Shown: piece by piece, positions 1 through 64,000 of the stretch
Layout of the letters: each line of letters opens with the position of its first letter
Numbering within the stretch: the stretch's first letter is position 1
Assembly: GCA_963169875.1 (NCBI GenBank)
Contig: CAUJEL010000153.1
Coordinates: 1 to 64,000, forward strand
Direction: 5' to 3'
Source: Candidatus Zhuqueibacterota bacterium
GTDB lineage: Bacteria > Zhuqueibacterota > Zhuqueibacteria > Residuimicrobiales > Residuimicrobiaceae
DNA: 64,000 nt
The notes under the pieces: model-generated
What the model was told of the DNA's origin: nothing
The model's input: only the letters and a program-made list of their open reading frames with translations
The model's database searches: none
Translations under genes and position numbers: made by a program

Positions 1-1290
<1,290 letters not shown>

Positions 1291-1323
1291 AGCCCTGGAA
1301 ATGACCTGTTTTGTAAATAATAG

Positions 1324-1351
1324 TTGAATTTTTGCAGAAATTGATTATATT
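1324..1351 (+). promoter_or_regulatory. Candidate promoter of tRNA-Gln
   Basis: TTGAAT (1324-1329) and TATATT (1346-1351) are separated by 16 bp and lie about 28 bp before the mature tRNA 5' end, a plausible sigma-70 arrangement with a short 5' leader. Called from spacing and consensus only. Confidence 0.4.
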
Positions 1352-1378
1352 TAACGTTGCATAATGGAATGATTTGCT

Positions 1379-1449
1379 TGGGGAGTCGTCCAATGGCAGG
1401 ACACATGACTCTGGATCATGGTATCGGGGTTCGAATCCCTGCTCCCCAG
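1379..1449 (+). tRNA. tRNA-Gln (anticodon CTG)
   Basis: A full cloverleaf can be drawn. The acceptor 1379-1385 (TGGGGAG) pairs with 1442-1448 (CTCCCCA), with discriminator G1449. The anticodon stem CATGA/TCATG encloses the 7-base loop CTCTGGA with anticodon CTG. The T stem CGGGG/CCCTG encloses TTCGAAT. The anticodon reads CAG (Gln), and U1 with a weak first pair is a known identity element of tRNA-Gln. The 3' CCA is not encoded. It lies directly behind glnS. Confidence 0.95.
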
Positions 1450-1451
1450 CT

Positions 1452-1490
1452 AAAGGATGAGGTCTGATGATCTCGTCCTTTTCTTGTCTT
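1452..1490 (+). terminator. Rho-independent terminator after tRNA-Gln
   Basis: A ten-base stem AAAGGATGAG (1452-1461) with CTCGTCCTTT (1472-1481), one G-U pair, loop of 10 bases, followed by a T-rich stretch. It begins three bases after the tRNA 3' end. Confidence 0.7.
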
Positions 1491-1780
1491 TAAGGCAGCC
1501 AAGCAGCATCCTTCGATATCCCCGGATCGGCATTCGCAAATCAATTACCCGCTGGAAACCTTTAACCATTGACGCTGCGGCTCGTACCATCGGCGCAGCC
1601 GACTCTGGCACAGTTCTTGTAATCATATTTATTAAAGAATGGTGAAGCCGCCACGGAGGTGGCTTAACTAATTGTAAATTAATCATTGATAATGCCGCGT
1701 CGCAGAATGAACTGCCACAATAAATAACACTTTTGTCGTGGCGATGTCCCATTTTGTAACAGGCCATATGCTGTCATTCT

Positions 1781-2989
1781 ATGCAAATTGAAAAGTGGTC
1801 ACATATTATTATCCTGGTCGCGGCTTTGGCCTTGTTGATCTATCTCAAAGGCCGCGAAGAGGCAAAGCCATGGATTGACACGCCTCCGGCGTTTGGCGTG
1901 ACGGAGATGGCGCAGCCGGCCGAAACCACCATGGAAATAGCGTGGTTGTTGCCGCCCTATCCGGATGTGCCCGTGCCTGTCAAGTCACTTCCGACGGCCA
2001 AAAAGAAAGCGGCGCCGCAATTTTTTGCCACCCGGAACACGTCAGAACACAGCCTTGCGCCGGCCAAGCCGCTCATTTCTGGCGCCATCGATTCCGTCAG
2101 CTATTCGGGTGCAGAAGAATCCGCTAAAAGCATGCGCAAGCAACCGTCTGCCCCGTCCGAGGTGAAGGAGAAGCCCGCCGCGGTCGTTCATAAAGCAACG
2201 GCGGCGCAGGACGTGGAAAAAAGCAAGACGGCAGATGCAAACGACAAAAAGACATCCGAGGTGCACCGTGAAGTGGTGCAGATGATCAAGAGTTACCTGG
2301 AAGGGCAACAGGCGTTGGCTGACCTGCAATCCAAACCAGTGGTTTTGGCCTCGACGCAGGGGATCAGCGCGGGCGGGATTTCGACGCGGTCAAGAGTGCA
2401 GGGCGCCTTATTTACCCCAAAATATGTCATGGGGATGGATGTGGGCCTGTTGAGGCCGCAAAAGCGGACATCTCCGGCCCCGCAGATGGGCATGGTCTCC
2501 GAACTCTACCTGGGATATGAATTTTCGCGGCTGCTGCAGATGGGCGTATGCATGGGATACACCGACGTGAGCTGGCCGGCGGCCGCGAACGGGCCCAAAG
2601 CGCTCTATGCGACCCATCTTCAGGCAAAACTATTTATGCCCAAGATCCTTAAAATCCGGCCGTTTTTGCAGGTGGGCGCTGGTGGGCAGATGCACGCGGT
2701 GCGCGCGGGCGCGGACAGTACGGTGGCTGCGCCAACAGCCAGTTACTTGACCCGCTCCATCAGTGCGGGGATAGGAGCGGAGTACAAGATCATATCCCGG
2801 GTGGCGGTTCAAGTGGTTGGAGAATATCGCTGGAACAATGGCCCGTTGAACAAATCGCTGCAGCCGCAGCAAAAGGACAACTATTGGCAGGTGAAAGCGG
2901 GCCTGTCGTTTTATATGGGGGGTGGCGGCAAAATGCAGGAAAAAGGGAGGACCGGCACGTCGCAACCGGGTTCTGTTGCCAATTTGTGA
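1781..2989 (+). CDS. Membrane-anchored protein with C-terminal outer-membrane beta-barrel-like domain
   Basis: 402 residues of unknown function. Residues 8-24 (IIILVAALALLIYLKG) form one hydrophobic helix acting as anchor or uncleaved signal. Residues 30-190 are low-complexity, rich in Pro, Ala, Lys and Glu, and look like a periplasmic linker. From about residue 200 there is a run of alternating amphipathic strands typical of 8-stranded OmpA-like/PorT-like barrels (MGMDVGLLRP, SELYLGYEF, AKLFMPKIL, AGIGAEYKI, WQVKAGLSFYMGGG). The order (inner-membrane-type helix, linker, barrel-like domain) resembles anti-sigma/SPOR-like or gliding-type envelope proteins, but no family is recognised. No strong ribosome-binding site precedes the ATG at 1781. 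Confidence 0.7.
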   Translation: MQIEKWSHIIILVAALALLIYLKGREEAKPWIDTPPAFGVTEMAQPAETTMEIAWLLPPYPDVPVPVKSLPTAKKKAAPQFFATRNTSEHSLAPAKPLISGAIDSVSYSGAEESAKSMRKQPSAPSEVKEKPAAVVHKATAAQDVEKSKTADANDKKTSEVHREVVQMIKSYLEGQQALADLQSKPVVLASTQGISAGGISTRSRVQGALFTPKYVMGMDVGLLRPQKRTSPAPQMGMVSELYLGYEFSRLLQMGVCMGYTDVSWPAAANGPKALYATHLQAKLFMPKILKIRPFLQVGAGGQMHAVRAGADSTVAAPTASYLTRSISAGIGAEYKIISRVAVQVVGEYRWNNGPLNKSLQPQQKDNYWQVKAGLSFYMGGGGKMQEKGRTGTSQPGSVANL

Positions 2990-3026
2990 AAAAGGAACTT
3001 TGACTGTTTTTATGCGTATAAAACAG

Positions 3027-3102
3027 AGGCAGGTCAACCGTCCCCTTCGTAGAGTGCTGAACCCCCCTAGGCATTCGAGAATGCGGTTACCTGCCTTTTT
3101 TT
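3027..3102 (+). terminator. Long-loop terminator-like hairpin
   Basis: AGGCAGGTCAACCG (3027-3040) pairs with CGGTTACCTGCCT (3084-3096) with one bulge, followed by seven T residues. The loop of about 43 bases is long, so this could also be a structured element, but its place 38 bp after a stop codon favours termination. Confidence 0.5.
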
Positions 3103-3348
3103 ATCGGGTTTTTTACCTGTTCTATTCATAAACCGCCGGACGCGCCGAGGCCGATGAGCTGTTTTTATTTGGATTGGCGAACAAGTTTTGATCTGAATTT
3201 CATCTCCGTCTTAAAGTTTGCGATCGATGCTATTTTTATGTTTTTCTTTTCTTTGAACGTCTCTGCTTTTGGCGGTGAATAATTCAGGTTAGACAATATT
3301 TCATTTGCTTATTGCAGGAAAATGAATAAATTCTAATTGAGATACCAC

Positions 3349-3422
3349 GCGCCTGTAGCTCAATTGGATAGAGCTTCTGACTTCGGATCAGAAGGTTGGG
3401 GGTTCGAGTCCCTTCGGGCGCG
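3349..3422 (+). tRNA. tRNA-Arg (anticodon TCG)
   Basis: Complete cloverleaf. The acceptor GCGCCTG (3349-3355) pairs with CGGGCGC (3415-3421, one G-U), discriminator G3422. D arm GCTC/GAGC. Anticodon stem TCTGA/TCAGA around the loop CTTCGGA, giving anticodon TCG (reads CGA). T loop TTCGAGT. CCA is not encoded. The call of Arg follows from the anticodon. Confidence 0.94.
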
Positions 3423-3443
3423 CAATATAAATAAAAAAGTTAG

Positions 3444-3468
3444 GCCCATCTTCAGGATGGGCTTTTCT
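3444..3468 (+). terminator. Terminator after tRNA-Arg
   Basis: Perfect stem GCCCATC (3444-3450) / GATGGGC (3456-3462), five-base loop, then TTTT. A nearly identical GCCCATCC...GGATGGGC hairpin recurs at 7174-7209. Confidence 0.85.
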
Positions 3469-4136
3469 GTTTCTGCAAAAGATGACCATTGAGTAACCGC
3501 CGGGTTGTTTTATTAAAATGTCTGCTACGATTGGTAAAGTAAGTAGAAAAGAGGCGAAATAACGGCAAAAATTATGGTCAGCGGCGAAAAGGGTACCGGA
3601 AGAAATATCCAGAAGAATGAATTGCCTGAAGATGATCTCCTAAGATTTTTTGGGACCGTGGAGCGGAGGGGAGGCTTAAATCGGGACAGGGTTTTCTGTG
3701 CAGATTTACAGGCAAAAGTTGTAAATAGACGCTATTTCAAGAACAGTGGTTTTAGATGATTAACTGCCGGGTGCGAATCTGCTCATGGGGCAAAAATCAT
3801 TTTCTTCTTGCAACTAAATATTATTTTTCTAATTTGAAGTTGCTGATAATAAAATTTGATAGATGAGTTCTTTTTTCAGGCAACTCTGCAAGAGTAATCT
3901 TAATTTAATCTTCAAATCAGTAATGTCCCAGTATCCTGAATAAAAGGGTACAAGTTTAGTTAAGTGCACTTTAAAATGGACTTTTTTAATTCAAATCGAT
4001 CCCCAGAAACAGTGAGCCCTAAGCTAAAACACATTAATATCATAGGGGGTTCATTTTATTGTAACGTTGGGACACTACTGTCTTCAAAAATGTACTAAAC
4101 ATAAGTCTTGAAGCTTTTCATCTTAAAGGGTCGAAA
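3469..4136. other. AT-rich spacer, no supported gene
   Basis: About 670 bp with base composition clearly more AT-rich than the flanking core genes. A 61-codon open frame at 3574-3759 has no ribosome-binding site and no recognisable sequence. Nothing else is supported. Confidence 0.5.
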
Positions 4137-4991
4137 ATGAGATCTGACTATTTGCAAAAAGACCATGAAATCCATGGAGAAATTCTGTACCTTCGCTTTT
4201 TACTCGACACTACCGATCTGAAAAAGGAAGATGAATTTTTGTATACGTATGCAAATAAAAATAAAGAAAAAATCAAATCCCAAATCAATGAGGCGGTTCG
4301 GTCTGGTTTAGGTTCAGATTTTAATGTGCAGAGCATAACTTATTATCCTGGGAGTCTAACAATTTTAGTTGTTATTGGCACCACCTATTATGCGATCTCT
4401 AGATATAAATCATTTATTGAAAGCGTGGAACTTCTTGTGTCGCAAATCAGAAATTTATTATCTACAACCGTCAGCCAAGGTACAAATAGTAGAATTTCAG
4501 CTTCTAGCAATTGGATACCAGGGCCTGGCCTTATTCAACTTGATTCCCAATTTTCGTCTAGTAATACTGATTTACCGACGAGGAATAGAACAAGCGAAAG
4601 AATACTTTTTTCTGAGGATGAGACCGTAATTTCCACTGGTAGAATCACAATCTCGGGAAATCATTATTTTATTAATCAGGTCGCCAGCTGTAAAGTCGAC
4701 TGGACGGATGAAATAGATAAAATAAAAGATGCTTATCGAAAAACTTTGCTCCTATTTTCAGCTATCATGGGGATATATTTGGGTTTTAAAACCAAATCTT
4801 TTCTGTTAGGTGTTTTTTTTACAATATTAGGCATGATAGCAGCTTTGATCTTTCTAAATCCCCATTATAAGCTTTATCATCTGCGGCTGGGCATGTCTTC
4901 TGGCGAAATCGACGCGGTGCACAGCAAATCAAGAGAATATCTGCTTAGAATGAGCAATGCAATAAACGAGGCTATGGGGCTCCGATACTAA
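4137..4991 (+). CDS. Hypothetical membrane protein
   Basis: 284 residues, unrecognised. The start ATG is preceded by AAAGGG about 7 bases upstream. Residues 1-60 are charged and helical. A moderately hydrophobic segment lies around 72-92 (LTILVVIGTTYYAI). Two clear membrane helices follow around 203-235 (LLLFSAIMGIYLGF, FLLGVFFTILGMIAALIFL), leaving a roughly 45-residue amphipathic tail. The gene is AT-rich compared with its neighbours, flanked on one side by a gene-poor AT-rich spacer and on the other by a decayed gene and a MITE-like element, which suggests acquired DNA. Function cannot be inferred. Confidence 0.65.
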   Translation: MRSDYLQKDHEIHGEILYLRFLLDTTDLKKEDEFLYTYANKNKEKIKSQINEAVRSGLGSDFNVQSITYYPGSLTILVVIGTTYYAISRYKSFIESVELLVSQIRNLLSTTVSQGTNSRISASSNWIPGPGLIQLDSQFSSSNTDLPTRNRTSERILFSEDETVISTGRITISGNHYFINQVASCKVDWTDEIDKIKDAYRKTLLLFSAIMGIYLGFKTKSFLLGVFFTILGMIAALIFLNPHYKLYHLRLGMSSGEIDAVHSKSREYLLRMSNAINEAMGLRY

Positions 4992-5127
4992 TTGATCAAG
5001 GAAGCCAGATTTTTTATAATCATAAGGATATTGTTCCATAGTGCAGCCTTTTGTTGATGTACTGACCGGTGTGCCGGGTCCCATTTTTGGGGTCATCCTT
5101 GTATGATTTTTTTTCATCAATACGGAT

Positions 5128-5814
5128 TTGCAGCTCGGCACTGGTTCAGTAGGCTACAGCAATTACAAAGTGCAGCCGAGGCAGTGGTATCGTTTCATCA
5201 TCTCGGTTAAAAACGTCGAGTTTTTCCGTTATTATCTGGATGACCAGTTTATCATGGAAGGTGAAAAACACGATGTGGATGGCCGCTATGGGCTGGAAAA
5301 AACGGTTTTGTTCTTCGCGGACAATGATGGCGAATTTGATATCGCAGATATTGCTTTTGGGGCCACACGCTGGCGGACACAGAGGTGGTCAAACTCGGCG
5401 GTTATGTGCATGAGAGCAAGAAAATAGTGGATAACTGTAAGTTCGACGACTCCAGCGATCCCCTGAAGGTGGAACCGGATCTTGGCTTGCCGTTGGAGCT
5501 GGTTGGTATCCATGAATTGGTTGCAGGGTCGGATGCCACCCATGGCGCCGCCGAAACAGGTGTCGGCAGTCATTATAAGATGACCAACGCCATCGCGTCC
5601 AACGGTGGCGGTCTCTGTTAATGAATTCATGTTGCTCGCGGACTTCAAAATCCCAGTGTTGTCAGGCTGGCATACGATTGGTGCAGAGTTCACTCATTAT
5701 GCGAAAGGCACATCGAACAATGACGACGTTCATGTTGAACGTGTTTATCCGGACAGAATTGCTTTTGGGGGTGAGCTTCATTTCAGGTGGAATCATGAGG
5801 TAAGGGATCAATGA
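5128..5814 (+). pseudogene. Decayed LamG/concanavalin-like secreted protein
   Basis: Fragments of a LamG-type protein lie in alternating frames. Frame 1 (5128-5370) reads the end of one LamG domain (RQWYRFIISVKN, YYLDDQFIMEG, GRYGLEKTVLFFADNDGE, DIADIAF). The sense continues in frame 3 from about 5365 (TLADTEVVKLGGYVHE), then begins a second LamG unit (FDDSSDPLKVE, LPLELVGIHELVAGSD, GVGSHYKMTNAIASNGGG), and near 5620 switches back to frame 1 (VNEFMLLADFKIP). At least two frameshifts and the missing 5' end make it non-functional. The tail after 5660 (HTIGAEFTHYAKG) may belong to a different gene. Known LamG-repeat proteins are secreted carbohydrate- or matrix-binding proteins. Confidence 0.7.
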
Positions 5815-5872
5815 TTAGTAGTGCCGATATATTTATATTCTCCAACAGCTTTATCCTGTTAATTATTAAAAA

Positions 5873-6028
5873 CTAGTGTCATGTCAATATGATGTGGTTG
5901 GGTAGAGTCGTTTTGATTTGATTTTGGCATCGGCGGCAGCAAAGCTATCACGGCCTTGAGGAAATATGCAAAAATCTATTACAATAATCATGCAATAACC
6001 CAACTTACTGTACTTGACAGGACACTAG
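5873..6028. mobile_element. MITE-like element with terminal inverted repeats
   Basis: A 156-bp AT-rich segment bounded by inverted repeats CTAGTGTCATGTCAA (5873-5887) and TTGACAGGACACTAG (6014-6028), which match at 14 of 15 positions, with further partial complementarity inside (TTGGGT / ACCCAA). No coding capacity. Size, terminal repeats and lack of ORF fit a miniature inverted-repeat transposable element, perhaps of an IS630-like group because both ends carry TAG/CTA; that family assignment is inference. Confidence 0.55.
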
Positions 6029-6087
6029 GATTGATTTAAAGTTTCCTTATTCGTCAGGTTGTTAAATTTACAGGGAGGGCTGAAGGG

Positions 6088-6834
6088 ATGAAAACCGCCG
6101 TTCGTCTTTGCAACGCCTGGATTATTTTCTTTGTGCTATTACATATATGCGGGTGTTCGAGTAATAAAGCGTTCATTCAGGCAACCGAAATAAATACTAC
6201 AGAGGCCATTCGCAATTTTATCACAGATAATCCAGATGATAAAAAAGTGGCGGATGCACAGACGTTGCTGAAAATTCGATCCGCAAAGGAAATCGCCTAT
6301 TTTATGCAGTGGAATGGAGCCAAGAAAATAAAATTAGACACATTAAGCGCCTACATGAAAAAAGCCCTTGAATTAGCAGGCTACTCTGTTACGGAAAAAA
6401 CGGACGAGAAGGATATTCCCAATATCGTTGTAAAAATAACCGGCGCGGATGATAATCAGCGTAACCTGCTGCAAGTTGGGCCAGGTTATCTACAAAAAGT
6501 AGCCGTCGAAGGTTCCATAAAACTGGGGATAGAAGATGAAAGCAGGGAATTGTTTTTCAAAGGTAGTTACCAACAGCCTTTTGAAAACTTGCGCTGGCAA
6601 AACAAATGGGATTTAAACCAACCACCATATATCAATGCTCTGCTGTCCGATAGTCAGTTGCTGTCGCAGTTGATCGCTGTTTTGTCCTATTATAAGGGGT
6701 GGGATCTGATAGAGAAATTTTCAGGGAGCGGGGATGATCTTTTTGAAAAAGCGGCTAAGGATGCTGAAAAATATAAAAAAGCATTGATTCATAATTGGCC
6801 CAAATATAAAATGATCAACACTTCTTTGGAATAG
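6088..6834 (+). CDS. Putative lipoprotein
   Basis: 248 residues. The N-terminus is a signal peptide (hydrophobic 11-20) ending in a lipobox-like HICGC with Cys23 as the probable lipidated residue. The following 45 residues resemble a TPR-like/BamD-type helical start (EAIRNFITDNPDDKKVADAQTL). The remainder is a mixed alpha/beta region without recognisable motif. The ATG is preceded by AGGGAGGGCTGAAGGG, a strong ribosome-binding region. It is likely exported and anchored to the outer or inner membrane. It stands alone between the MITE-like element and a convergent ATPase gene. Function unknown. Confidence 0.7.
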   Translation: MKTAVRLCNAWIIFFVLLHICGCSSNKAFIQATEINTTEAIRNFITDNPDDKKVADAQTLLKIRSAKEIAYFMQWNGAKKIKLDTLSAYMKKALELAGYSVTEKTDEKDIPNIVVKITGADDNQRNLLQVGPGYLQKVAVEGSIKLGIEDESRELFFKGSYQQPFENLRWQNKWDLNQPPYINALLSDSQLLSQLIAVLSYYKGWDLIEKFSGSGDDLFEKAAKDAEKYKKALIHNWPKYKMINTSLE

Positions 6835-7173
6835 GTGATACAAAAAGCTCATTTTCTACATATTAGCTTCTCCGTGCCTGTGTATCAGGTGTGGTTGTTC
6901 ACACCACAAAGACACGGCGACACGAGAAACCGCGCCTAGGATGAAGGTCCCCGGGCGATCGAGTCTGTTTCCCCCCGGTCATCCTTGTAAGGAGCTTGTC
7001 TCCTGCGCGGCATAATTCGACTTGATCATGGCCTCTGCCGCAGGGTCTAAAAGCTTACAGTATGACAGGGCTGGCTGTTCGCGCAGAGAGCAGACCCATC
7101 GACGAGCAGACTCACGTTTAAGGGCGTACATATAAGCCAGGCAGTAGAGGTGGCGGCTAGCTTTCCGTACCAT
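6835..7173. other. Spacer with degenerate repeat, no supported gene
   Basis: Contains a CACAAAGACACGGCGACACGAGA-like stretch around 6902-6928, a sequence type often seen as decayed intergenic repeats. A 69-codon frame on the minus strand (6979-7188) overlaps the terminator and has no ribosome-binding site. Confidence 0.4.
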
Positions 7174-7209
7174 ACTGAAAAAGCCCATCCAAGGATGGGC
7201 TTTTTCAGT
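7174..7209. terminator. Bidirectional terminator
   Basis: Perfect 17-bp stem ACTGAAAAAGCCCATCC / GGATGGGCTTTTTCAGT with a two-base centre. A-tract on one side and T-tract on the other let it stop transcription in both directions. It directly follows the minus-strand ATPase gene. Confidence 0.85.
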
Positions 7210-7218
7210 TAGACGCGC

Positions 7219-7929
7219 TCACACACGCCGGTTGGAGATCAGCAGCGTCTTGGGATCGAGCTTGAGGCGCAGTTTCTCCACATCCCTGGCATCGTGATCC
7301 TTGACCAGCTTGAGCTCGATGAAGTCGTGATGCGCAATGAGCAGGATGACCACGGTGAAATCGTCCGCGAACTGGCTGATGGGCGCCGGAATGCCCTGGC
7401 TGTCGGTGGTTGGATATTCCACCTGCAGCGTGGCGGAAAACCAGATTTCGGCGTCCTGCTGCACGGCCAGATTTTTCCAGAACTTTAAATCCGAAGGCGT
7501 CGCCTTGTCGAACGAGAAGCCATCCACGATGATGATGGTCGGCTTGAAGGCGGAATCGCGGATGAGGCGGTCGATGCTGCTCTGCACCGCATCCAGCTGC
7601 ATGCCGCTGCGTTTGAAATGCAGGATGAGGCGGTTGCGGATGATCTCTTCGTAAATATCCATGGCGCCTTCGAGCTTGTAGGCGCGGGAAATTTCGTGAA
7701 AAACCTGGGTGTACCAGTGGGTGATGTGCTGCGGATCGTCGGAAAAGGAGATGTGCAGGGCTTTTTGATCCTGCAGGAGATTGTCGGTGGCAAAATGCAC
7801 CAGACAGGCGGTCTTGCCGACTCCTTTCCTGGCGGTGAAAACCCCCAGATTTCCCTTCCCCAACCCGCCATGAATCGATTTCTCCAGGATTCGGATCGGA
7901 CTTCTTTTGATGATTTCTTCTTTTAACAT
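7219..7929 (-). CDS. P-loop ATPase of the RecA/KaiC type
   Basis: 236 residues. Walker A ARKGVGKTA (about residues 33-41), a hydrophobic strand ending in acidic Walker B IIIVDGFSFD (about 148-157), and a sensor-like strand VEIWFSATLQV/AEIWFSATL. The central VVILLIAHHDFIELKLVKDHDA and the final LISNRRV resemble the end of RecA-fold domains of KaiC/RadA relatives. It likely hydrolyses ATP as a regulatory or DNA-linked factor; partner unknown. The start ATG is preceded by AGAGG on the minus strand. It is monocistronic, ending at a perfect terminator, with EF-G upstream in the same direction. Confidence 0.6.
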   Translation of the reverse strand: MLKEEIIKRSPIRILEKSIHGGLGKGNLGVFTARKGVGKTACLVHFATDNLLQDQKALHISFSDDPQHITHWYTQVFHEISRAYKLEGAMDIYEEIIRNRLILHFKRSGMQLDAVQSSIDRLIRDSAFKPTIIIVDGFSFDKATPSDLKFWKNLAVQQDAEIWFSATLQVEYPTTDSQGIPAPISQFADDFTVVILLIAHHDFIELKLVKDHDARDVEKLRLKLDPKTLLISNRRV

Positions 7930-8055
7930 GATAGGCCTCTGAAGTATGATGCGCTGAAGTTGGGGATCCTGCTGTAATATACAACCAAGACACCCTAAAT
8001 TGCAACAGCGATCTGCAAAAAATTATACCCGCGCAAAGCAGGGACTCAAATTGGT

Positions 8056-10143
8056 TTATTTGTGTTTCAGTCTTTCTTTTTCCTGATAAGCTTTTTTGAG
8101 CTCTTCAGCGATGGATTCGGGCACTTTGGCGTAGCGCTTGAATTCCATGGTGAACTCCGCCTTGCCCTGTGTGGCAGAGCGCAGAATTGTGGAATACCCG
8201 AACATTTCGCTGAGCGGGACTTCGGCTTCAATGGCCGTAAAACTTTTGTCTTCCGTGGCGCTGAGGATCATGCCGCGGCGCTGGTTGATGGTGCCGAGCA
8301 CGGCGCCTTGAAACTCGGGCGGCGTCTCCACACCCACCCGCATGATGGGTTCAAGAATGATGGGCTTGCAGCGGCTGTAGATTTCGCGGAACGCGCTGAA
8401 TCCGGCCTGCTGGAACGCCATGTCCGACGAGTCCACGGGATGATAGTTGCCATCGTTGATGGTGATTCTGACGTTGACGATCGGAAATCCCACCAGCGGC
8501 CCTTTTTCCAGCGCTGCTTCGAATCCCTTCTTGGTCGAAGGAATATACTCATTGGGAATCACGCCGCCCTTGATGTCGTCGACGAAGTCAAAGACGCCTT
8601 CGTGCCAGGGCTCGACGGCGCCGCAGACGCGCGCATACTGTCCCGCGCCGCCGGTCTGCTTCTTGTGGGTATAATCAAAGTTGGCGCTTTGCGAGATGCT
8701 CTCGCGGTAGGCCACCTGCGGCGCACCGGTTTCCAGTGCCACATGGTATTCGCGGCGCATGCGCTCGATGTAAACATCGAGGTGCAGCTCGCCCATGCCG
8801 CGGATGATGGTATCGCCGGTCTCGGGATCGACGAAAGTCTGGAAGGTGGGATCTTCCTTGGTGAAACGGTTGAGCGCCTTGGACATGTTTTCACCGGCCT
8901 TATTGTCCAACGCCTTGATGGACAGTGAGATGACCGGCTGCGGCACGTACATCGACGTCATGGAGTAACGGATATCGGTCGATGTGAAGGTGTCGCCCGA
9001 GGCGCAATCGATGCCAAAGAGCGCGACGATGTCGCCGCCGCTGGCCTCGGTGATGTCCTCCATTTCATCGGCATGCATGCGGATGAGGCGGCCGACGCGC
9101 ACTTTTTTGTTGGTGCGTGTATTGAGAATTTCGTCGCCCTTGCGGATCACGCCTTGATAGATGCGCACGTAGGTCAGCTGGCCGAAACGGGTGTCGTCCA
9201 GTTTGAAGGCGAGAAGAACAGCCGGCAGCGAGTTGTCGGCCTGGAGGACAATCTCGGCTTCGTCATTATTGAGATCCAATGCGCGGTTTTCGATCTCGGT
9301 CGGCGAGGGCAGATACTGCAGCACGCCGTCGAGCAGCAGTTGCACGCCTTTGTTCTTAAATGCGGAGCCGATGAGAACCGGGATGAGGTCCAGGGACAGG
9401 GTGCCTTTACGGATGGCGCGGGAAAGGAGTTCTTCGGTGACGCGATCTTCGTAATAGGCTTCCGCGAGTTCATCGCTGAACAGCGAGACGCGATCGATGA
9501 GTTCGTCGCGTTTTTCCAGGGCTACTTTTTTCAGCGCTTCCGGGATCTCTTCTTCGCGGATATTTTCACCATTGCCGCCATCGAAGTAGACGGCTTTCAT
9601 GCGGATGAGATCGATGATGCCTTCGAAATGGGCCTCGAGCCCGATGGGATAGTGCAGCAGCACGGCGTTGTGGCCTAGTTTATCGCGCAACTGTTCGAGG
9701 ACGCGAATTGGGTCAGCGCCCATGCGGTCGCATTTATTGACAAAGGCAAGACGCGGCACCTTGTAACGGGTCATCTGCCGGTCTACGGTCAGCGTCTGGG
9801 ACTGCACGCCGCCGACGGCGCAAAGCACCAGCACGGCGCCATCGAGGACGCGGAGCGAGCGCTCCACTTCGATGGTGAAATCGACGTGTCCGGGGGTATC
9901 GATGATATTGATGGAATACTTTTTCCAGGTGACATTGGTGGACGCGGAAGAGATGGTGATGCCGCGTTCGCGTTCCAGATCCATGGAGTCCATGGTGGCG
10001 CCGACGCCGTCTTTGCCGCGCACTTCATGGATGGCGTGGATTTTCTGGGTATAGTAGAGGATTCGTTCGGTCAGCGTGGTTTTGCCGGAATCGATGTGGG
10101 CGCTGATGCCGATGTTGCGCATTTTTTGCAGATCAATAGCCAT
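8056..10143 (-). CDS. fusA: Elongation factor G (mitochondrial/spd-type EF-G1)
   Basis: 695 residues, full length. GTPase that drives ribosomal translocation. G1 motif AHIDSGKT (15-22), switch [16 protein letters not shown]3 DTPGHVDF, G4 NKCDRMGA, then domains II-V with the typical domain IV segment GGAGQYARV and domain [13 protein letters not shown]. The serine in HIDSGKT and the segment [16 protein letters not shown] are characteristic of the EF-G1 group shared by mitochondria and by spirochaetes, planctomycetes and deltaproteobacteria (spdEFG1), rather than of the usual bacterial HIDAGKT type. In that group the factor performs translocation and a second EF-G handles recycling (family knowledge). 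It is not in a str operon here; it stands alone. Confidence 0.96.
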
Positions 10144-10192
10144 AATCTAACTCGTTTAAATGAATAGAGCAAAAAAATTAGCACAGAATATA

Positions 10193-10221
10193 AATTTAGT
10201 TATTTTTATATAATTAATCAA
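10193..10221 (-). promoter_or_regulatory. Candidate EF-G promoter
   Basis: On the minus strand TTGATT (10216-10221) and TAAATT (10193-10198) are spaced by 17 bp, about 50 bp before the EF-G start. Consensus and spacing only; the region is very AT-rich, so chance matches are possible. Confidence 0.35.
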
Positions 10222-10416
10222 GAACTAAGTGAAGGAGGCGCGGTATTTTGCGGATCAGGCGAAAAAAAGATCGTCGCAGGACGCGGAAAGCGCGAAAAAT
10301 TCAGTGATATAAGTTAAGGAAAAAATTCGCTGATTTCCACGCCTTTTTTATTTTAAACGGGAAACACTATACACTCGGCAATTTGTAAGGATTTTTAAAA
10401 AACCCTGGTTTACTGC

Positions 10417-10445
10417 TTGATTTCGAGTGTAAAAGCGATTATACT
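10417..10445 (+). promoter_or_regulatory. Promoter of the aldo/keto reductase gene
   Basis: TTGATT (10417-10422), 17-bp spacer, TATACT (10440-10445). Predicted start of transcription near 10452, just ahead of the AGGGAGA ribosome-binding site. This rules against the longer reading frame starting at 10417 and decides the start at 10468. Confidence 0.65.
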
Positions 10446-10467
10446 AAAGAAACAGGGAGACGTTGGT

Positions 10468-11421
10468 ATGAGATATAATCAGCTTGGTGAAAGAGGGCCG
10501 ATGGTTTCTACCATCGGTTTCGGCGCCTGGGCCATTGGGGGCGTGAACTGGGGAGCGACCGATGATGCGGTGTCGCTCAAGGCTATCCATGCGGCGCTCG
10601 ATGCCGGGGTGACATTGTTGGATACCGCAGATGTTTACGGCTACGGCCATTCAGAAGAACTCATCGCGCGCGTCTTGCGCGAACGCGGCAAAGGGGAGGT
10701 GGTTGTTGCCACCAAGGCGGGCAATGACTTTTACTACAGCACGTCGCAGGATGACAAGGGGTACGGCCCGATCCGGCAGAATATGGACAAGGATTATATC
10801 ATTGCCGCGGCCGAAAAAAGCCTGCAACGATTGGGCGTGGAAGCGCTCGATATTTTGCAACTGCACAGTCCGGATGTGGAAAAATTGCAGCGCGATGATC
10901 CCTGGGAGGCCCTCTATCAATTAAAAAAAGCGGGCAAGATTTTGCATGCGGGCTGGAGCGTGCAATCTTTCAAAGAGACAGCGCAGGCCTTTTTATTGGA
11001 TCTGCATCATGATCTGCTCGATTGCATACAGGTGCGTTACAATCTGCTCGAGCGCGAAGTCGAGGAAGAACTTTTTCCCAAAGCGCAGAAATACGGGATT
11101 GGTGTGATCGTGCGCATCCCGTTGCTGTTTGGATTTCTCACCGGAAAATTCAACCGGGAGAGCCGCTTTTCAGAAGATGATCATCGCCGCATGAACCTCT
11201 CCCCGGAAAAAATAGAAACCTATTTGCAAAAGCTGGACAAAGCCGCCCCCCTCTATGATCGCTATCCCGATCAATCGCAAGGACAGATCGCCCTGCGCTT
11301 TTGTCTGTCTCATCCGGCTTGTCATACCGCCATCCCCGGTGCCAAGACGCCGGAACAGGTGCAGGAGAACTGCCGCGCATCTGATTCTGGACCGATTCCC
11401 TTGAGCCAACTGCCCCCCTGA
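10468..11421 (+). CDS. Aldo/keto reductase
   Basis: 317 residues. NAD(P)H-dependent oxidoreductase with TIM-barrel fold that reduces aldehydes or ketones; substrate unknown. The catalytic tetrad is complete: Asp52 and Tyr57 in LLDTADVYG, Lys83 in ATKAG, His133 in LQLHSP. The C-terminal AIPGAKTPEQVQEN is the cofactor-binding motif. The start at 10468 is chosen because AGGGAGA lies 9 bases before it and a good promoter overlaps the alternative upstream start. Monocistronic, convergent with the DUF948/YtxH pair. Confidence 0.9.
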   Translation: MRYNQLGERGPMVSTIGFGAWAIGGVNWGATDDAVSLKAIHAALDAGVTLLDTADVYGYGHSEELIARVLRERGKGEVVVATKAGNDFYYSTSQDDKGYGPIRQNMDKDYIIAAAEKSLQRLGVEALDILQLHSPDVEKLQRDDPWEALYQLKKAGKILHAGWSVQSFKETAQAFLLDLHHDLLDCIQVRYNLLEREVEEELFPKAQKYGIGVIVRIPLLFGFLTGKFNRESRFSEDDHRRMNLSPEKIETYLQKLDKAAPLYDRYPDQSQGQIALRFCLSHPACHTAIPGAKTPEQVQENCRASDSGPIPLSQLPP

Positions 11422-11423
11422 AA

Positions 11424-11455
11424 TAAAAAAAGCCTGCAGCTCGATGCTGCAGGCT
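11424..11455 (-). terminator. Terminator of the DUF948/YtxH operon
   Basis: Perfect 10-bp stem AGCCTGCAGC / GCTGCAGGCT with a TCGAT loop; read on the minus strand it is followed by a run of seven T. On the plus strand no T-run follows, so it serves mainly the minus-strand operon. Confidence 0.8.
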
Positions 11456-11479
11456 CTGTCGTAACAGGTGCTCCATGAA

Positions 11480-11869
11480 CTAATCGTTTTTGCGCGTCAG
11501 ACGATTGTAAACTACTTCGAACCCACGCACCATGGCGTTTCCCATCTGCGACAATTTGACAAACGGGAGCGCCATCTTGTCCAGGAGATTTTCTTCAAAG
11601 TGACGCACGCTTCTTGACATCGCCCGCACATTATCCACACTCTCCTCGATCATCAACGTCTGCCGCTGTACCGATTCCATGATGGTGGCGGTTTTTTGCG
11701 TGATGAGGGTGATATCGTGGCTGATGGGTGCTATATGCGGCCGTATTGTTTCTGTCAAGCGCTCCACGGACTTGGCGACACGGATGATGTAAAACAGCGT
11801 CACGATGAGAGCCAGGCACGTCAGAACCATGACTGCGGCGATGACGACCACACTGTATGTTAATAGCAT
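11480..11869 (-). CDS. DUF948 family membrane protein
   Basis: 129 residues. One N-terminal membrane helix (residues 5-28, VVVIAAVMVLTCLALIVTLFYII), then a long amphipathic helical region with repeating hydrophobic/Ser/Thr positions (IRPHIAPISHDITLITQKTATIMESV), the usual shape of DUF948 proteins. It sits 28 bp behind the YtxH gene on the same strand, a pairing common across bacteria and usually linked to envelope or general stress functions. The molecular role of DUF948 is not established. Confidence 0.75.
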   Translation of the reverse strand: MLLTYSVVVIAAVMVLTCLALIVTLFYIIRVAKSVERLTETIRPHIAPISHDITLITQKTATIMESVQRQTLMIEESVDNVRAMSRSVRHFEENLLDKMALPFVKLSQMGNAMVRGFEVVYNRLTRKND

Positions 11870-11897
11870 GACAGGGGTTCTCCTTCCGCGTTAATGG

Positions 11898-12338
11898 TTA
11901 TTTCTTTGCAAGTTCCTGGCGCGCAGCATCGAGTCCGGCGGCGACGGTCTTTTCTACTTTATCTTTTTTTTTAGAAACTTCTGCTTTCGCGTCCGCGTAA
12001 TACCCTTTGGCCGACTCGCTCAGTTCATCCACCTTGTGTTCGGCGCTGGTGAGAATTTCTTCTGCCTTTTGCCGGGCGCTCGCCAGTTGTTCAGCGGCTT
12101 CTTCGCGCAACGCTTGTGCTTTCTCCACGGCTTCTGTGATCAGGGCTGAGGCGCGGTGACGGGCATCATGATAGAGACGCTTGGAGCCTTCCACGGCTTC
12201 TTCGCCCTTGCGGCGAATATCGCCCCGCAGCTCTTTGCCGGATTTGGGTGCAAACATCAGCGCAGCCAAAGCGCCGAGCGTGCCGCCGATCAGCAAGCCC
12301 TTGAAAAAACTATCACGATCAAATCCGCTGTCTGACAT
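11898..12338 (-). CDS. YtxH domain-containing protein
   Basis: 146 residues. Glycine-rich membrane helix FFKGLLIGGTLGALAALMFAPKSG with the invariant APKSGKELR turn near residue 33, followed by a strongly charged Ala/Glu/Lys helix of about 105 residues (likely coiled coil). This is the classical YtxH architecture, associated with stress response in Bacillus and relatives. The start ATG has AGGAGGATACC upstream. It is the first gene of a two-gene operon with the DUF948 protein. Confidence 0.85.
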   Translation of the reverse strand: MSDSGFDRDSFFKGLLIGGTLGALAALMFAPKSGKELRGDIRRKGEEAVEGSKRLYHDARHRASALITEAVEKAQALREEAAEQLASARQKAEEILTSAEHKVDELSESAKGYYADAKAEVSKKKDKVEKTVAAGLDAARQELAKK

Positions 12339-12689
12339 GGTATCCTCCTTTTTAAAATTTTATGATTGAGCATGCTACATTGACGTTTTATTCGTATCTT
12401 TTTATACATTGTAAAATACGAAATGTTCCGGTGTGGTTTCGCTTTTTGTATGGATGCTCACACTATACACTTAGAATTAGTGAATTATTGGCAAAAAGTC
12501 AAGATGATTTTCATATTGCTTTTCTCCTGCGATGCTGATATATTTTTACTTGCTCGAATAATGGAAGAAAATTGTAACACCGATTCGGTGTCTGCCGGTT
12601 GGTTGAGCGACCTCCGAGACGCCACAACGCCATAATTTTCCCGTCAACACCGAATTGGGCTATGAATCAATCAAGAAGGAAAAGCCGTT

Positions 12690-14855
12690 TTGGACGAACA
12701 ACAAATGTACACGCTCATCGCGGAAGAGCTCAATCTGCGCTGGCATCAGGTCAAGAGCACCGTGGAGCTGCTGGACGCGGAAAACACCGTTCCCTTCATC
12801 GCCCGTTACCGCAAAGAGGCGACCGGCAGTCTGGATGAAGATCAGATTCGCGCCATCCAGGAGCGCAGCAAATATTTGCGCAATCTCGAAGAACGCAAAC
12901 AGGCGATTCTCAAGAGCATCGATGAACAGGGCAAATTGACCCCCGAACTGGCGGCAAAGATTCAGGCGGCGACCAGGCTGCAGGAAGTGGAAGACCTCTA
13001 TCTGCCCTACAAGCCCAAACGCCGTACGCGCGCGACCATCGCGAAGGAGAAAGGTCTGGAGCCCCTGGCGCAACTGATCCTGGCTCAGGAGATCACCGAG
13101 GGGGATCCCCTGGCGTATGCTGCCGCTTATGTGGATGCGGACAAGGGCGTCGCATCGCCCGAAGAGGCCCTGGCAGGCGCGCGGGATATCTGCGCCGAAG
13201 TGGTCTCCGACGATGCCGAGGTGCGCCGTATCATCCGCGAACTGACGCAAGCCAAAGGCTTTCTCAATTCCGAGGCCAAAGATGCGGAGAACTGCAAGGA
13301 TTTTGAAATCTACAAACAGTTCTCCGAGCCGCTCAAAACCGTGCCGCCGCATCGCATTCTCGCCATCAACCGCGGCGAACGCGAGAATTTCCTCCGCGCC
13401 CGGGTTGAAGCGCCGGAGGCGGATATGATCCTCGAGATCGAAAGACTCCATATCGTGAACAGCCGTTCAATTTTCACCGAAGAATTTCGTGCCGCCATCG
13501 CGGATGCCTATCGGCGCTTGATCGCGCCGGCCATCGAACGGGAAATCCGCAATCTGCTCACCGAGCGGGCCGACGAGCACGCCATCCGCGTCTTTGCGCA
13601 GAATCTGCGCGCCCTGCTGATGCAGCCGCCCCTGCGCGGCAAATGCATTCTCGGCATCGATCCGGGATTCCGCACCGGCTGCAAAATCGCCGCCATCGAT
13701 GCGACGGGCAAATATCTGGAAGGCAGCACCATCTATCCCCACGAGCCGCAGAAACGCTGGAACGAGGCCAGTGAAATCATCCGGGAATACATCGATGATT
13801 ACCAGATCGACATCATTGCCATTGGTAATGGCACCGCCAGCCGTGAGACGGAAAAGCTGGTGGCCGAGGTGATCGCCGACTGCAGCAAAACTGTCCATTA
13901 TACCATTGTCAATGAAGCGGGCGCTTCGGTCTATTCCGCTTCGCCGGTGGCAAAAAAAGAATTTCCCGATCTCGAGGCCTCTTTGCGCGGCAATATCTCC
14001 ATCGCCCGCCGCCTCCTCGATCCGCTGTCGGAACTGGTCAAGATCGATCCCAAATCCATCGGCGTCGGCTTGTACCAGCACGATGTGGATCAGATCAAAC
14101 TGGCCGAATCGCTGGATCAGGTGGTCGAATCCGCGGTGAACCAGGTCGGCGTGGACCTGAACACGGCCTCGGCCTCGCTGCTCAAATATGTTTCCGGCGT
14201 CAACGGCCGCGTGGCCGAAAGCATCGTCAAATTCCGCGAGGAGCAGGGCCGCTTCACCTCCCGGGAGGAGTTGAAAAAGGTCAGGGGACTGGGCGATAAT
14301 GCCTTTGTGCAGGCCGCCGGGTTTTTGCGCCTCCCGGAGAGCGATGTGTTTTTCGATACGACCGCGGTACACCCCGAATCGTATGATGCGGCCAACCGCC
14401 TGCTGCAGGAGTTGAATCTCGACGTGGAGACGGTGCGCAAAAATGGCAAACTGGTGAGCCTGCAGCTCAAGCAGAGCCGGCGCTCGCTGGGGGAACTGGC
14501 CAGCGTGTGCGGTTGCGGCCAGGAGACGTTGCTGGACATCATCGCCAGCCTGGAGAAACCCAATCGCGATCCCCGCGACGAGATGCCCAAACCGGTGCTG
14601 CGCAACGATGTGCTCAGCATCGACGATCTCTACGAAGGCATGATTCTCAAAGGCACGGTGCGCAACGTGGTCGATTTCGGCGCTTTCGTCGACATCGGCG
14701 TCAAGGAGGACGGCCTGGTGCATCTCAGCCGCATGGCGAAGAAATTCGTCAAACATCCGCTCGATGTGGTGAAGGTAGGGGATATTGTCGAGGTCAAGGT
14801 GCTGACCATTGACAAGGATCGCCACCGCATCGGCTTGAGCATGGTGCTCGATTGA
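12690..14855 (+). CDS. tex: Tex-family RNA-binding transcription accessory protein
   Basis: 721 residues, normal family length. Order: N-terminal helical region (PFIARYRKEATGSLDE at about 31-46, the Tex signature), YqgF/RNase H-like domain from about 325 (ILGIDPGFRTGCK), helix-hairpin-helix motifs (NQVGVDLNTAS, LKKVRGLGDNAF), and a C-terminal S1 RNA-binding domain (GMILKGTVRNVVDFGAFVDIGV, HLSRMAKKFVKHP). Tex binds nucleic acids and influences transcription and RNA decay. TTG at 12690 is taken as start because AAGAAGGA lies 10 bases before it; ATG at 12705 would be too far. The next gene begins one base after the stop, so translation is coupled. Confidence 0.95.
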   Translation: MDEQQMYTLIAEELNLRWHQVKSTVELLDAENTVPFIARYRKEATGSLDEDQIRAIQERSKYLRNLEERKQAILKSIDEQGKLTPELAAKIQAATRLQEVEDLYLPYKPKRRTRATIAKEKGLEPLAQLILAQEITEGDPLAYAAAYVDADKGVASPEEALAGARDICAEVVSDDAEVRRIIRELTQAKGFLNSEAKDAENCKDFEIYKQFSEPLKTVPPHRILAINRGERENFLRARVEAPEADMILEIERLHIVNSRSIFTEEFRAAIADAYRRLIAPAIEREIRNLLTERADEHAIRVFAQNLRALLMQPPLRGKCILGIDPGFRTGCKIAAIDATGKYLEGSTIYPHEPQKRWNEASEIIREYIDDYQIDIIAIGNGTASRETEKLVAEVIADCSKTVHYTIVNEAGASVYSASPVAKKEFPDLEASLRGNISIARRLLDPLSELVKIDPKSIGVGLYQHDVDQIKLAESLDQVVESAVNQVGVDLNTASASLLKYVSGVNGRVAESIVKFREEQGRFTSREELKKVRGLGDNAFVQAAGFLRLPESDVFFDTTAVHPESYDAANRLLQELNLDVETVRKNGKLVSLQLKQSRRSLGELASVCGCGQETLLDIIASLEKPNRDPRDEMPKPVLRNDVLSIDDLYEGMILKGTVRNVVDFGAFVDIGVKEDGLVHLSRMAKKFVKHPLDVVKVGDIVEVKVLTIDKDRHRIGLSMVLD

Positions 14856-14856
14856 G

Positions 14857-16032
14857 ATGAAGGATTATGCAGGGAAAGTGCTGCGCGTCTGCATGTTCAC
14901 ATCGGTGCATCATCCGGACGACGTGCGCGTGTTTCATCGCGAGGCGCGTACCCTGGCTGACGCGGGTCATGAGGTGACCCTGCTGGTGCATGCGGATTTT
15001 GACAAGGAGGTGCGGCAAGGCGTCGAGATCATCGGTCTGAAAAAACCTCGCAGCCGCGCGCAGCGCCTTTTCGGCGGCTGGCGTTTTTATCTGATGAGCC
15101 GCCGTCTGAACGCGGAGGTCTATCATTTCCATGACTTCGAATTGCTGCCGTGGGGCTGGCTGCTGCAGAAAACCGCCACGGCGCGGGTGATCTATGACTG
15201 TCATGAGAATCATCCCGAGACCGTACTGGAGCGGGCCTGGCTGCCGGAAAAGATCAAACCCGTATTGTCGCGTCTGGTGCGCTGGGTCGAACCGTTCCTG
15301 GCGCGGTCCCTGGATGCGGTCATCTGTGTGGTCCCGGATCAGGCGCAGCGGCTGCGGCGCGCCGGCTGTAAAACCGTGCTCATCCGCAATTTCCCGCGAC
15401 TGGAAAAATTTGCGGCGCCGGCGGTGGTCGTCAAGGAAGAGCAAATCATCTATCTCGGCGGACTCGGCGTGGCGCGTGGCGCGCGGCTGCTCGTCGATAT
15501 CATGAAAGCCCTGAAGATGAGCCATCCGCAGGTACGCCTGCTCTGCCTCGGACCGTTCAATGAACCCCGGGTGGAGGCGGAGATCAAGGAATATGCCCGG
15601 CAGCGCCAGGTCGATTCGTGCATTGATTTTATTCCGCGCCTGCCCCATGATGCGGTCGCTGCACATCTGCAGCGCAGCCGGATTGGGTTGATCCCGTGGC
15701 AGCCGGTGCCGCAGATGCTCAAGATATGTTATCCCAATAAAGTTTTTGAATACATGGCGTGCGGACTCCCCATCGTGGCGAGTGATCTGCCAGGACTGCG
15801 GCACTTGATCGAACCGGCCGGGTGCGGGCTGTTGGTCAAGCCCGACGATGTCCACGCCCATGTGCAGGCCATCAGACATCTGCTGGATCACCCCCGGCAG
15901 GCGCAGGAGATGGGAGAACGTGGAAGCGCCTATGTCAAGGCCCATTATTCGTGGCGACAGGAGTCGATACAACTGCGCGCACTTTATGACCGCATCGGCA
16001 CGGCAGAGAGGAGCGAGGATATATGCTGCTGA
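14857..16032 (+). CDS. Glycosyltransferase family 4
   Basis: 391 residues, GT-B fold. The N-terminal domain shows VCMFTSVHHPDDVRVFHREARTLADAGHEVTL, typical of retaining GT4 enzymes. The C-terminal domain has the EX7E-type segment NKVFEYMACGLPIVASDLPG around 287-306, followed by GCGLLVKPDD. It transfers a sugar from an activated donor to an envelope polysaccharide or lipid acceptor; donor and acceptor unknown. It starts one base after the tex stop and overlaps the WbqC-like gene by 10 bases, so the three are probably co-translated. The coupling with WbqC suggests a polysaccharide function. Confidence 0.88.
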   Translation: MKDYAGKVLRVCMFTSVHHPDDVRVFHREARTLADAGHEVTLLVHADFDKEVRQGVEIIGLKKPRSRAQRLFGGWRFYLMSRRLNAEVYHFHDFELLPWGWLLQKTATARVIYDCHENHPETVLERAWLPEKIKPVLSRLVRWVEPFLARSLDAVICVVPDQAQRLRRAGCKTVLIRNFPRLEKFAAPAVVVKEEQIIYLGGLGVARGARLLVDIMKALKMSHPQVRLLCLGPFNEPRVEAEIKEYARQRQVDSCIDFIPRLPHDAVAAHLQRSRIGLIPWQPVPQMLKICYPNKVFEYMACGLPIVASDLPGLRHLIEPAGCGLLVKPDDVHAHVQAIRHLLDHPRQAQEMGERGSAYVKAHYSWRQESIQLRALYDRIGTAERSEDICC

Positions 16033-16724
16033 CCATTGTTCAGCCTTCCTATTTTCCGCCCCTGGCGCACTTTGCCAAAGCCCTTTGTGCCGATGTGGTC
16101 ATTCACGCCGACACCTTTCAATTTCGCAAACACGATTTCGTGCACCGTATGGCCATTAAAACCGTATCCGGCGCCCGGTGGTTGTCGCTGCCGCTGTTGA
16201 GCAAGGGACATTTACATAAGCAAATCCGGGAGATGGAGATCGACGCCCGGCAGCCCTGGCGTGAAACGCATGTACGCAGTCTGGCGTATAACTATCATAA
16301 CGCCGCCTATTACTACTACTATGCCGATGGCCTGGAGAGGCTATTAAATAACGCGGGAAATAATCTTGGCCATCTGCTGACCACTGTAAACAGCTTCTTG
16401 ATGGAGCAGTTGGCGCCGGGCATGCATCTTGTCCTGAGCCATGACTTGCCCGCCATCGCTGAGCGCACGCAGCGGCTTGCCGCCTGGCTGAAAGCGCTCG
16501 GCTGCAATCGTTATCTGATATGGCCGCACGAGATACCTCTGGTGGATATGGACCGGCTTGCGGACAGAGGCGTGCAAATCTGCACGTTTACCTATCAGGA
16601 TCGGCCTTATCACCAGCAGTTTGGTGCTTATGTGCCGGGATTGAGTGTGCTCGATCTGCTATTGAACGAGGGCCCCGCCGCTACGGAGTGGCTTCGTGAC
16701 GGTGCTCGAATCCAGGCTTTATGA
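16023..16724 (+). CDS. WbqC-like family protein
   Basis: 233 residues. The N-terminus LLTIVQPSYFPPL is the WbqC hallmark (usually hQPxYhPwlxyF), followed by ADVVIHADTFQFRKHDFVHRM and the W-L-S-L-P-L segment. Family members occur in O-antigen and exopolysaccharide loci and are thought to modify sugars or amino-sugars; the reaction is not established. Its start lies inside the end of the glycosyltransferase gene in another frame (10-base overlap), with GAGAGGAGCG as ribosome-binding site. Confidence 0.85.
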   Translation: MLLTIVQPSYFPPLAHFAKALCADVVIHADTFQFRKHDFVHRMAIKTVSGARWLSLPLLSKGHLHKQIREMEIDARQPWRETHVRSLAYNYHNAAYYYYYADGLERLLNNAGNNLGHLLTTVNSFLMEQLAPGMHLVLSHDLPAIAERTQRLAAWLKALGCNRYLIWPHEIPLVDMDRLADRGVQICTFTYQDRPYHQQFGAYVPGLSVLDLLLNEGPAATEWLRDGARIQAL

Positions 16725-16745
16725 TTTCATAGAAAGGATGCCCGT

Positions 16746-17987
16746 ATGTCGAATGAAAAAATGCTGGAAAAACTGATTGAGAAGATTGACCGCTACGGCG
16801 AAGAGATCGTCGATTTGCAAAGAGAGCTGGTGGCTATTCCGGCGCTGGCCCCGGAAAGCGGTGGAGAAGGCGAAAAGGTAAAATCGGAGTATGTTCAGGG
16901 GTATCTTGAAAAACTGGGTGTCGATGAAATCCGCGCCTTCAACGCGCCGGATGCCCGCGTGCCGTGCGGTTACCGGCCCAATCTGCTGGTCAAGTTGTAT
17001 GGGAAAAACCGCGACAAAACCATCTGGGTGATGGCGCATCTGGATGTAGTTCCCGCCGGCGATTTAAAATTGTGGAAGGCGGATCCATTCAAATTACGGC
17101 GGGAGGGCGACTTACTCATCGGCCGCGGCGTCGAGGACAATCATCAGGGGCTGATATCCGGACTGCTGGCGATGAAAGCCTTCAGGGATGCGGGCATTGA
17201 GCCGCCCTGTAATCTCGGGCTTGCCATCGTCGCCGACGAGGAGACCGGCAGCGCATATGGCCTCGATTATCTCATGGAGCATCACCCCGAACAATTCGGC
17301 GCGCAGGACTGGTTTTTGGTTCCGGATGCCGGCGACACCGAGGGCGCGCTCATCGAGATCGCCGAAAAGAGCATTTTATGGCTCAAGGTCATGGTGGCGG
17401 GCAAGCAGTGTCATGCGTCGACGCCGGCCTTGGGCATCAACGCCCACCGGGCAGCGGCGCATCTGGCAGTCAAAATGGACAATCTGGAGCACATATTCAA
17501 CAAGAGGGATGAATTGTTCGAACCACCCATCAGCACCTTTGAACCGACCAAGCGCGAAGCCAATGTGCCCAATGTCAACACCATACCGCCCGAAGACATT
17601 TTCTATTTTGATTGCCGGGTGCTGCCGGATTATCCCCTGGAACTGGTGGAGAAAAAAATCCGCGAATTGGCCGATGAAGTTGAAAAGCAATTCGGCGTCA
17701 CCGTCACTCTGGATCACACGCAGCGGTCGGAAGCGGCGCCGCCGACCCGGGAGGATGCGGAGGTGGTCGTCGCCCTGAAAAAGGCCATTCATGATATCAA
17801 AAAGGTGAAACCGCGCTGTGTTGGCATTGGCGGCGGCACGGTGGCGGCCATCTTCCGGCGCGCGGGTCTTCCGGCGGTGGTGTGGTCCACGCTGGACGAT
17901 TCAGCGCATCAGCCCGAAGAGTTCTCGCGCATCTCTTTCACCTTGTCGGATGCCAAAGTGATGGCGCATGTGTTTTTGCAGGGATGA
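16746..17987 (+). CDS. M20 family metallo-hydrolase (ArgE/DapE-like)
   Basis: 413 residues. Dizinc hydrolase that removes acyl groups or splits dipeptides. Zinc and catalytic residues are all visible: His98 and Asp100 (MAHLDVVP), bridging Asp131 (GRGVEDNHQG), catalytic Glu165 with Glu166 (ADEETGS), Asp194 (VPDAG), and His388 near the end (DDSAHQPEE). A lid/dimerisation domain occupies about 205-320 (CHASTPALGINA). The substrate cannot be read; the length fits the DapE/ArgE/CPG2 class. It starts 21 bp after the WbqC gene. Confidence 0.9.
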   Translation: MSNEKMLEKLIEKIDRYGEEIVDLQRELVAIPALAPESGGEGEKVKSEYVQGYLEKLGVDEIRAFNAPDARVPCGYRPNLLVKLYGKNRDKTIWVMAHLDVVPAGDLKLWKADPFKLRREGDLLIGRGVEDNHQGLISGLLAMKAFRDAGIEPPCNLGLAIVADEETGSAYGLDYLMEHHPEQFGAQDWFLVPDAGDTEGALIEIAEKSILWLKVMVAGKQCHASTPALGINAHRAAAHLAVKMDNLEHIFNKRDELFEPPISTFEPTKREANVPNVNTIPPEDIFYFDCRVLPDYPLELVEKKIRELADEVEKQFGVTVTLDHTQRSEAAPPTREDAEVVVALKKAIHDIKKVKPRCVGIGGGTVAAIFRRAGLPAVVWSTLDDSAHQPEEFSRISFTLSDAKVMAHVFLQG

Positions 17988-18026
17988 TCCACGCTGCAGC
18001 ACCAGTTTTTGCATGCATAAAGCCCG

Positions 18027-18134
18027 TCCCTCGATGCGGTAAAAATAGACGCAGCAAGGCAGTATATACTATGCGCGGGCCGCGCATGCGCACGCGTTAT
18101 TCCCTCGACGCGGCAAAGATAGACGCCGCAGGGC
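18027..18134 (+). repeat. Imperfect direct repeat pair
   Basis: Two 34-bp copies at 18027-18060 and 18101-18134, each of the form TCCCTCGAYGCGGYAAARATAGACG..GC, agree at about 29 positions and are offset by 74 bp. The spacer is rich in GCGC palindromes. Origin unknown. Confidence 0.5.
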
Positions 18135-18138
18135 GGAG

Positions 18139-18176
18139 ATTGAGCCTCGACATGTATTTGTCGGGGCTCAATTTTA
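18139..18176 (+). terminator. Terminator-like hairpin
   Basis: Stem ATTGAGCCTCGACA (18139-18152) with TGTCGGGGCTCAAT (18159-18172), 14 pairs including one G-U, six-base loop, then TTTATT. Lies between the M20 gene and the convergent DedA gene. Confidence 0.65.
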
Positions 18177-18230
18177 TTCAAAACGGGAACGTCAACATTA
18201 CCCTATCAAGACAGGTATGGCACCGCGTCA

Positions 18231-18857
18231 TCAGGATTCCGCGGGTTGGCTGCGGCGTTTTTTGAGCCGGGTATAGATGAACCAGCCGGCAAAGGCAGCC
18301 AGCAAGAGTACGACAACAATGTCGACCTGGTGGGAGTATTTTTGCACCAGCGTCCAGTTCTCCCGCAGTTTGATGCCGAGAAAAAGCAGGAACGTATTCC
18401 ACAGGGTGGCGCCGATCAGCGTGGCCAGGGCAAAGGGCAGCATTTTCATCTTGCCAATGCCGGCGGGGATGGAGATGAGGTGGCGGATGACGGGGATGAA
18501 CCGGCTGATGAAAAGCGTCCAGGTGCCGCTGCGTTTGGCAAAAAAGCGTTCCGTGATTTCGAGGTCATGGCGGTCCAGGAGGAGGTATTTGCCGACTTTA
18601 AGCACCAGGGGTTTGCCGCCATAATAGCCCATGTAATAAGACAGGAGCGATCCCGCCATGGAGCCTGCGGTGGTCGCCAAAACAGATATCCACAGATTCC
18701 ATTTGCCGTCGGCGACGAGAAAACCAACAAACGGCATGACCGCCTCACTGGGGACGGGGGCAACCATGCTTTCCAAAGCCATGAGAAATGCGGCGCTCCA
18801 GTAACCGCCTGCATCCAGCAATTTGATCGCTAATTCCGAGATGTACTGCGTGATCAT
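18231..18857 (-). CDS. DedA family (VTT domain) membrane protein
   Basis: 208 residues. DedA proteins are inner-membrane flippase-like proteins linked to undecaprenyl phosphate and phospholipid transport. Family signatures: ESMVAPVPSEAVMPFVGFL (re-entrant helix), GSMAGSLLSYYMGYYGG, and FISRFIPVIRHLISIPAGIGKM with the essential FxRxxPxxR pattern. A longer frame exists, but the start at 18857 is chosen because GGAG stands 7-11 bases upstream and the preceding codons show no family similarity. The C-terminal helix is followed by basic residues. Convergent with the M20 gene. Confidence 0.9.
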   Translation of the reverse strand: MITQYISELAIKLLDAGGYWSAAFLMALESMVAPVPSEAVMPFVGFLVADGKWNLWISVLATTAGSMAGSLLSYYMGYYGGKPLVLKVGKYLLLDRHDLEITERFFAKRSGTWTLFISRFIPVIRHLISIPAGIGKMKMLPFALATLIGATLWNTFLLFLGIKLRENWTLVQKYSHQVDIVVVLLLAAFAGWFIYTRLKKRRSQPAES

Positions 18858-19391
18858 GAAGAGTCTCCGTGCTAGGGTTATGACCAAAAGATACGCATTT
18901 TCAGCCTTTTTTGCAAGGACAAGGTGGGCACATCCACGCGCTTTCCGGCAGTTCGGCAGCAGTCCTTTTACCGATGGTCGCGGCGGTTGATGGATAGAAA
19001 AGGCTAAATAGCATCGGAACACCGCCTCGGTGTCATGTAAGGAATGCGGCGATAGCCTCCCCCCGATCAGAGAGACCCTGGTGGTTTGAGTTTTATCACA
19101 AAATGAAATATTTTACTTGCGTATTACCTGCAAATAGTGGACATTATAGTATCCAACCATCAGAAATGGAAACAGCTCTCCTGACCGTCACAGCCCGGCA
19201 CCATCATCTTCTCAGGAACAGAAACATCGTTTTGGGTCATCCACACTGAACAGCTTGATACACGGCTTGTACCATCAAGTGGCCTCTTCCGGTTTATGTG
19301 AATACTGCGGGTACCGTCCTTTTTTTACGGAGCAGCGAATTGTTTTGCTCGGCCACGCGCTGTACCGTCCTATGTAACCAGGAGATGAATT
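18858..19391. other. Spacer, no supported gene
   Basis: About 530 bp. A GTACCRTC motif recurs near 19269, 19311 and 19361, without clear dyad symmetry. AGGAG near 19380 is the ribosome-binding site of the following gene. No coding frame with support. Confidence 0.4.
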
Positions 19392-22300
19392 ATGTGGCAG
19401 AGATTTTTCATCGCTTTCATGCTCCTCCTCGGCCTTTCCCTGCAACCGCTGACCGCCCAGAAAAACGACCCCCTTCAGGAACAGCTCTTCCGCGATTTTC
19501 AAAAAAGTATGGAACAGGCTTCGCGCGAGGAAATTTCCCTGTATGCACCAACGCTGTACGGCCGGGCGTATGAGGCCTACCTGAAGGCGCAAGACCGCTT
19601 TCGCCGCGGCGACAAGTTGAAAAACATCCGCGAAGATCTGGATGTGGCGGCCAAGTTTTTGCAGGAGGCGGTTGACGCGGCCAGGGTTTCCCGGGTTGCC
19701 CTGGCAGATGTAGCCGCCAGTAGAAAACAGGTGCTGGCAGGAAAATTTGATACCCTGCTGCCCGATGAGTTTGAACGCAGCGAAAGACTTTTCAATAGTC
19801 TGGTAAAAGACGCCGAAGCGGGGGACGTCCGCCAGGCCAGGGAAAAAATACCGGAGCTTGAAAAACAGTATTGCGAGCTGGTCCTCGATGCGTATCAAAA
19901 GAAAATTTTGAAAGAGGCTGAAAAGAATCTTGATGCGCGCAGACGCAGCATGAACGCCAAAGAATACCGCGCCGCCAACGCGAGTCTGGATCAGATCAAA
20001 GGCGAGGTCAAGGAAGCGGAGAAACAGCCCTTTGCCATCTCGGAGAAGGTGACCGATCTCAACGCCAAAATCGCCGGCGCTTTGGCCCTTATTTATCCGG
20101 CCTGGTATCGCGATCTGCCCGACACGCTGAAAATGGGGCAGTTCACATTGTATGTGCTCTCTTATTCTGATCGCGGCAGCTATGATTTCGAGGATAATGT
20201 CGCCACCGGCCTGGCCGGAGAGGCGGAAGTGGCCTTTACCTGCGGCTTTACGCTGCTCTATCCCATCGGCACCGCGGAGTGGCTGCAAAATTTTCAGGTT
20301 GTGAAAACAGTAATGAATCCTGAAAAAGAGATGACGCTGGCGGAGGCGAAAAAAGTCAATCCCGATATTGTCCTGGGCCAGCAAGTGGCCCTGCCGCTGC
20401 GCGCCAAACCCGGCAGCAAAGCGGAAATCATCGCCGCCAAAAGAGATTTTTTCGATCATATCGTGGCGCAAACCACCAGCGCCAGCCGCGGGCGGATTCG
20501 TCTCCACTTCAGAGATGTCAGCATCACCCCCACCCCGCGGAACACCTGCGCGAATATCACCGCGGGAGAAGCCTGTTATCCATCGGCAACCCCCGATCCG
20601 CCGCGGCCCGCTGCAATCTATATCGCCGGATTTACCCTCCTGGCCGACAGCCTGCATTTTACCACCACCGGCGCAACCGCCATTGCCAAATTGCGCCTGC
20701 CCGCTTCCCTGGTCGATGGCGGTGGCTGCGATCCGGCGCTCCTCAACCTGGGGCAGGTCAGCATCACGGCGGATTGTCAGCTCTACCAGTCACTGCCGGA
20801 TTCCAGTTACGGCCCCTTTATCATGGATCCCAGCGGCATCGTCTTCCAGGGGAATAAGGGCTACATCGTCGATCTCAGCACCACGCAATCTCCCCCTGGC
20901 CTGGGATTGACCAGTGACTGGCGCGGTGTGATTTTAAACAAGGGGACGACGGTCGCTGCGCCGTCCGGCACACTGCAGTCCAATACCGGCTATTTGCAGG
21001 GGAGTTATGAGTTCACCAATGCCCAGGTGACGGCAACCGGACTGGCCGGCCGCCTCAGCTCTTCATCATCTTATACGTTTACTTCCCTGCAGCCCTTTGG
21101 GTATGAATTGACCGTTGGTTCCGGCTATCTTGACGTCGACAGCACCCGGATCCAGGGCGGAGAATTCAGCAATGGAACCATCACCCTGCCGGTGCAGGCG
21201 GTATGCAAGGGAACGATCGGTGCGCCGCTACAGGCAAGCTACACCACCCTGACGGTGCAACGAGATCTGGATCTCGCGGCCCAAGTGAAACTCAGCGAGA
21301 CGCTGCATTGGGGCGAACTCACCAGGCGCGGCGCCGAGTTGATCAGCTATGCAGCCACCCCCAATACCTCCAGCCCCAATTTTGAACTCTTTTATTTGTG
21401 CGGCCGCGCCAATACTTCCTATTTGCCCAAAAGCGCGGCTGATTTCAACCTCAGTTGGGGCGCGGATCCGCTGGCCAAACTGGAGGAAAAACAGATAGGC
21501 GGCATCACCATCCTCTCTTTGAAAGATTATGCCATTTTCACCCCGGACATTCCCGGCTCGCCGCCAAAAAGGATCTCGTTTGTGGAAGGAAGTGGAGTTA
21601 CCTTCACCTCGTGCTGGTTAAATATTGATTTCGGCGGTGTCAACGGCCGCATCATCATCATGCCGCCCGATAGAAAGAATGTCGAGTTGGGCGATCCGGC
21701 CGTCACCTATTATAAAGGCAGCGTGCCGTTCAAGGCTTCACTGGAATGTCAGGGCAAACAAAAAGAAAAGTGCCTGTTCATCGAATACAGCACCAGCGCG
21801 GTGTTCGATTCGGATTTTAACGGCATTCTCGATATCAGCGGTCCCAGCGCCGTGAAACTGCCGTTCAAGGATATGGAATTCACTTCCACGGCGCATATTG
21901 TCGGCGGGGATATCGACCTGAGCACGCCGGTGACGCTGGATTACTGGGGCGTGCAGCTGGTTTCGACCTCCGCGGTGGATCCCGCCGGAGTGCTCAGCGT
22001 CAAGTCCGGCCAGGTGATCTTCACCAACGCCGGCATCCGCGAGCACCGCCATTTTGCCGCGCCATTCAAACTCTATTGGGCGGAAATGTTTGCCGACGGC
22101 AATATTGGCGAATTGTTCTTCGATTACAACTCGGCGAATCAAAAATTTGATGGATTCAACTTCACGCCCAAGTATGTGGCCTTGTCCACTTACAGCAGCA
22201 CGGTCGCCGGGTATCTGCAGGTTTGCGGAGACAATCATTTCAATTTCTTCGGTGGAAACTATCTCAGCATCAAGGATGAAAAATACACGGGTTCGGATCC

Positions 22301-23471
22301 CATTGGCGTCTACGGCGGCCGCAACGTTTCCGTTTTGAACAGCGCCGTCACCGGCTGTGATGCCAGCGAACTGACGTTGACCAAAGCCTGGAGCAGCCTC
22401 GCGGAATTTGAGTATACCCTCACCTATGATGCCAACGATCAGGACGGCTTCATCGGCGAAGGCACCGCGGGGATGTCCGACCATTTCGCCCGGGAATTAC
22501 GTTCCTCGATTCAAATGGACAGCACGCAGATCCAGGCCAGCCTGGCGATCGATTCCGGCACCAATTTCATTTTGGCGGACCGGGATTTTGGCACGGCGGC
22601 TGAATTGTGGGGTTGTATCACGATCACCGGCAACACCCTGAGTTGTGTCACGCTCGGGTTTACGCTGGAGGCCACGTCGCAAAGCGCCTTCGGCATCATG
22701 GGCGGCGAGGGCGCCATGATCGAGGTCAAGGAGGTCATTAAGCCCACGTTCACCAGTTTTTCCGCCGCGGGCAAGATGTACGTCGATTTCGCGCTCGGCG
22801 GCGGCACCATGGGCATCGATGGATCCATTCTGTTGACCATGGATACGGAAGCGAAAAAAGTCACCGGCGACTTGCAGGGGCAGATGGATTTCACCAGCCT
22901 GTTTGCCGGGCTCAAGGCGGAAGGCCATGTCAACTGGTGCCTGTCGCCCATCACCCAGTACGTTCAGGGTCGCGTGGCCATCGAGGTTTTCTCGCGCAAG
23001 TTCAGTGCGGGCGTGGCCGGCGGTATTTTTCTCGGCAACAATGTACCCAACAGCGAGTGCTGGGTGTTGCTGGATCCGAGCAACCGCTACAGCGTAGCCA
23101 TGGATAAGCTGCCGGCTTTTATTACCGGCGTATATGGTTTTGGCAGCGTCGATTTTTCCATGAATTTTGGCATTTTCAGCGGCGGCATAGGCATCTATGC
23201 GGGCGTCGGGGCTTTCGTGAATCTTATCGGCGTCACACCCCAGGTGGGGGTGCCATTGCCTTATGTGTTGGTCAACCTTGGCGTGTCGTTACATGGTGAA
23301 ATACTCTGGGGGCTGGTCTCGGCATCGGCCTGGGTTAACCTGCAGATGAGCCTGGGCGTGCCGACCTATTTTCAGGGCACCGCAGGTCTGGAGGGCTGCG
23401 TGCTCTGGGTCATTTGCGGCAGTGTTGATGTAACGGTCCGTCTCTCTGACGACGGTTTTGAGATTTATTAA
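19392..23471 (+). CDS. Very large secreted protein, N-terminal coiled coil plus beta-rich body
   Basis: 1359 residues. Signal peptide MWQRFFIAFMLLLGLSLQPLTA ending near residue 22. Residues 25-235 are helical and charged, with repeated Lys/Glu/Ala heptads (DUF4398-like layout: RAYEAYLKAQDRFRRGDK, KILKEAEKNLDARRRSM). From about 400 to the end it is Gly/Ser/Thr-rich beta structure without a recognised domain; the last 350 residues (GGGTMGIDGSILLTMDTEAKKVTGDLQG, GIGIYAGVGAFVNL) look like strand repeats of a barrel or solenoid. First gene of a three-gene run of secreted proteins (to 27635). It may be a cell-surface scaffold; this is inference from architecture only. Confidence 0.72.
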   Translation: MWQRFFIAFMLLLGLSLQPLTAQKNDPLQEQLFRDFQKSMEQASREEISLYAPTLYGRAYEAYLKAQDRFRRGDKLKNIREDLDVAAKFLQEAVDAARVSRVALADVAASRKQVLAGKFDTLLPDEFERSERLFNSLVKDAEAGDVRQAREKIPELEKQYCELVLDAYQKKILKEAEKNLDARRRSMNAKEYRAANASLDQIKGEVKEAEKQPFAISEKVTDLNAKIAGALALIYPAWYRDLPDTLKMGQFTLYVLSYSDRGSYDFEDNVATGLAGEAEVAFTCGFTLLYPIGTAEWLQNFQVVKTVMNPEKEMTLAEAKKVNPDIVLGQQVALPLRAKPGSKAEIIAAKRDFFDHIVAQTTSASRGRIRLHFRDVSITPTPRNTCANITAGEACYPSATPDPPRPAAIYIAGFTLLADSLHFTTTGATAIAKLRLPASLVDGGGCDPALLNLGQVSITADCQLYQSLPDSSYGPFIMDPSGIVFQGNKGYIVDLSTTQSPPGLGLTSDWRGVILNKGTTVAAPSGTLQSNTGYLQGSYEFTNAQVTATGLAGRLSSSSSYTFTSLQPFGYELTVGSGYLDVDSTRIQGGEFSNGTITLPVQAVCKGTIGAPLQASYTTLTVQRDLDLAAQVKLSETLHWGELTRRGAELISYAATPNTSSPNFELFYLCGRANTSYLPKSAADFNLSWGADPLAKLEEKQIGGITILSLKDYAIFTPDIPGSPPKRISFVEGSGVTFTSCWLNIDFGGVNGRIIIMPPDRKNVELGDPAVTYYKGSVPFKASLECQGKQKEKCLFIEYSTSAVFDSDFNGILDISGPSAVKLPFKDMEFTSTAHIVGGDIDLSTPVTLDYWGVQLVSTSAVDPAGVLSVKSGQVIFTNAGIREHRHFAAPFKLYWAEMFADGNIGELFFDYNSANQKFDGFNFTPKYVALSTYSSTVAGYLQVCGDNHFNFFGGNYLSIKDEKYTGSDPIGVYGGRNVSVLNSAVTGCDASELTLTKAWSSLAEFEYTLTYDANDQDGFIGEGTAGMSDHFARELRSSIQMDSTQIQASLAIDSGTNFILADRDFGTAAELWGCITITGNTLSCVTLGFTLEATSQSAFGIMGGEGAMIEVKEVIKPTFTSFSAAGKMYVDFALGGGTMGIDGSILLTMDTEAKKVTGDLQGQMDFTSLFAGLKAEGHVNWCLSPITQYVQGRVAIEVFSRKFSAGVAGGIFLGNNVPNSECWVLLDPSNRYSVAMDKLPAFITGVYGFGSVDFSMNFGIFSGGIGIYAGVGAFVNLIGVTPQVGVPLPYVLVNLGVSLHGEILWGLVSASAWVNLQMSLGVPTYFQGTAGLEGCVLWVICGSVDVTVRLSDDGFEIY

Positions 23472-23487
23472 AGAGAGGGAGAATCCC

Positions 23488-25995
23488 ATGTCGATCTATA
23501 AAACGATGCGAAGCGCACAGATGAACCTGTCTGATGGGAGTCGACCGAATCCGCTGCGGCACGTACATCAGTTGATTGGTTTGCTCCTGTTGCTGCCGAG
23601 CCTCCTGATGGGCCAGGATTTTAAAATGGAGGCGTGGAGCAAGGGCGGATTGGCCCGGAGTCCCATGGTACTGTTGACCTGGCCCGAGAATAAAAATGTG
23701 CAGTCGTTCAATATATACCGTAAAACGGCGATGGATATTGGTTATGGGAAAAAGCCCCTTAACGATGCGCCTATTGCCATCATGCGGGATTGCGAGGAGA
23801 TCAGGGGAATCATCCCGGTCAAATCGCAGGAATGGAAGGAAATTGCGGCGGTTCTGCAGCAGGTTCCGGAAAGGGAGGCGGGAAAGAGCCTGCGCGAAAT
23901 CCGCTTTACGCCGGGGCCGGATCCCTTGCGCATCAAAGTCACGCGGGGATTTGATCCCTGTCAGCTTTATACCGTGCGGCCGGGGAGCCGCAATGCGGAT
24001 CTGCTGCAGATGCTGGCGCGCAAATATTACAAAATCGCCCAGGTGATCGGCCAGGCTTATGTGGACAATGCGGTCTCCATGGGCGCCACCTACTTTTATG
24101 AAATCCGCGGCATGCGCGAAGGCCGCGAGGAGGTCCTGGCCAGCGATGTGCGGGTGGTCGCCGGCGTCGACACGCCGTTGCCGGCGCCACTGCATGTCCA
24201 GGCCCTGGCCGGGGACAGCCGCGTCATGGTGACCTGGGATTCCGTCGCCTCGACGACCGGGTATGATGTCTATCGTCGCACCATGCCGGCGGGTTCATGG
24301 ATCAGGGTAAACGACAAACCGGTCATGGTGAAGTTAACGGCTGATCTCAACAATGATTCCCTGGCTGTGCCGGTTTTCGGTATCATCGATTACCGGCGCT
24401 GGGACGAAACTACAGGCATGCCGACGACCCACGATGTCGACGGCGCCCCGGTCGATGGGCCGGCGAACAAGACCACCTATCGCTACCGGGTTTCAGCCCG
24501 CAACGCCCTGGGCACGCCCGGAACCCCCAGCGCGGAAACCCCGGATGCCACACCTGAAGATCAAACACGTCCTGGATTGCCCATGGATCTGAAAGTCGAG
24601 GCCGTGGGCCAGACCCTGAAAATCAGCTGGTCCAAGGTGACGAAAGATGAATTGGGCCGCATCGAGGAGGATGGCATCAAGGGGTATGATCTCTACCGGG
24701 CGACCACCCAGACGGACACGGGCGGCATCAAAATCAATGCGGCTAATATCGCGCAACCGCTCCTGGTCACAACCGTGGAATACACAGATAGCGATCCCGC
24801 CATCATTTCACAGTATGGAGAAAAAGAATTCTATTACCGCCTGCGCGTCAAAGATAACCACAGTCATACGAGTGTATTTTCCGCGGCGGCTTCCGGGCAT
24901 GTGCCGGACATTTATGCGCCCGATCCGCCCAAAGATGTGGCGGCGGAGGGATTCCAGCATTATATTCGCATATGCTGGCGGCAAAATACGGAGCCGGATC
25001 TGGAATCCTACATGATCTATCGCAGTCTGTGCGATTACGGCCGCTGGACCCCGCCGGACCAGGAACGCAAAACGGGCTCCAATTGCGGGCCTTTTGTGCT
25101 CATCGCAGAGATGACCAAAAAGGAAGCTGAAGATTCTCTGGCGAAATATGGCAAGGTTTGTTACAACGATGGCAGTGTCCCAGCCGCGTCTCCGTTATGT
25201 TATGCCTATTGGATCAAGGCCAAGGACAAGAGCCAGAATGAGAGTGGCGATTGGCCCTATCCGGATTTTGCCATCGAAACCGTGGTTTGTCAGCGTTTGC
25301 TGGATGAGACGCCGCCGCCGTTGCCCATTGTCAGCGGCATGCAGGCGCAGGACGGCGCCATCAACATCGAGTGGATCGCCGCGCCGATTCAGGACCTGGG
25401 CGCGTTTCATGTCTACCGGGCGGATAAGGAAACAGATCCATTCCTTTGGGTGGGCGGCATGACCGTGGTCAAACCGCCGGCGGTCTCCACACCGCTTGGC
25501 GCGCCCTTCAAGCCCGCCAAGCCGTGCGGCTGCGACAGCATCCCGCTGGTCGCGCATACGGGCATGAAGTCGGGGGCTTTTCTCGACAAGCACGTCGATG
25601 CGAAAAAAATCTACTGGTACAAGGTGACCTCAGTGGATCAAAACGGCAATGACGCCAAACCGGACCGCGCCGTGCCCTACAGTTCCTTCACCTTCAGTTC
25701 GAGCGGACCTGCGCGTCCGGTTATCGCGACGCCGATCAACAAGATTTCAGGCGGCTGCGGATTGGAGATCAAATGGTCGCCCGCGTTCGTGGATACGCTG
25801 CATCTCGGGTTCGTCCTCTTTCGCAGCGCGACAGAGACCGGAAACTATTTGCAAAAGAGTCCCATTCTCCAGACCAATTCGTACGTGGATTCGACCATTT
25901 ATGCCGGCAGTACCTATTGGTACAAAGTTCAGGCTTATAATTTGCAAGGGCAGCCCTCTATGCTCTCTTTGCCGCAAAAGGGCAAGTATGAATAA
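23488..25995 (+). CDS. Secreted fibronectin type III repeat protein
   Basis: 836 residues. Start at 23488 (MSIYKT), preceded by AGAGAGGGAG; a signal-anchor or long signal peptide ends around residue 43 (LIGLLLLLPSLLMGQ). The body holds five or more FnIII-like domains recognised by repeated VTWDSV...YDVYR, ISWSKV...YDLYR, ICWRQN...YMIYR, IEWIAA...FHVYR and IKWSPA...FVLFR strands and by YRVSARNALG / YWYKVQAYN ends. FnIII tandem arrays in bacteria occur on secreted enzymes and adhesins. It lies 16 bp after the large secreted protein and 29 bp before the next secreted protein. Confidence 0.8.
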   Translation: MSIYKTMRSAQMNLSDGSRPNPLRHVHQLIGLLLLLPSLLMGQDFKMEAWSKGGLARSPMVLLTWPENKNVQSFNIYRKTAMDIGYGKKPLNDAPIAIMRDCEEIRGIIPVKSQEWKEIAAVLQQVPEREAGKSLREIRFTPGPDPLRIKVTRGFDPCQLYTVRPGSRNADLLQMLARKYYKIAQVIGQAYVDNAVSMGATYFYEIRGMREGREEVLASDVRVVAGVDTPLPAPLHVQALAGDSRVMVTWDSVASTTGYDVYRRTMPAGSWIRVNDKPVMVKLTADLNNDSLAVPVFGIIDYRRWDETTGMPTTHDVDGAPVDGPANKTTYRYRVSARNALGTPGTPSAETPDATPEDQTRPGLPMDLKVEAVGQTLKISWSKVTKDELGRIEEDGIKGYDLYRATTQTDTGGIKINAANIAQPLLVTTVEYTDSDPAIISQYGEKEFYYRLRVKDNHSHTSVFSAAASGHVPDIYAPDPPKDVAAEGFQHYIRICWRQNTEPDLESYMIYRSLCDYGRWTPPDQERKTGSNCGPFVLIAEMTKKEAEDSLAKYGKVCYNDGSVPAASPLCYAYWIKAKDKSQNESGDWPYPDFAIETVVCQRLLDETPPPLPIVSGMQAQDGAINIEWIAAPIQDLGAFHVYRADKETDPFLWVGGMTVVKPPAVSTPLGAPFKPAKPCGCDSIPLVAHTGMKSGAFLDKHVDAKKIYWYKVTSVDQNGNDAKPDRAVPYSSFTFSSSGPARPVIATPINKISGGCGLEIKWSPAFVDTLHLGFVLFRSATETGNYLQKSPILQTNSYVDSTIYAGSTYWYKVQAYNLQGQPSMLSLPQKGKYE

Positions 25996-26024
25996 CAGCA
26001 AGCGCTGATAGGAGTCATGTTCCT

Positions 26025-27635
26025 ATGAAAACAAAAATAATTATCTTGGGTTTGCTGATGATCCTGGCTGGTTCCAATCTCCAGGCTCAATATGAGCCCG
26101 ATCGCGACGGCTGGAATTTTTATAATTTTCTCCTCACCACCGATACCACCACCTTGTGGACGATCTACAGCAAAGCTTTTCTGGGGGTGGGCCCGGATTA
26201 TGCCTCGGCCAGCGTCGATGATCAGACCTTTTTTGATCTGGTCATCACGCGCTATGCGGGCAACGCCGACTGTTTCGGCATGTCCCTGCTCAGCCTGATC
26301 TGCTACAAGGAGGGCGGGCACTTGGGGGTGTGCAGCCCGGTCTATGATTATGAGGGCGATCTTTCCGGGACGCATGCCGGGCCGGACATGGAGTTGGTGC
26401 GCGAAGCGATTGGCGTCATGCATCTGCGGCAATTGACGCAGCCGATGCTGGAAGAAATCGTCGATATGGTTAACGATGCCAATTACACCCAACCGACGCA
26501 TCATTTCGGCGTCATCAAGGCGGGCATCGCCAGCGGCGATTATCCCATGCTCTCCTTCATGCCATCGTCGATCAGCACCATATCCGGCGCCACCGGGGGC
26601 GGGCAGCAGGCCCACACCATTGTGCCGATCAGCACCACGGAAACAGCCTCCTATGCCCGCATCTATGTCTATGATCCCAATCGCCCCTACAGTCAGCATG
26701 CATCATTTTATGACGGTGCCACCGCGGTGAATTACCTGGAAATTGACTTGACCTCCGCCACCAAACACTGGAAATATCCGGCGGATTTCAATGCCGCGGA
26801 TCCCAACAGCTATGGCTGGGAAGGGGGCAGCAATGATGACTGGACCTTTATCGCCACCAATATTTCCACGGCGAAATACAAGGACAATCACGCTCTGAGC
26901 GCGAGCTGGCTTTTGGGTCAAATCGGAACGCTCATTTTCAGCGGCGAGGGCGGCATCAACCAGATCAGCGATGATCAGGGCCATAAATTTTATAACTGGT
27001 CATCGGGCACACAAAAACTCGAGAAAGATCCGGCGCGGCGGACCATGGATATCATCCGCTGGCCTTTTTTCGCCGGCCGTTCCAAACAGCCGGGAGAGGT
27101 CTATTTCTTCCGCCATGCGGGCGGCAAAAACCTGAACGTCGAAGTGAACAGCAAGGGACAGCCTTACACCTGCCGCTTCCTGTTGCAGGATAATTCTCTG
27201 GCGTTGAGTGTGGGTTCCGGCGGCGCCGGCAAGGACACTTTGCGGATTGAAGAGATCAATACAGCCAAACAAACGCTGCAGATCGGCTCGCAAAGGGATC
27301 TCGGCAATGTGCGGCTGAACATCCATCGCCGTTACGCGCCGTACCATGTGACGCGCGACTTTACCCTCTCCAACATGAATGTGGCCAAAGAGGCGCCGGT
27401 GCGATTCGCCCTGGTGCAGCAGCTGGACAGCTTGCAGGTGGAGAGCCCCCAAAACGAACTCATCTATAATCTGCAAATCGCCCAGACCATAAAGAACAAA
27501 ACGACGCGGTCAGATGTGCAGCAGTTTGTGGTGCCGGCGGGCCAGGCGCAGACCCTCTCGCCCATGGATTGGCAGGACTTGAAGAAAAACAAACTGGAGC
27601 CGGCGGTGAAGGCGATGCGCAAGATTGTCAAGTAA
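26025..27635 (+). CDS. Secreted protein, possible papain-like cysteine peptidase fold
   Basis: 536 residues. Signal peptide MKTKIIILGLLMILAGSNLQAQ. The N-terminal half has the spacing of a papain-like or C39/BtrH-type thiol fold: a Cys in GNADCFGMSLLS (about residue 84), a His in GGQQAHTIVPIS (about 200), and an acidic/Asn in YVYDPNRPYS (about 221). The C-terminal half is beta-rich (VYFFRHAGGKNLNVEVNSKG, LRIEEINTAKQTLQIGS). The catalytic assignment is inferred from pattern only. Third gene of the secreted operon; its last codons have been tandemly copied downstream (27603-27783). Confidence 0.6.
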   Translation: MKTKIIILGLLMILAGSNLQAQYEPDRDGWNFYNFLLTTDTTTLWTIYSKAFLGVGPDYASASVDDQTFFDLVITRYAGNADCFGMSLLSLICYKEGGHLGVCSPVYDYEGDLSGTHAGPDMELVREAIGVMHLRQLTQPMLEEIVDMVNDANYTQPTHHFGVIKAGIASGDYPMLSFMPSSISTISGATGGGQQAHTIVPISTTETASYARIYVYDPNRPYSQHASFYDGATAVNYLEIDLTSATKHWKYPADFNAADPNSYGWEGGSNDDWTFIATNISTAKYKDNHALSASWLLGQIGTLIFSGEGGINQISDDQGHKFYNWSSGTQKLEKDPARRTMDIIRWPFFAGRSKQPGEVYFFRHAGGKNLNVEVNSKGQPYTCRFLLQDNSLALSVGSGGAGKDTLRIEEINTAKQTLQIGSQRDLGNVRLNIHRRYAPYHVTRDFTLSNMNVAKEAPVRFALVQQLDSLQVESPQNELIYNLQIAQTIKNKTTRSDVQQFVVPAGQAQTLSPMDWQDLKKNKLEPAVKAMRKIVK

Positions 27636-27783
27636 GAGGATCGAAGGAGGTCAAGCCCGAACGCGGTTTACCAAAGACGCGGTGAAGGCAATGCGCAAGA
27701 TTGTCAAGTAAGAGGATCGATGGAGGTCAAGCCCCTACGCGGTTTACCAAAGACACGGTGAAGGCGGTGCACAATTTAGTGAA
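27603..27783 (+). repeat. 76-bp tandem duplication covering the gene's 3' end
   Basis: Units start at 27603, 27679 and 27755 with an exact period of 76 bp; the first two copies differ at about five positions, the third is partial and more diverged. Each unit begins with the last codons of the preceding gene (AVKAMRKIVK-stop) and continues through its 3' flank. A replication-slippage type duplication. Confidence 0.9.
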
Positions 27784-27865
27784 AAGAGTCATTCACGGAC
27801 GGTTGCGGCAGGTGCGCTTGCAGAGTCCAGTCGCTCGAGCATGCCGCAACCCCCGGCTATAAACC

Positions 27866-28954
27866 TTACCCCCTTACCCTCGCATCCAGCAACTTTTTCA
27901 GCCCCGCAGAGCTCCGCGGCGACCAGCCAAAAGAACGCCGCCAGATGTCATCGCTCTCCATGCACAAATAAACGAAAACATCATTTGAATAGCCACGAAT
28001 CCAATTGTACATCTTGGCGAACATCTCTATGCGGATTGCCCTGAAATAGCGGTATTTATGGTCGATTCCCGGCAGCAGTTCACCCAACACGATATCGGAA
28101 TCGGGGTGGTTTTCGCGGATGATCTCGTCCAGCACCGGGGGATAGCGCAGGGCGCCGAGACTGATCCATGCGATGTTGGCCGGATCGATGCGGCGAAAAA
28201 TGGCGTCGACGGTTTCACGATAGCCCTCTTCCCAACCCGCATGATGGATCATGGGGTCGAAATGAAAGCCGAGCCGGAATCCGGCTTTTTGCACCTCCAC
28301 CGCGGCGGCGAGCCGCTCCTGCAACGAGGGGGCGTGCGGTTCTTCCGTGACCATTTTGGCTTCGGCGTTCACCGACCAGGAGACGACCGTGCGCCGCCGG
28401 TGCGGCAGATGGACAAAATGATCGATATGGGTGTTCTTGCTTTTCAGTTCGATAATCGCGTTGTTTTGTCCGGCAAAATAGGTCACCAGATCACCGCTCC
28501 ACGCGGCAAAATGGTCAAAGGTCAAGCTGTCGCTCAATTCGCCGGTGCCGATGCGGTAAAAGCGGTTGGGATAGCGGCCGAGTTTTTCATCCAGTTCCGC
28601 GAACAAGGCATCCAGATTGGTATAAAGGGTGGTTGTGGGCACATTCAAATAGGCCTGAAGGATGCAGTAGGAGCACCCCAGATCGCAGCCTGCGGCGATG
28701 TCGAGGTTATGGTACAAGCAGCAGATATGCCTGGTGGTGCCTGGGCACAGGCGCAAAAAGGGTCCGCGTTGTTGGGCGAGGAGGATGTTTTTTTCGCCCG
28801 GCGGCGGCGCCCAGCCGTCCAGAGTGGGCACGTGCTCTACGACTGCCTGGGGCACATGGGCAAGAATCCGTTGGGTCCATATCGTCGCCCGTACCGCATC
28901 TTCAACATAGATTTTATCGGGTAAAAAAAGGGCATAATTGGTCGCAGGTTTCAT
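27866..28954 (-). CDS. Radical SAM protein of the spore photoproduct lyase family
   Basis: 362 residues. The radical SAM cluster motif CDLGCSYC (Cys90, Cys94, Cys97) lies after HICCLYHNLDIAAG, followed by IGTGELSDSL and SWSVNAEAKMVTEE, all as in SPL-like proteins (SplB repairs the thymine dimer of spores). Here the host is unlikely to form endospores, so the substrate may be another nucleic-acid lesion or different altogether. The gene overlaps the upstream ParB-like gene by four bases (ATGA), so the two are co-translated and probably act together. Confidence 0.82.
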   Translation of the reverse strand: MKPATNYALFLPDKIYVEDAVRATIWTQRILAHVPQAVVEHVPTLDGWAPPPGEKNILLAQQRGPFLRLCPGTTRHICCLYHNLDIAAGCDLGCSYCILQAYLNVPTTTLYTNLDALFAELDEKLGRYPNRFYRIGTGELSDSLTFDHFAAWSGDLVTYFAGQNNAIIELKSKNTHIDHFVHLPHRRRTVVSWSVNAEAKMVTEEPHAPSLQERLAAAVEVQKAGFRLGFHFDPMIHHAGWEEGYRETVDAIFRRIDPANIAWISLGALRYPPVLDEIIRENHPDSDIVLGELLPGIDHKYRYFRAIRIEMFAKMYNWIRGYSNDVFVYLCMESDDIWRRSFGWSPRSSAGLKKLLDARVRG

Positions 28955-29922
28955 ACGAGATCCATCAATTCATCGGCCAGTCCCTGATCGAGCATGTCTT
29001 GCAGCACCTTGAGACGCTGTTTGAGTTCTTTGGCGCTGCGAAAGCTGAAATCCACCTGGAACTGGTCTGAGGCGAAATAGGGCGCAGGCCGCAGATGAAT
29101 TTCAGGCGGCAGTTTGGCGCGGTGGAGAATTTTCTCATAGCGATCCAGCGCGGCGCTGTAGGCGGGGTAGCGCAGATGCATCAGGGCCAGTTTCAGCTTG
29201 TCGCTTTTTTGCGAGGGCGTCAGAGAGGGCTCGGCGAGAACAGGGCCGAGCGGAGCCTGCCCCAGCAATTGGGCGAAGGAAGTCTTTTGCAGGCGTTCGA
29301 TATCCGTCAGCAGCAGCCAGAACTCGCGTTGGCGGTTCTTTCCCAATCTCAGGGTTTGCATCACATCGTGAAAGCAAATTTGCTCCTGCGCAGAGCGGGC
29401 GGCCAGGGCGGCGGCGATTTCGATGGAAATTTCGTCCTGCAGGAGAAGCAGCTGCAACGGCAGTTCCAGCCGCTGTAGCGGCGCATAGAGGGAAAGCAGC
29501 CTGGGATTGGGCGCCAGGCGCATCAGCGGAAAGAAGCGGCGGATGATCTCTTCATCGCTGCGGGAGAAATCCGTTCGCAGCCGGGTGATGGCGCAGGAGG
29601 CCTGCAAGGCGTTGAGGGGTTTGGCACAGGATTTTTCCGCCAGCACCCATTCATAGAGCTGCAACGAGTCCACGTCGCTGTTGTAAACGAAAGCGGGCAG
29701 GCTTTCGAGTCCGGCAGCCCGGGCCGCCGCAAAACGTTGAAATCCGGAGACAATGCGGTAGTGATGATCCAGCCGCTTTTGCAGGCGCAGCGGCTGGGCG
29801 AGGCCGATGGCCGTGATCGAGGCCACCAGGCCTGGATCGGTGCTCACCGGATTCAGCGAAAAGAGCAAATCCGTTGCATCGATTTCAGCGAGGGCGATGG
29901 TATTAAGTACAGGTTCTTGCAT
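28951..29922 (-). CDS. ParB-like (Spo0J N-terminal fold) protein
   Basis: 323 residues. The N-terminal 90 residues show ParB/sulfiredoxin-fold motifs: VSTDPGLVASITAIGLAQPLRLQKR and YRIVSGFQRFAAARAAG (the box around GxxR, here GFQR, that in ParB binds CTP). A helix-turn-helix-like helical region follows, then an unassigned C-terminal 150 residues. Chromosome-partition ParA is not next to it; instead it is coupled by a 4-base overlap to an SPL-like radical SAM gene, which makes a DNA-linked regulatory or repair role more likely than partitioning. Confidence 0.7.
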   Translation of the reverse strand: MQEPVLNTIALAEIDATDLLFSLNPVSTDPGLVASITAIGLAQPLRLQKRLDHHYRIVSGFQRFAAARAAGLESLPAFVYNSDVDSLQLYEWVLAEKSCAKPLNALQASCAITRLRTDFSRSDEEIIRRFFPLMRLAPNPRLLSLYAPLQRLELPLQLLLLQDEISIEIAAALAARSAQEQICFHDVMQTLRLGKNRQREFWLLLTDIERLQKTSFAQLLGQAPLGPVLAEPSLTPSQKSDKLKLALMHLRYPAYSAALDRYEKILHRAKLPPEIHLRPAPYFASDQFQVDFSFRSAKELKQRLKVLQDMLDQGLADELMDLV

Positions 29923-30018
29923 GCTTGCCTTTCATTCGGTGACAGGAATTTAATCATTTCACGAGGCTTTTGCCACTGTTTTTATGTCGTGCCGGTCCCG
30001 GAGTGGCAATAAATTCCC

Positions 30019-30047
30019 TTGACAATTTTGTCATTTATTAGTAAGAT
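30019..30047 (+). promoter_or_regulatory. ssb promoter
   Basis: TTGACA (30019-30024), exactly 17 bp, TAAGAT (30042-30047), about 54 bp before the ssb start. A consensus -35 with a near-consensus -10. Confidence 0.7.
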
Positions 30048-30100
30048 AAAGCTGGGCGGGATAACTAGAATGGTATTTGGATCAAAAAAGGAGGCGTCAA

Positions 30101-30547
30101 ATGGCTTTCGATAGTAAAGGCACCCTGAACAAAGTGATGCTCATCGGAAGACTGGGCGCAGACCCCGAGTTAAAGTACACCCCGTCCGGTGCGGCGGTGC
30201 TGACCATCAGCATAGCCACCAACACGTCGTGGAAAGACCAGGAAAACAAAGCCCAGGAAAAAACCGAGTGGCATCGCGTAGTGGCGTGGCGCAAGCTGGC
30301 CGAAACCATCGGCCAGTACGCCAAAAAGGGCACCCGCGTATACGTGGAAGGCAAACTGTTGACCCGCAATTGGAACGACAAGGACGGCGTCAAGCACTAC
30401 ACCACGGAAGTGCAAGCGGATCATATCCAGTTGCTGGAGAGCCGCGGGGAACGCGATACGGGCGGCGAGGCGGTTGAACCGCCGGTTCCTTCCGAAGGTG
30501 ATTTCAGTGGACCGGGACCGGAAGAAGCGGACGATCTGCCCTTCTAA
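30101..30547 (+). CDS. ssb: Single-stranded DNA-binding protein
   Basis: 148 residues. OB-fold core with NKVMLIGRLGADPELKYT at the start and WHRVVAWRKLAETIGQYAKKGTRVYVEGKL in the middle, a short acidic linker, and the C-terminal tip EEADDLPF that recruits replication and repair partners. The start at 30101 is fixed by AAGGAGG 6 bases before it; an upstream in-frame extension would include the ribosome-binding site in the coding sequence. Own promoter and terminator; monocistronic. Confidence 0.97.
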   Translation: MAFDSKGTLNKVMLIGRLGADPELKYTPSGAAVLTISIATNTSWKDQENKAQEKTEWHRVVAWRKLAETIGQYAKKGTRVYVEGKLLTRNWNDKDGVKHYTTEVQADHIQLLESRGERDTGGEAVEPPVPSEGDFSGPGPEEADDLPF

Positions 30548-30608
30548 GTGGAGATCTGCTGTGTAGTGGATGCTCCGGGTGGCGTGCATCTTCTGTACGG
30601 TTTTACTT

Positions 30609-30646
30609 AAAAATCCAAGGTCCATGCGACTTTGGATTTTTTTTTC
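30609..30646 (+). terminator. ssb terminator
   Basis: AAATCCAA (30611-30618) / TTGGATTT (30632-30639) stem followed by a run of T. Lies 64 bp after the ssb stop. Confidence 0.7.
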
Positions 30647-30761
30647 AATGTCCTGACCCGGATAAACCGGAAGCAAATATCGGGCACCTCGAAAGCGTCC
30701 GGTGTTTCCTGGATTTTTGCGCAAAAGAAGATTTTTAGCTACTCATTGGGAGAGACGCATT

Positions 30762-31160
30762 TTGGATGTACAGGGATTGATTCGGGCCGCTTATGCGGCG
30801 ACGCTGCACGCCCGGGCGCCCTATTCCGGATTCAAGGTGGGCGCCGCCTTGCTGTGCGCCGATGGCACTGTTTATACCGGCGTCAACGTGGAGAGCAGTT
30901 CATACGGTTTGACCATCTGCGCCGAGCGCGTCGCCATGTTCAAGGCGTTGTCCGAAGGCCGGGATAAATTTCAGGCCATTGCGATCATCTGCGCCAATCG
31001 TACCTGGTGCCCGCCCTGCGGCGCCTGCCGCCAGGTGCTGTGGGATTGGGGGCGCGATCTCGACGTCATTCTCGCCAAGGATGAAAATGACTATCAACTC
31101 ATGAAGCTCAGCGCGCTGCTGCCGCACGCTTTTGACAACGGGTACCTCATCCATGACTGA
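30762..31160 (+). CDS. cdd: Cytidine deaminase
   Basis: 132 residues, homotetrameric-type length. Zinc enzyme converting cytidine or deoxycytidine to uridine forms. Motifs: PYSGFKVGAAL, GVNVESSSYGLTICAERVA (Cys ligand and catalytic Glu) and PPCGACRQVL (two Cys ligands). A TTG start at 30762 is chosen because GGGAGAG precedes it by about 8 bases and the homologous start falls here; the longer frame has no ribosome-binding site. The stop overlaps the uridine kinase start by 8 bases. First gene of the nucleoside-salvage operon. Confidence 0.93.
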   Translation: MDVQGLIRAAYAATLHARAPYSGFKVGAALLCADGTVYTGVNVESSSYGLTICAERVAMFKALSEGRDKFQAIAIICANRTWCPPCGACRQVLWDWGRDLDVILAKDENDYQLMKLSALLPHAFDNGYLIHD

Positions 31161-31794
31161 TCAACCTTCCTGCCTCCTCATTGGCATTGCCGGGCCCTCT
31201 GGATCTGGAAAAAGTTTTCTGGCTGACCGCCTTCTCCAGGCCCTGCCGGATCAGAACGGCGCTATCCTTTCACAGGATCATTATTATCGCGAACGCTCCG
31301 ACCTCCCGCTGGCAGACAGGCAAAACATCAATTATGACCACCCTGAGGCCCTGGAATTTTCGCTTCTGCATACGCATCTGCAGCAGCTGCGACACGGCAA
31401 ACGCATCGTCCATCCCCTGTACGATTTCTCGCAGCACAACCGCCGTCCAGAGACCGCCGCCTTGACACCCCCGGATTATATCATCGTCGACGGCATTCTC
31501 TTGTTCGCCATGCCGGAATTGCTGCCTTTGTTCGATTTGAAAATCTATGTCGATACGCCCATGGATATCTGTTTCATCCGGCGGCTGCGCCGCGACGTTG
31601 AAGAGCGTGGCCGCACCGTGGATTCGGTTGTGCAGCAGTATCTGCATACGGTACGCCCCATGTTTTTGCAGTTTGTGGCGCCAAGCCGCGAAAGCGCTGA
31701 CCTGGTGGTGGCTGGAGAAGGATCCATGGGACAAGCGGTGCACCACATCACCACACAGTTGCAGCCGCTCTTTTCACAGCTAAAAAAAGATTGA
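31153..31794 (+). CDS. udk: Uridine kinase
   Basis: 213 residues. Phosphorylates uridine and cytidine with ATP or GTP. The P-loop GPSGSGKS (14-21) is preceded by LLIGIA; SQDHYYRERSDLP and NYDHPEALEF are the nucleoside-binding signatures, and RRLRRDVEERGRTVDSVVQQY is the arginine-rich lid. The start at 31153 follows the cytidine deaminase reading through a shared overlap; the upstream in-frame ATG at 31132 is inside that gene and has no ribosome-binding site. It uses the product of the preceding enzyme. Confidence 0.93.
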   Translation: MTDQPSCLLIGIAGPSGSGKSFLADRLLQALPDQNGAILSQDHYYRERSDLPLADRQNINYDHPEALEFSLLHTHLQQLRHGKRIVHPLYDFSQHNRRPETAALTPPDYIIVDGILLFAMPELLPLFDLKIYVDTPMDICFIRRLRRDVEERGRTVDSVVQQYLHTVRPMFLQFVAPSRESADLVVAGEGSMGQAVHHITTQLQPLFSQLKKD

Positions 31795-31809
31795 CGAGGA
31801 GTACGCTTC

Positions 31810-32688
31810 ATGCCGCAGAACACATGGCAGGATTTGCTGGTTTATGAACATGATTTAATCACGCGCGGGCTGATCCTGTTGAATTCGGAAGTGAACAATC
31901 TGGAATCCGGCTCGGCCGTTCTGTTGAAAATTCAACAAATCCTTGATTTTCTCCTGGATTTCGGCGACAAGGTTCACAACGTCAAGGAGGAAAACCATCT
32001 TTTCCCCTTGCTGGTGGAGTGTGGCGTGCCGCAGTCGGAAATCATCCGCGATATGCTGTTGGATCATGAGGCGGAACGGGAACTATTGGTGCGCGCGTTA
32101 ACGCGCTTGAACATGCTGCAGCATGCATCGATGGAGGATCGCCACCTCTTTGTGAAAAAAATCCGCGAGTATGCCCAGCAGCGCCAGGAACATATCAAAA
32201 AAGAGAACCAGGAATTATATCCCCTGGGGGCAAAGACCATTCCGGCAAAGGAAGTGGATAAATTGCTCGCCAGTTTTGCCAAAGTGGATGAGATCAATTT
32301 GTACCAAAACGCGGTGCTCCATTTTTCGCAATTATTGCAACATTGGGAGCAGAGTCCGGTGCCGCCGCTTTTTCAACCCAGGACGTTATCCAATACCGAG
32401 TGGCAGGCGGTCGTGGATCATTTCCCCCTCGCCCTGGTGTTTTACGATGTCCAGAATGCCGCGGTGATGAGCAACCGGACGGCGGTTAAGTGGGCGGCGC
32501 TGTTGAATGATCTGCGCGAACCGGAAGCCCGCTTTGCCGCATTGATCGAACAGTTGAAAACCGGGGGCGAAAACGTCCTTGCGATCACCAAAGAGACCGG
32601 AGGCCGGAACTACCGCGTCGAATATGTCGCGGTTCGCAATGAAAAGGGCGTTTTCATCGGCACCCTGGAGATGGTTAGAGAAGAATAG
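31810..32688 (+). CDS. Hemerythrin HHE / PAS-like (DUF438-type) protein
   Basis: 292 residues. The N-terminal domain carries spaced histidines and glutamates of the HHE cation-binding fold (YEHDLITRGL, NVKEENHLFPLLVECG, LLDHEAERELL, RQEHIKKENQELYP), which binds a di-iron centre and may sense oxygen or NO. The last 100 residues have a PAS-like layout (FPLALVFYDVQNAAVMSN to GTLEMVREE). The combination matches DUF438/hemerythrin-PAS sensors. It sits inside the salvage operon between udk and tdk, 15 bp after udk, without an obvious metabolic reason. Confidence 0.8.
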   Translation: MPQNTWQDLLVYEHDLITRGLILLNSEVNNLESGSAVLLKIQQILDFLLDFGDKVHNVKEENHLFPLLVECGVPQSEIIRDMLLDHEAERELLVRALTRLNMLQHASMEDRHLFVKKIREYAQQRQEHIKKENQELYPLGAKTIPAKEVDKLLASFAKVDEINLYQNAVLHFSQLLQHWEQSPVPPLFQPRTLSNTEWQAVVDHFPLALVFYDVQNAAVMSNRTAVKWAALLNDLREPEARFAALIEQLKTGGENVLAITKETGGRNYRVEYVAVRNEKGVFIGTLEMVREE

Positions 32689-32731
32689 CAGGGAGTCCCT
32701 GAATAATAACTGAAGCATTGAGGAGAGTTGG

Positions 32732-33319
32732 ATGTTAAGCATTGTACCCAAAGATATCGGCTGGATCGAGGTTATTTGCGGCAGCATGTTCAGCGGCAAG
32801 ACCGAGGAATTGATCCGCCGCCTGCGTCGCGCCCAGATCGCCAAACAAAATGTGGCCATTTTCAAGCCGGTCATCGACGATCGCTATTCGAGCGAGCACA
32901 TTGTATCGCACAACGAATGCCGGCTGCCATCCATAGCCGTCATGTCCGCACAGGAAATACTCGCGAAACGGGGTGAAGCGACGGTCATTGGCATCGATGA
33001 GGCGCAATTTTTCGGCATGGATCTGGTGGATGTGTGCCAGAAACTGGCGGACATGGGCCTGCGCGTCATTGTCGCCGGTCTGGATCAGGATTACACCGGC
33101 AAGCCGTTCGAACCCATCCCGCAGCTGCTGGCGGTGGCGGAATACATCACCAAGACCCTGGCCATCTGCGTCAAATGCGGCAATCCCGCCAATCGCACGC
33201 AGCGCCTGAGTCATGATTCCGCCCGCGTTGTCGTGGGCGCGCAGAATATTTATGAGGCACGATGCCGGTTCTGTCATGAAGTGTACACTGAGGAAAAAGA
33301 CAGCAAAGCACAGGAGTAG
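32732..33319 (+). CDS. tdk: Thymidine kinase
   Basis: 195 residues, type II family length. Phosphorylates thymidine and deoxyuridine. The P-loop [11 protein letters not shown] (17-27), the DEAQFF motif (catalytic/Walker B region) around 90, [13 protein letters not shown] in the lasso, and two CxxC pairs (CVKCG and CRFCH) for the structural zinc are all present. Ribosome-binding site GAGGAGAG before the ATG. It ends two bases before the transporter gene. Confidence 0.96.
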
Positions 33320-33321
33320 TT

Positions 33322-34908
33322 ATGAAGTGGATTGGACTGGCGGGCATCGCGCTCATCATCGGCGTGGCGATTCTGTTTTCAACGGACCGGAAGGCCATCA
33401 AGTGGCGCATTCTGGCCTGGGGTTTGTCGCTGCAGTTTTTGTTTGCAACCATCATTCTGCGCCAATCGATTTATTCGTGGATCGGGATGTACGTTTTTGT
33501 CGCCCTGATTCTGATGTACCTGTTTGAGGATTATGTCAAGCCGGGCCGGGGCCATGCGGGCATCAACTGGCTGGCCGCGCTGGTCGTGCTGGTGATCAGC
33601 TTTGCCGTCGCTGCCATGGGCTATTATCTCGACAGCGCCGGCGCGGCGGGGTATGTGCTGGGCGTGATCGTTGCCGCGGGCATTGCGGCGCACTGTTTCA
33701 AACTGCGCCTGGCGGGCCGCTATTTTGTGGCGCCGTTCCTGATGGTGGGCCTCGGCATGATTGTGCAGCGCGGCATCTATGGCCGGGATATTTTCGCGGT
33801 TCTCGGCGACAAGGTGGACAAGTTTTTGAAACTGAGCGACCTCGGCGCCATCTTTTTATTTGGCAATCTGCCCAAGACCGAATTCACCGCCACCTTTGGA
33901 TTCCAGTTCGCCTTTGCCGTACTGCCCACCATCATCTTTTTCTCCTCCATCATGTCCATCCTTTACTATTTCGGCATCATGCAAAAGGTCGTCGAGGTCA
34001 TGGCGCAGTTCATGCGCTGGACGCTGGGCACCAGCGGCGCCGAGACCCTCTCCTGCACCTCGAACGTTTTTCTCGGCCAGACCGAAGCGCCGCTGCTGGT
34101 GCGGCCTTTTCTCGATGAGATGACCGTATCGGAACTGCACGCGGTCATGGTGGGCGGATTTGGCACCATCGCCGGCGGCGTCATGGCCGGATACATGCGC
34201 ATGGGCATCAACCCCGCCAATTTGATCGCCGCCAGCGTCATGGCCGCGCCGGCGGCCCTGGTGATGGCCAAGCTCTTCATGCCGGAGACCGCCCATTCCA
34301 AAACAGCCGGGGATGTGAAAATACCCGATGTCGGCCGGGCCGACAACGTCCTCGATGCCGCGGCCCGTGGCGTCACCGATGGTCTGAAATTGGCCGTGAA
34401 CGTGGGCGCGATGTTGCTGGCTTTTATCGCCCTCATCGGATTTGTGGATGTGATCCTGCGCTATGGCGATCGCTTCATCGATGGCCACCTGCTCGGCGGC
34501 GCGATGAATGCAGTTCGGGGCGAATACAGCGGCATTTTCCCGGGCAGTCTGAAGACGATGCTGGGGACGCTGTTTGCGCCCCTGGCGTGGCTCATGGGGG
34601 TTTCCTGGGCGGAAGCCGCCAAGGTGGGCAATCTCATCGGCATCAAAATTTCCGTCAACGAGTTCGTGGCCTATGCGGAGTTGGCCAAGCATATCTCGGC
34701 GCAGGAACTCAGCCTCAAGGCGCAGACCATCGCCACCTATGCGCTGTGCGGTTTTGCCAACTTTTCCTCCATCGGCATACAGATCGGCGGCATCGGCGCC
34801 CTGGCGCCAGGCCGGCGTTCCGATCTGTCGCGCATCGCCTTCCGCGCCATGATCGCCGGCGCGTTGGTGTCGTTTCTGACTGCGACCATTGCGGGATTGA
34901 TGTACTGA
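33322..34908 (+). CDS. Concentrative nucleoside transporter (NupC/CNT family)
   Basis: 528 residues with about 11-12 membrane helices. Imports nucleosides with Na+ or H+. Recognised by FGFQFAFAVLPTIIFFSSIMSILYYFG (core helix), TSGAETLSCTSNVFLGQTEAPLLVRP (the CNT signature with the nucleoside-binding Glu/Asn/Ser), GGFGTIAGGVMAGY, and the final ALCGFANFSSIGIQIGG. The N-terminus carries two extra helices. Two bases after tdk, so co-translated with the kinase that traps imported nucleosides. Confidence 0.93.
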   Translation: MKWIGLAGIALIIGVAILFSTDRKAIKWRILAWGLSLQFLFATIILRQSIYSWIGMYVFVALILMYLFEDYVKPGRGHAGINWLAALVVLVISFAVAAMGYYLDSAGAAGYVLGVIVAAGIAAHCFKLRLAGRYFVAPFLMVGLGMIVQRGIYGRDIFAVLGDKVDKFLKLSDLGAIFLFGNLPKTEFTATFGFQFAFAVLPTIIFFSSIMSILYYFGIMQKVVEVMAQFMRWTLGTSGAETLSCTSNVFLGQTEAPLLVRPFLDEMTVSELHAVMVGGFGTIAGGVMAGYMRMGINPANLIAASVMAAPAALVMAKLFMPETAHSKTAGDVKIPDVGRADNVLDAAARGVTDGLKLAVNVGAMLLAFIALIGFVDVILRYGDRFIDGHLLGGAMNAVRGEYSGIFPGSLKTMLGTLFAPLAWLMGVSWAEAAKVGNLIGIKISVNEFVAYAELAKHISAQELSLKAQTIATYALCGFANFSSIGIQIGGIGALAPGRRSDLSRIAFRAMIAGALVSFLTATIAGLMY

Positions 34909-35160
34909 TGATGGCGATGGATATCATTGAAAACTAGAAGCTTTTTATCAGGTCTGTTCTGCCAGAACGGTAATGCAGGTCGACCTGCAAATCGGCGCTG
35001 TCATTGGAAGTTGAGTAATGGCGAATATGCCCTTGTTTCTCATAGTACCTGAAAAAGACTGTCATCGCGGGTTGGTAATGCCGGCAGCCATTTACAACGC
35101 GCATTAGCTATTTGGGCCATGCCGGAGAGCGCCAATAAATTTTTCACAAGAAAGATTTCC

Positions 35161-35988
35161 ATGGAAAAACTGTTAAAAGCAAAAGTCCACGAAGCGGTTC
35201 AGTTTATCGAGTCGAAGATGAAGGAACCGCCGCGGGTGGCCATCGTCTTGGGCTCCGGCCTGGGCCGCTTTTCCGAATCCATTGAAGAACCCGTGGTGAT
35301 AGCCACGGCGGACATTCCCCATTACCCGCGTTCGACCGTGCCCGGCCACGCCGGGCGCTGGTTTTTCGGCCGCATCGGGTCCGTGCCGGTGATCGCGGTG
35401 CAGGGGCGGGTGCATTATTATGAGGGCTATGCGCTGCAGCAGGTGACCTTTCCGGTGCATTTGCTGGCGAGTCTGGGGATTGAAACGCTGATCCTGACCA
35501 CGGCCAGCGGCGGCCTGAATCCCGCTTTTCGTCCGGGCGATCTGATGGTGATCACGGATCAGCTCAATTTCACCTTTAACAATCCACTGATTGGCAAGCC
35601 CGACGATCAGCTTGGCCCGCGGTTTCCCGATATGCTTCACTGCTACGATCCGGAATTGGTGGCGCTGGCGCTGCAGACGGGCGCTGATTTGGGGATGGAG
35701 TTGCAGTCCGGCGTGTTCTGCTGGGTGACCGGCCCGGCGTACGAGACCGCGGCCGAAGTGCGCATGCTGCGCATGCTGGGCGGCGATGCGGTATCCATGT
35801 CCACCGCGCCGGAAGTGATCGCCGCGCGGCAGCGGCATCTGCGGGTGCTCGGCATTTCCCTGATCACCAATCTCGGCACCGGATTATCGGCGAGCAAACT
35901 GAGCCATGAGGAAGTGACCGCCACGGCGGATCTGGCCGGCGAACGCCTCGGACGGCTGCTGCAGGAGATTGTCAGGCGTTTGCCCTAG
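35161..35988 (+). CDS. Purine nucleoside phosphorylase (type I, PNP/MTAP family)
   Basis: 275 residues. Cleaves purine (deoxy)nucleosides with phosphate to base and ribose-1-phosphate. Family motifs: IVLGSGLGRF (phosphate loop), STVPGHAGRWFFG, VQGRVHYYEGY, LTTASGGLNP, GVFCWVTGPAYETAAEVRML and DAVSMSTAPEVIAAR. The ATG at 35161 is chosen on homology and a weak AAGAAAG before it; a longer frame starts at 35119. It lies 252 bp behind the transporter, so it may have its own promoter but completes the salvage set. Confidence 0.92.
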   Translation: MEKLLKAKVHEAVQFIESKMKEPPRVAIVLGSGLGRFSESIEEPVVIATADIPHYPRSTVPGHAGRWFFGRIGSVPVIAVQGRVHYYEGYALQQVTFPVHLLASLGIETLILTTASGGLNPAFRPGDLMVITDQLNFTFNNPLIGKPDDQLGPRFPDMLHCYDPELVALALQTGADLGMELQSGVFCWVTGPAYETAAEVRMLRMLGGDAVSMSTAPEVIAARQRHLRVLGISLITNLGTGLSASKLSHEEVTATADLAGERLGRLLQEIVRRLP

Positions 35989-36388
35989 CGCATGCGATTT
36001 TAGCAACGTTGAAAGTGACGCGCGCCACCTCTTGGGCAATTTCCGCTTGATTTTCATGGGTTGAATATCTATCTTGCTGATATAGCGGCACCTGCAGGGA
36101 TTGGCTCTTGGAATACTTCCCAATCTGTGCTGCGGACACGTTGCCGCTTGCCGGTTTTGCACTATCGTCGTCGTGGATTCCGGGAAACGCTAACCTGCAT
36201 GATGCACCGCCAGGAGCGCGGAGATGTGCACGGGAAAAAATCAATGATGGACCATATTCAAATCATCATTTGAATGATCATCCCTACAAAAACAGCCCGG
36301 CGGGCTGTACGCGCCTGGCGATTTATGCAGAGAACAGGCTAACTCCTTCAATAACGGCATCCCGGAAAAACCCGGGAGGAGGGAAGAC
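35989..36388. other. Spacer with two short hairpins, no gene
   Basis: 400 bp without a supported gene. Perfect 8-bp dyad ATTCAAAT-catc-ATTTGAAT (36256-36275), operator-like, and ACAGCCC-ggc-GGGCTGT (36292-36308) without a T-run. The ribosome-binding site GGAGGAGGGAAG of the next gene closes the segment. Confidence 0.45.
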
Positions 36389-37297
36389 ATGAAAAATAAC
36401 CATTTATTTGCAGCCATACTTTTGACGGTTGTACTAAGCGTCCTGATCTTTGCGCCGGGACTCTATGCGCAAGGGATTCAGGAGTCGATTGAAGAACTGA
36501 CCGGCGACACCGGGCAAGGTTATCTGCAGCCGCTGTTCAATTCCTTTGCCAATAACATGAATTCGGGCATCTACACCAGCGCCGCCATCCCGCGTATTGG
36601 TCTGCGCCTGCGCATCAATCTAGTGGCCATGGGCACCCTGATCGGCGATGATGACCGGGTTTTCACCGCAACGCCGCCCCTGCCGTACACGCAGACGCCG
36701 GTGAAGACAGCCACCGTATTCGGCGGCGACGGCACAGTGGTCGAGGGACCGGGCGTCTCCTATCGTTTTCAGGATGGGCATCTCAGCGGTGATTTCATCC
36801 CCTTTGCCGTGCCGCAGGTGGAGATCGGTTCGATCATGGGCACCATCGCCCGCGTGCGTTTTTTCGCCGCCGAGCTGCCCGGCGAGACGGGCGAAGAACT
36901 GGGCGAGATCAAATTGGTAGGGTATGGCCTGCAGCACAGCCTGAGCCAATATATCCCCCTGTTTCCGATGTCCGTTTCCGCCGGATTTTTCTATCAGACT
37001 TTTGATATCGGCGACATCATGAAATGCAGCACCCTTAATGTGGGACTTCAGGCCAGCAAATCTTTCAGCGTGTTGACGCTGTTCGGCGGCGTCAACTATG
37101 AGAGCGGCAAGATGGAAGTGGCCTACGATTATCAGGGCCAGGAAGGCGGCGAGCGCATCGAGTTCGACCTTGACAGTGAGACCGCGTTCCGCTTTCATGT
37201 GGGGGCTGGATTGAATCTCTATCTCGTCCATCTCAACGGCGCTGTTTATATCGGGCCGCAGATCAGCACCATGGTCAGCGCTGGAATCGGGCTGTAG
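36389..37297 (+). CDS. Outer-membrane beta-barrel protein (DUF6588-like)
   Basis: 302 residues. Signal peptide MKNNHLFAAILLTVVLSVLIFAPGLYAQ. The mature part begins with a short helical piece (SIEELTGDTGQGYLQPLFNSFANNMNSGIYTSA) followed by about ten beta strands (IGLRLRINLVAMG, QVEIGSIMGTIARVRFF, SVSAGFFYQTF, STLNVGLQASKSFSVLTLFGG, RFHVGAGLNLYLVHLNGAVYI) and a final Gly-rich strand. The overall form matches DUF6588 proteins of Bacteroidota-like bacteria, a family of unknown function. Pairs with a downstream secreted protein 40 bp away. Confidence 0.7.
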   Translation: MKNNHLFAAILLTVVLSVLIFAPGLYAQGIQESIEELTGDTGQGYLQPLFNSFANNMNSGIYTSAAIPRIGLRLRINLVAMGTLIGDDDRVFTATPPLPYTQTPVKTATVFGGDGTVVEGPGVSYRFQDGHLSGDFIPFAVPQVEIGSIMGTIARVRFFAAELPGETGEELGEIKLVGYGLQHSLSQYIPLFPMSVSAGFFYQTFDIGDIMKCSTLNVGLQASKSFSVLTLFGGVNYESGKMEVAYDYQGQEGGERIEFDLDSETAFRFHVGAGLNLYLVHLNGAVYIGPQISTMVSAGIGL

Positions 37298-37336
37298 TTT
37301 TACAGCCTGTTGAATAGAGCAAAGGAGGAATCCTCT

Positions 37337-37897
37337 ATGAAAATACAGATGAAATGGCTTGCCGCGGCGCTGTTGATCGCCGCGATGATGATTTTGAACT
37401 GCAAGATTGTCGGCGTGGACGATGAAGCGACCACCACCATCACCTTCGCCATCGAGCACAGTTGGCGCACCATTGCGCCGGGCAATGACCCGAACACGCG
37501 CACCTTCATGCCCGAGGAATACTGGGATGAGGACTTTAATGATTGGGATATCACCTCAGCGGATTTGACTGATATCCAGGTGAGCGTGTGGGATGTGTCC
37601 ACCGCGGAGCGCACGGTCTCCGCCCGATTCACGCTCACGTTTGTGGATACCGCGCCGCCGGCCAATCCGCTGGTGGGCAGCACCCAGATTCTCACCCTGG
37701 GAGAGTGCATCGACGGCATCATCAACGTCTGGAATAACAAAGTGACCATCAACACTGCGGGAAAAACAAGGCTGCTCAGCGCCATACAGAACAAAAGGCC
37801 GATCACGCTCTCCGCGCCGGTGCAGAATCTCTCCGGCACGTGCGATTTCTGGACCAAGGCGGTGATCAAAATTCAGGTGAATTTGAAAAAGAAATAG
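37337..37897 (+). CDS. Small secreted or lipid-anchored protein
   Basis: 186 residues. Start at 37337 with AAAGGAGGAA eight bases upstream. Hydrophobic leader MKWLAAALLIAAMMILNC; Cys22 could be lipidated although Asn before it is not canonical. The mature part is one compact beta-rich domain (TTITFAIEHSWRTI, DIQVSVWDVSTAERTVSARFTLTF, WTKAVIKIQVNLKKK). Similar small immunoglobulin-like domains occur beside porin-like genes in FCB bacteria. Probably exported with the preceding barrel protein. Function unknown. Confidence 0.65.
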   Translation: MKIQMKWLAAALLIAAMMILNCKIVGVDDEATTTITFAIEHSWRTIAPGNDPNTRTFMPEEYWDEDFNDWDITSADLTDIQVSVWDVSTAERTVSARFTLTFVDTAPPANPLVGSTQILTLGECIDGIINVWNNKVTINTAGKTRLLSAIQNKRPITLSAPVQNLSGTCDFWTKAVIKIQVNLKKK

Positions 37898-37926
37898 ACC
37901 GTACGATAATTTGCCACATCATGACG

Positions 37927-37950
37927 GGGCGCCCAAGCGGCGCCCTTTTT
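37927..37950 (+). terminator. Terminator
   Basis: GGGCGCC / GGCGCCC stem with a five-base centre followed by six T. Closes the two-gene secreted operon; the next gene starts 18 bp later. Confidence 0.85.
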
Positions 37951-37967
37951 TATGACAAGGAGGCATC

Positions 37968-38753
37968 ATGGAAATCGTCGATTTGATGGAAGCGCATTAC
38001 CGTACCTTTTTCTGCTGTCTCGAAGACTGGTCTGAGGATATGAAGGATGCAGGAGTTCACAAGGAACGGTGGTTCCAGAAGATGAAAGACCAGGGACTGC
38101 GCGTCAAGCTGGCGGTCGTGGACGGCAAAGCTTGCGGCATGATCCAGTACACGCCCGCTGAGTACTCGGCCACAGAGGGGGAAGGATACTACTTCATTCA
38201 TTGCATCTGGGTGCATGGTTATAAGCAGGGCATCGGCAATTTTCACAAGCGCGGCATCGGCAAGGCGCTGTTGCAGGCCGCGGAGGAGGATATCCGCGCC
38301 AGGGATCAGGCGGGTGTGGCGGCCTGGGGCATCTCGCTGCCGTTCTGGATGAAAGCCTCCTGGTTCAGAAAGCAAGGTTACCGCAAGGTGGACAAAAACG
38401 GCATGGCGGTTTTGATGTGGAAGCCTTTTAAAGAGGGCACTGAGCCGCCGCGCTGGATCAAGGAGAAGAAACGTCCGGCCAGGGAAGCGGGTGTGGTGAC
38501 CGTGACGTCGTTTCTCAATGGCTGGTGTCCGGCGCAGAACATCATCCATGAGCGCGCCAGGCGTGCGGCGCAGGAATTCGGCGATGTGGTTCGGTTCAAA
38601 GAGGTCGACACTTTTGACCGCTGTACCCTGTGCGAGTGGGGCATTGCGGATGCGGTGTATATCGACGACAAGAGGCTGGGTTGGGGTCCGCCGCCTTCGT
38701 ATGAAAAAATCAAAAACAAGATTGCCAAGAGGGTAAAAAAGGCAAAGAAATAG
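37968..38753 (+). CDS. GNAT acetyltransferase with C-terminal YoaP-like domain
   Basis: 261 residues. The N-terminal GNAT fold (about 1-155) shows VKLAVVDGKACGMIQYTP and the acetyl-CoA loop in HKRGIGKALLQAAEED. The C-terminal domain (about 170-261) has SFLNGWCPAQNIIHERARRAAQEFG and DAVYIDDKRLGWGPPPSYEKI, typical of the YoaP-like thioredoxin-related domain. Such proteins acetylate small molecules or proteins; substrate unknown. Ribosome-binding site ACAAGGAGG. Separated from upstream genes by a terminator, so probably monocistronic. Confidence 0.85.
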   Translation: MEIVDLMEAHYRTFFCCLEDWSEDMKDAGVHKERWFQKMKDQGLRVKLAVVDGKACGMIQYTPAEYSATEGEGYYFIHCIWVHGYKQGIGNFHKRGIGKALLQAAEEDIRARDQAGVAAWGISLPFWMKASWFRKQGYRKVDKNGMAVLMWKPFKEGTEPPRWIKEKKRPAREAGVVTVTSFLNGWCPAQNIIHERARRAAQEFGDVVRFKEVDTFDRCTLCEWGIADAVYIDDKRLGWGPPPSYEKIKNKIAKRVKKAKK

Positions 38754-38863
38754 AGGGTCGGCCTTGCGTGTAATACGCAAGCAGATTTTGAGGGTAGAGG
38801 AATATTTGGGACAATTGTTCTAACACACCCAAAAATGTTGGAAATTTTAGGAGAAATTTAAAA

Positions 38864-39100
38864 ATGAGTACCCTGAGCCTCAGAATCCCGGACTCGGTTC
38901 ATAAAAAAATCAAAGAATTTGCAAAACGAGAAGGTATTTCGATTAACCAATTTATTGCCAGTGCCGTATCTGAAAAAGTATCTGCTTTTGCAACTATCGA
39001 ATACCTGAAGCAACGCGCTGGTCGCGCCAATGCTAAAAGTTTTCGTTCTGCGTTATCGAGTATTCCCGATATGGAACCAGAAGAATTTGACAGAATTTAA
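38864..39100 (+). CDS. Ribbon-helix-helix (HicB/CopG-type) antitoxin-like protein, orphan
   Basis: 78 residues. The N-terminal strand STLSLRIPDSVHKKIKEFAKREGISINQFIASAVSEKVSA is a textbook ribbon-helix-helix with an RIP strand for DNA contact. The C-terminal tail AGRANAKSFRSALSSIPDMEPEEFDRI resembles the toxin-binding tail of HicB-type antitoxins. Ribosome-binding site TTTAGGAGAAAT precedes the ATG. No toxin gene follows; the next feature is a repeat and a convergent acyl-CoA ligase, so it is a solitary antitoxin or a plain repressor. Confidence 0.75.
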   Translation: MSTLSLRIPDSVHKKIKEFAKREGISINQFIASAVSEKVSAFATIEYLKQRAGRANAKSFRSALSSIPDMEPEEFDRI

Positions 39101-39177
39101 AATTTGGCATAGCACCAGTGGAAGGTGCGGCTTGCCGCACCAATTTAAACTTTGCTGGCGATTGCAGGTTTGTTTTT

Positions 39178-39261
39178 CTCTGCGCCTCAGCGTCTCCGCG
39201 GGAGAACCCCTTAAATTTTGAAAAAGAGCAATTTTTCCCGCAGAGGCGCAGTGACGCAGAG
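39178..39261. repeat. Inverted repeat of the CTCTGCGCCTC type
   Basis: Two 26-bp arms, 39178-39203 and 39236-39261, both running between CTCTGCG and CGGGA in opposite orientation, with a few mismatches. A perfect small hairpin GGTGCGG/CCGCACC lies just before (39124-39141). Intergenic repeat material; also possible two-way terminator. Confidence 0.6.
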
Positions 39262-39271
39262 TCCAATCTAT

Positions 39272-40981
39272 TTACGAATTCTTTCCCGACAAATACAAAT
39301 GCCGCTTGATCTTGTTGGTGGGTGTTTTCTCGAACGGCTCCGGGTGTTCGATGAGCGCATTCAACCGCGAGAACACCGGCAGCCGCGTGTTGACCTCCAG
39401 CCGCACCAGCTCCAGCAGTTCCTCGATCCGCTGCGCCGGATCTTCCGCCTTGAGATGCTCGCGCGCCACATTCTGATCGATGAAATCGTGATCGAGATAA
39501 ACCTTGGCGATCAATTTCCCCTGGTCCTCATACACCAGCGCCTCCTGAATATACGGCGACTGCAGGATCTCCTGCTCGACGATCTCGGGATAGATATTCT
39601 CGCCTGAGGGGCCGACGATGACGTTTTTGGAGCGTCCCTTGATGAAGAGGTATCCCTCGCTGTCAAAGTAGCCGAGGTCGCCGGTTCTGAGCCAGCCGTC
39701 GGGGAGGAACGTCTCTTTGGTGGCGGAATCGTTCTTGTAATACCCCTGCATCACGATATCGCCTTTGACAATAATTTCGCCGATGCCGGTCTGCGGATCC
39801 GGATTGTGGATGCGCATGGTGATGCCCGGGATGCTCTTGCCGCACGAGCCCATCTTAACCGCGCCAAAGGGATTAATGGTCATGATGGGCGAGGTCTCGG
39901 TCATGCCATAGCCGGACGAGTAGTTGATGTGAGAGTCGCGCAAAAAGGTCTCCGTGTCCGGATTCAGGGCGGCGCCGCCGAACATGAAAAAGCGCAGCTG
40001 TCCGCCGAAAGAAGTGATCAGCTTTTTGCCGGCCACCTGATGCAGTTTCTTGCGGAAAAAGGTGGTGTGGTAGAGTTTGTTGATCACCTTTTTGCTTTGA
40101 ATCTGCGGCACGATGCGTTTGCGGAACACCTTGTCCACCACCAGCGGCACCGTCAGCACGCCGGTGGGGTGCACCATGGACATGGCGTCGAGGAGTTTTT
40201 GCGGCGTGGGCAAGCCGCGCAGATAATAAATGGAGACGCCGGTCGCCAACGGGCACATCATGCCGCCGGTCGCTTCGTAGGCATGTGAGAGCGGCAAGAT
40301 GGAGAGAAAACGGTCGTCTGTGGTCAGCGGAAAGCGTTCGAGACTTTGCACCACATCGTAAATAATATTCCGGTGTGTCAGCATCACGCCTTTGGAATTG
40401 CCGGTTGTGCCCGAGGTATAGATGATGGCCGCGAGATCGTTCTCCTCCGGGGCGGGATATTTACTGAAAACCAGATGGCTCGGAAAGGATTTTTCTTTGG
40501 CCGGGACCGGGACGAACTGGGTCTCCTTCGCGAGCATCGAGGTGCGCTGTTTGCGGGCCTCTTCGATGCTCCAGTCCTCCAGCGAGATGATGGTGTGGAG
40601 GTGGGCATTTTCGAGATCATCCAGTTTGGCGCGTTGTTTCTGCGACACAAACGCGGCGATGGCCTCGGAATGGCGGATGATGTGGCGGATATCGGCATCC
40701 GGGAAACCGGTGAGGATGGGCACGGCGGTCATGCCCAGGGAGGTGGTGGCCAGATAGGCGATGACCCAATTGGGACTGTTGTCGCCGAGGATCACGACGC
40801 GGTCGCCTTTTTTGAGGCCGTTGTTGATCAGCAGGGTGGCGGCCTCCTGGACGTTGGCTTGCAACTGGTTATAGGTGAACGGCTTTTCATCGAAAAAAGC
40901 CAGTGCCGGAAGATGGGCGTAGAGGCGGTAGCTGCGCTCCATCAGTTCGCGGATGTTATAATGAGCCAGATCGACGATCAT
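39272..40981 (-). CDS. AMP-dependent long-chain fatty acyl-CoA ligase
   Basis: 569 residues. Activates fatty acids as acyl-AMP and transfers them to CoA. P-loop-like IIYTSGTTGNSKGVMLTHRN (186-206), SGYGMTETSP (A5), GWLRTGDLGYFDSEGYLFIKGRSKNVIVGPSGENIYPEIVE (A7-A8), and the final catalytic Lys in KTPTNKIKRHLY (A10). Close in length and motif to FadD/FadD15-like ligases. The start is at 40981 with a GAGACCTC-type upstream region and no strong ribosome-binding site. Single gene, divergent from the AT-rich island. Confidence 0.93.
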   Translation of the reverse strand: MIVDLAHYNIRELMERSYRLYAHLPALAFFDEKPFTYNQLQANVQEAATLLINNGLKKGDRVVILGDNSPNWVIAYLATTSLGMTAVPILTGFPDADIRHIIRHSEAIAAFVSQKQRAKLDDLENAHLHTIISLEDWSIEEARKQRTSMLAKETQFVPVPAKEKSFPSHLVFSKYPAPEENDLAAIIYTSGTTGNSKGVMLTHRNIIYDVVQSLERFPLTTDDRFLSILPLSHAYEATGGMMCPLATGVSIYYLRGLPTPQKLLDAMSMVHPTGVLTVPLVVDKVFRKRIVPQIQSKKVINKLYHTTFFRKKLHQVAGKKLITSFGGQLRFFMFGGAALNPDTETFLRDSHINYSSGYGMTETSPIMTINPFGAVKMGSCGKSIPGITMRIHNPDPQTGIGEIIVKGDIVMQGYYKNDSATKETFLPDGWLRTGDLGYFDSEGYLFIKGRSKNVIVGPSGENIYPEIVEQEILQSPYIQEALVYEDQGKLIAKVYLDHDFIDQNVAREHLKAEDPAQRIEELLELVRLEVNTRLPVFSRLNALIEHPEPFEKTPTNKIKRHLYLSGKNS

Positions 40982-41089
40982 GATGAGACCTCTGTTGGCA
41001 CGTTGTTGGGTTGATAAGGGACATGGATTGAATCTAATTCAATATAGAAAAAACGGGAAAATATAACAACAGTTTTTCCTACATTTCGC

Positions 41090-41118
41090 TTGCGTTTTTC
41101 ACTTGATTTTTGTAAGAT
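41090..41118 (+). promoter_or_regulatory. Candidate promoter of a short intergenic transcript
   Basis: TTGCGT (41090-41095), 17-bp spacer, TAAGAT (41113-41118). The nearest downstream feature is a terminator-like hairpin about 45 bases after the predicted start; the first gene begins 350 bp on. Confidence 0.45.
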
Positions 41119-41124
41119 CATAAA

Positions 41125-41207
41125 AAATAGGGCCATTCTTGGGGAGGGGTTCGATGCCGTAAAAGCGCAGTTAAGTTCAGATCAATGGACACATGCGCTT
41201 TTTTTGT
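41125..41207 (+). ncRNA. Candidate small RNA between divergent genes
   Basis: A promoter-like pair ends at 41118, and AAAAGCGCA (41161-41169) / TGCGCTTTT (41194-41202) with a T-run forms a terminator-like hairpin, together bounding an RNA of about 83 bases. No conserved RNA family is recognised. It could equally be a leader attenuator of the downstream peptide operon. Confidence 0.35.
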
Positions 41208-41248
41208 GTTCCGGCTAATTCAAGGAAATAACCATCTGGAATGTATAA

Positions 41249-41345
41249 CCGGATAGTAAAACAGCACAAAACAACTTAACATGCTGTTAAGATGGCCGAT
41301 AGGCGGTTTTGACCTGTTATTCTATCCGGTGTTTTCACCGGTTAT
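41249..41345. repeat. Nested inverted repeats upstream of the graspetide-like operon
   Basis: Outer arms ATAACCGG (41245-41252) and CCGGTTAT (41338-41345). Within them CCGGATAGTAAAACAG (41249-41264) pairs with CTGTTATTCTATCCGG (41314-41329) at 14 of 16 positions. Inner dyads are CTTAAC/GTTAAG around 41275-41290 and CCGGTG-tttt-CACCGG (41326-41341). Alternative foldings share the CCGG arms. May be a regulatory RNA structure, a protein site or a degraded recombination site. Confidence 0.6.
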
Positions 41346-41471
41346 TAACATTTCTATATAAGATAATTTGTAATTTTTTTAATCAAGTAAGGCGCACCGT
41401 ATAGAATTTGTACATGGTGAATGGCGGGTTAATCGTAATTGTTAGGAAAAACAAAAAGAAGGAGAGTAAAA

Positions 41472-41678
41472 ATGAGAAACCATATTATTCTTGAGGAATC
41501 TTTTAAATACGATTTACCCAAAAAGGAAAATATACCGAATAATTACCAATATTCTGAAGAAGATGGATTTTGGCGCAATATCACAAATTCAATCCCCCTA
41601 ATCGAGGATTCTGATGGACCAAAACCACAGACCAAAAAACAAGATGTCGAAACTGGTGAGGATCGTAAAGGTGACTAA
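41472..41678 (+). CDS. Putative graspetide (RiPP) precursor peptide
   Basis: 68 residues. Start at 41472 with AAGAAGGAGAG before it. The first 40 residues form a leader-like part (MRNHIILEESFKYDLPKK, then IPNNYQYSEEDGFWRNITNS). The last 27 residues are dense in side chains that graspetide ligases join: acids Asp46, Asp48, Asp58, Glu60, Glu63, Asp64, Asp68 against Ser47, Thr54, Thr61 and Lys51, 55, 56, 66 (DSDGPKPQTKKQDVETGED). No signal peptide. The stop overlaps the start region of an MvdC/MvdD-type ATP-grasp gene, the normal partner that forms omega-ester or amide links. Assignment rests on this pairing and composition. Confidence 0.7.
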   Translation: MRNHIILEESFKYDLPKKENIPNNYQYSEEDGFWRNITNSIPLIEDSDGPKPQTKKQDVETGEDRKGD

Positions 41679-42612
41679 AATAAAAATATTAGTGATTTCT
41701 GATGCGAATGATTTCACAACAGATTATGTTTGTGTTGAACTTAAGAAAAGAGGATTAAATTATCTCCGAATTAACCGTAATAATTTTAATGCTTACAAGA
41801 TAAATTGGGATGTAAATGGGAATGCATTAACAATATCAATAAATAATAAAGACTATCTTATTGATAAATCGCTAAATTCAGTTTATTACAGGGCACCAAC
41901 CTTTTTACGTGAAACATTTTCTCAGTCGATTGCTCCAGAGGAGCAAATTTACAATTCACAATGGATGGCGTTCATAAGGAATTTAATATCATTTGAAGAC
42001 GCTTTGTGGATGAATAATCCCGTCTCAACATACAAAGCTGAAAATAAAATATACCAATTACTCCTGGCTCAAAAGATAGGTTTTAAAATTCCAAATACAC
42101 TTGTAGCTAATAATAATGATCGAATTAATAATACTTCCCTCTATGCAGTCAAGTCAATTGACACAGCAATATTCAAGTTTAGAAAGCAAGAGGGATTTTT
42201 TTACACTAACATCATCTCTGGAGATAACATTCGTAACTATGATTTGAGCTTAGCTCCAGTGACAATTCAAGTCGCTTTGGAACCGAAACTTGATTATCGA
42301 GTAACGGTAGTTGGAAATAAAGCCTTCCCTGTAAAAATTTTAAAAGGGGCATCAGGGGTCTATGGTGATTGGCGAAAGCACAAAAATGATGTTAAATTTG
42401 TTTTTAGCGAATTGCCTACTTGTATAACAGAATATTGTGTACAACTAGTAAGTAGTATGAACCTGCAGTTTGGAGGGATTGATCTCATCTATTATCACAA
42501 TGATTATTACTTCATAGAGTTAAATCCAACAGGAGAGTGGGCTTGGCTTAAGGACGCAGCTGACCTACCAATTGATCGTGAAATATGCAATATACTATCG
42601 AGGGATAAATGA
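41671..42612 (+). CDS. MvdC/MvdD-family ATP-grasp peptide ligase
   Basis: 313 residues from GTG 41671 (GAGG 11 bases upstream; ATG 41644 is an alternative, inside the precursor gene). Such enzymes phosphorylate an acidic side chain of a leader-bound peptide and close macrocycles with Ser/Thr/Lys. Visible: KIKILVISDANDFTTDYVCVELKKRG (N-terminal fold with the DFTTD segment), the central ATP-grasp PNTLVANN and AVKSIDT region, PVTIQVALEPKLDYRVTVVGNKAF, and the metal-binding end FIELNPTGEWAWLKDAADLPI with Glu and Asn of the ELNPTGxW motif. AT-rich. Overlaps the peptide gene in front and the membrane protein behind. Confidence 0.85.
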   Translation: MTKIKILVISDANDFTTDYVCVELKKRGLNYLRINRNNFNAYKINWDVNGNALTISINNKDYLIDKSLNSVYYRAPTFLRETFSQSIAPEEQIYNSQWMAFIRNLISFEDALWMNNPVSTYKAENKIYQLLLAQKIGFKIPNTLVANNNDRINNTSLYAVKSIDTAIFKFRKQEGFFYTNIISGDNIRNYDLSLAPVTIQVALEPKLDYRVTVVGNKAFPVKILKGASGVYGDWRKHKNDVKFVFSELPTCITEYCVQLVSSMNLQFGGIDLIYYHNDYYFIELNPTGEWAWLKDAADLPIDREICNILSRDK

Positions 42613-43481
42613 TCACAAAACTCTATAGAATATTAGCCTCAATTATATTTTTTCTTTTTCCATATTTTCGACTTAGAGCGGCAAATAACAAAATCGAGCA
42701 ACGTATTAAGCAAATTGACGATGGAGTTTTCGAAGACAATTTAAGTTATGTCGCAGGTTATGGTGATTACACTTTAAAAGATATTTTGCCTTTTTATGAA
42801 AAAACTTTGGAAACCAAAAAAAGTCTTGAGGATAAAGCAAAAATTAGTGTCGTCAGTATTACCATTCTTACCACTCTTGTTGTAGGTTTGACCGCCAATT
42901 TAGTCAAAGCACGTCTTGATTTTCATTCCTTATCTTTGTTTTGTTCCACCTTATTAACACTGTGTGTTCTAATTATTATCTATGTTGATTTTTCGTGCAT
43001 TTTGGCTATTAATCTCCTTGGGAACAAAAATAAAGTCTATCAATTATTTCCACCAAACACAAAATTGTCAGACAATAAAAAAGCAAATTATTTAACTATT
43101 TATACAGAACAGAATGCTAATCTAAATATTATAAGATCAAATTACTTGTTTTGTAGTTTTCAACATTTGGTTCATGCAATTATATGTATGAGTTTACTAT
43201 TTTTTGTCATCCTCATTGCAAATGGCGATGAGAGTCATAGTGCTGATGTTTTGGGCCAAACAAAAAATTCATATTTGGAGATTTCACATGACAAAACTCC
43301 GAATCTCAAAGTTAGTTTTGATTCTCTACAACTAAGAGCAATAGAAAATATTAATCAAGAATTTATAATCAAGACATTTAACGAATTCAATCAACAAAAA
43401 TCCAGACAACTTGATTCACTAAATAAAAAAATAGCTAAAATCGAAAAATATCTTCAAATAACTCCGCCACACGTAAAATAA
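42609..43481 (+). CDS. Three-helix membrane protein of the graspetide-like operon
   Basis: 290 residues. Starts inside the stop of the ligase gene (ATGA overlap), so translation is coupled. Membrane helices around 12-24 (weak), 82-97 (VVSITILTTLVVGLTANLV), 110-135 (LFCSTLLTLCVLIIIYVDF) and 190-207 (AIICMSLLFFVILIAN). The C-terminal 70 residues are polar and helical. Not a recognised ABC exporter or peptidase. Unknown membrane proteins of similar form accompany some ATP-grasp RiPP loci; transport, immunity or a target role are possible. An attC-like site starts five bases after its stop. Confidence 0.65.
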   Translation: MITKLYRILASIIFFLFPYFRLRAANNKIEQRIKQIDDGVFEDNLSYVAGYGDYTLKDILPFYEKTLETKKSLEDKAKISVVSITILTTLVVGLTANLVKARLDFHSLSLFCSTLLTLCVLIIIYVDFSCILAINLLGNKNKVYQLFPPNTKLSDNKKANYLTIYTEQNANLNIIRSNYLFCSFQHLVHAIICMSLLFFVILIANGDESHSADVLGQTKNSYLEISHDKTPNLKVSFDSLQLRAIENINQEFIIKTFNEFNQQKSRQLDSLNKKIAKIEKYLQITPPHVK

Positions 43482-43485
43482 AAAT

Positions 43486-43612
43486 TCCTAACCCGTGTGT
43501 TTACCTGACATCCGCCGCCTGTCGTTCTAGCTGTAATTGTTGCGGTAGATAGAAATGTCGCTATAGCGGTTTCCTTTTTTGCGGCTCCGACAGGTAACAC
43601 TACTCGTTGGGC
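43486..43612 (+). other. attC-like site 1 (127 nt)
   Basis: Core-like ends TCCTAAC (43486-43492) and GTTGGGC (43606-43612, a match to GTTRRRY). Inner arms GTGTTTACCTG (43497-) and CAGGTAACAC (43591-43600) pair with one unpaired T, the extrahelical base typical of attC. It begins five bases after a stop codon. Same length as sites at 46129 and 46882. Confidence 0.65.
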
Positions 43613-43774
43613 CTTTTATAGGAGAGCTGCATAGTAGGTAGTAGGACTGCGTATAACATGAATTACTCGCACCCTAATTTGATAGACGTAAAGAATCTGC
43701 AGACGAAATGCAAGTAGGCGCAAATTTGCGCTTTTGGAGTGATTGACTATAATTTGAACAAAGGAGAAATAACC

Positions 43775-44053
43775 ATGCCAGACGAGGTCGTATCAAGAGA
43801 CTCTGAGCTGCAAAAGCGGATTGTCAAACTTCTCTCTGCCCAGCTATGCCTCCAAATCAAAGCAAAATTCGAAAAAATACCGGATCAGGTCGATTTTCTC
43901 AGTGATTTTGCCCTGGACTCAAGAGAAATCGCAACAGTACTGCGAATAACTCCCTCGCACGCGTCGAAGGAACTTTCAATCTTGAAAAAAGCTGCTGAGA
44001 AATCAAAGGTGGGAAAGACAACCAAGCCGGGCAACAAGGCCCCAAAGGAATAG
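43775..44053 (+). CDS. Small HTH protein
   Basis: 92 residues. Start at 43775 with AAAGGAGAA 8 bases upstream. The middle shows FALDSREIATVLRITPSHASKELSILKKA, a helix-turn-helix of the sigma-70 region 4 / ArsR-like kind; N-terminal helical part SELQKRIVKLLSAQLCLQI; basic tail KSKVGKTTKPGNKAPKE. It precedes a winged-helix/HEPN gene by 240 bp in the same cassette-like segment, so it may regulate or partner it. No sensor domain. Confidence 0.65.
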   Translation: MPDEVVSRDSELQKRIVKLLSAQLCLQIKAKFEKIPDQVDFLSDFALDSREIATVLRITPSHASKELSILKKAAEKSKVGKTTKPGNKAPKE

Positions 44054-44060
44054 GAGGTTT

Positions 44061-44198
44061 ATCACCACGGCGCAGAAACCGACCAGTGCGCCAGAAAAGA
44101 AAGCAGCAAAACGCCTCTATGCCTTGACTGTTCAACTACTCTTAACGGCTGATGAACGGGAACGTGAAATCGAGGCTCTGAATGAGTTAACTTCCTGA
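44061..44198 (+). CDS. Possible 45-residue protein without a standard start
   Basis: An open frame of 45 codons follows the HTH gene immediately. GGAGG stands at 44053-44057, then ATC at 44061, then sense codons giving TTAQKPTSAPEKKAAKRLYALTVQLLL and a charged end TADEREREIEALNELTS. There is no ATG, GTG or TTG at the proper place, so either ATC is used or the start was lost. The protein-like composition and position suggest a small partner of the preceding gene; equally it may be chance. Confidence 0.25.
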   Translation: MTTAQKPTSAPEKKAAKRLYALTVQLLLTADEREREIEALNELTS

Positions 44199-44293
44199 AG
44201 GCAAGTAAAGCTAACTTATCTGGCTTAACAGATCAGAATTCGCCAAAAAGAAAGGTTAGAAAACATCATAGGAAGACAGCAGGAATACAGCAA

Positions 44294-45175
44294 ATGATTG
44301 ACGTCGAAAAGGTAAAATCAAATCTTCGTGAAGTCCTCTCCATGCACAGTAAAGCTTCGGAGATCCTCAAAAAGGTCAACGGAACTAGGGACTACAAGGA
44401 TATCTCGCAGCTTGTAGGTGTTCCAAGTACAACATGCTCATCTATCCTGAGAAGAGCTGCAGCGTTTGGATTGCTTCAAAAGACGGGCAGAACCTACCAG
44501 AAGACACAGGAGCTCAAGTACGCAAAAATAGACATCGTCAAGAAAGAACTTGGTGCTCCCCCCATTGCATCTCCTAAGGTGCGGCTTAGGAAGGCGGACA
44601 TTGATCTCACGCAGCTCAAGAAGCAAGAGCTTGAGTACCTCCTTAGTTGGCATAGCAATATCGAACACCCTTTTTCGGACTCGAGTCAGGCTCTCGACAA
44701 TGTGTCGATCAAACGTTGCTTCGATCACATGATTCAAACTCTCGAAACAGACACGGGCATGGTCCAGTTAGACGGTTTGGCAATGCGATTTCATGAATCG
44801 TTCAAAAACTACTTTAATGCTCGCCGGACAATCGCGGCTGAAATGACAGTGGCCTTCAAGAATCTGGTAGGTTGCTTCGAACCATATATCAAACAACTAG
44901 TCGCGATTAAAACTTGCGATCTGAAGCTTGCGCGTAAGAGCCTAAGTGGCGAACTAATAAAGAGAGTGGTTCAATTCGAAGGTGACATCGACCAGCACGA
45001 GACAACCTATTGGCAAAATAGACCGATACATGAGGCCTGCATTCGTGTTGTGTATCCATTCCGACACAAAGAGGCACACGAAGCCCGCAGATACCGGACT
45101 TATGAGATGGAGCGGGTTGTTTACTACTTGTTCGCATCGATCATACTCATTGATGAGAACCCTACTCATATATAG
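44294..45175 (+). CDS. Winged-helix protein with C-terminal HEPN-like RNase motif
   Basis: 293 residues. N-terminal winged-helix/HTH (SEILKKVNGTRDYKDISQLVGVPSTTCSSILRRAAAFGLLQKTGRTY, residues 22-68). The C-terminal half is all helical and ends with IHEACIRVVYPFRHKEAHEARRYRTYEMERVVYYLFAS: Arg257-His-x-x-x-His262 fits the HEPN R(N/H/D)xxxH catalytic pattern in the right place, one helix before the end. HEPN proteins of defence systems cut RNA. The fusion to a DNA-binding or protein-sensing winged helix is unusual. It lies in a cassette-like segment bounded by attC-like sites. Confidence 0.6.
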   Translation: MIDVEKVKSNLREVLSMHSKASEILKKVNGTRDYKDISQLVGVPSTTCSSILRRAAAFGLLQKTGRTYQKTQELKYAKIDIVKKELGAPPIASPKVRLRKADIDLTQLKKQELEYLLSWHSNIEHPFSDSSQALDNVSIKRCFDHMIQTLETDTGMVQLDGLAMRFHESFKNYFNARRTIAAEMTVAFKNLVGCFEPYIKQLVAIKTCDLKLARKSLSGELIKRVVQFEGDIDQHETTYWQNRPIHEACIRVVYPFRHKEAHEARRYRTYEMERVVYYLFASIILIDENPTHI

Positions 45176-45376
45176 TGGTAACAAAAGGGGCGCGCCAAAT
45201 CATCGGTCGCACTTGATCGCCAGGAGCTTCTCAGCCTGAACGTAACTATGATCTAAGGCCTTTACCTATGACTGTTTCTTAACGATAACAAAAAGTCGTT
45301 ATACAATAAATCTCTTACCATGACAGTTAGATATGATGCAAATAGCGTAATTAAATGGGTCTACCACATTGACTCT

Positions 45377-45489
45377 GCCCAACTAGCTGAGCGGAGAGTG
45401 CCTGTGCCCTCGCCAAGCTCGGGCAGAACCAGGCGCTCGAACGGTTACGACCCTTCGGGGCGACCGCTCAGCGCCGCATTATGTTGTAG
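45377..45489 (+). other. attC-like site 2 (113 nt)
   Basis: Ends GCCCAAC (45377-45383, matches RYYYAAC) and GTTGTAG (45483-45489). Arms CTGAGCGG (45387-45394) and CCGCTCAG (45464-45471) are perfectly complementary, then CGCCGC before the 3' core. The 200 bp between the HEPN gene and this site contain no supported gene. Confidence 0.5.
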
Positions 45490-45510
45490 GGAAAGGAATT
45501 GTTTACATAC

Positions 45511-46128
45511 ATGCCAAAAAGTTTATCAATCGATCAGATCGTAAATGCTACTCTTGCTGGTATTGAAAATTCCCAAAGAAAATATGAAGAATGGTCCGGT
45601 GGATATTGGCTATGGGAAGGTCCAGAATATTTAATCACGATAAGCGTTGCTGAAAATATAGCAAATTTAGGGGTGTCGAAATATCTAACTTTGGAGCATT
45701 CATCCGCGCAAACCATTGAAGATGCTGGGGCGAGAGGAAAAGGAAGACTTCCGCGTGGTATTAGGGAACATGGTAAAGTTGACATCTTAGTTTGGTGGGC
45801 AACTGATACTCCACGTGCAATAATTGAAATAAAGAATCAAATATATTCGAAAGAGCAATACAATAAAGACATTAGACGAATCAAAGAATTTCTAAACCGT
45901 AATGCAATCCTTTCAACAATTCAATTTGGCTTGTTTGCATTTTACGACTCGGCGTATGATGGCGTATTGAAAACTGCTGAAGAAAAAATTCAGAACAAAA
46001 TTGAGAAAATACAAAAAAATGTCATTGAAATTCTCGGCGAAAAATTTAGAATTGATGTTAAAAAAAATATTCATAGAGAAGATAAAGACGCTTGGGCAGC
46101 GGTTTGTATTTTAATTCGTGCAATTTAA
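45511..46128 (+). CDS. PD-(D/E)XK nuclease-like protein
   Basis: 205 residues from ATG 45511 (AAAGGAA at 45490-45496; a TTG at 45499 would be too near). Core of a restriction-type fold: GKVDILVWW with Asp91, then AIIEIKNQ with Glu106 and Lys108, i.e. D-X14-E-X-K, followed by helices rich in Lys (EEKIQNKIEKIQKNVIEIL). The N-terminal part has EWSGGYWLWEGPEYLITISVAENI. It is likely a DNase of a restriction or anti-phage system or a standalone defence protein. AT-rich; a site of attC type starts one base after its stop. Confidence 0.6.
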   Translation: MPKSLSIDQIVNATLAGIENSQRKYEEWSGGYWLWEGPEYLITISVAENIANLGVSKYLTLEHSSAQTIEDAGARGKGRLPRGIREHGKVDILVWWATDTPRAIIEIKNQIYSKEQYNKDIRRIKEFLNRNAILSTIQFGLFAFYDSAYDGVLKTAEEKIQNKIEKIQKNVIEILGEKFRIDVKKNIHREDKDAWAAVCILIRAI

Positions 46129-46255
46129 ACATAACACAGGTGTGTAGCCGACCTTCGCCGCCTGTCGCAATAGCAGCCATAATAGCGATAGAAAACAATG
46201 TCGCTTTAGCAATCTCATTTTATGTGGCTCGGCGGCTAACACGTCCGCGTTGTAG
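46129..46255 (+). other. attC-like site 3 (127 nt)
   Basis: Ends ACATAAC (46129-46135) and GTTGTAG (46249-46255). Arms GTGTGTAGCCG (46140-46150) and CGGCTAACAC (46233-46242) pair with one extra base on the left. Sequence near CCGCCTGTCG is shared with site 1. It starts one base after the nuclease stop codon. Confidence 0.6.
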
Positions 46256-46287
46256 TTAACGATCACCAATAGAAAACACCATTAATC

Positions 46288-46887
46288 ATGTTCCCGAAAA
46301 TTGCGTTTTTGGACTATCAAGTAATTGACTATATATTAAGAGTTGCCATTGGAAAATATTCAGGCGTTTTTGCGGGAGCGCTCAAATTGCTTGAATATGG
46401 TGCTGCGACTGGTAAATATCAATTTTGGATGTCAGAAATTTCAAAAGTCGAGATGATAATCGGTCTGGAAAATCCTCTAATTGAGAGGAGCCAGGTTTCA
46501 ACCTTAATTCAAAAAGATGAAAATAAGATAAATATAACTAAAAACTTGGGGGTTAAATGGCTTGGTTACCCATGCAGTAAGTTGGACGATCAATACTCAA
46601 GGTTAGGTGTTTCTTTTAGGGTTTCTGGGCCAGAATGGTCCATTGCATCAGCTTTTGAGGCAAAAATCGAACGAGTGCTGGGTGTATCAGCTGGTGATGC
46701 CCGGCAGATTGTTTCCTTAGTCTTAGGATTCGATGATGAAAATACACCTTTTCATTAAGACATAGGGTGTTTAGTCACAGAAGACCATGCATTTCGCTCT
46801 GCGTTAATTAAAGAAATAGAAGCTGGACGACTTCCAGAAATGAAACACATTCGTATTACTTCTGTCAAAGAATTCGTCACCAACTAA
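46288..46887 (+). pseudogene. PIN-like domain gene interrupted by a nonsense codon
   Basis: The first frame (46288-46758, 156 residues) reads IAFLDYQVIDYILRVAIGKYSG, MSEISKVEMIIGLENP and SAGDARQIVSLVLGF, the order Asp...Glu...Asp of PIN nucleases. It stops at TAA (46756-46758), but the same frame continues without another stop to 46887, giving DIGCLVTEDHAFRSALIKEIEAG, the usual last Asp strand (TEDHAF, cf. TNDKRF) and end of PIN domains. Restoring this single codon would give a 199-residue protein. A recent nonsense mutation is the simple reading. Confidence 0.6.
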
Positions 46888-47008
46888 CAATCGGCCGCAC
46901 CGGATGCAGGGCTATCGTTTGCATTTAATGTAGGTACCGCAGATTTTAAAATTAAAACGTTAAACCAAACTTGGCGTTGCCCTGCACCGGTGGGCCGTCT
47001 CGTTGAAC
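46882..47008 (+). other. attC-like site 4 (127 nt)
   Basis: Ends AACTAAC (46882-46888) and GTTGAAC (47002-47008, matches GTTRRRY). Arms CGGCCGCACCGGATGCAGGGC (46892-46912) and the complement at 46979-46997 pair over about 18 bases with two unpaired bases, the classical extrahelical bases of attC. Contains the stop codon of the PIN-like gene. Confidence 0.7.
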
Positions 47009-47048
47009 GCAGGAATAAAATGAAAAATCGTACGAAAGGCCTTTTGAA

Positions 47049-47693
47049 GTGAACTTAGTTAAATCAAAGCAACGCGTCGCAGACCACGGAGAGGTCTTCA
47101 CCCCGGCCTGGATGGTCGAAGCGATGCTTGACCTGGTCAAGGACGAGACGGAGCGTATTGACTCCCGCTTTCTGGAGCCGGCGTGCGGGAGCGGCAACTT
47201 TCTCGTGCAGATACTGCGGCGCAAACTCGCTGCTGTGGAACTTAAATATGGCAAATCTGATTTCGAGCGGCGGCACTACGCACTGTTCGCGTTGATGTGT
47301 CTCTACGGTATCGAGCTATTACCGGACAATATTGCCGAATGCCGGGCGAACCTGTTAGAGATATTTGCCGAGTATCTGAACCTTGTCCCGTCGGACGAAC
47401 TATATCGCGCCGCGTTTTACGTGCTTTCAAAAAACCTCGTCCATGGTGACGCCTTGACGATGCGCACCCATGACGCAAAGCCGATTACCTTCGCTGAGTG
47501 GGGCTATCTAGGCAAAGGCAGATACCAACGACGGGACTTTCGTTTTGATAACCTCACCCAGTCATCGGCTTTCAGTGCCGAGGGGACACTCTTCGCCCAT
47601 CTCGGCGTGCACGAGATCTTCACGCCTTCCAAGGACTACCCGCCGACGACAGTGAGCGAGCTGGCAGCCGTTGCACAGGAGGCAATTAAATGA
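47049..47693 (+). CDS. N6-adenine methyltransferase, SAM-binding half
   Basis: 214 residues. GEVFTPAWMVEAMLDLV is the start of Eco57I/type I-like methylases, and FLEPACGSGNFLVQILRRKL (about 41-60) is motif I for S-adenosylmethionine, with GIELLPDNIAECRANLLEIF next. The catalytic NPPY motif is not here but in the following gene, whose start overlaps this stop by four bases (ATGA). Thus methylase function appears split between two proteins or this half acts in recognition. The GTG start follows the attC-like site by 40 bp. Confidence 0.8.
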   Translation: MNLVKSKQRVADHGEVFTPAWMVEAMLDLVKDETERIDSRFLEPACGSGNFLVQILRRKLAAVELKYGKSDFERRHYALFALMCLYGIELLPDNIAECRANLLEIFAEYLNLVPSDELYRAAFYVLSKNLVHGDALTMRTHDAKPITFAEWGYLGKGRYQRRDFRFDNLTQSSAFSAEGTLFAHLGVHEIFTPSKDYPPTTVSELAAVAQEAIK

Positions 47694-49249
47694 GCGCAAA
47701 AGCCAGCTTTACTTTACGCGGCCGCAACCCGGATGTGCTTACATGTATCGCAAACCTCTCCAACGACGAGGTGTTCACACCGCCAGAGTTTGCGAGTAGG
47801 ATGTTGGACACGCTGGCAGAGGCGTGGGCTGCCAACAACGGCGGTGCGAATATCTGGGCCGACAAAACCGTAAAGTTTCTGGACCCATGCACGAAAACCG
47901 GCGTGTTTCTACGCGAGATTACCAGCCGCCTTACCGAAGGACTAAAGAACGAGATTGCGGACCTGGAGAAGCGTGTGAACCACATACTGACAAAGCAGGT
48001 GTTTGGCATCGGGATCACTCACCTCACGAGCCTAATGGCGCGGCGGAGCGTGTATTGCTCAAAGCATGCCAAAGGCGAACACTCGATTGCTAAAAGCTTT
48101 CCCAGCGACGACGGAAATATCTGGTTCCGGCGTACAGAGCATACGTGGGGCGATACCAAATGTGAATTCTGTGGCGCGCCCAAAGCGATCTTGGACCGTG
48201 ATGTAGAACTTGAAAACTATGCTTATGCGTTCATACATACCAATAACATCAAGACTCGGCTTGCCGAGATTTTTGGAGGCAACATGCAATTCGATGTTAT
48301 TATTGGCAATCCGCCATATCAAATGAATGACGGCGGTGGCGACGGCTCAAGCGCCACACCACTTTATCACCGGTTCATTGAGCAAGCGCTCCAACTCGAA
48401 CCGAAGTTCTTATCGATGGTCGTACCATCGAAATGGTTTTCGGGAGGCAAAGGATTGGACGAGTTTCGAGCTAAGATGCTCTCGGACCAACGCATCAGGT
48501 ACTTGATTGACTACCCGAACTCAAGAGACGCATTCAATGGAGTAGATGTAGCTGGCGGCGTTATGTATTTTCTTTGGGAGAAAGACAACCAAGGCACTTG
48601 CATGGTGGAGACACGCGCTAATGGTCAGAGCATAGTAGCGGAGAGATTCTTGAATGAGCATGAGGTTTTCGTCCGTGATAATCGTGTTCTCGGCATCGTG
48701 AAGAAGGTGAAAGCGCAAGGCGATCATGAGTTCTCAACCCTCGTCTCTGCCAGACGGCCATTCGGAATTGATGCGGCATATGAAGGAAACAAGACGGGCG
48801 AGCTCTATTTGTATACGAGCAGTGGCGACTCCCGGATTGATCGAAAAGATGTTGTTAAGGGAACCGACCTCATCGGCCAATGGAAAGTTCTGCTCTCAAA
48901 AACATCGAGCGAGCATGCAGGACAGCCCGATAAGTCAGGCCGGAAACGTGTGCTGTCTCGAATCGAGGTGATGCCCCCAAATTCAGTTGCTACAGAGTCG
49001 TATTTAGTTGTAGGACCGTTCAATTCAGAGCTGGAAGCAGAGCATGCAGTTGAGTATCTTCGCACGCGATTCGTGCGATTTCTTGTTTCTGCCATTCTGC
49101 TGACTCAAAATATCACTCGCGGGTCGTTCGTCTTTGTCCCTATCCAAGACTTCTCAATGTCGTGGACCGATAAAACGCTCTACAAAAGGTATCTGCTGAC
49201 ACCTGAAGAGATCGAGTTCATTGAGTCCACCATTCGTCCAATGGAATGA
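47690..49249 (+). CDS. Eco57I-type N6-adenine methyltransferase/restriction subunit with NPPY motif
   Basis: 519 residues. The N-terminal part repeats the FTPPEFASRMLDTL and FLDPCTKTGVFLREI layout (motif I, second copy, with CTKTG in place of ACGSG). Catalytic motif IV VIIGNPPYQMNDGGGDGS sits at about 205-222. The C-terminal target-recognition part shows VVPSKWFSGGKGLDEFR and ITRGSFVFVPIQDF. A Cys pair in CEFCGAP near 159 may bind zinc. It lies between the split methylase half and a GIY-YIG/helicase gene and should modify adenine in DNA to mark self. Confidence 0.85.
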   Translation: MSAKASFTLRGRNPDVLTCIANLSNDEVFTPPEFASRMLDTLAEAWAANNGGANIWADKTVKFLDPCTKTGVFLREITSRLTEGLKNEIADLEKRVNHILTKQVFGIGITHLTSLMARRSVYCSKHAKGEHSIAKSFPSDDGNIWFRRTEHTWGDTKCEFCGAPKAILDRDVELENYAYAFIHTNNIKTRLAEIFGGNMQFDVIIGNPPYQMNDGGGDGSSATPLYHRFIEQALQLEPKFLSMVVPSKWFSGGKGLDEFRAKMLSDQRIRYLIDYPNSRDAFNGVDVAGGVMYFLWEKDNQGTCMVETRANGQSIVAERFLNEHEVFVRDNRVLGIVKKVKAQGDHEFSTLVSARRPFGIDAAYEGNKTGELYLYTSSGDSRIDRKDVVKGTDLIGQWKVLLSKTSSEHAGQPDKSGRKRVLSRIEVMPPNSVATESYLVVGPFNSELEAEHAVEYLRTRFVRFLVSAILLTQNITRGSFVFVPIQDFSMSWTDKTLYKRYLLTPEEIEFIESTIRPME

Positions 49250-49282
49250 CCCTATTGTAACAAACATTAAAAAGGAGACAAT

Positions 49283-49657
49283 ATGTATCACAATGTATTT
49301 GGCACGAGGAATCAGATTCGTTTTGATACTGCAGCGGACTACTATGAGTTTCTGGGATATCTCGCCAAGGATGATGGAACGACGAAGCTAGTATGGGAAC
49401 ATAATGATGAACAAGGAGCGTGGGCGGAGGAGGGGAGAATCCAGTTCTATGTGATGCCACCAGCTACGCTACATGCCAGGATAAATCACACATCAGGTGT
49501 TGGGAATATCGTTTCGCGGGTCAACTGCAACGCTTTTGTTGAACACATTGCACAGCATCACCATTTTATTATTAACGGTTCGCAGGATATAGCAAGAATA
49601 AGGGTATCGATTCCGGCCGGGCACATCGCGGATTTCGACCGGGGTTTGGCGCTTTAG
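49283..49657 (+). CDS. Small hypothetical protein of the methylase-helicase operon
   Basis: 124 residues. Clear ribosome-binding site AAAAGGAGACAAT before the ATG. Sequence MYHNVFGTRNQIRFDTAADYYEFLGYLAKDDGTTKLVWEHN begins with a mixed alpha/beta fold; histidines near the middle (HARINHTSG, HIAQHHHFIING) might bind metal. No family is recognised. Tight packing between two subunit genes suggests it belongs to the system, perhaps as specificity or regulatory subunit. Confidence 0.6.
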   Translation: MYHNVFGTRNQIRFDTAADYYEFLGYLAKDDGTTKLVWEHNDEQGAWAEEGRIQFYVMPPATLHARINHTSGVGNIVSRVNCNAFVEHIAQHHHFIINGSQDIARIRVSIPAGHIADFDRGLAL

Positions 49658-49684
49658 AGGTTATTTAGGGATTGGCATTGAACA

Positions 49685-52222
49685 ATGAATAGGACCATCG
49701 AAGAAATCCTTGCGCCAAAGCCTGAGGTACGGCTGCGCATCTACGCCTACTCAATTGACGACAAGGCGCATAAGGGACTCCTCAAGATAGGGCAAACTAC
49801 ACGAGACGTAAAGCAACGAGTAGCCGAGCAACTCAAGACGGCAGCAATCAAGAACTACAAGATCGAACTCGACGAATCTGCCGAGCGCGATGACGGTACG
49901 ATCTACACAGACCACGACGTGAGGGCAGCCCTCGCCGAAAAAGGCTTTGAGAACATGGAGCTGGAATGGATGCGCTGCACAGTCAAGAACGTGAAGACTG
50001 TCCTCGCTGAGTTACGCACCGGGCAGCGGTTTACCGGCACGCATCACCAAACATTCTCAATGCGCGCCGAGCAGCGTGATGCCGTGGAAAAGACGCACGC
50101 CTACTTCCACTCTATCTGGAAGGAGGACATGCACGCCGTCCCACGTTTTTTGTGGAACGCAAAGATGCGCTTCGGCAAGACCTTCACCACTTATCAGCTA
50201 GCCAAAAAACTCGGGGCCAAGCGCGTGCTTGTGGTGACCTTCAAACCCGCCGTAGAAGATGCATGGCAAACAGATATTGAATCTCACGTGGACTTTGACG
50301 GATGGCAATACCTTTCCCGCAATTCCGACAGTGACCCAACCAAAATCAACTCCAAGAGGCCAGTGGTTTACTTCGGTTCCTTCCAGGACTTATTGGGTCG
50401 CGACGACGCGGGGAATATCAAGCCGAAGAACACGTGGCTTCACAAAGTAAAGTGGGATTTGGTCATATTCGACGAATACCACTTCGGTGCATGGCGCGAC
50501 ACCGCGAAGGAGCTGTTTGAAGGAGAAGAAGAGGCAATCGCTAAAAAAGAGGCCAAGCTTGAATATGCGTCCGACTTGGCAGACGTGAACGAAGACCTCA
50601 ACGTGCTGTCGGAAAATGAGACCGAGTTTTTGCCTATCACAACCAAGGCCTACCTCTATCTCTCTGGCACGCCTTTTAAGGCGCTAGCCACTGGCGAGTT
50701 TATAGAAGAGCAGATATTCAACTGGACCTATACCGATGAACAGCGCGCCAAGGAAGAGTTCGCAAATAAAAACCCAGGCAAGTGTAACCCCTACGGTGCG
50801 ATGCCGCAGATGCGACTACTTACCTATCAAATGCCAGACGAACTGGTGGCGATAGCGAACACCGGGGAATTTGACGAGTTCGACCTGAATGCATTTTTCG
50901 AAGCCTCGGGCACGGGCAAAACGGCGCAGTTCAAGCACAAGAGCGATGTGCAGAAGTGGTTGGACATCATCCGCGGCGGGTATGCGCCCAAGGTAGTGGC
51001 ACATCTAAAAACCGGCACCCGCCCACCGTTTCCGTATTCGGACGTGCGTTTGCTACCATATCTCCAGCACTCGTTCTGGTTCCTGCCTAATGTCGCGGCC
51101 TGCCACGCGATGGCGACCTTGCTGGCTGAAAAGCACAACACCTTTTGGCGCGATTATAAAGTGGTGGTGGCAGCCGGCGCTTTAGCGGGCATCGGGCTGG
51201 ACGCGCTACCGCCTGTGCGTCAGGCCATCGGCAGCGGATTCGACACCAAGACAATAACTCTTTCGTGCGGCAAGCTCACCACCGGGATCACAGTCCCGCA
51301 GTGGTCATCAATACTGATGTTGCGCAACTTAAAGTCGCCGGAGACCTACTTCCAGGCGGCGTTTCGCGTGCAGTCACCATGGTCCATCAAAAACCCCGAC
51401 GGAAACGACCCAAACGAAGAGGAAATCCTCAAGCCGGCTTGCTTTGTGTTCGACTTTGCACCCACGCGCGCACTACGGCAACTTTCCGAATACGGGATCG
51501 GGCTTTCTCCTAATGAGCCCAATCCTGAGAATGCAGTCAAAGACCTCGTGTCGTTTCTACCCGTTTTGGCTTACGATGGCGCGAACATGACGCAGATTGA
51601 TGCAGGCGGAATCCTCGACATCGCAATGGCTGGAACTTCAGCCACGTTGCTCGCGCGCAAATGGGAGAGTGCGCTGCTCGTGAACGTGGATAACGACACC
51701 CTTCGCCGCATCCTTGATAACCCCGAGGCGATGGCAGCCGTGGAGCGCATCGAGGGCTGGCGCGCCCTTGGCGATAATATCATTGAAACCATCATCAACA
51801 AGAGTGAAAAGGTCAAAGAACTTAAAAATAAGGCAAAGAACAAAGAATTGTCGGCGAAAGAGATGAAACAGCTCTCCGATGAGGAGAAGGAATTCAAGTC
51901 TAGGCGCAAACTCGTGCAGGAGAAGCTCATCAAGTTCGCGACGCGGATTCCTGCATTCATGTATCTGACTGACTTTCGAGAGAACACGCTACAAGACGTG
52001 ATCACCAAGATAGAGCCAGACTTGTTCGAGACTGTCACTGGTCTGACGGTGAGGGATTTCCACCTGCTCGTGCGGCTGAAGGTGTTCAATACCGAGCAGA
52101 TGAATCAGGCCGTATTCGCATTCCGTCGTTATGAGGATGCCTCGCTCCGCTATACCGGAATAGAAAGCCACCCGGGGTTGACCTATTACGGACTTTACGA
52201 CACCGTAGTCGCGAGAGAGTAA
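49685..52222 (+). CDS. GIY-YIG-like / SF2 helicase restriction subunit
   Basis: 845 residues. Residues 15-110 have a GIY-YIG/T5orf172-like core (IYAYSIDDKAHKGLLKIGQTTRDVKQRVAEQL, with Arg45 and a Glu further on), a nuclease fold. The helicase follows: Q-motif-like FSMRAEQRDAVEK (124-136), Walker A NAKMRFGKTF (158-167), motif Ia VTFKPAV, DEYH box LVIFDEYHFG (259-268), motif III LYLSGTPF, and motifs IV-VI in the middle (ITLSCGKLTTGITVPQW, YFQAAFRVQSPW). The last 180 residues are helical with a Lys/Glu coiled coil. It likely translocates on and cuts unmodified DNA with the methylase genes in front. Confidence 0.78.
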   Translation: MNRTIEEILAPKPEVRLRIYAYSIDDKAHKGLLKIGQTTRDVKQRVAEQLKTAAIKNYKIELDESAERDDGTIYTDHDVRAALAEKGFENMELEWMRCTVKNVKTVLAELRTGQRFTGTHHQTFSMRAEQRDAVEKTHAYFHSIWKEDMHAVPRFLWNAKMRFGKTFTTYQLAKKLGAKRVLVVTFKPAVEDAWQTDIESHVDFDGWQYLSRNSDSDPTKINSKRPVVYFGSFQDLLGRDDAGNIKPKNTWLHKVKWDLVIFDEYHFGAWRDTAKELFEGEEEAIAKKEAKLEYASDLADVNEDLNVLSENETEFLPITTKAYLYLSGTPFKALATGEFIEEQIFNWTYTDEQRAKEEFANKNPGKCNPYGAMPQMRLLTYQMPDELVAIANTGEFDEFDLNAFFEASGTGKTAQFKHKSDVQKWLDIIRGGYAPKVVAHLKTGTRPPFPYSDVRLLPYLQHSFWFLPNVAACHAMATLLAEKHNTFWRDYKVVVAAGALAGIGLDALPPVRQAIGSGFDTKTITLSCGKLTTGITVPQWSSILMLRNLKSPETYFQAAFRVQSPWSIKNPDGNDPNEEEILKPACFVFDFAPTRALRQLSEYGIGLSPNEPNPENAVKDLVSFLPVLAYDGANMTQIDAGGILDIAMAGTSATLLARKWESALLVNVDNDTLRRILDNPEAMAAVERIEGWRALGDNIIETIINKSEKVKELKNKAKNKELSAKEMKQLSDEEKEFKSRRKLVQEKLIKFATRIPAFMYLTDFRENTLQDVITKIEPDLFETVTGLTVRDFHLLVRLKVFNTEQMNQAVFAFRRYEDASLRYTGIESHPGLTYYGLYDTVVARE

Positions 52223-52277
52223 AGGGCGGCACGCGCGTTTGGAATATGTGCATGTAACATGAGCATATGAACTTGCG

Positions 52278-52390
52278 AGCTAACACCAGTCTTAACCAGA
52301 TGCCGCTTCCTCTCCCCCTACTCACCAACCGCGGCACCAGTTATACACCCCCTGTGGGGTTACTGCTCAGCGCCGCGATTAAACTATGTA
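52278..52390 (+). other. Degenerate attC-like site
   Basis: CTAAC near 52280-52284 and TCTTAAC (52290-52296) could be left cores; GTTATAC (52340-52346) is a possible right core (57 nt). TGCCGC and GCGGCA pair. CTGCTCAGCGCCGCGATTA (from 52363) is nearly the right arm of the site at 45464-45480. Pairing is weak, so the call is only tentative. Confidence 0.3.
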
Positions 52391-52415
52391 AGTAAATCAT
52401 TATAGGGAGGATGAT

Positions 52416-53378
52416 ATGCCAAAGAAGAAAAGTGCAGAAGTTGAGGAAGGTAAGAACTCTGGCCTACAAAATCCCCAACAAAAATCTGCAGTACAAATTA
52501 GCGATATTGTAAAAAACATTATCGATGCCTATAGTCCCAATGGTACCAATGATCAGAAGAGGGCTGCGCATGAATGCATTCGTCAGTATATTAAGCAGAT
52601 GCTCCTGGCTCATGGATGTAGCGATAAATATAATATCGTCATTGTGTTCGATCCTACAATCATGGTAAAATCGGATGCTGATAATATCTATTCATCGGTA
52701 ACATCATTTCAAGAAAATAAACCGTTATTATTAATTTTGCATTCGAATGGTGGTGATGCTGGTGCGGCTTATTTAATTGGAAAACTTTGTCGTGAGTATA
52801 GTAATGGAGCATTTATTATTAGCGTACCACGATCTGCAAAATCAGCTGCAACATTACTATGCTGCGCAGCTGATCAAATACACCTTGGAAGTTTAAGCGA
52901 GCTAGGACCAATAGATCCACAAATTAATAGAATGCCCGCGTTAGGCCTTAAACATTCGATTGAGCATATTGCTCAAATGTCCAAGGAAATCCCAGAGTCT
53001 GCAGAAATGTTCGCAAAGTATCTTCATTACTCACTAAGTCCAGTTGACTTAGGATATTATGAAAGAGTTGCCCAATCTGCAATGCAATATGCGGAGAGGT
53101 TATTGGAAACACACTCCGAGGCTCTTCCCAAAAGAGCACAAAAAATTGCTTATGAGCTTGTATATACATATAAAGACCATGGATTTGTAATTGACAAAAC
53201 TGAAGCAGCTGAAATATTTGGAAAAAAAATCATAATGACAAATACCGATGAATATAATTTGGGTAATGACATTTATAAAGCACTGGCATTGATCGAAAGT
53301 GTAGCATCCTACATGGAACATCAATTCTTTTTTGTAGGGGGATGCGAAGCTGATCCTCATTTTAAGAAAGTTCGATAA
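52416..53378 (+). CDS. SDH-family serine proteinase (ClpP/SppA fold)
   Basis: 320 residues. The SDH_sah motifs are clear: LLLILHSNGGDAGAAYLIGKL (oxyanion region, 104-124), VPRSAKSAATLLCCAADQIHLGSLSELGPIDPQI (137-170) with Ser143 as probable nucleophile in AKSAAT. The N-terminal 45 residues are basic/polar, without signal peptide, so it acts in the cytoplasm. Family members are membrane-linked or cytoplasmic serine proteases; their natural substrate is unclear, and several occur near defence genes. Ribosome-binding site GGGAGGATGAT. AT-rich, in a cassette-like unit ended by an attC-like site 12 bases on. Confidence 0.8.
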   Translation: MPKKKSAEVEEGKNSGLQNPQQKSAVQISDIVKNIIDAYSPNGTNDQKRAAHECIRQYIKQMLLAHGCSDKYNIVIVFDPTIMVKSDADNIYSSVTSFQENKPLLLILHSNGGDAGAAYLIGKLCREYSNGAFIISVPRSAKSAATLLCCAADQIHLGSLSELGPIDPQINRMPALGLKHSIEHIAQMSKEIPESAEMFAKYLHYSLSPVDLGYYERVAQSAMQYAERLLETHSEALPKRAQKIAYELVYTYKDHGFVIDKTEAAEIFGKKIIMTNTDEYNLGNDIYKALALIESVASYMEHQFFFVGGCEADPHFKKVR

Positions 53379-53390
53379 TTACAGAGTTGC

Positions 53391-53489
53391 GTTTAACCCT
53401 CGTCTGTTGCAGATGGCAGCTGGGGCAGCTTGAAATTTGAAAATCTAGGGTAAAATTACAGCGGCCGCAGCAATGCAGGGTCGTTATGC
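53391..53489 (+). other. attC-like site 5 (99 nt)
   Basis: Ends GTTTAAC (53391-53397, matches RYYYAAC) and GTTATGC (53483-53489). CCCT-rich left arm and GCAGCAATGCAGGG right arm are only partly complementary. Begins 12 bases after the protease stop codon. Confidence 0.4.
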
Positions 53490-53677
53490 AAGAAAGTATC
53501 AATAGGTAGATATGAATTTTGATTTACAAAAATTAGCCCAAAAACTTTCCCGTTATCGCAAACAATTTCAATAAACCATTGATGAATTATCGCAATCCAC
53601 TGGTATAACGGCTATTGATTTAAAAGAATTTGAGACTGCCACTAAAGTCCCAACTGGTGATGATATTTTATTAGTAG

Positions 53678-53693
53678 GGTGCGCCTTGGCGCA
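53678..53693. repeat. REP-like palindrome, copy 1
   Basis: GGTGCGCCTTGGCGCA: stem TGCGCC/GGCGCA with TT centre. A near copy at 53961; they flank the transposase remnant, as REP elements flank RAYT genes. Confidence 0.5.
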
Positions 53694-53960
53694 TCACAAA
53701 TATGTTCGAATGCGTCAATTCCCAGGCAACAAAATATGCCAAGATATATTCGCTTTTAATGAAAAAGTGGCACTTAATTTTTCACCTTGGACACGCCCAG
53801 TCGACGACCGTGCTATTGGGTATGAATATGTCGCCAAGCCCGCGGATTGGGCCTATTCAACCTTTCATAAATTTTTAAAAATGGGTTTTACCCCAGATAT
53901 TGAGCCAGTAAAGAACCGGATGATCTCCCGGCAAATACTGATTGTGGTGAATAAAACGAT

Positions 53961-53976
53961 GGTGCGCCTTGGTGCA
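53961..53976. repeat. REP-like palindrome, copy 2
   Basis: GGTGCGCCTTGGTGCA, one base different from copy 1 in the palindrome (14-15 of 16 identical). Lies 28 bp before the TIR-STAND gene start. Confidence 0.5.
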
Positions 53977-54004
53977 CGCTACCACTTCATCGAGAGGGTA
54001 CATA

Positions 54005-57000
54005 ATGCCTGATCATGTATTTATCAGTTATTCAGCTGCAGATGCTCTGGAGTTTGCACTTCCGCTCGCCGATGAATTGGAGGCCGGGGACAAATTTATC
54101 GATGCATGGATCGATAAACGCGACATTGATCCCGCCCGCGATTGGGATGAGCAAATCGTGGAAGCAATCAAGACCTGCAGGTGCATGGCGTTTGTGATGA
54201 CAAAAGACAGCGTTGTTTCTGGCTCAGTGTGCAAAAACGAATGGTCTTGGGCGTTGAAATATAAAAAAGTTGTCATCCCCATTAGATTGCATAAGGACGC
54301 AGAACAACCGTTTGGATTGGGAAAGCGCCAATACATCGATTTCTCTGAAAATTTTGAACATGGTCTGGCAAAACTGCGAAAGTTCCTGAGCCATATGGAT
54401 TCGCCGGAAGGGAAGCTTGATAGTCTAAAAGACCGACTCGCAGACGCTAAACGCGATTTGCACCGCGCCCATGGCGATGAAGAAAATCGAATCAAAGCAG
54501 AAATAAAAGAACTGCAGGAGCAAATACAAATTCAACAACAAATCATTGCGTACCCTGAGGCAGCGCAAGAGCTAACAAAAAAAAATATCAAGGAGGGATT
54601 GGAACGCGAACGAAATTCCAAAACGCCTGCTTCGAAAAAAACAGAAACAAAATTTATCAATCCTCCCCCCGGTATTGCACCAACCTATTTTCAAGATCGT
54701 TACATTGAAACAAAACAAATTGCAGATTTTCTGCGTAATGACGCACAACGTGTGCTAACTATTGTCGGACGCGGAGGTGTCGGGAAAACGGCGATGGTGT
54801 GCCGCTTGCTCAAAGCAATCGAAACCGGGGAATTGCCCGATGAATTGGGTGCGATGCCAGTGCGGGGAATCATTTATCTTAGTGAAAGCGGCAGTCATCG
54901 CGCTACATTCATCAACATTTTTTATGATCTGTGCAAGTTGCTCCCCGACGATACTGCGAAGCAACTGGACGCTATCTATAAAAACCCACAAACCAGCACT
55001 GAAAGCAAGATGCATGCAATACTTGATAGATTCAACGATGGACGCATTTTGCTACTCCTGGATAACTTTGAACCTCTTATAGATCCAGAGACGGAGAAAA
55101 TTCGTGACACGGAACTGGGTGAAGCTTTACGGGCATTAATTTGTGGCCCCCATCATACAGTCAATGTGCTGATCACTTCGCGTATTGCGCCGCGTGATTT
55201 GAACTTGTGCGAGCCGGGTAGACAGCGTGTGCTCACGCTCGACGAAGGCCTAGAGTCACCCTACGCAGAAAATATCCTGCGCGAAATGGATAGTGATGGA
55301 CGATTGGGATTAAAGTCTGCTTCCGAGGAGGTGCTAAAACGCGCTCGTAATAAAACGAGAGGATTCCCCCGCGCGCTCGAGGCTTTCTTTGCCATTCTTG
55401 CCGCTGACCGTTACACAACACTGGAAGAACTACTTGCCATGCCGCTTCCAGAAAACGTGGTGGAGTCGCTTGTGGGCGAAGCCTTTAGCCGCTTGGATAA
55501 GAACGCACAAATGGTGATGCAAGCGCTGGCGATATACAACCGTCCCGTGACTTCGGCAGCCGTGGACTACCTGCTTGCATCACATGTGCCTACCATAGAC
55601 AGCGCGCCGATATTGCAGCGTTTGGCGAACATGCACTTTACACACAAAGAAGGCGGTCGATTTTACCTGCATCCTGTAGATCGGGAATTTGTGCATGATT
55701 TGATACCTGTACGAAGTGCACAGGAGACTAATGATTTTTCCAGACCTGCTTTAACGCTGAAAGCTGCGGAATATTTTGCCCAAGCGCGTAAACCTCGCGC
55801 TGAATGGAAAAAATTGAATGATCTCGCCGCACAATTGACTGAATTTGACCTGCGGTATACCGCCGGAGATTATGATGGCGCTGCACATGTGCTAGATGAA
55901 ATCGATTTTGACTACCTTCTTCTTTGGGGACATTATCGCTTGCTGATTGATTTACATTTAAGCATGAAAGACAAAATCAAGGATCATAATTTACGTTTGA
56001 TGAATTTCAATGGTTTAGGTCTTTCACATTATTTCATTGGCAAAATAAAAGAAGCCATATCTTATTATCAACAGGGGATCGACGCGTCTATTGAAGGCGA
56101 GGACCGCAAATGGGAATGTGCTTTTATTGGAAACCTTGGTCTGGCGTATGCAGATTTGGGGGATGCGCGCAAAGCCATCGAGTGCCATGAAAAGGCCTTG
56201 GTCATTAAGCAAGAAATCGGTGACCGCCGCGGCGAAGGGAATGCCCTCGGCAACCTTGGTATGGTGCATGCAGATTTGGGGGATGCGCGCAAAGCCATCG
56301 AGTTCTATGAACAGGCATTGGTCATTGAAAGAGAAATTGGCAATCGACGTGGCGAAGGGGCTGACCTTGGCAACCTTGGCAACGCGTATGCGGATTTGGG
56401 GGATGCGTGCAAAGCCATCGAATTCTATGAAAAACAGTTGGTCATCGTGAGAGAAATCGGCGATCGCCGCGGCGAAGGGAATGCACTCGGCAGCCTTGGT
56501 CTGGCGTATGCGGATTTGGGGGATGCACACAAAGCCATCGAGTTCTATGAACAGGCCTTGGTCATTGAAAGAGAAATCGGCGATCGCCGGGGCGAAGGGA
56601 ATTCGCTAAACAACCTTGGTTTGGCGTATGCGGCTTTGGATGATGCGCGCAAAGCCCTCGAGTTCATTGGAAAAGCAGTGCAAATAGCGGATGAAATATC
56701 GGACCAAGATGTGCAAATTGTAGGACGTGGGGAAACAGTACAGATTTATCTTTCCCAAAACGATTTAGACAGAGCTTGTGACACAGTCATCACCGCTTTA
56801 AAATATCATGTGCCGCAATATAACCACATTCTAAGCGTTCTGCAAGGAATTGTCGCCTCGCGACAGGGGGATGAAATAACAGCATGTCAAGCCTTTGCAT
56901 GTGCCATTAATCAAGCAGATGACATGCTTGCCCAAACACCCGAGTTCTATACAGCTCTGGATGCAAAAGGTCTGGCGTTGTGTGGATTGGCTTTATGTAA

Positions 57001-57193
57001 AAAGGATACAGCAAAACAGAAGAAAGACGATGCTCTTTGTGTAGATAAGGCCATCGAAACCTTCCGCAATGCGCGAAAGATTGCGCCTCATGCCGGGGTA
57101 ATCAATCGCACCCTCAGGTTATTTGATGAATTGGCAAAATGTGATCACGATGGATTACTGATAGAGGCTCGCAAAGCAGCGGCAAGTGCATAG
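54005..57193 (+). CDS. TIR - STAND NTPase - TPR protein (NLR-like defence)
   Basis: 1062 residues. Start ATG 54005 with GAGAGGG 7 bases before. TIR domain 1-110 ([31 protein letters not shown]) with Cys76 and the likely NADase Glu79 in SVCKNEW. Charged coiled coil about 135-205. STAND/NB-ARC-type NTPase: Walker A GRGGVGKT (255-262), Walker [11 protein letters not shown] (347-356), sensor NVLITSR, winged helix [22 protein letters not shown] sensor from about 640 to 920 with five near-identical 40-residue repeats. Family knowledge: the sensor detects phage or stress, the protein oligomerises and the TIR part degrades NAD+. Whether this one does so is inferred. Confidence 0.85.
56131..56690 (+). 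repeat. 120-bp in-frame tandem repeats (TPR units)
   Basis: About five units of exactly 120 bp, marked by GATTTGGGGGATGCG at 56153, 56273, 56393 and 56513 and a diverged copy at 56633. They encode [20 protein letters not shown] / [11 protein letters not shown] repeats. The copies are more alike in DNA than TPR function needs, a sign of recent duplication or conversion. Confidence 0.9.
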
Positions 57194-57469
57194 CAATTGG
57201 CACACTAAAAACATAACAAAAAATCTATTGACTTGAAAAAACCAATTTGTCTTTCTGGTATTTGGGGGATTTCGTAGAGCAAGAACAACATCCAGCAGGC
57301 CTAATGCTCTTAGAACGTTGATTTATATATTTTCTCAAGCGCTTTGTGCCGCACGATCAAATTGGGGAATTCTCTGTTGCATGTTGTCCGGCACAGGGCA
57401 TCGGCTGCCATACAGCTCCAACCCGAACCAGATCCACAGGCTCTTTGGCCACTAAAGTAAAGGAATGTC
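57194..57469. other. Spacer without recognised signal
   Basis: 276 bp between the TIR-STAND gene and mrr; no attC-like fold, no terminator and no gene that I can support. Confidence 0.4.
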
Positions 57470-58375
57470 ATGGCAATCCCCGATTATCAGACCATAATGC
57501 TCCCATTGCTGAGCTATAACAGTGATGGAAAGGAACATGGCTTACGAGAAACGATTGAGGCCTTGGCCGATCGATTCAAGCTGTCCGAACCGGAAAGAAA
57601 TGAGCTTTTGCCAAGTGGACAACAAGCTATCTTTGACAATAGAGTAGCATGGGCGCGAACTTATCTGATCAAAGCCGGACTCCTGCAATCAACTCGCCGC
57701 GGCTTTTTTCAAATCACCAGCCGCGGCCAGGGCGTCCTGAATGAAAAAATCGATCGCATCGATGTGAAATATCTAGAAAAGTTTGAGGAGTTCAAAGAGT
57801 TTCGTCAGCGGACGCCCAAAGACACCGCTCAAGAAAACGAGGGCATTGATTCAAGGCAGACGCCGGAGGAGGTGTTGGAACAGGCCTATCAGAAAATCCG
57901 CCATGATCTTGCTGACCAGATCCTCAAACGAGTCATGGAATCCTCCCCCTCCTTTTTCGAGCGCATGGTCGTTGAACTACTGGTAAAAATGGGTTATGGG
58001 GGATCAAGAAAAGATGCCGGGCAAGCCATCGGTCAAACCGGAGACGGCGGGATTGATGGAATCATCAAAGAGGACAAGCTGGGCCTTGATATTATATACA
58101 TTCAGGCGAAACGCTGGCAAAACACCATCGGCCGGCCCGAGGTGCAGAAATTTGCCGGCGCCTTACAGGGACAACGGGCCAGGAAGGGCGTTTTTATTAC
58201 GACATCGACATTTACGAATGATGCACGCCAATATGCCGCGAATATAGAAAACAAACTGATACTCATAGATGGCCTTCAACTCGCCCAGCTGATGATCGAA
58301 AATGATGTTGGGGTTTCAACCTCCGCCCGCTATGAAATTAAGAAAATTGACTCTGATTATTTCAGCGAGGAATGA
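57470..58375 (+). CDS. mrr: Mrr-type restriction endonuclease
   Basis: 301 residues, normal length. Type IV enzyme that cuts modified DNA. N-terminal winged-helix Mrr_N domain (1-95: MLPLLSYNSDGKEHGLRETIEALA, LIKAGLLQSTRRGFFQITSRG). Catalytic Mrr domain from about 155: FFERMVVELLVKMGYGG, then GQTGDGGIDGII with Asp196, and YIQAKRW with Gln212 and Lys214, the D-(Q/E)XK site. A following GVFITTSTFTNDARQYA is conserved. AAAGGAATG precedes the ATG. The last 70 bp are repeated at 60240-60324, after a stretch of gene debris. Confidence 0.93.
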   Translation: MAIPDYQTIMLPLLSYNSDGKEHGLRETIEALADRFKLSEPERNELLPSGQQAIFDNRVAWARTYLIKAGLLQSTRRGFFQITSRGQGVLNEKIDRIDVKYLEKFEEFKEFRQRTPKDTAQENEGIDSRQTPEEVLEQAYQKIRHDLADQILKRVMESSPSFFERMVVELLVKMGYGGSRKDAGQAIGQTGDGGIDGIIKEDKLGLDIIYIQAKRWQNTIGRPEVQKFAGALQGQRARKGVFITTSTFTNDARQYAANIENKLILIDGLQLAQLMIENDVGVSTSARYEIKKIDSDYFSEE

Positions 58376-58390
58376 TATACTATTCCTGCC
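58307..58390 (+). repeat. Mrr 3' end, copy 1 of a duplicated segment
   Basis: GTTTCAACCTCCGCCCGCTATGAAAT and following bases through the stop codon recur at 60240-60324 with about six differences. The similarity goes on a little past the stop (ACT.TTCCTGCC against ACTGCTCTTGCC). Confidence 0.85.
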
Positions 58391-58463
58391 ATGACAAGGA
58401 GGCTTTCATTTCCTTCCTGGCGCAATCACGAGGGTATGGAGTTATCAGCTTTTGATAGGGAAT

Positions 58464-58580
58464 GTCAATTTCTTGAGCGAGCAGTTCCTCGCCCTGCTGC
58501 GCGAACACTATCCGACGTGGCGCGAGGCCCGGGCGGAGTTGAACGAGCTGCCGCTGAGTGGGCTGGTGTGGCGGATGTGA
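58464..58580 (+). pseudogene. C-terminal fragment of a YgjP-like M48 metallopeptidase
   Basis: Open frame EQFLALLREHYPTWREARAELNELPLSG ending at TGA 58578. It matches the last helix region of YgjP/SprT-like proteins (FWxLLxxxxPDWxxRRxxLN); the zinc-binding HExxH part is missing. A sister fragment lies at 59007-59102. Confidence 0.5.
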
Positions 58581-58750
58581 CAAATCGGGGACGGGCGTAG
58601 ACGGATATAAGATTCAACGCATAAAAATCGCAAAAACAGCCTTTGAAGTATCGGCACTCTTGGTTAACTTGATTTTAGAAAGAACGTAAACACATTGTGA
58701 TCGTGTTTAATGGCAATGGAAATTTTGCTGCTTTTCCCGTTTGAGGCATT

Positions 58751-59004
58751 ATGAAAAAAAAAGAAAACAAGCCTGCTTATAAAGGTCAGTTCCTGGTATA
58801 TCAGTCTGAGGATGGCCGGATTAAAATAGATGTCCGGCTGGAAAATGAAACAGTCTGGTTGACGCAGCAGACCATGGCAGAGTTGTTTCAGACCACCCAG
58901 CAAAATATCAGTTTACATCTACAGAATATTTATGCCGAGGGTGAATTGCAGCAGGAGGCAACTCACAAGGATTTCTTGTTAGTTCAAAAAGAAGGAACGC
59001 GGCA
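58751..59004 (+). pseudogene. RhuM-family N-terminal fragment
   Basis: Begins with ATG 58751 and reads FLVYQSEDGRIKIDVRLENETVWLTQQTMAELFQTTQQNISLHLQNIYAEGEL and VQKEGTRQV, the conserved first 90 residues of RhuM ('virulence protein') proteins. At the codon where the family continues with RxxxFYNLD the sequence changes into the YgjP-like fragment in another frame, so more than 200 residues are deleted. The fusion frame runs on to 59068 but is not a real end. Confidence 0.75.
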
Positions 59005-59006
59005 GG

Positions 59007-59102
59007 TTACTCGCCCTGATGCGCGAACACAACCCGCCCTGGCGCGAGGCCAGAGCGGAGTTGAATGAGCTGCCGCTGAGTGGGCAGGTGTGGAGGATGT
59101 AG
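59007..59102 (+). pseudogene. Second YgjP-like C-terminal fragment
   Basis: Frame LLALMREHNPPWREARAELNELPLSG ending at TAG 59100. It is about 85 percent identical in DNA to 58480-58580. It directly follows the break in the RhuM gene, so the two copies bound a deletion/insertion of RhuM-containing DNA. Confidence 0.5.
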
Positions 59103-59170
59103 CCATATAAATATATTGCTATTTATATTTATTTTTGATATTTTTCGATAAAGCAAAGGAAAGAAAATAT

Positions 59171-59401
59171 ATGAAAGAGAAAATAATATATAGTGATGAG
59201 CCGATTGGCAAAGTAAGGATCATGTCAGATTTCCTCCCCTCGCCTGAAGAGTTGGCTTTAAAAGAAGAGACCGTCAAGGTCACCATCGCCCTCAGCAAAT
59301 CCAGTATCGCGTTTTTCAAAAAAGAAGCCAAAAAATTCAATACACCTTATCAGAAAATGATTCGCAGATTGTTGGATGAATATGCGGCTCGTCAATCATA
59401 A
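59171..59401 (+). CDS. RHH/CopG-type antitoxin-like protein
   Basis: 76 residues. Start at 59171 with AAGGAAAG 8 bases upstream. The N-terminal part MKEKIIYSDEPIGKVRIMSDFLPSPEELALKEE resembles BrnA-type antitoxins, followed by the strand-helix-helix VKVTIALSKSSIAFFKKEAKKFNTPYQKMIRRLLDEYA. The usual partner would be BrnT or a PIN toxin; BrnT is not found. The next gene is a PIN toxin 162 bp away with its own antitoxin behind it. Probably an orphan after rearrangement. Confidence 0.7.
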   Translation: MKEKIIYSDEPIGKVRIMSDFLPSPEELALKEETVKVTIALSKSSIAFFKKEAKKFNTPYQKMIRRLLDEYAARQS

Positions 59402-59563
59402 TCTATTCATGGCACTGGTGTTTACGCGACCGGGATGCCGTTGTATATAAGTAGTTTCCAGCGCGTTTTAATGAAATTTTTGTATATCGGTTTTACCTTT
59501 GCCTCCCGGCGCATGTCACTCAAATTTGGCATTTTTGATAGTTCTTTTTGGGGAGATTTTTAT

Positions 59564-60037
59564 ATGAGACCAAAATTATATCTCGAGACAACCATCCCTA
59601 GCTATCTTGTCGCATCACCAAGCAGGGATTTAATTGTTGCTGCACATCAACAGATTACAAATCAATGGTGGACTAATAAAAAAGACGACTTTGATATTTA
59701 TATTTCTCAATTTGTGTTTGATGAATCAAGTTCTGGAGACAGACAGCTTGCAAGTGACAGGATAAAAATTATTTCCAAATTTCCGAAACTGGAAATAACT
59801 GATGATGTTAAATTATTAGCTGCTGCATTATTAAACTCAAAAGCAATTCCGAAAAAAGCAGCTATCGATGCTGCCCACGTGGCAATTGCTGCTGTTCATG
59901 GGATGGATTTTCTGATGACATGGAACTGTGCGCATATTGCGAATGCATTTATGTCGCAGACCATCCAATCCATCTGTTTAAAAAATGGATATATTTGTCC
60001 GGTGATTTGTACCCCGGAAGAATTATTGGGAGAATAA
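59564..60037 (+). CDS. PIN-domain toxin (VapC-like)
   Basis: 157 residues. Start at 59564 with GGGGAGA upstream. PIN RNase elements: KLYLETTIPSYLVA (Glu in place of the first Asp, usual in this subgroup), DIYISQFVFDES, Lys-rich centre, and AIDAAHVAIAAVHGMDFLMTWNCAHIANA with Asp and the TWN(C/F)xH motif. It presumably cleaves tRNA or mRNA when its antitoxin is lost. Four bases separate it from the antitoxin gene, an arrangement with toxin first. Confidence 0.85.
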   Translation: MRPKLYLETTIPSYLVASPSRDLIVAAHQQITNQWWTNKKDDFDIYISQFVFDESSSGDRQLASDRIKIISKFPKLEITDDVKLLAAALLNSKAIPKKAAIDAAHVAIAAVHGMDFLMTWNCAHIANAFMSQTIQSICLKNGYICPVICTPEELLGE

Positions 60038-60041
60038 CGAA

Positions 60042-60224
60042 ATGTATAAAGACCCCATTGTCGAGGAAGTTCGTAAAATACGCGAAAACCAGGCTTCAAA
60101 ATATGATTTTGACTTGGATAAAATTTTTGATGAAGCAAAAAAGCGGCAAAAATCATCCAAACATAATACAGTCTCATTCGTGACACGGAAAAAGTCCATC
60201 CGCACGAAAATTGCCCAAGAATAA
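60042..60224 (+). CDS. Small antitoxin of the PIN toxin
   Basis: 60 residues, MYKDPIVEEVRKIRENQASKYDFDLDKIFDEAKKRQKSS. The pattern DPIVxEVRxxRExxAxxxxFDLDxIxxxxKxxQ is that of the short proteins always found right after PIN proteins of the preceding type. It is highly charged and probably wraps the toxin. ATG four bases after the toxin stop, with GGGAG at 60029-60033 before it. Confidence 0.8.
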   Translation: MYKDPIVEEVRKIRENQASKYDFDLDKIFDEAKKRQKSSKHNTVSFVTRKKSIRTKIAQE

Positions 60225-60239
60225 CCTGCAAGGAATGTG

Positions 60240-60324
60240 CGTTGGTGTTTCAACCTCCGCCCGCTATGAAATCAAGAAAATCGACTCTGATTATTTCAGC
60301 GAGGAATGATTGACTGCTCTTGCC
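60240..60324 (+). pseudogene. Mrr 3' end, copy 2 (remnant)
   Basis: Encodes VGVSTSARYEIKKIDSDYFSEE and stop, identical in protein to the Mrr C-terminus at 58307-58375 but with no upstream mrr. Lies 15 bp after the antitoxin gene. Confidence 0.85.
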
Positions 60325-60333
60325 GTATAGCTA

Positions 60334-60393
60334 AAAGGGTTCCTGGTGAATGACAGGGTAATAAAAAGGGGTGTCATTCAGTAGGAATCCTTT
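60334..60393. repeat. Long imperfect hairpin, REP-like
   Basis: Arms 60334-60355 and 60372-60393 (AAAGGGTTCC...GAATGACA and its complement) pair at 19 of 22 positions around a 16-base loop. The TGTCATTC...GGAATCC core resembles widespread intergenic repeats. Confidence 0.6.
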
Positions 60394-60499
60394 GGGTTCG
60401 TCGGACAGTATTGTATGTCTGTGGCGCATATGGCGCAGGCGCGGATTTGTGCCGCAGATGTTATAAGGTCCTTACAAGGACGACAGGTTTAAGGTAGCA

Positions 60500-61363
60500 T
60501 CAAGGCTCATTGGGTCTTGATCCATTTTTCTCCAATAGACGATCCAGTTTTTGGTTTAAAATCTCAAGCTCACTTTCCAGTTTGCTTATTCTTTCCTTAT
60601 CGCTTGTTGCTTCTTTTTCATCTGTGGGGGCTGTAAAAGATCCGTCGAGGCTGTTTGCTGAGAAAGAACTCATATCTTCCGTAATTTCAGAGGAGGCAAA
60701 TTTGAATTGTGAAGGCCCGGTGCCGCCTGTCGGGAAAAACATAAGCTGGAGAACCACATCGCCGATCAAGAATTTTGAGTAACTGAACGGCTTGTCGGCG
60801 CATATTTTCACGGTATAGTCTTGTGCGCTGCCTACCGTATATGTTTTGGTAATTGACCAGGAAGTGAATTGGTCGGATGAATCGGCACATTCATAATCGC
60901 TGACAATGCGCAGATTATGAAAATCCGGGGTTTCCCAGCTATCAGTAGGGGTTACCGTTGGGTGCGGATGGAACCAAATTCTTGCGAGATCCTCTCTTAT
61001 GCTTTCCCAATCACAGTAGCCGCTGGCTTGTGCGAAAATTATGCCCGGGCCGGGACAGCTGATTGTGACTTCTCGCATAATTTGAGCCTCGTAAAGATTG
61101 AGCCCGGGAATCGCCCCTTCATGAAAAATAACACTTTGATTGCCTTGCGCATAGGCTACGACTGGCTTAACATTCGACAGACCGCTGCCGTCACCGCTCA
61201 TCCGGCCATCGCCCTCGACCTTGAAAACGCTCGTGCCATTATTTTTTGTGATGTTGAAAGAACTGTTGGGGTCGTTCGTAGGTAATTGCACCGTTGTTTC
61301 CTGTGCCAGCGATAGGGCAGAGATTAACAAAATCGGGAATAACGTAGAAGATAGCGTCTTCAT
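60500..61363 (-). CDS. Secreted protein with C-terminal coiled coil
   Basis: 287 residues. Start MKTLSS at 61363, preceded by GGGAGA on the minus strand (a longer frame begins four codons earlier). Signal peptide of about 20 residues ending LSLAQ. A short repeat-like segment FNITKNNGTSVFKVEGDGRMSGDGSGLSNVK resembles the tail-fibre-like/peptidase S74-associated repeats found in bacterial surface proteins. The centre is beta-rich with several Cys; a heptad helix ends it (ISKLESELEILNQKLDRLLEKN). Probably an exported trimeric or surface protein; function unknown. Confidence 0.65.
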   Translation of the reverse strand: MKTLSSTLFPILLISALSLAQETTVQLPTNDPNSSFNITKNNGTSVFKVEGDGRMSGDGSGLSNVKPVVAYAQGNQSVIFHEGAIPGLNLYEAQIMREVTISCPGPGIIFAQASGYCDWESIREDLARIWFHPHPTVTPTDSWETPDFHNLRIVSDYECADSSDQFTSWSITKTYTVGSAQDYTVKICADKPFSYSKFLIGDVVLQLMFFPTGGTGPSQFKFASSEITEDMSSFSANSLDGSFTAPTDEKEATSDKERISKLESELEILNQKLDRLLEKNGSRPNEP

Positions 61364-61710
61364 AGGGTCTCCCATGCATTGAGCTGAAGAACCGCACAGC
61401 CATAGTCAATAGATTGATTGATGAGCTGCTGATAATTGGCAGGAATTTTGTTTTTGCTGGGGGCTAAGCAATCGAAGCAATTGTAGTCTGTCAAAGGCCT
61501 GGAAGCATATAAATACCCAGCCGTTTCCTCGTTTTCAGAGTGTCAGGCCATATCCGGCAACCTCTTTCTCGTTATACATCGGTAAATTAGCCAATCAGTC
61601 TCTGAAAATCAAGTCAATTTTAAAAAAAAATATTTGCAAAAGTATCATCTGTGGGCCAGCAAAGCGCATGCGCGCCAACCTGTTAGAACTTAATTCTAAG
61701 GCAAAGAGGT
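61364..61710. other. Divergent spacer, no gene
   Basis: 347 bp between the divergent secreted protein and cation transporter genes. A palindromic GCGCATGCGCGC lies near 61664. AT-rich, likely carries both promoters, but none is distinct enough to mark. Confidence 0.35.
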
Positions 61711-62370
61711 ATGATGAGTACCGATCAAAGCAATAAAAGCAAATACTGGCAATACGCGCTCTGGCTGGCCTGTTTCACCATTTCATATAACATTGTCGAA
61801 GGGCTGGTTTCGATTTATTTTGGCGCCGAGGATGAAGCGCTTACGTTATTTGGTTTCGGCATGGATTCCTTTATTGAAGTGCTGTCGGGCGTGGGAATAT
61901 TCACCATGATACTGCGTATTCGTAAGAATCCGGATCAACCGCGCTCATCCTTCGAACGAACGGCCCTGCGGGTTACCGGCACATCGTTTTATCTGCTCGC
62001 CGCCGGCCTTGGCATATCCGCCATCCTTAATCTTCTGACCGGTCATAAGCCTGAATCAACACTGCCTGGCCTTATCATCTCGATCATCTCCATTATGACG
62101 ATGTGGGCCCTTGCCGCCGCCAAACAAAAAGTGGGATACGCATTGGACTCACCGCCGATTATCGCGGATTCCAGGTGCACGCTCGTATGCCTTTACATGT
62201 CACTTGTTCTGCTTGCCGCGAGCATCGTATATCAACTCACCGGTTTTGGTTTCATTGACAGTTTGGGTGCATTGGGTTTGATCTATTTTTCAATCACTGA
62301 AGGACGCGAAGCATTTGAAAAAGCAAATGGAATGGAAGAATGCTGCAAGTGTTCAAAATGCGCAGGATAG
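61711..62370 (+). CDS. Cation efflux (CDF-like) transporter domain protein
   Basis: 219 residues with six hydrophobic segments. The layout (ALWLACFTISYNIVEGLVSIYFGAEDEALTLFGFGMDSFIEVLSG) is that of the first helices of CDF/ZIP-T-like cation transporters with the DxxxE pattern in helix 2 and 5 (GFGMDSFIE, IADSRCTLVC). The cytoplasmic C-terminal domain of full CDF proteins is absent; the end is a Cys-rich tail CCKCSKC that may bind metal. Efflux of Zn or another heavy metal is likely. ATG 61714 is an alternative start. Confidence 0.75.
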   Translation: MMSTDQSNKSKYWQYALWLACFTISYNIVEGLVSIYFGAEDEALTLFGFGMDSFIEVLSGVGIFTMILRIRKNPDQPRSSFERTALRVTGTSFYLLAAGLGISAILNLLTGHKPESTLPGLIISIISIMTMWALAAAKQKVGYALDSPPIIADSRCTLVCLYMSLVLLAASIVYQLTGFGFIDSLGALGLIYFSITEGREAFEKANGMEECCKCSKCAG

Positions 62371-62393
62371 GGATATTGAAAGGAGCATGATAA

Positions 62394-62828
62394 TTGTTGA
62401 AAACCATTTCAAAACTCGGCTTTATAATCATGGTCATTGCCCTGCTGCTGCTCATCAAGAGCGACAGCCTCTTTGGTGACAATGTGATCTCCATTGCGCT
62501 GCAAGTCGCGGCGGTAGCACTGATGATATGGGCCCGCGTGACCTTTGGAAGACGAAGTTTCCATGCCGGAGGGGATCCGACAGAGGGAGAACTGGTGACA
62601 TCGGGTCCGTATCGCTATGTGCGACATCCAATCTATGCCGCTGTTCTGTACTTTTTATGGGCAGGCGTCCTGACGCATCTTTCGGTTGAGAGTATAGGGA
62701 TCGGATTTTTGGGCATTGCAGGCGTGGCGATGCGGGTCTATGTTGAAGAGAAACTTTTGCGCGAGCGCTACCCGGCGTATGAGGCGTACGCACAGCGCAC
62801 AAGGCGGTTCATCCCGTTTGTTGCATAG
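62394..62828 (+). CDS. Isoprenylcysteine carboxyl methyltransferase family protein
   Basis: 144 residues. TTG start at 62394 with AAAGGAG 8 bases before it. Two N-terminal membrane helices, then the ICMT/PEMT core: GPYRYVRHPIYAAVLYFLW (the SAM-binding RHP motif), VEEKLLRERYPAYEAYAQRTRRFIPF (the EExxL...Y..Y...t.R..P motif). In bacteria such enzymes methylate unknown, often lipid or small substrates. It begins 23 bases after the transporter gene, and both probably form one operon. Confidence 0.88.
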   Translation: MLKTISKLGFIIMVIALLLLIKSDSLFGDNVISIALQVAAVALMIWARVTFGRRSFHAGGDPTEGELVTSGPYRYVRHPIYAAVLYFLWAGVLTHLSVESIGIGFLGIAGVAMRVYVEEKLLRERYPAYEAYAQRTRRFIPFVA

Positions 62829-62904
62829 TAGCAAGATGGGTGAAATTCGCGGTTCATGGTTATATGCATCAGGAAGGATAGTTGAGCGAAAATTTGGAGA
62901 ATTG

Positions 62905-63333
62905 TCAGTTTGGTGAGGTATGATGATAGACAGTCAGGTACTCGTCCGGGGTACAAACCGTCATATCTGTAACTTTGAAATCCGGTTTGTTTCTTGTTAT
63001 CAGAAAACCAATGGCCTCTTGCTTCGCTGAATAATATTGAATCGCATCCTCAAAATCTTTGAATGAAGCGTTGGCCGCCAGCAGCATGATTTTTTCGTCG
63101 ATGGGCGCAATCCGGATGAGTGTCAAAAGTTTACGAATGTATTCAAGCGCCCTCTTTTTCTTGAGAATTTTTGCAGAGATATAATAGATATTCGCCAGCA
63201 CAACAGGTGATGTGTACGCCATCACCGCTTTCTCTTCAATCAACGTAAATAGCTGCATAGATGAAGAATAGAAAGGTTGACGTTCCAGAAGCAAATCCAG
63301 AATTACATCTGTATCGATAAATAGCCTAGTCAT
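62905..63333 (-). CDS. PIN-domain toxin (VapC-like)
   Basis: 142 residues. MTRLFIDTDVILDLLLERQPFY carries the first Asp of the PIN centre, ANIYYISAKI the middle region, FKDFEDAIQYYSA the conserved Asp pair, and ITRNKPDFK (TRNxxDF) the last acidic strand. All four acidic positions are present, so an active RNase is expected. It overlaps the end of its RHH partner gene by 8 bases, the usual toxin-behind-antitoxin order. Confidence 0.88.
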   Translation of the reverse strand: MTRLFIDTDVILDLLLERQPFYSSSMQLFTLIEEKAVMAYTSPVVLANIYYISAKILKKKRALEYIRKLLTLIRIAPIDEKIMLLAANASFKDFEDAIQYYSAKQEAIGFLITRNKPDFKVTDMTVCTPDEYLTVYHHTSPN

Positions 63334-63580
63334 GCAAATATTTTTCCAACAAGTATTTTTCTTTTAACAGATCAATATCCGATTCATTGTTTATTTTTAA
63401 CACGCCGGACAGTTCTTTCACAGTTGGAGACGCCTTCAGCGAAAGCTTTTGTTCCTTTTCAAGCAGTCGTGCAAAAAATCCCTCTACCAGGTACGAAAGG
63501 CTGGTATTGTTGCTCTTGGCAAACAATTTGGCTCTGTCGATTATTTTTTTATCTAATTTTAGCGTTAATTTGGAATCCAT
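63326..63580 (-). CDS. DUF6364/RHH-type antitoxin
   Basis: 84 residues. MDSKLTLKLDKKIIDRAKLFAKSNNTSLSYLVEGFFARLL is a ribbon-helix-helix strand-helix-helix unit in the form typical of DUF6364 antitoxins, followed by a toxin-binding tail (VKELSGVLKINNESDIDLLKEKYLLEKYLHD). A palindromic region upstream (TATACGTA... near 63593-63625, TATAATATATTAAATAGGTACGTATA) is a likely operator of its own promoter. Co-translated with the PIN toxin. Confidence 0.85.
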   Translation of the reverse strand: MDSKLTLKLDKKIIDRAKLFAKSNNTSLSYLVEGFFARLLEKEQKLSLKASPTVKELSGVLKINNESDIDLLKEKYLLEKYLHD

Positions 63581-63673
63581 GTTTGCACCTCATTATACGT
63601 ACCTATTTAATATATTATACGTATTCCGTCCCCTAAATGCAAGTAATATTTTCAATGGGAGGTTAATGAAACC

Positions 63674-64000
63674 ATGCCATCCATCCTGGTGACCGGCGCC
63701 GGCCGCGGATTCGGCCGTGAAGTCGTGCGCGTCTACCGCGAGCGCGGCTGGATGGTCTTTCCGCTGGTCCGCCAATCAGCCGATGTGGAGGCCTTGACGG
63801 AGGTAGATGGCTGCTATCCGATCTGCGCCGATGTGACGGAGGAAAAGGTCGAGGCGTCCATTGCAAACGTACTCGCGGCAAGAACCGATGCGCTGGATCT
63901 TCTCATCAATAATGCGGGAAATATCAAAAAGACGCGCTGGCTGGCCGAGACCACGATCGCGGATATGGAAGCGCTCTTCCGCGTCCATTGCGTCGGCGCG
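63674..64000 (+). CDS. Short-chain dehydrogenase/reductase, N-terminal part
   Basis: 109 residues visible; the gene runs out of the window. NAD(P)-binding TGAGRGFGREV (TGxxxGxG at 7-14), an adenine-side acidic region around CADVTEEK, and LINNAGNIK (NNAG motif). The catalytic Tyr-Lys lies beyond the end. GGGAGG at 63657-63662 precedes the ATG. Substrate unknown. The return to GC-rich codon use marks the end of the accessory island. Confidence 0.85.
   Translation, partial: MPSILVTGAGRGFGREVVRVYRERGWMVFPLVRQSADVEALTEVDGCYPICADVTEEKVEASIANVLAARTDALDLLINNAGNIKKTRWLAETTIADMEALFRVHCVGA

Follow-up and report, generated by a model that had tools for sequence, protein, structure and literature searches.

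We found that a three-gene unit present in at least eight phyla probably makes a cross-linked peptide with a role in defence, not a variable antibiotic. We consider a defence use probable because the operon recurs with a near-unchanging peptide tail, often beside anti-virus genes. Graspetides are usually discussed as secreted, variable natural products, for example protease inhibitors. In contrast, the operon described here has a core that is almost frozen across phyla, horizontal transfer, anti-phage neighbours and a constant membrane partner; the invariance of the core across phyla, the membrane protein as constant partner and the location in defence islands could not be seen from the window sequence alone. 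If our interpretation is correct, it would give the graspetide class a role in immunity, and would provide both a defined peptide for work on topology and a compact, testable three-gene system. In the literature searched, no described system matched the operon, including any ATP-grasp or graspetide system in phage defence or defence islands, and the core string did not occur. One metagenome study describes co-expression of RiPP families with antiphage genes in general.

The operon lies in a 64,000-nucleotide stretch of DNA from a Candidatus Zhuqueibacterota bacterium (contig CAUJEL010000153.1, positions 1 to 64,000), referred to here as the window. Its features are as follows.

41472..41678, + strand: precursor peptide gene, 68 aa, stop codon TAA, defined by alignment of 41 homologues
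41631..41675, + strand: predicted core peptide TKKQDVETGEDRKGD, at the C-terminus; family consensus [T/S]KKxDxETGEDxKGx
41671..42612, + strand: predicted graspetide synthetase (ATP-grasp ligase), 313 aa, GTG start, assigned from profiles, fold and conservation
42609..43481, + strand: membrane protein, 290 aa, ATG start, three transmembrane (TM) helices

A preliminary description, made from the DNA alone, had proposed a graspetide-like RiPP operon of three coupled genes at 41472-43481. All three open reading frames are present there, overlapping and on the + strand, and the proposal as a whole is supported by the profile matches and predicted fold of the ligase and by the conserved acidic/Thr/Lys core of the peptide homologues. 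A Shine-Dalgarno-like AAGGAG lies 5′ of the peptide gene. The ligase start, which the description had noted as overlapping the 68-residue peptide gene, is assigned by homology to GTG 41671, giving an overlap of 8 nt with the 3′ end of that gene; an alternative start, ATG 41614, was ruled out, since homologous loci begin at the DVLIL/KILVI strand. The ATG of the membrane-protein gene (42609) overlaps the ligase stop codon by 4 nt. The description was also right that the third gene encodes a membrane protein, that the operon has no ABC exporter or protease, and that the peptide shows no double-Gly site.

The best NCBIfam matches of the ligase are TIGR04187 (E 3e-46), MvdC (4e-41) and MvdD (4e-33). 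All three scores are far below the curated cut-offs; therefore, the protein is a member of the superfamily but of none of the named equivalogs. Its sequence matches in the PDB are CdnC (7mgv), MdnB (5ig8), AMdnB (7m4s), MdnC (5ig9) and PruB (9bou). An AlphaFold2 model (mean pLDDT 89) matches CdnC, MdnB/MdnC, PruB and PsnB ahead of RimK, with 31 graspetide macrocyclase chains in the PDB ranking before the first RimK. Grouping with ATP-grasp enzymes of amino-acid or cofactor metabolism, which would have refuted the description, is thus not what we see, and RimK or a cofactor ligase is ruled out by the PDB sequence matches and the fold ranking. The catalytic residues of the ATP-grasp fold are intact: none of K126, K161, R210, D233-W234-R235, D271, E283 and N285 varies among the 43 aligned ligases, and nearly all outgroups have them too. 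The DFTTD and ELNPTGEW motifs highlighted earlier likewise include residues fixed in all 43 relatives (D14, D18, D271, E283, N285, P286, G288 and W290). By sequence and modelled fold, the window ligase is a graspetide synthetase, and we are highly confident that the chemistry is that of a graspetide, with predicted omega-ester/amide cross-linking of the peptide by the ligase.

The precursor that adjoins the ligase has the conserved core of Thr/Ser/Lys and Asp/Glu residues expected of a graspetide. Across 41 aligned peptides, the core reads [T/S]-K-K-x-D-x-E-T-G-E-D-x-K-G-x and lies at the C-terminus. Position 1 is Thr in 30 peptides and Ser in 11, with no other residue, fitting the expectation for an ester-forming hydroxyl; K2, K3, D5, E7, T8, G9, E10, D11, K13 and G14 are present in all 41, so that 10 of the 14 residues are invariant. 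Pairwise identity between peptides averages 83% over the core but about 25-27% over the leader, and median identity is 42% for the ligases and 18% for the membrane proteins. Homologues thus retain the acidic/Thr/Lys core almost letter for letter, the point on which the preliminary description had staked its reading. With ten invariant residues in the last 14-15 of 41 peptides from at least eight phyla, the pattern is not due to chance. Core patterns of known graspetides include TxKxPSD in microviridin and TTxxxxEE in plesiocin; the invariant core matches neither, as the description had noted, and its ring topology may, as suggested there, be new. Leader motifs of graspetides include PFFxxFL in microviridin and, more generally, Phhx(1,2)h. 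By inspection, no leader in this family has PFFxxFL, and a Phh-like stretch (PLI, PMI, PVI or PLV) precedes the core in many, but not all, peptides. The conserved features of the leader (residues 1-53) are instead HxL and GxW, with H4, L6 and G32 near-invariant and W34 invariant in the 41 peptides. At a locus in a Burkholderiaceae metagenome-assembled genome (MAG; L024:5583-6001), two precursor genes lie in tandem; their leaders differ, but the core is the same.

We scanned 84,980 species genomes with patterns derived from the ligase alone and identified 39 loci. In 36 of these, the ligase is 36-55% identical to that of the window, and all 36 have a peptide with the same core followed by a membrane protein of the same family, with gene order retained. 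The peptide is frameshifted in one (L044), and the membrane-protein gene is cut by a contig end in another (L012) and truncated in two (L026 and L044). Since the scan used patterns from the ligase and not from the peptide, recovery of the peptide at 36 of 36 loci is an independent test. The three loci that lack a core have a truncated ligase (L045) or distant ligases (L046 and L047). Using tblastn, we identified plasmid-borne ligases (34-41% identical) in Rhizobium, Agrobacterium, Azospirillum, Martelella and Mesorhizobium, each with a peptide of about 62-63 residues 5′ of the ligase and, where undisrupted, the membrane protein 3′ of it. Two viral contigs (L051 and L052) also carry the operon. 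At E 1e-8, we detected no operon homologue elsewhere in the window's own phylum (81 genomes), and no match among complete E. coli genomes in a distant DNA search with the copy from Lelliottia.

The 43 core-type ligases form a single clade (support 99/98), separate from MvdC, MvdD, TgmB and a sister group described below. At least eight phyla are represented, namely Pseudomonadota, Bacteroidota, Bacillota, Ignavibacteriota, Planctomycetota, Acidobacteriota, Omnitrophota and FCPU426. The closest relatives of the window ligase are from one MAG each of Planctomycetota and Ignavibacteriota, followed by Bacillota, and the ligase of a Burkholderiaceae MAG is placed among Bacteroidota; placements of single MAGs may suffer from binning error, while isolates and plasmids are well represented. 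Close ligase pairs occur in different phyla, on plasmids and on viral contigs. Distances between ligases, leaders and membrane proteins are correlated (Spearman 0.50-0.65; Mantel p 0.001), and therefore the three genes travel together as a unit. Decayed copies include two with an IS insertion in the ligase gene (L008 and L050) and three with a truncated membrane-protein gene (L007, L026 and L044), and the peptide is often still intact in decayed loci. We conclude from these sequence relationships that the operon is mobile and has spread horizontally.

In an AlphaFold2 model of the membrane protein (mean pLDDT 85), TM1 and TM3 are each preceded by a long cytosolic helix; the tail is variable. 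The protein matched no Pfam, NCBIfam or PADLOC family, and a Foldseek search of the PDB and BFVD returned nothing under E 0.001. A DxK-TM motif had raised the possibility of a SLATT or PycTM protein; this was rejected, since Pfam SLATT_5 matched 2 of 40 family members, with E 0.05 at best, and hhalign probabilities were below 5%, in comparisons with shallow alignments of 2-4 rows. The family is undescribed, and graspetide operons, of both the invariant-core type and the repeat type described below, are its only known association.

The operon begins about 270 bp inside a defence island (41205-60037). Features of the island, other than the operon itself, are as follows.

41205..41471, no strand: left edge of the island and region upstream of the operon; a genome of the same genus aligns (85%) up to 41204 and then diverges
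43739-45175, 3′ of the operon: two ORFs with weak helix-turn-helix similarity
45499..46128, + strand: Tin-like protein gene (PADLOC Tin, E 6.6e-10)
47049..52222, + strand: Eco57I-type methylase genes and one for a T5orf172/ResIII helicase, similar to a split type IIG restriction-modification system
53969..57193, + strand: TIR-domain protein with TPR repeats (STAND-like)
57470..58375, + strand: type IV (Mrr-like) restriction enzyme (PADLOC mREase_IV, E 8.9e-98)

The second ORF of 43739-45175 shows a weak resemblance to CARF/Csa3 regulators, in their C-terminal part, and a gene for a PIN-like protein, recognized by eye, also lies to the right of the operon inside the island.

We scanned the flanks of 44 operons, three ORFs to either side, against PADLOC (E 1e-8). 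In two sets of flanks, 309 profiles matched in 121 ORFs and 176 in 122 ORFs. Two control sets from the same genomes gave 12 profiles (112 ORFs, random sites) and 13 profiles (113 ORFs next to integrases); these profile counts are redundant, and so are not counts of proteins, and the kinase, AAA ATPase and helicase profiles are generic. Flanks of short-chain dehydrogenase genes were dropped as controls because they resembled fatty-acid synthesis operons; random and integrase-flanking sites were used instead. Among 20 neighbours scanned singly (E 1e-15), picked by hand mostly for size, 11 matched defence profiles: Septu PtuA (twice), CBASS cyclase, type IIG restriction-modification, DRT reverse transcriptase, AbiD, Ppl, OloA-like, PD-Lambda-4_A, a PDC-S37/Hhe-like helicase and a PD-T4-6/mad6-type kinase, the last of which is generic. 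Annotated neighbours on plasmids include SIR2, AbiE and ABC-three-component genes; on Agrobacterium plasmid pAt1, a SIR2-family gene lies directly 3′ of the operon (L004:5739-8882). None of the families in PADLOC-DB 2.0 matched the peptide, the ligase or the membrane protein. The neighbourhood of the operon is enriched in defence genes over the controls. The association can, nonetheless, reflect cargo that merely shares islands with defence systems.

The invariant core, the constant membrane partner and the defence islands together point away from an ordinary variable natural product, and the fixed core and island setting make an anti-phage or related conflict role the best single reading. Hence, we propose, with about an even chance of being correct, that the three genes form a mobile conflict system, most probably directed against phage, in which a graspetide of fixed structure acts with the membrane protein. 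The ligase would bind the leader of the small peptide and, using ATP, join side chains within the C-terminal core by ester and amide bonds; possible nucleophiles are T/S1, K2, K3, T8 and K13, and possible carboxylates are D5, E7, E10 and D11. The product would probably remain inside the cell, because no exporter or leader protease accompanies the ligase. A core with so little variation implies a partner that is itself constant, for which the co-inherited membrane protein is the best candidate, a conserved host or phage target being the other option. The membrane protein may be an effector that disrupts the membrane or causes arrest, and the modified peptide would either hold it off or trigger it during infection; the sequence fits both.

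We considered whether the operon instead encodes an ordinary graspetide natural product. On this view, the peptide would be secreted and, like microviridin or plesiocin, inhibit proteases or act as an antimicrobial, and the membrane protein would export it or confer immunity. The enzyme family is that of known graspetide synthetases, known graspetides inhibit serine proteases according to Carter et al. 2026 (PMC13097080), and a membrane protein of thuringinin loci, itself uncharacterized, has been proposed as a peptide transporter by Makarova et al. 2022 (PMC8939145). However, the core conservation described above extends across many phyla, whereas known graspetides vary their cores, even among similar ligases, as that survey describes (PMC8939145). 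Moreover, the operon comes with neither an exporter ATPase nor a leader protease, the peptide has no double-Gly site, the membrane protein is small, has three helices and is unlike a transporter, and the surrounding genes are for defence, not biosynthesis. We therefore regard this explanation as unlikely. We judge slightly lower still the probability of an addiction module resembling a toxin-antitoxin pair, in which the membrane protein would be the toxin and the antidote would be either the modified peptide or the peptide together with the ligase; such a plasmid or island module would stabilise mobile elements, with defence as a mere side effect. The frequent occurrence on plasmids and phage contigs, the compact overlapping gene arrangement and the broken copies with a truncated or interrupted membrane-protein or ligase gene are consistent with such a module, but an antidote that consumes ATP and requires an enzyme would be unusually costly, the operon clusters strongly with dedicated anti-phage systems, and copies in Mesorhizobium and Xenorhabdus retain the peptide after loss of the ligase, so that there is no clear polarity. 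Lastly, a regulatory or structural device, in which the modified peptide modulates a host membrane process such as signalling or envelope stress with no relation to phage, would suit an invariant core with a conserved host target and a constant membrane partner, but is improbable given the sporadic, horizontally spread distribution, the lack of homologues in other sampled genomes of the window's phylum, and the defence-island setting.

The operon can be compared with several known systems. It resembles known graspetides (MdnA/MdnB/MdnC, CdnC, PsnA/PsnB, TgmA/TgmB and PruB) in the sequence family, predicted fold and ATP-grasp residues of the ligase, and in having a precursor directly upstream with a core rich in Thr/Ser/Lys and Asp/Glu. 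It differs from them in having a single invariant core rather than variable cores, no exporter or protease, a constant membrane protein, and a ligase clade of its own.

Also related are sister units from Sinorhizobium, P. aeruginosa, Croceicoccus, Agrobacterium T29 plasmids and Leptospira phage LE1 (L009, L010, L127, L128, L167 and L168), whose precursors have several TKTxxxxExDD repeats; in phage LE1, the unit lies between HTH and ParB-like genes. Gene order is the same, the ligases are related, and the cores have similar spacing, T-K-[K/T]-x4-[T/E]-x-[E/D]-D. Their membrane proteins are homologous to the window family (hhalign 95%, E 2e-8), the phage protein having been compared by eye only. 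The sister units differ in having several variable core repeats and ligases of about 26-33% identity that form a separate clade (100/98). The shared spacing suggests that the invariant core may be a single, derived repeat whose third residue has become Lys; we hypothesize that one ester may thereby have become an amide. On a Pedobacter plasmid (L125:2998-6951), a distant ATP-grasp gene adjoins genes for lasso-peptide biosynthesis.

Published surveys contain possible counterparts of the membrane protein. Uncharacterized membrane proteins encoded near graspetide synthetases are grouped as clusters 18 and 40 by Makarova et al. 2022 (PMC8939145); these are likewise small and of unknown role, and the text that accompanies them there mentions neither a link to defence nor an invariant core like the present one (PMC8939145). 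Cluster 40 could be the window family. Carter et al. 2026 list 43 graspetide groups, several with unmatched partner proteins (PMC13097080), and either survey may already include the window family under a number.

A further comparison is with CBASS, Pycsar and SLATT-type TM effectors. These are superficially similar in having a charged cytosolic helix and a DxK-like motif before TM1, and in their layout, with a small multi-TM protein encoded in defence islands beside an enzyme that makes a small activator. They differ in that the membrane protein described here has no significant profile similarity to PycTM or SLATT_5, and in that a peptide made by ribosomes, not a nucleotide, would be the small molecule. 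We tentatively suggest, as an idea with a somewhat less than even chance of being right, that a cross-linked peptide of fixed structure serves as an intracellular signal to, or plug of, a membrane effector, making the operon a peptide counterpart of CBASS and Pycsar in a widespread form of immunity.
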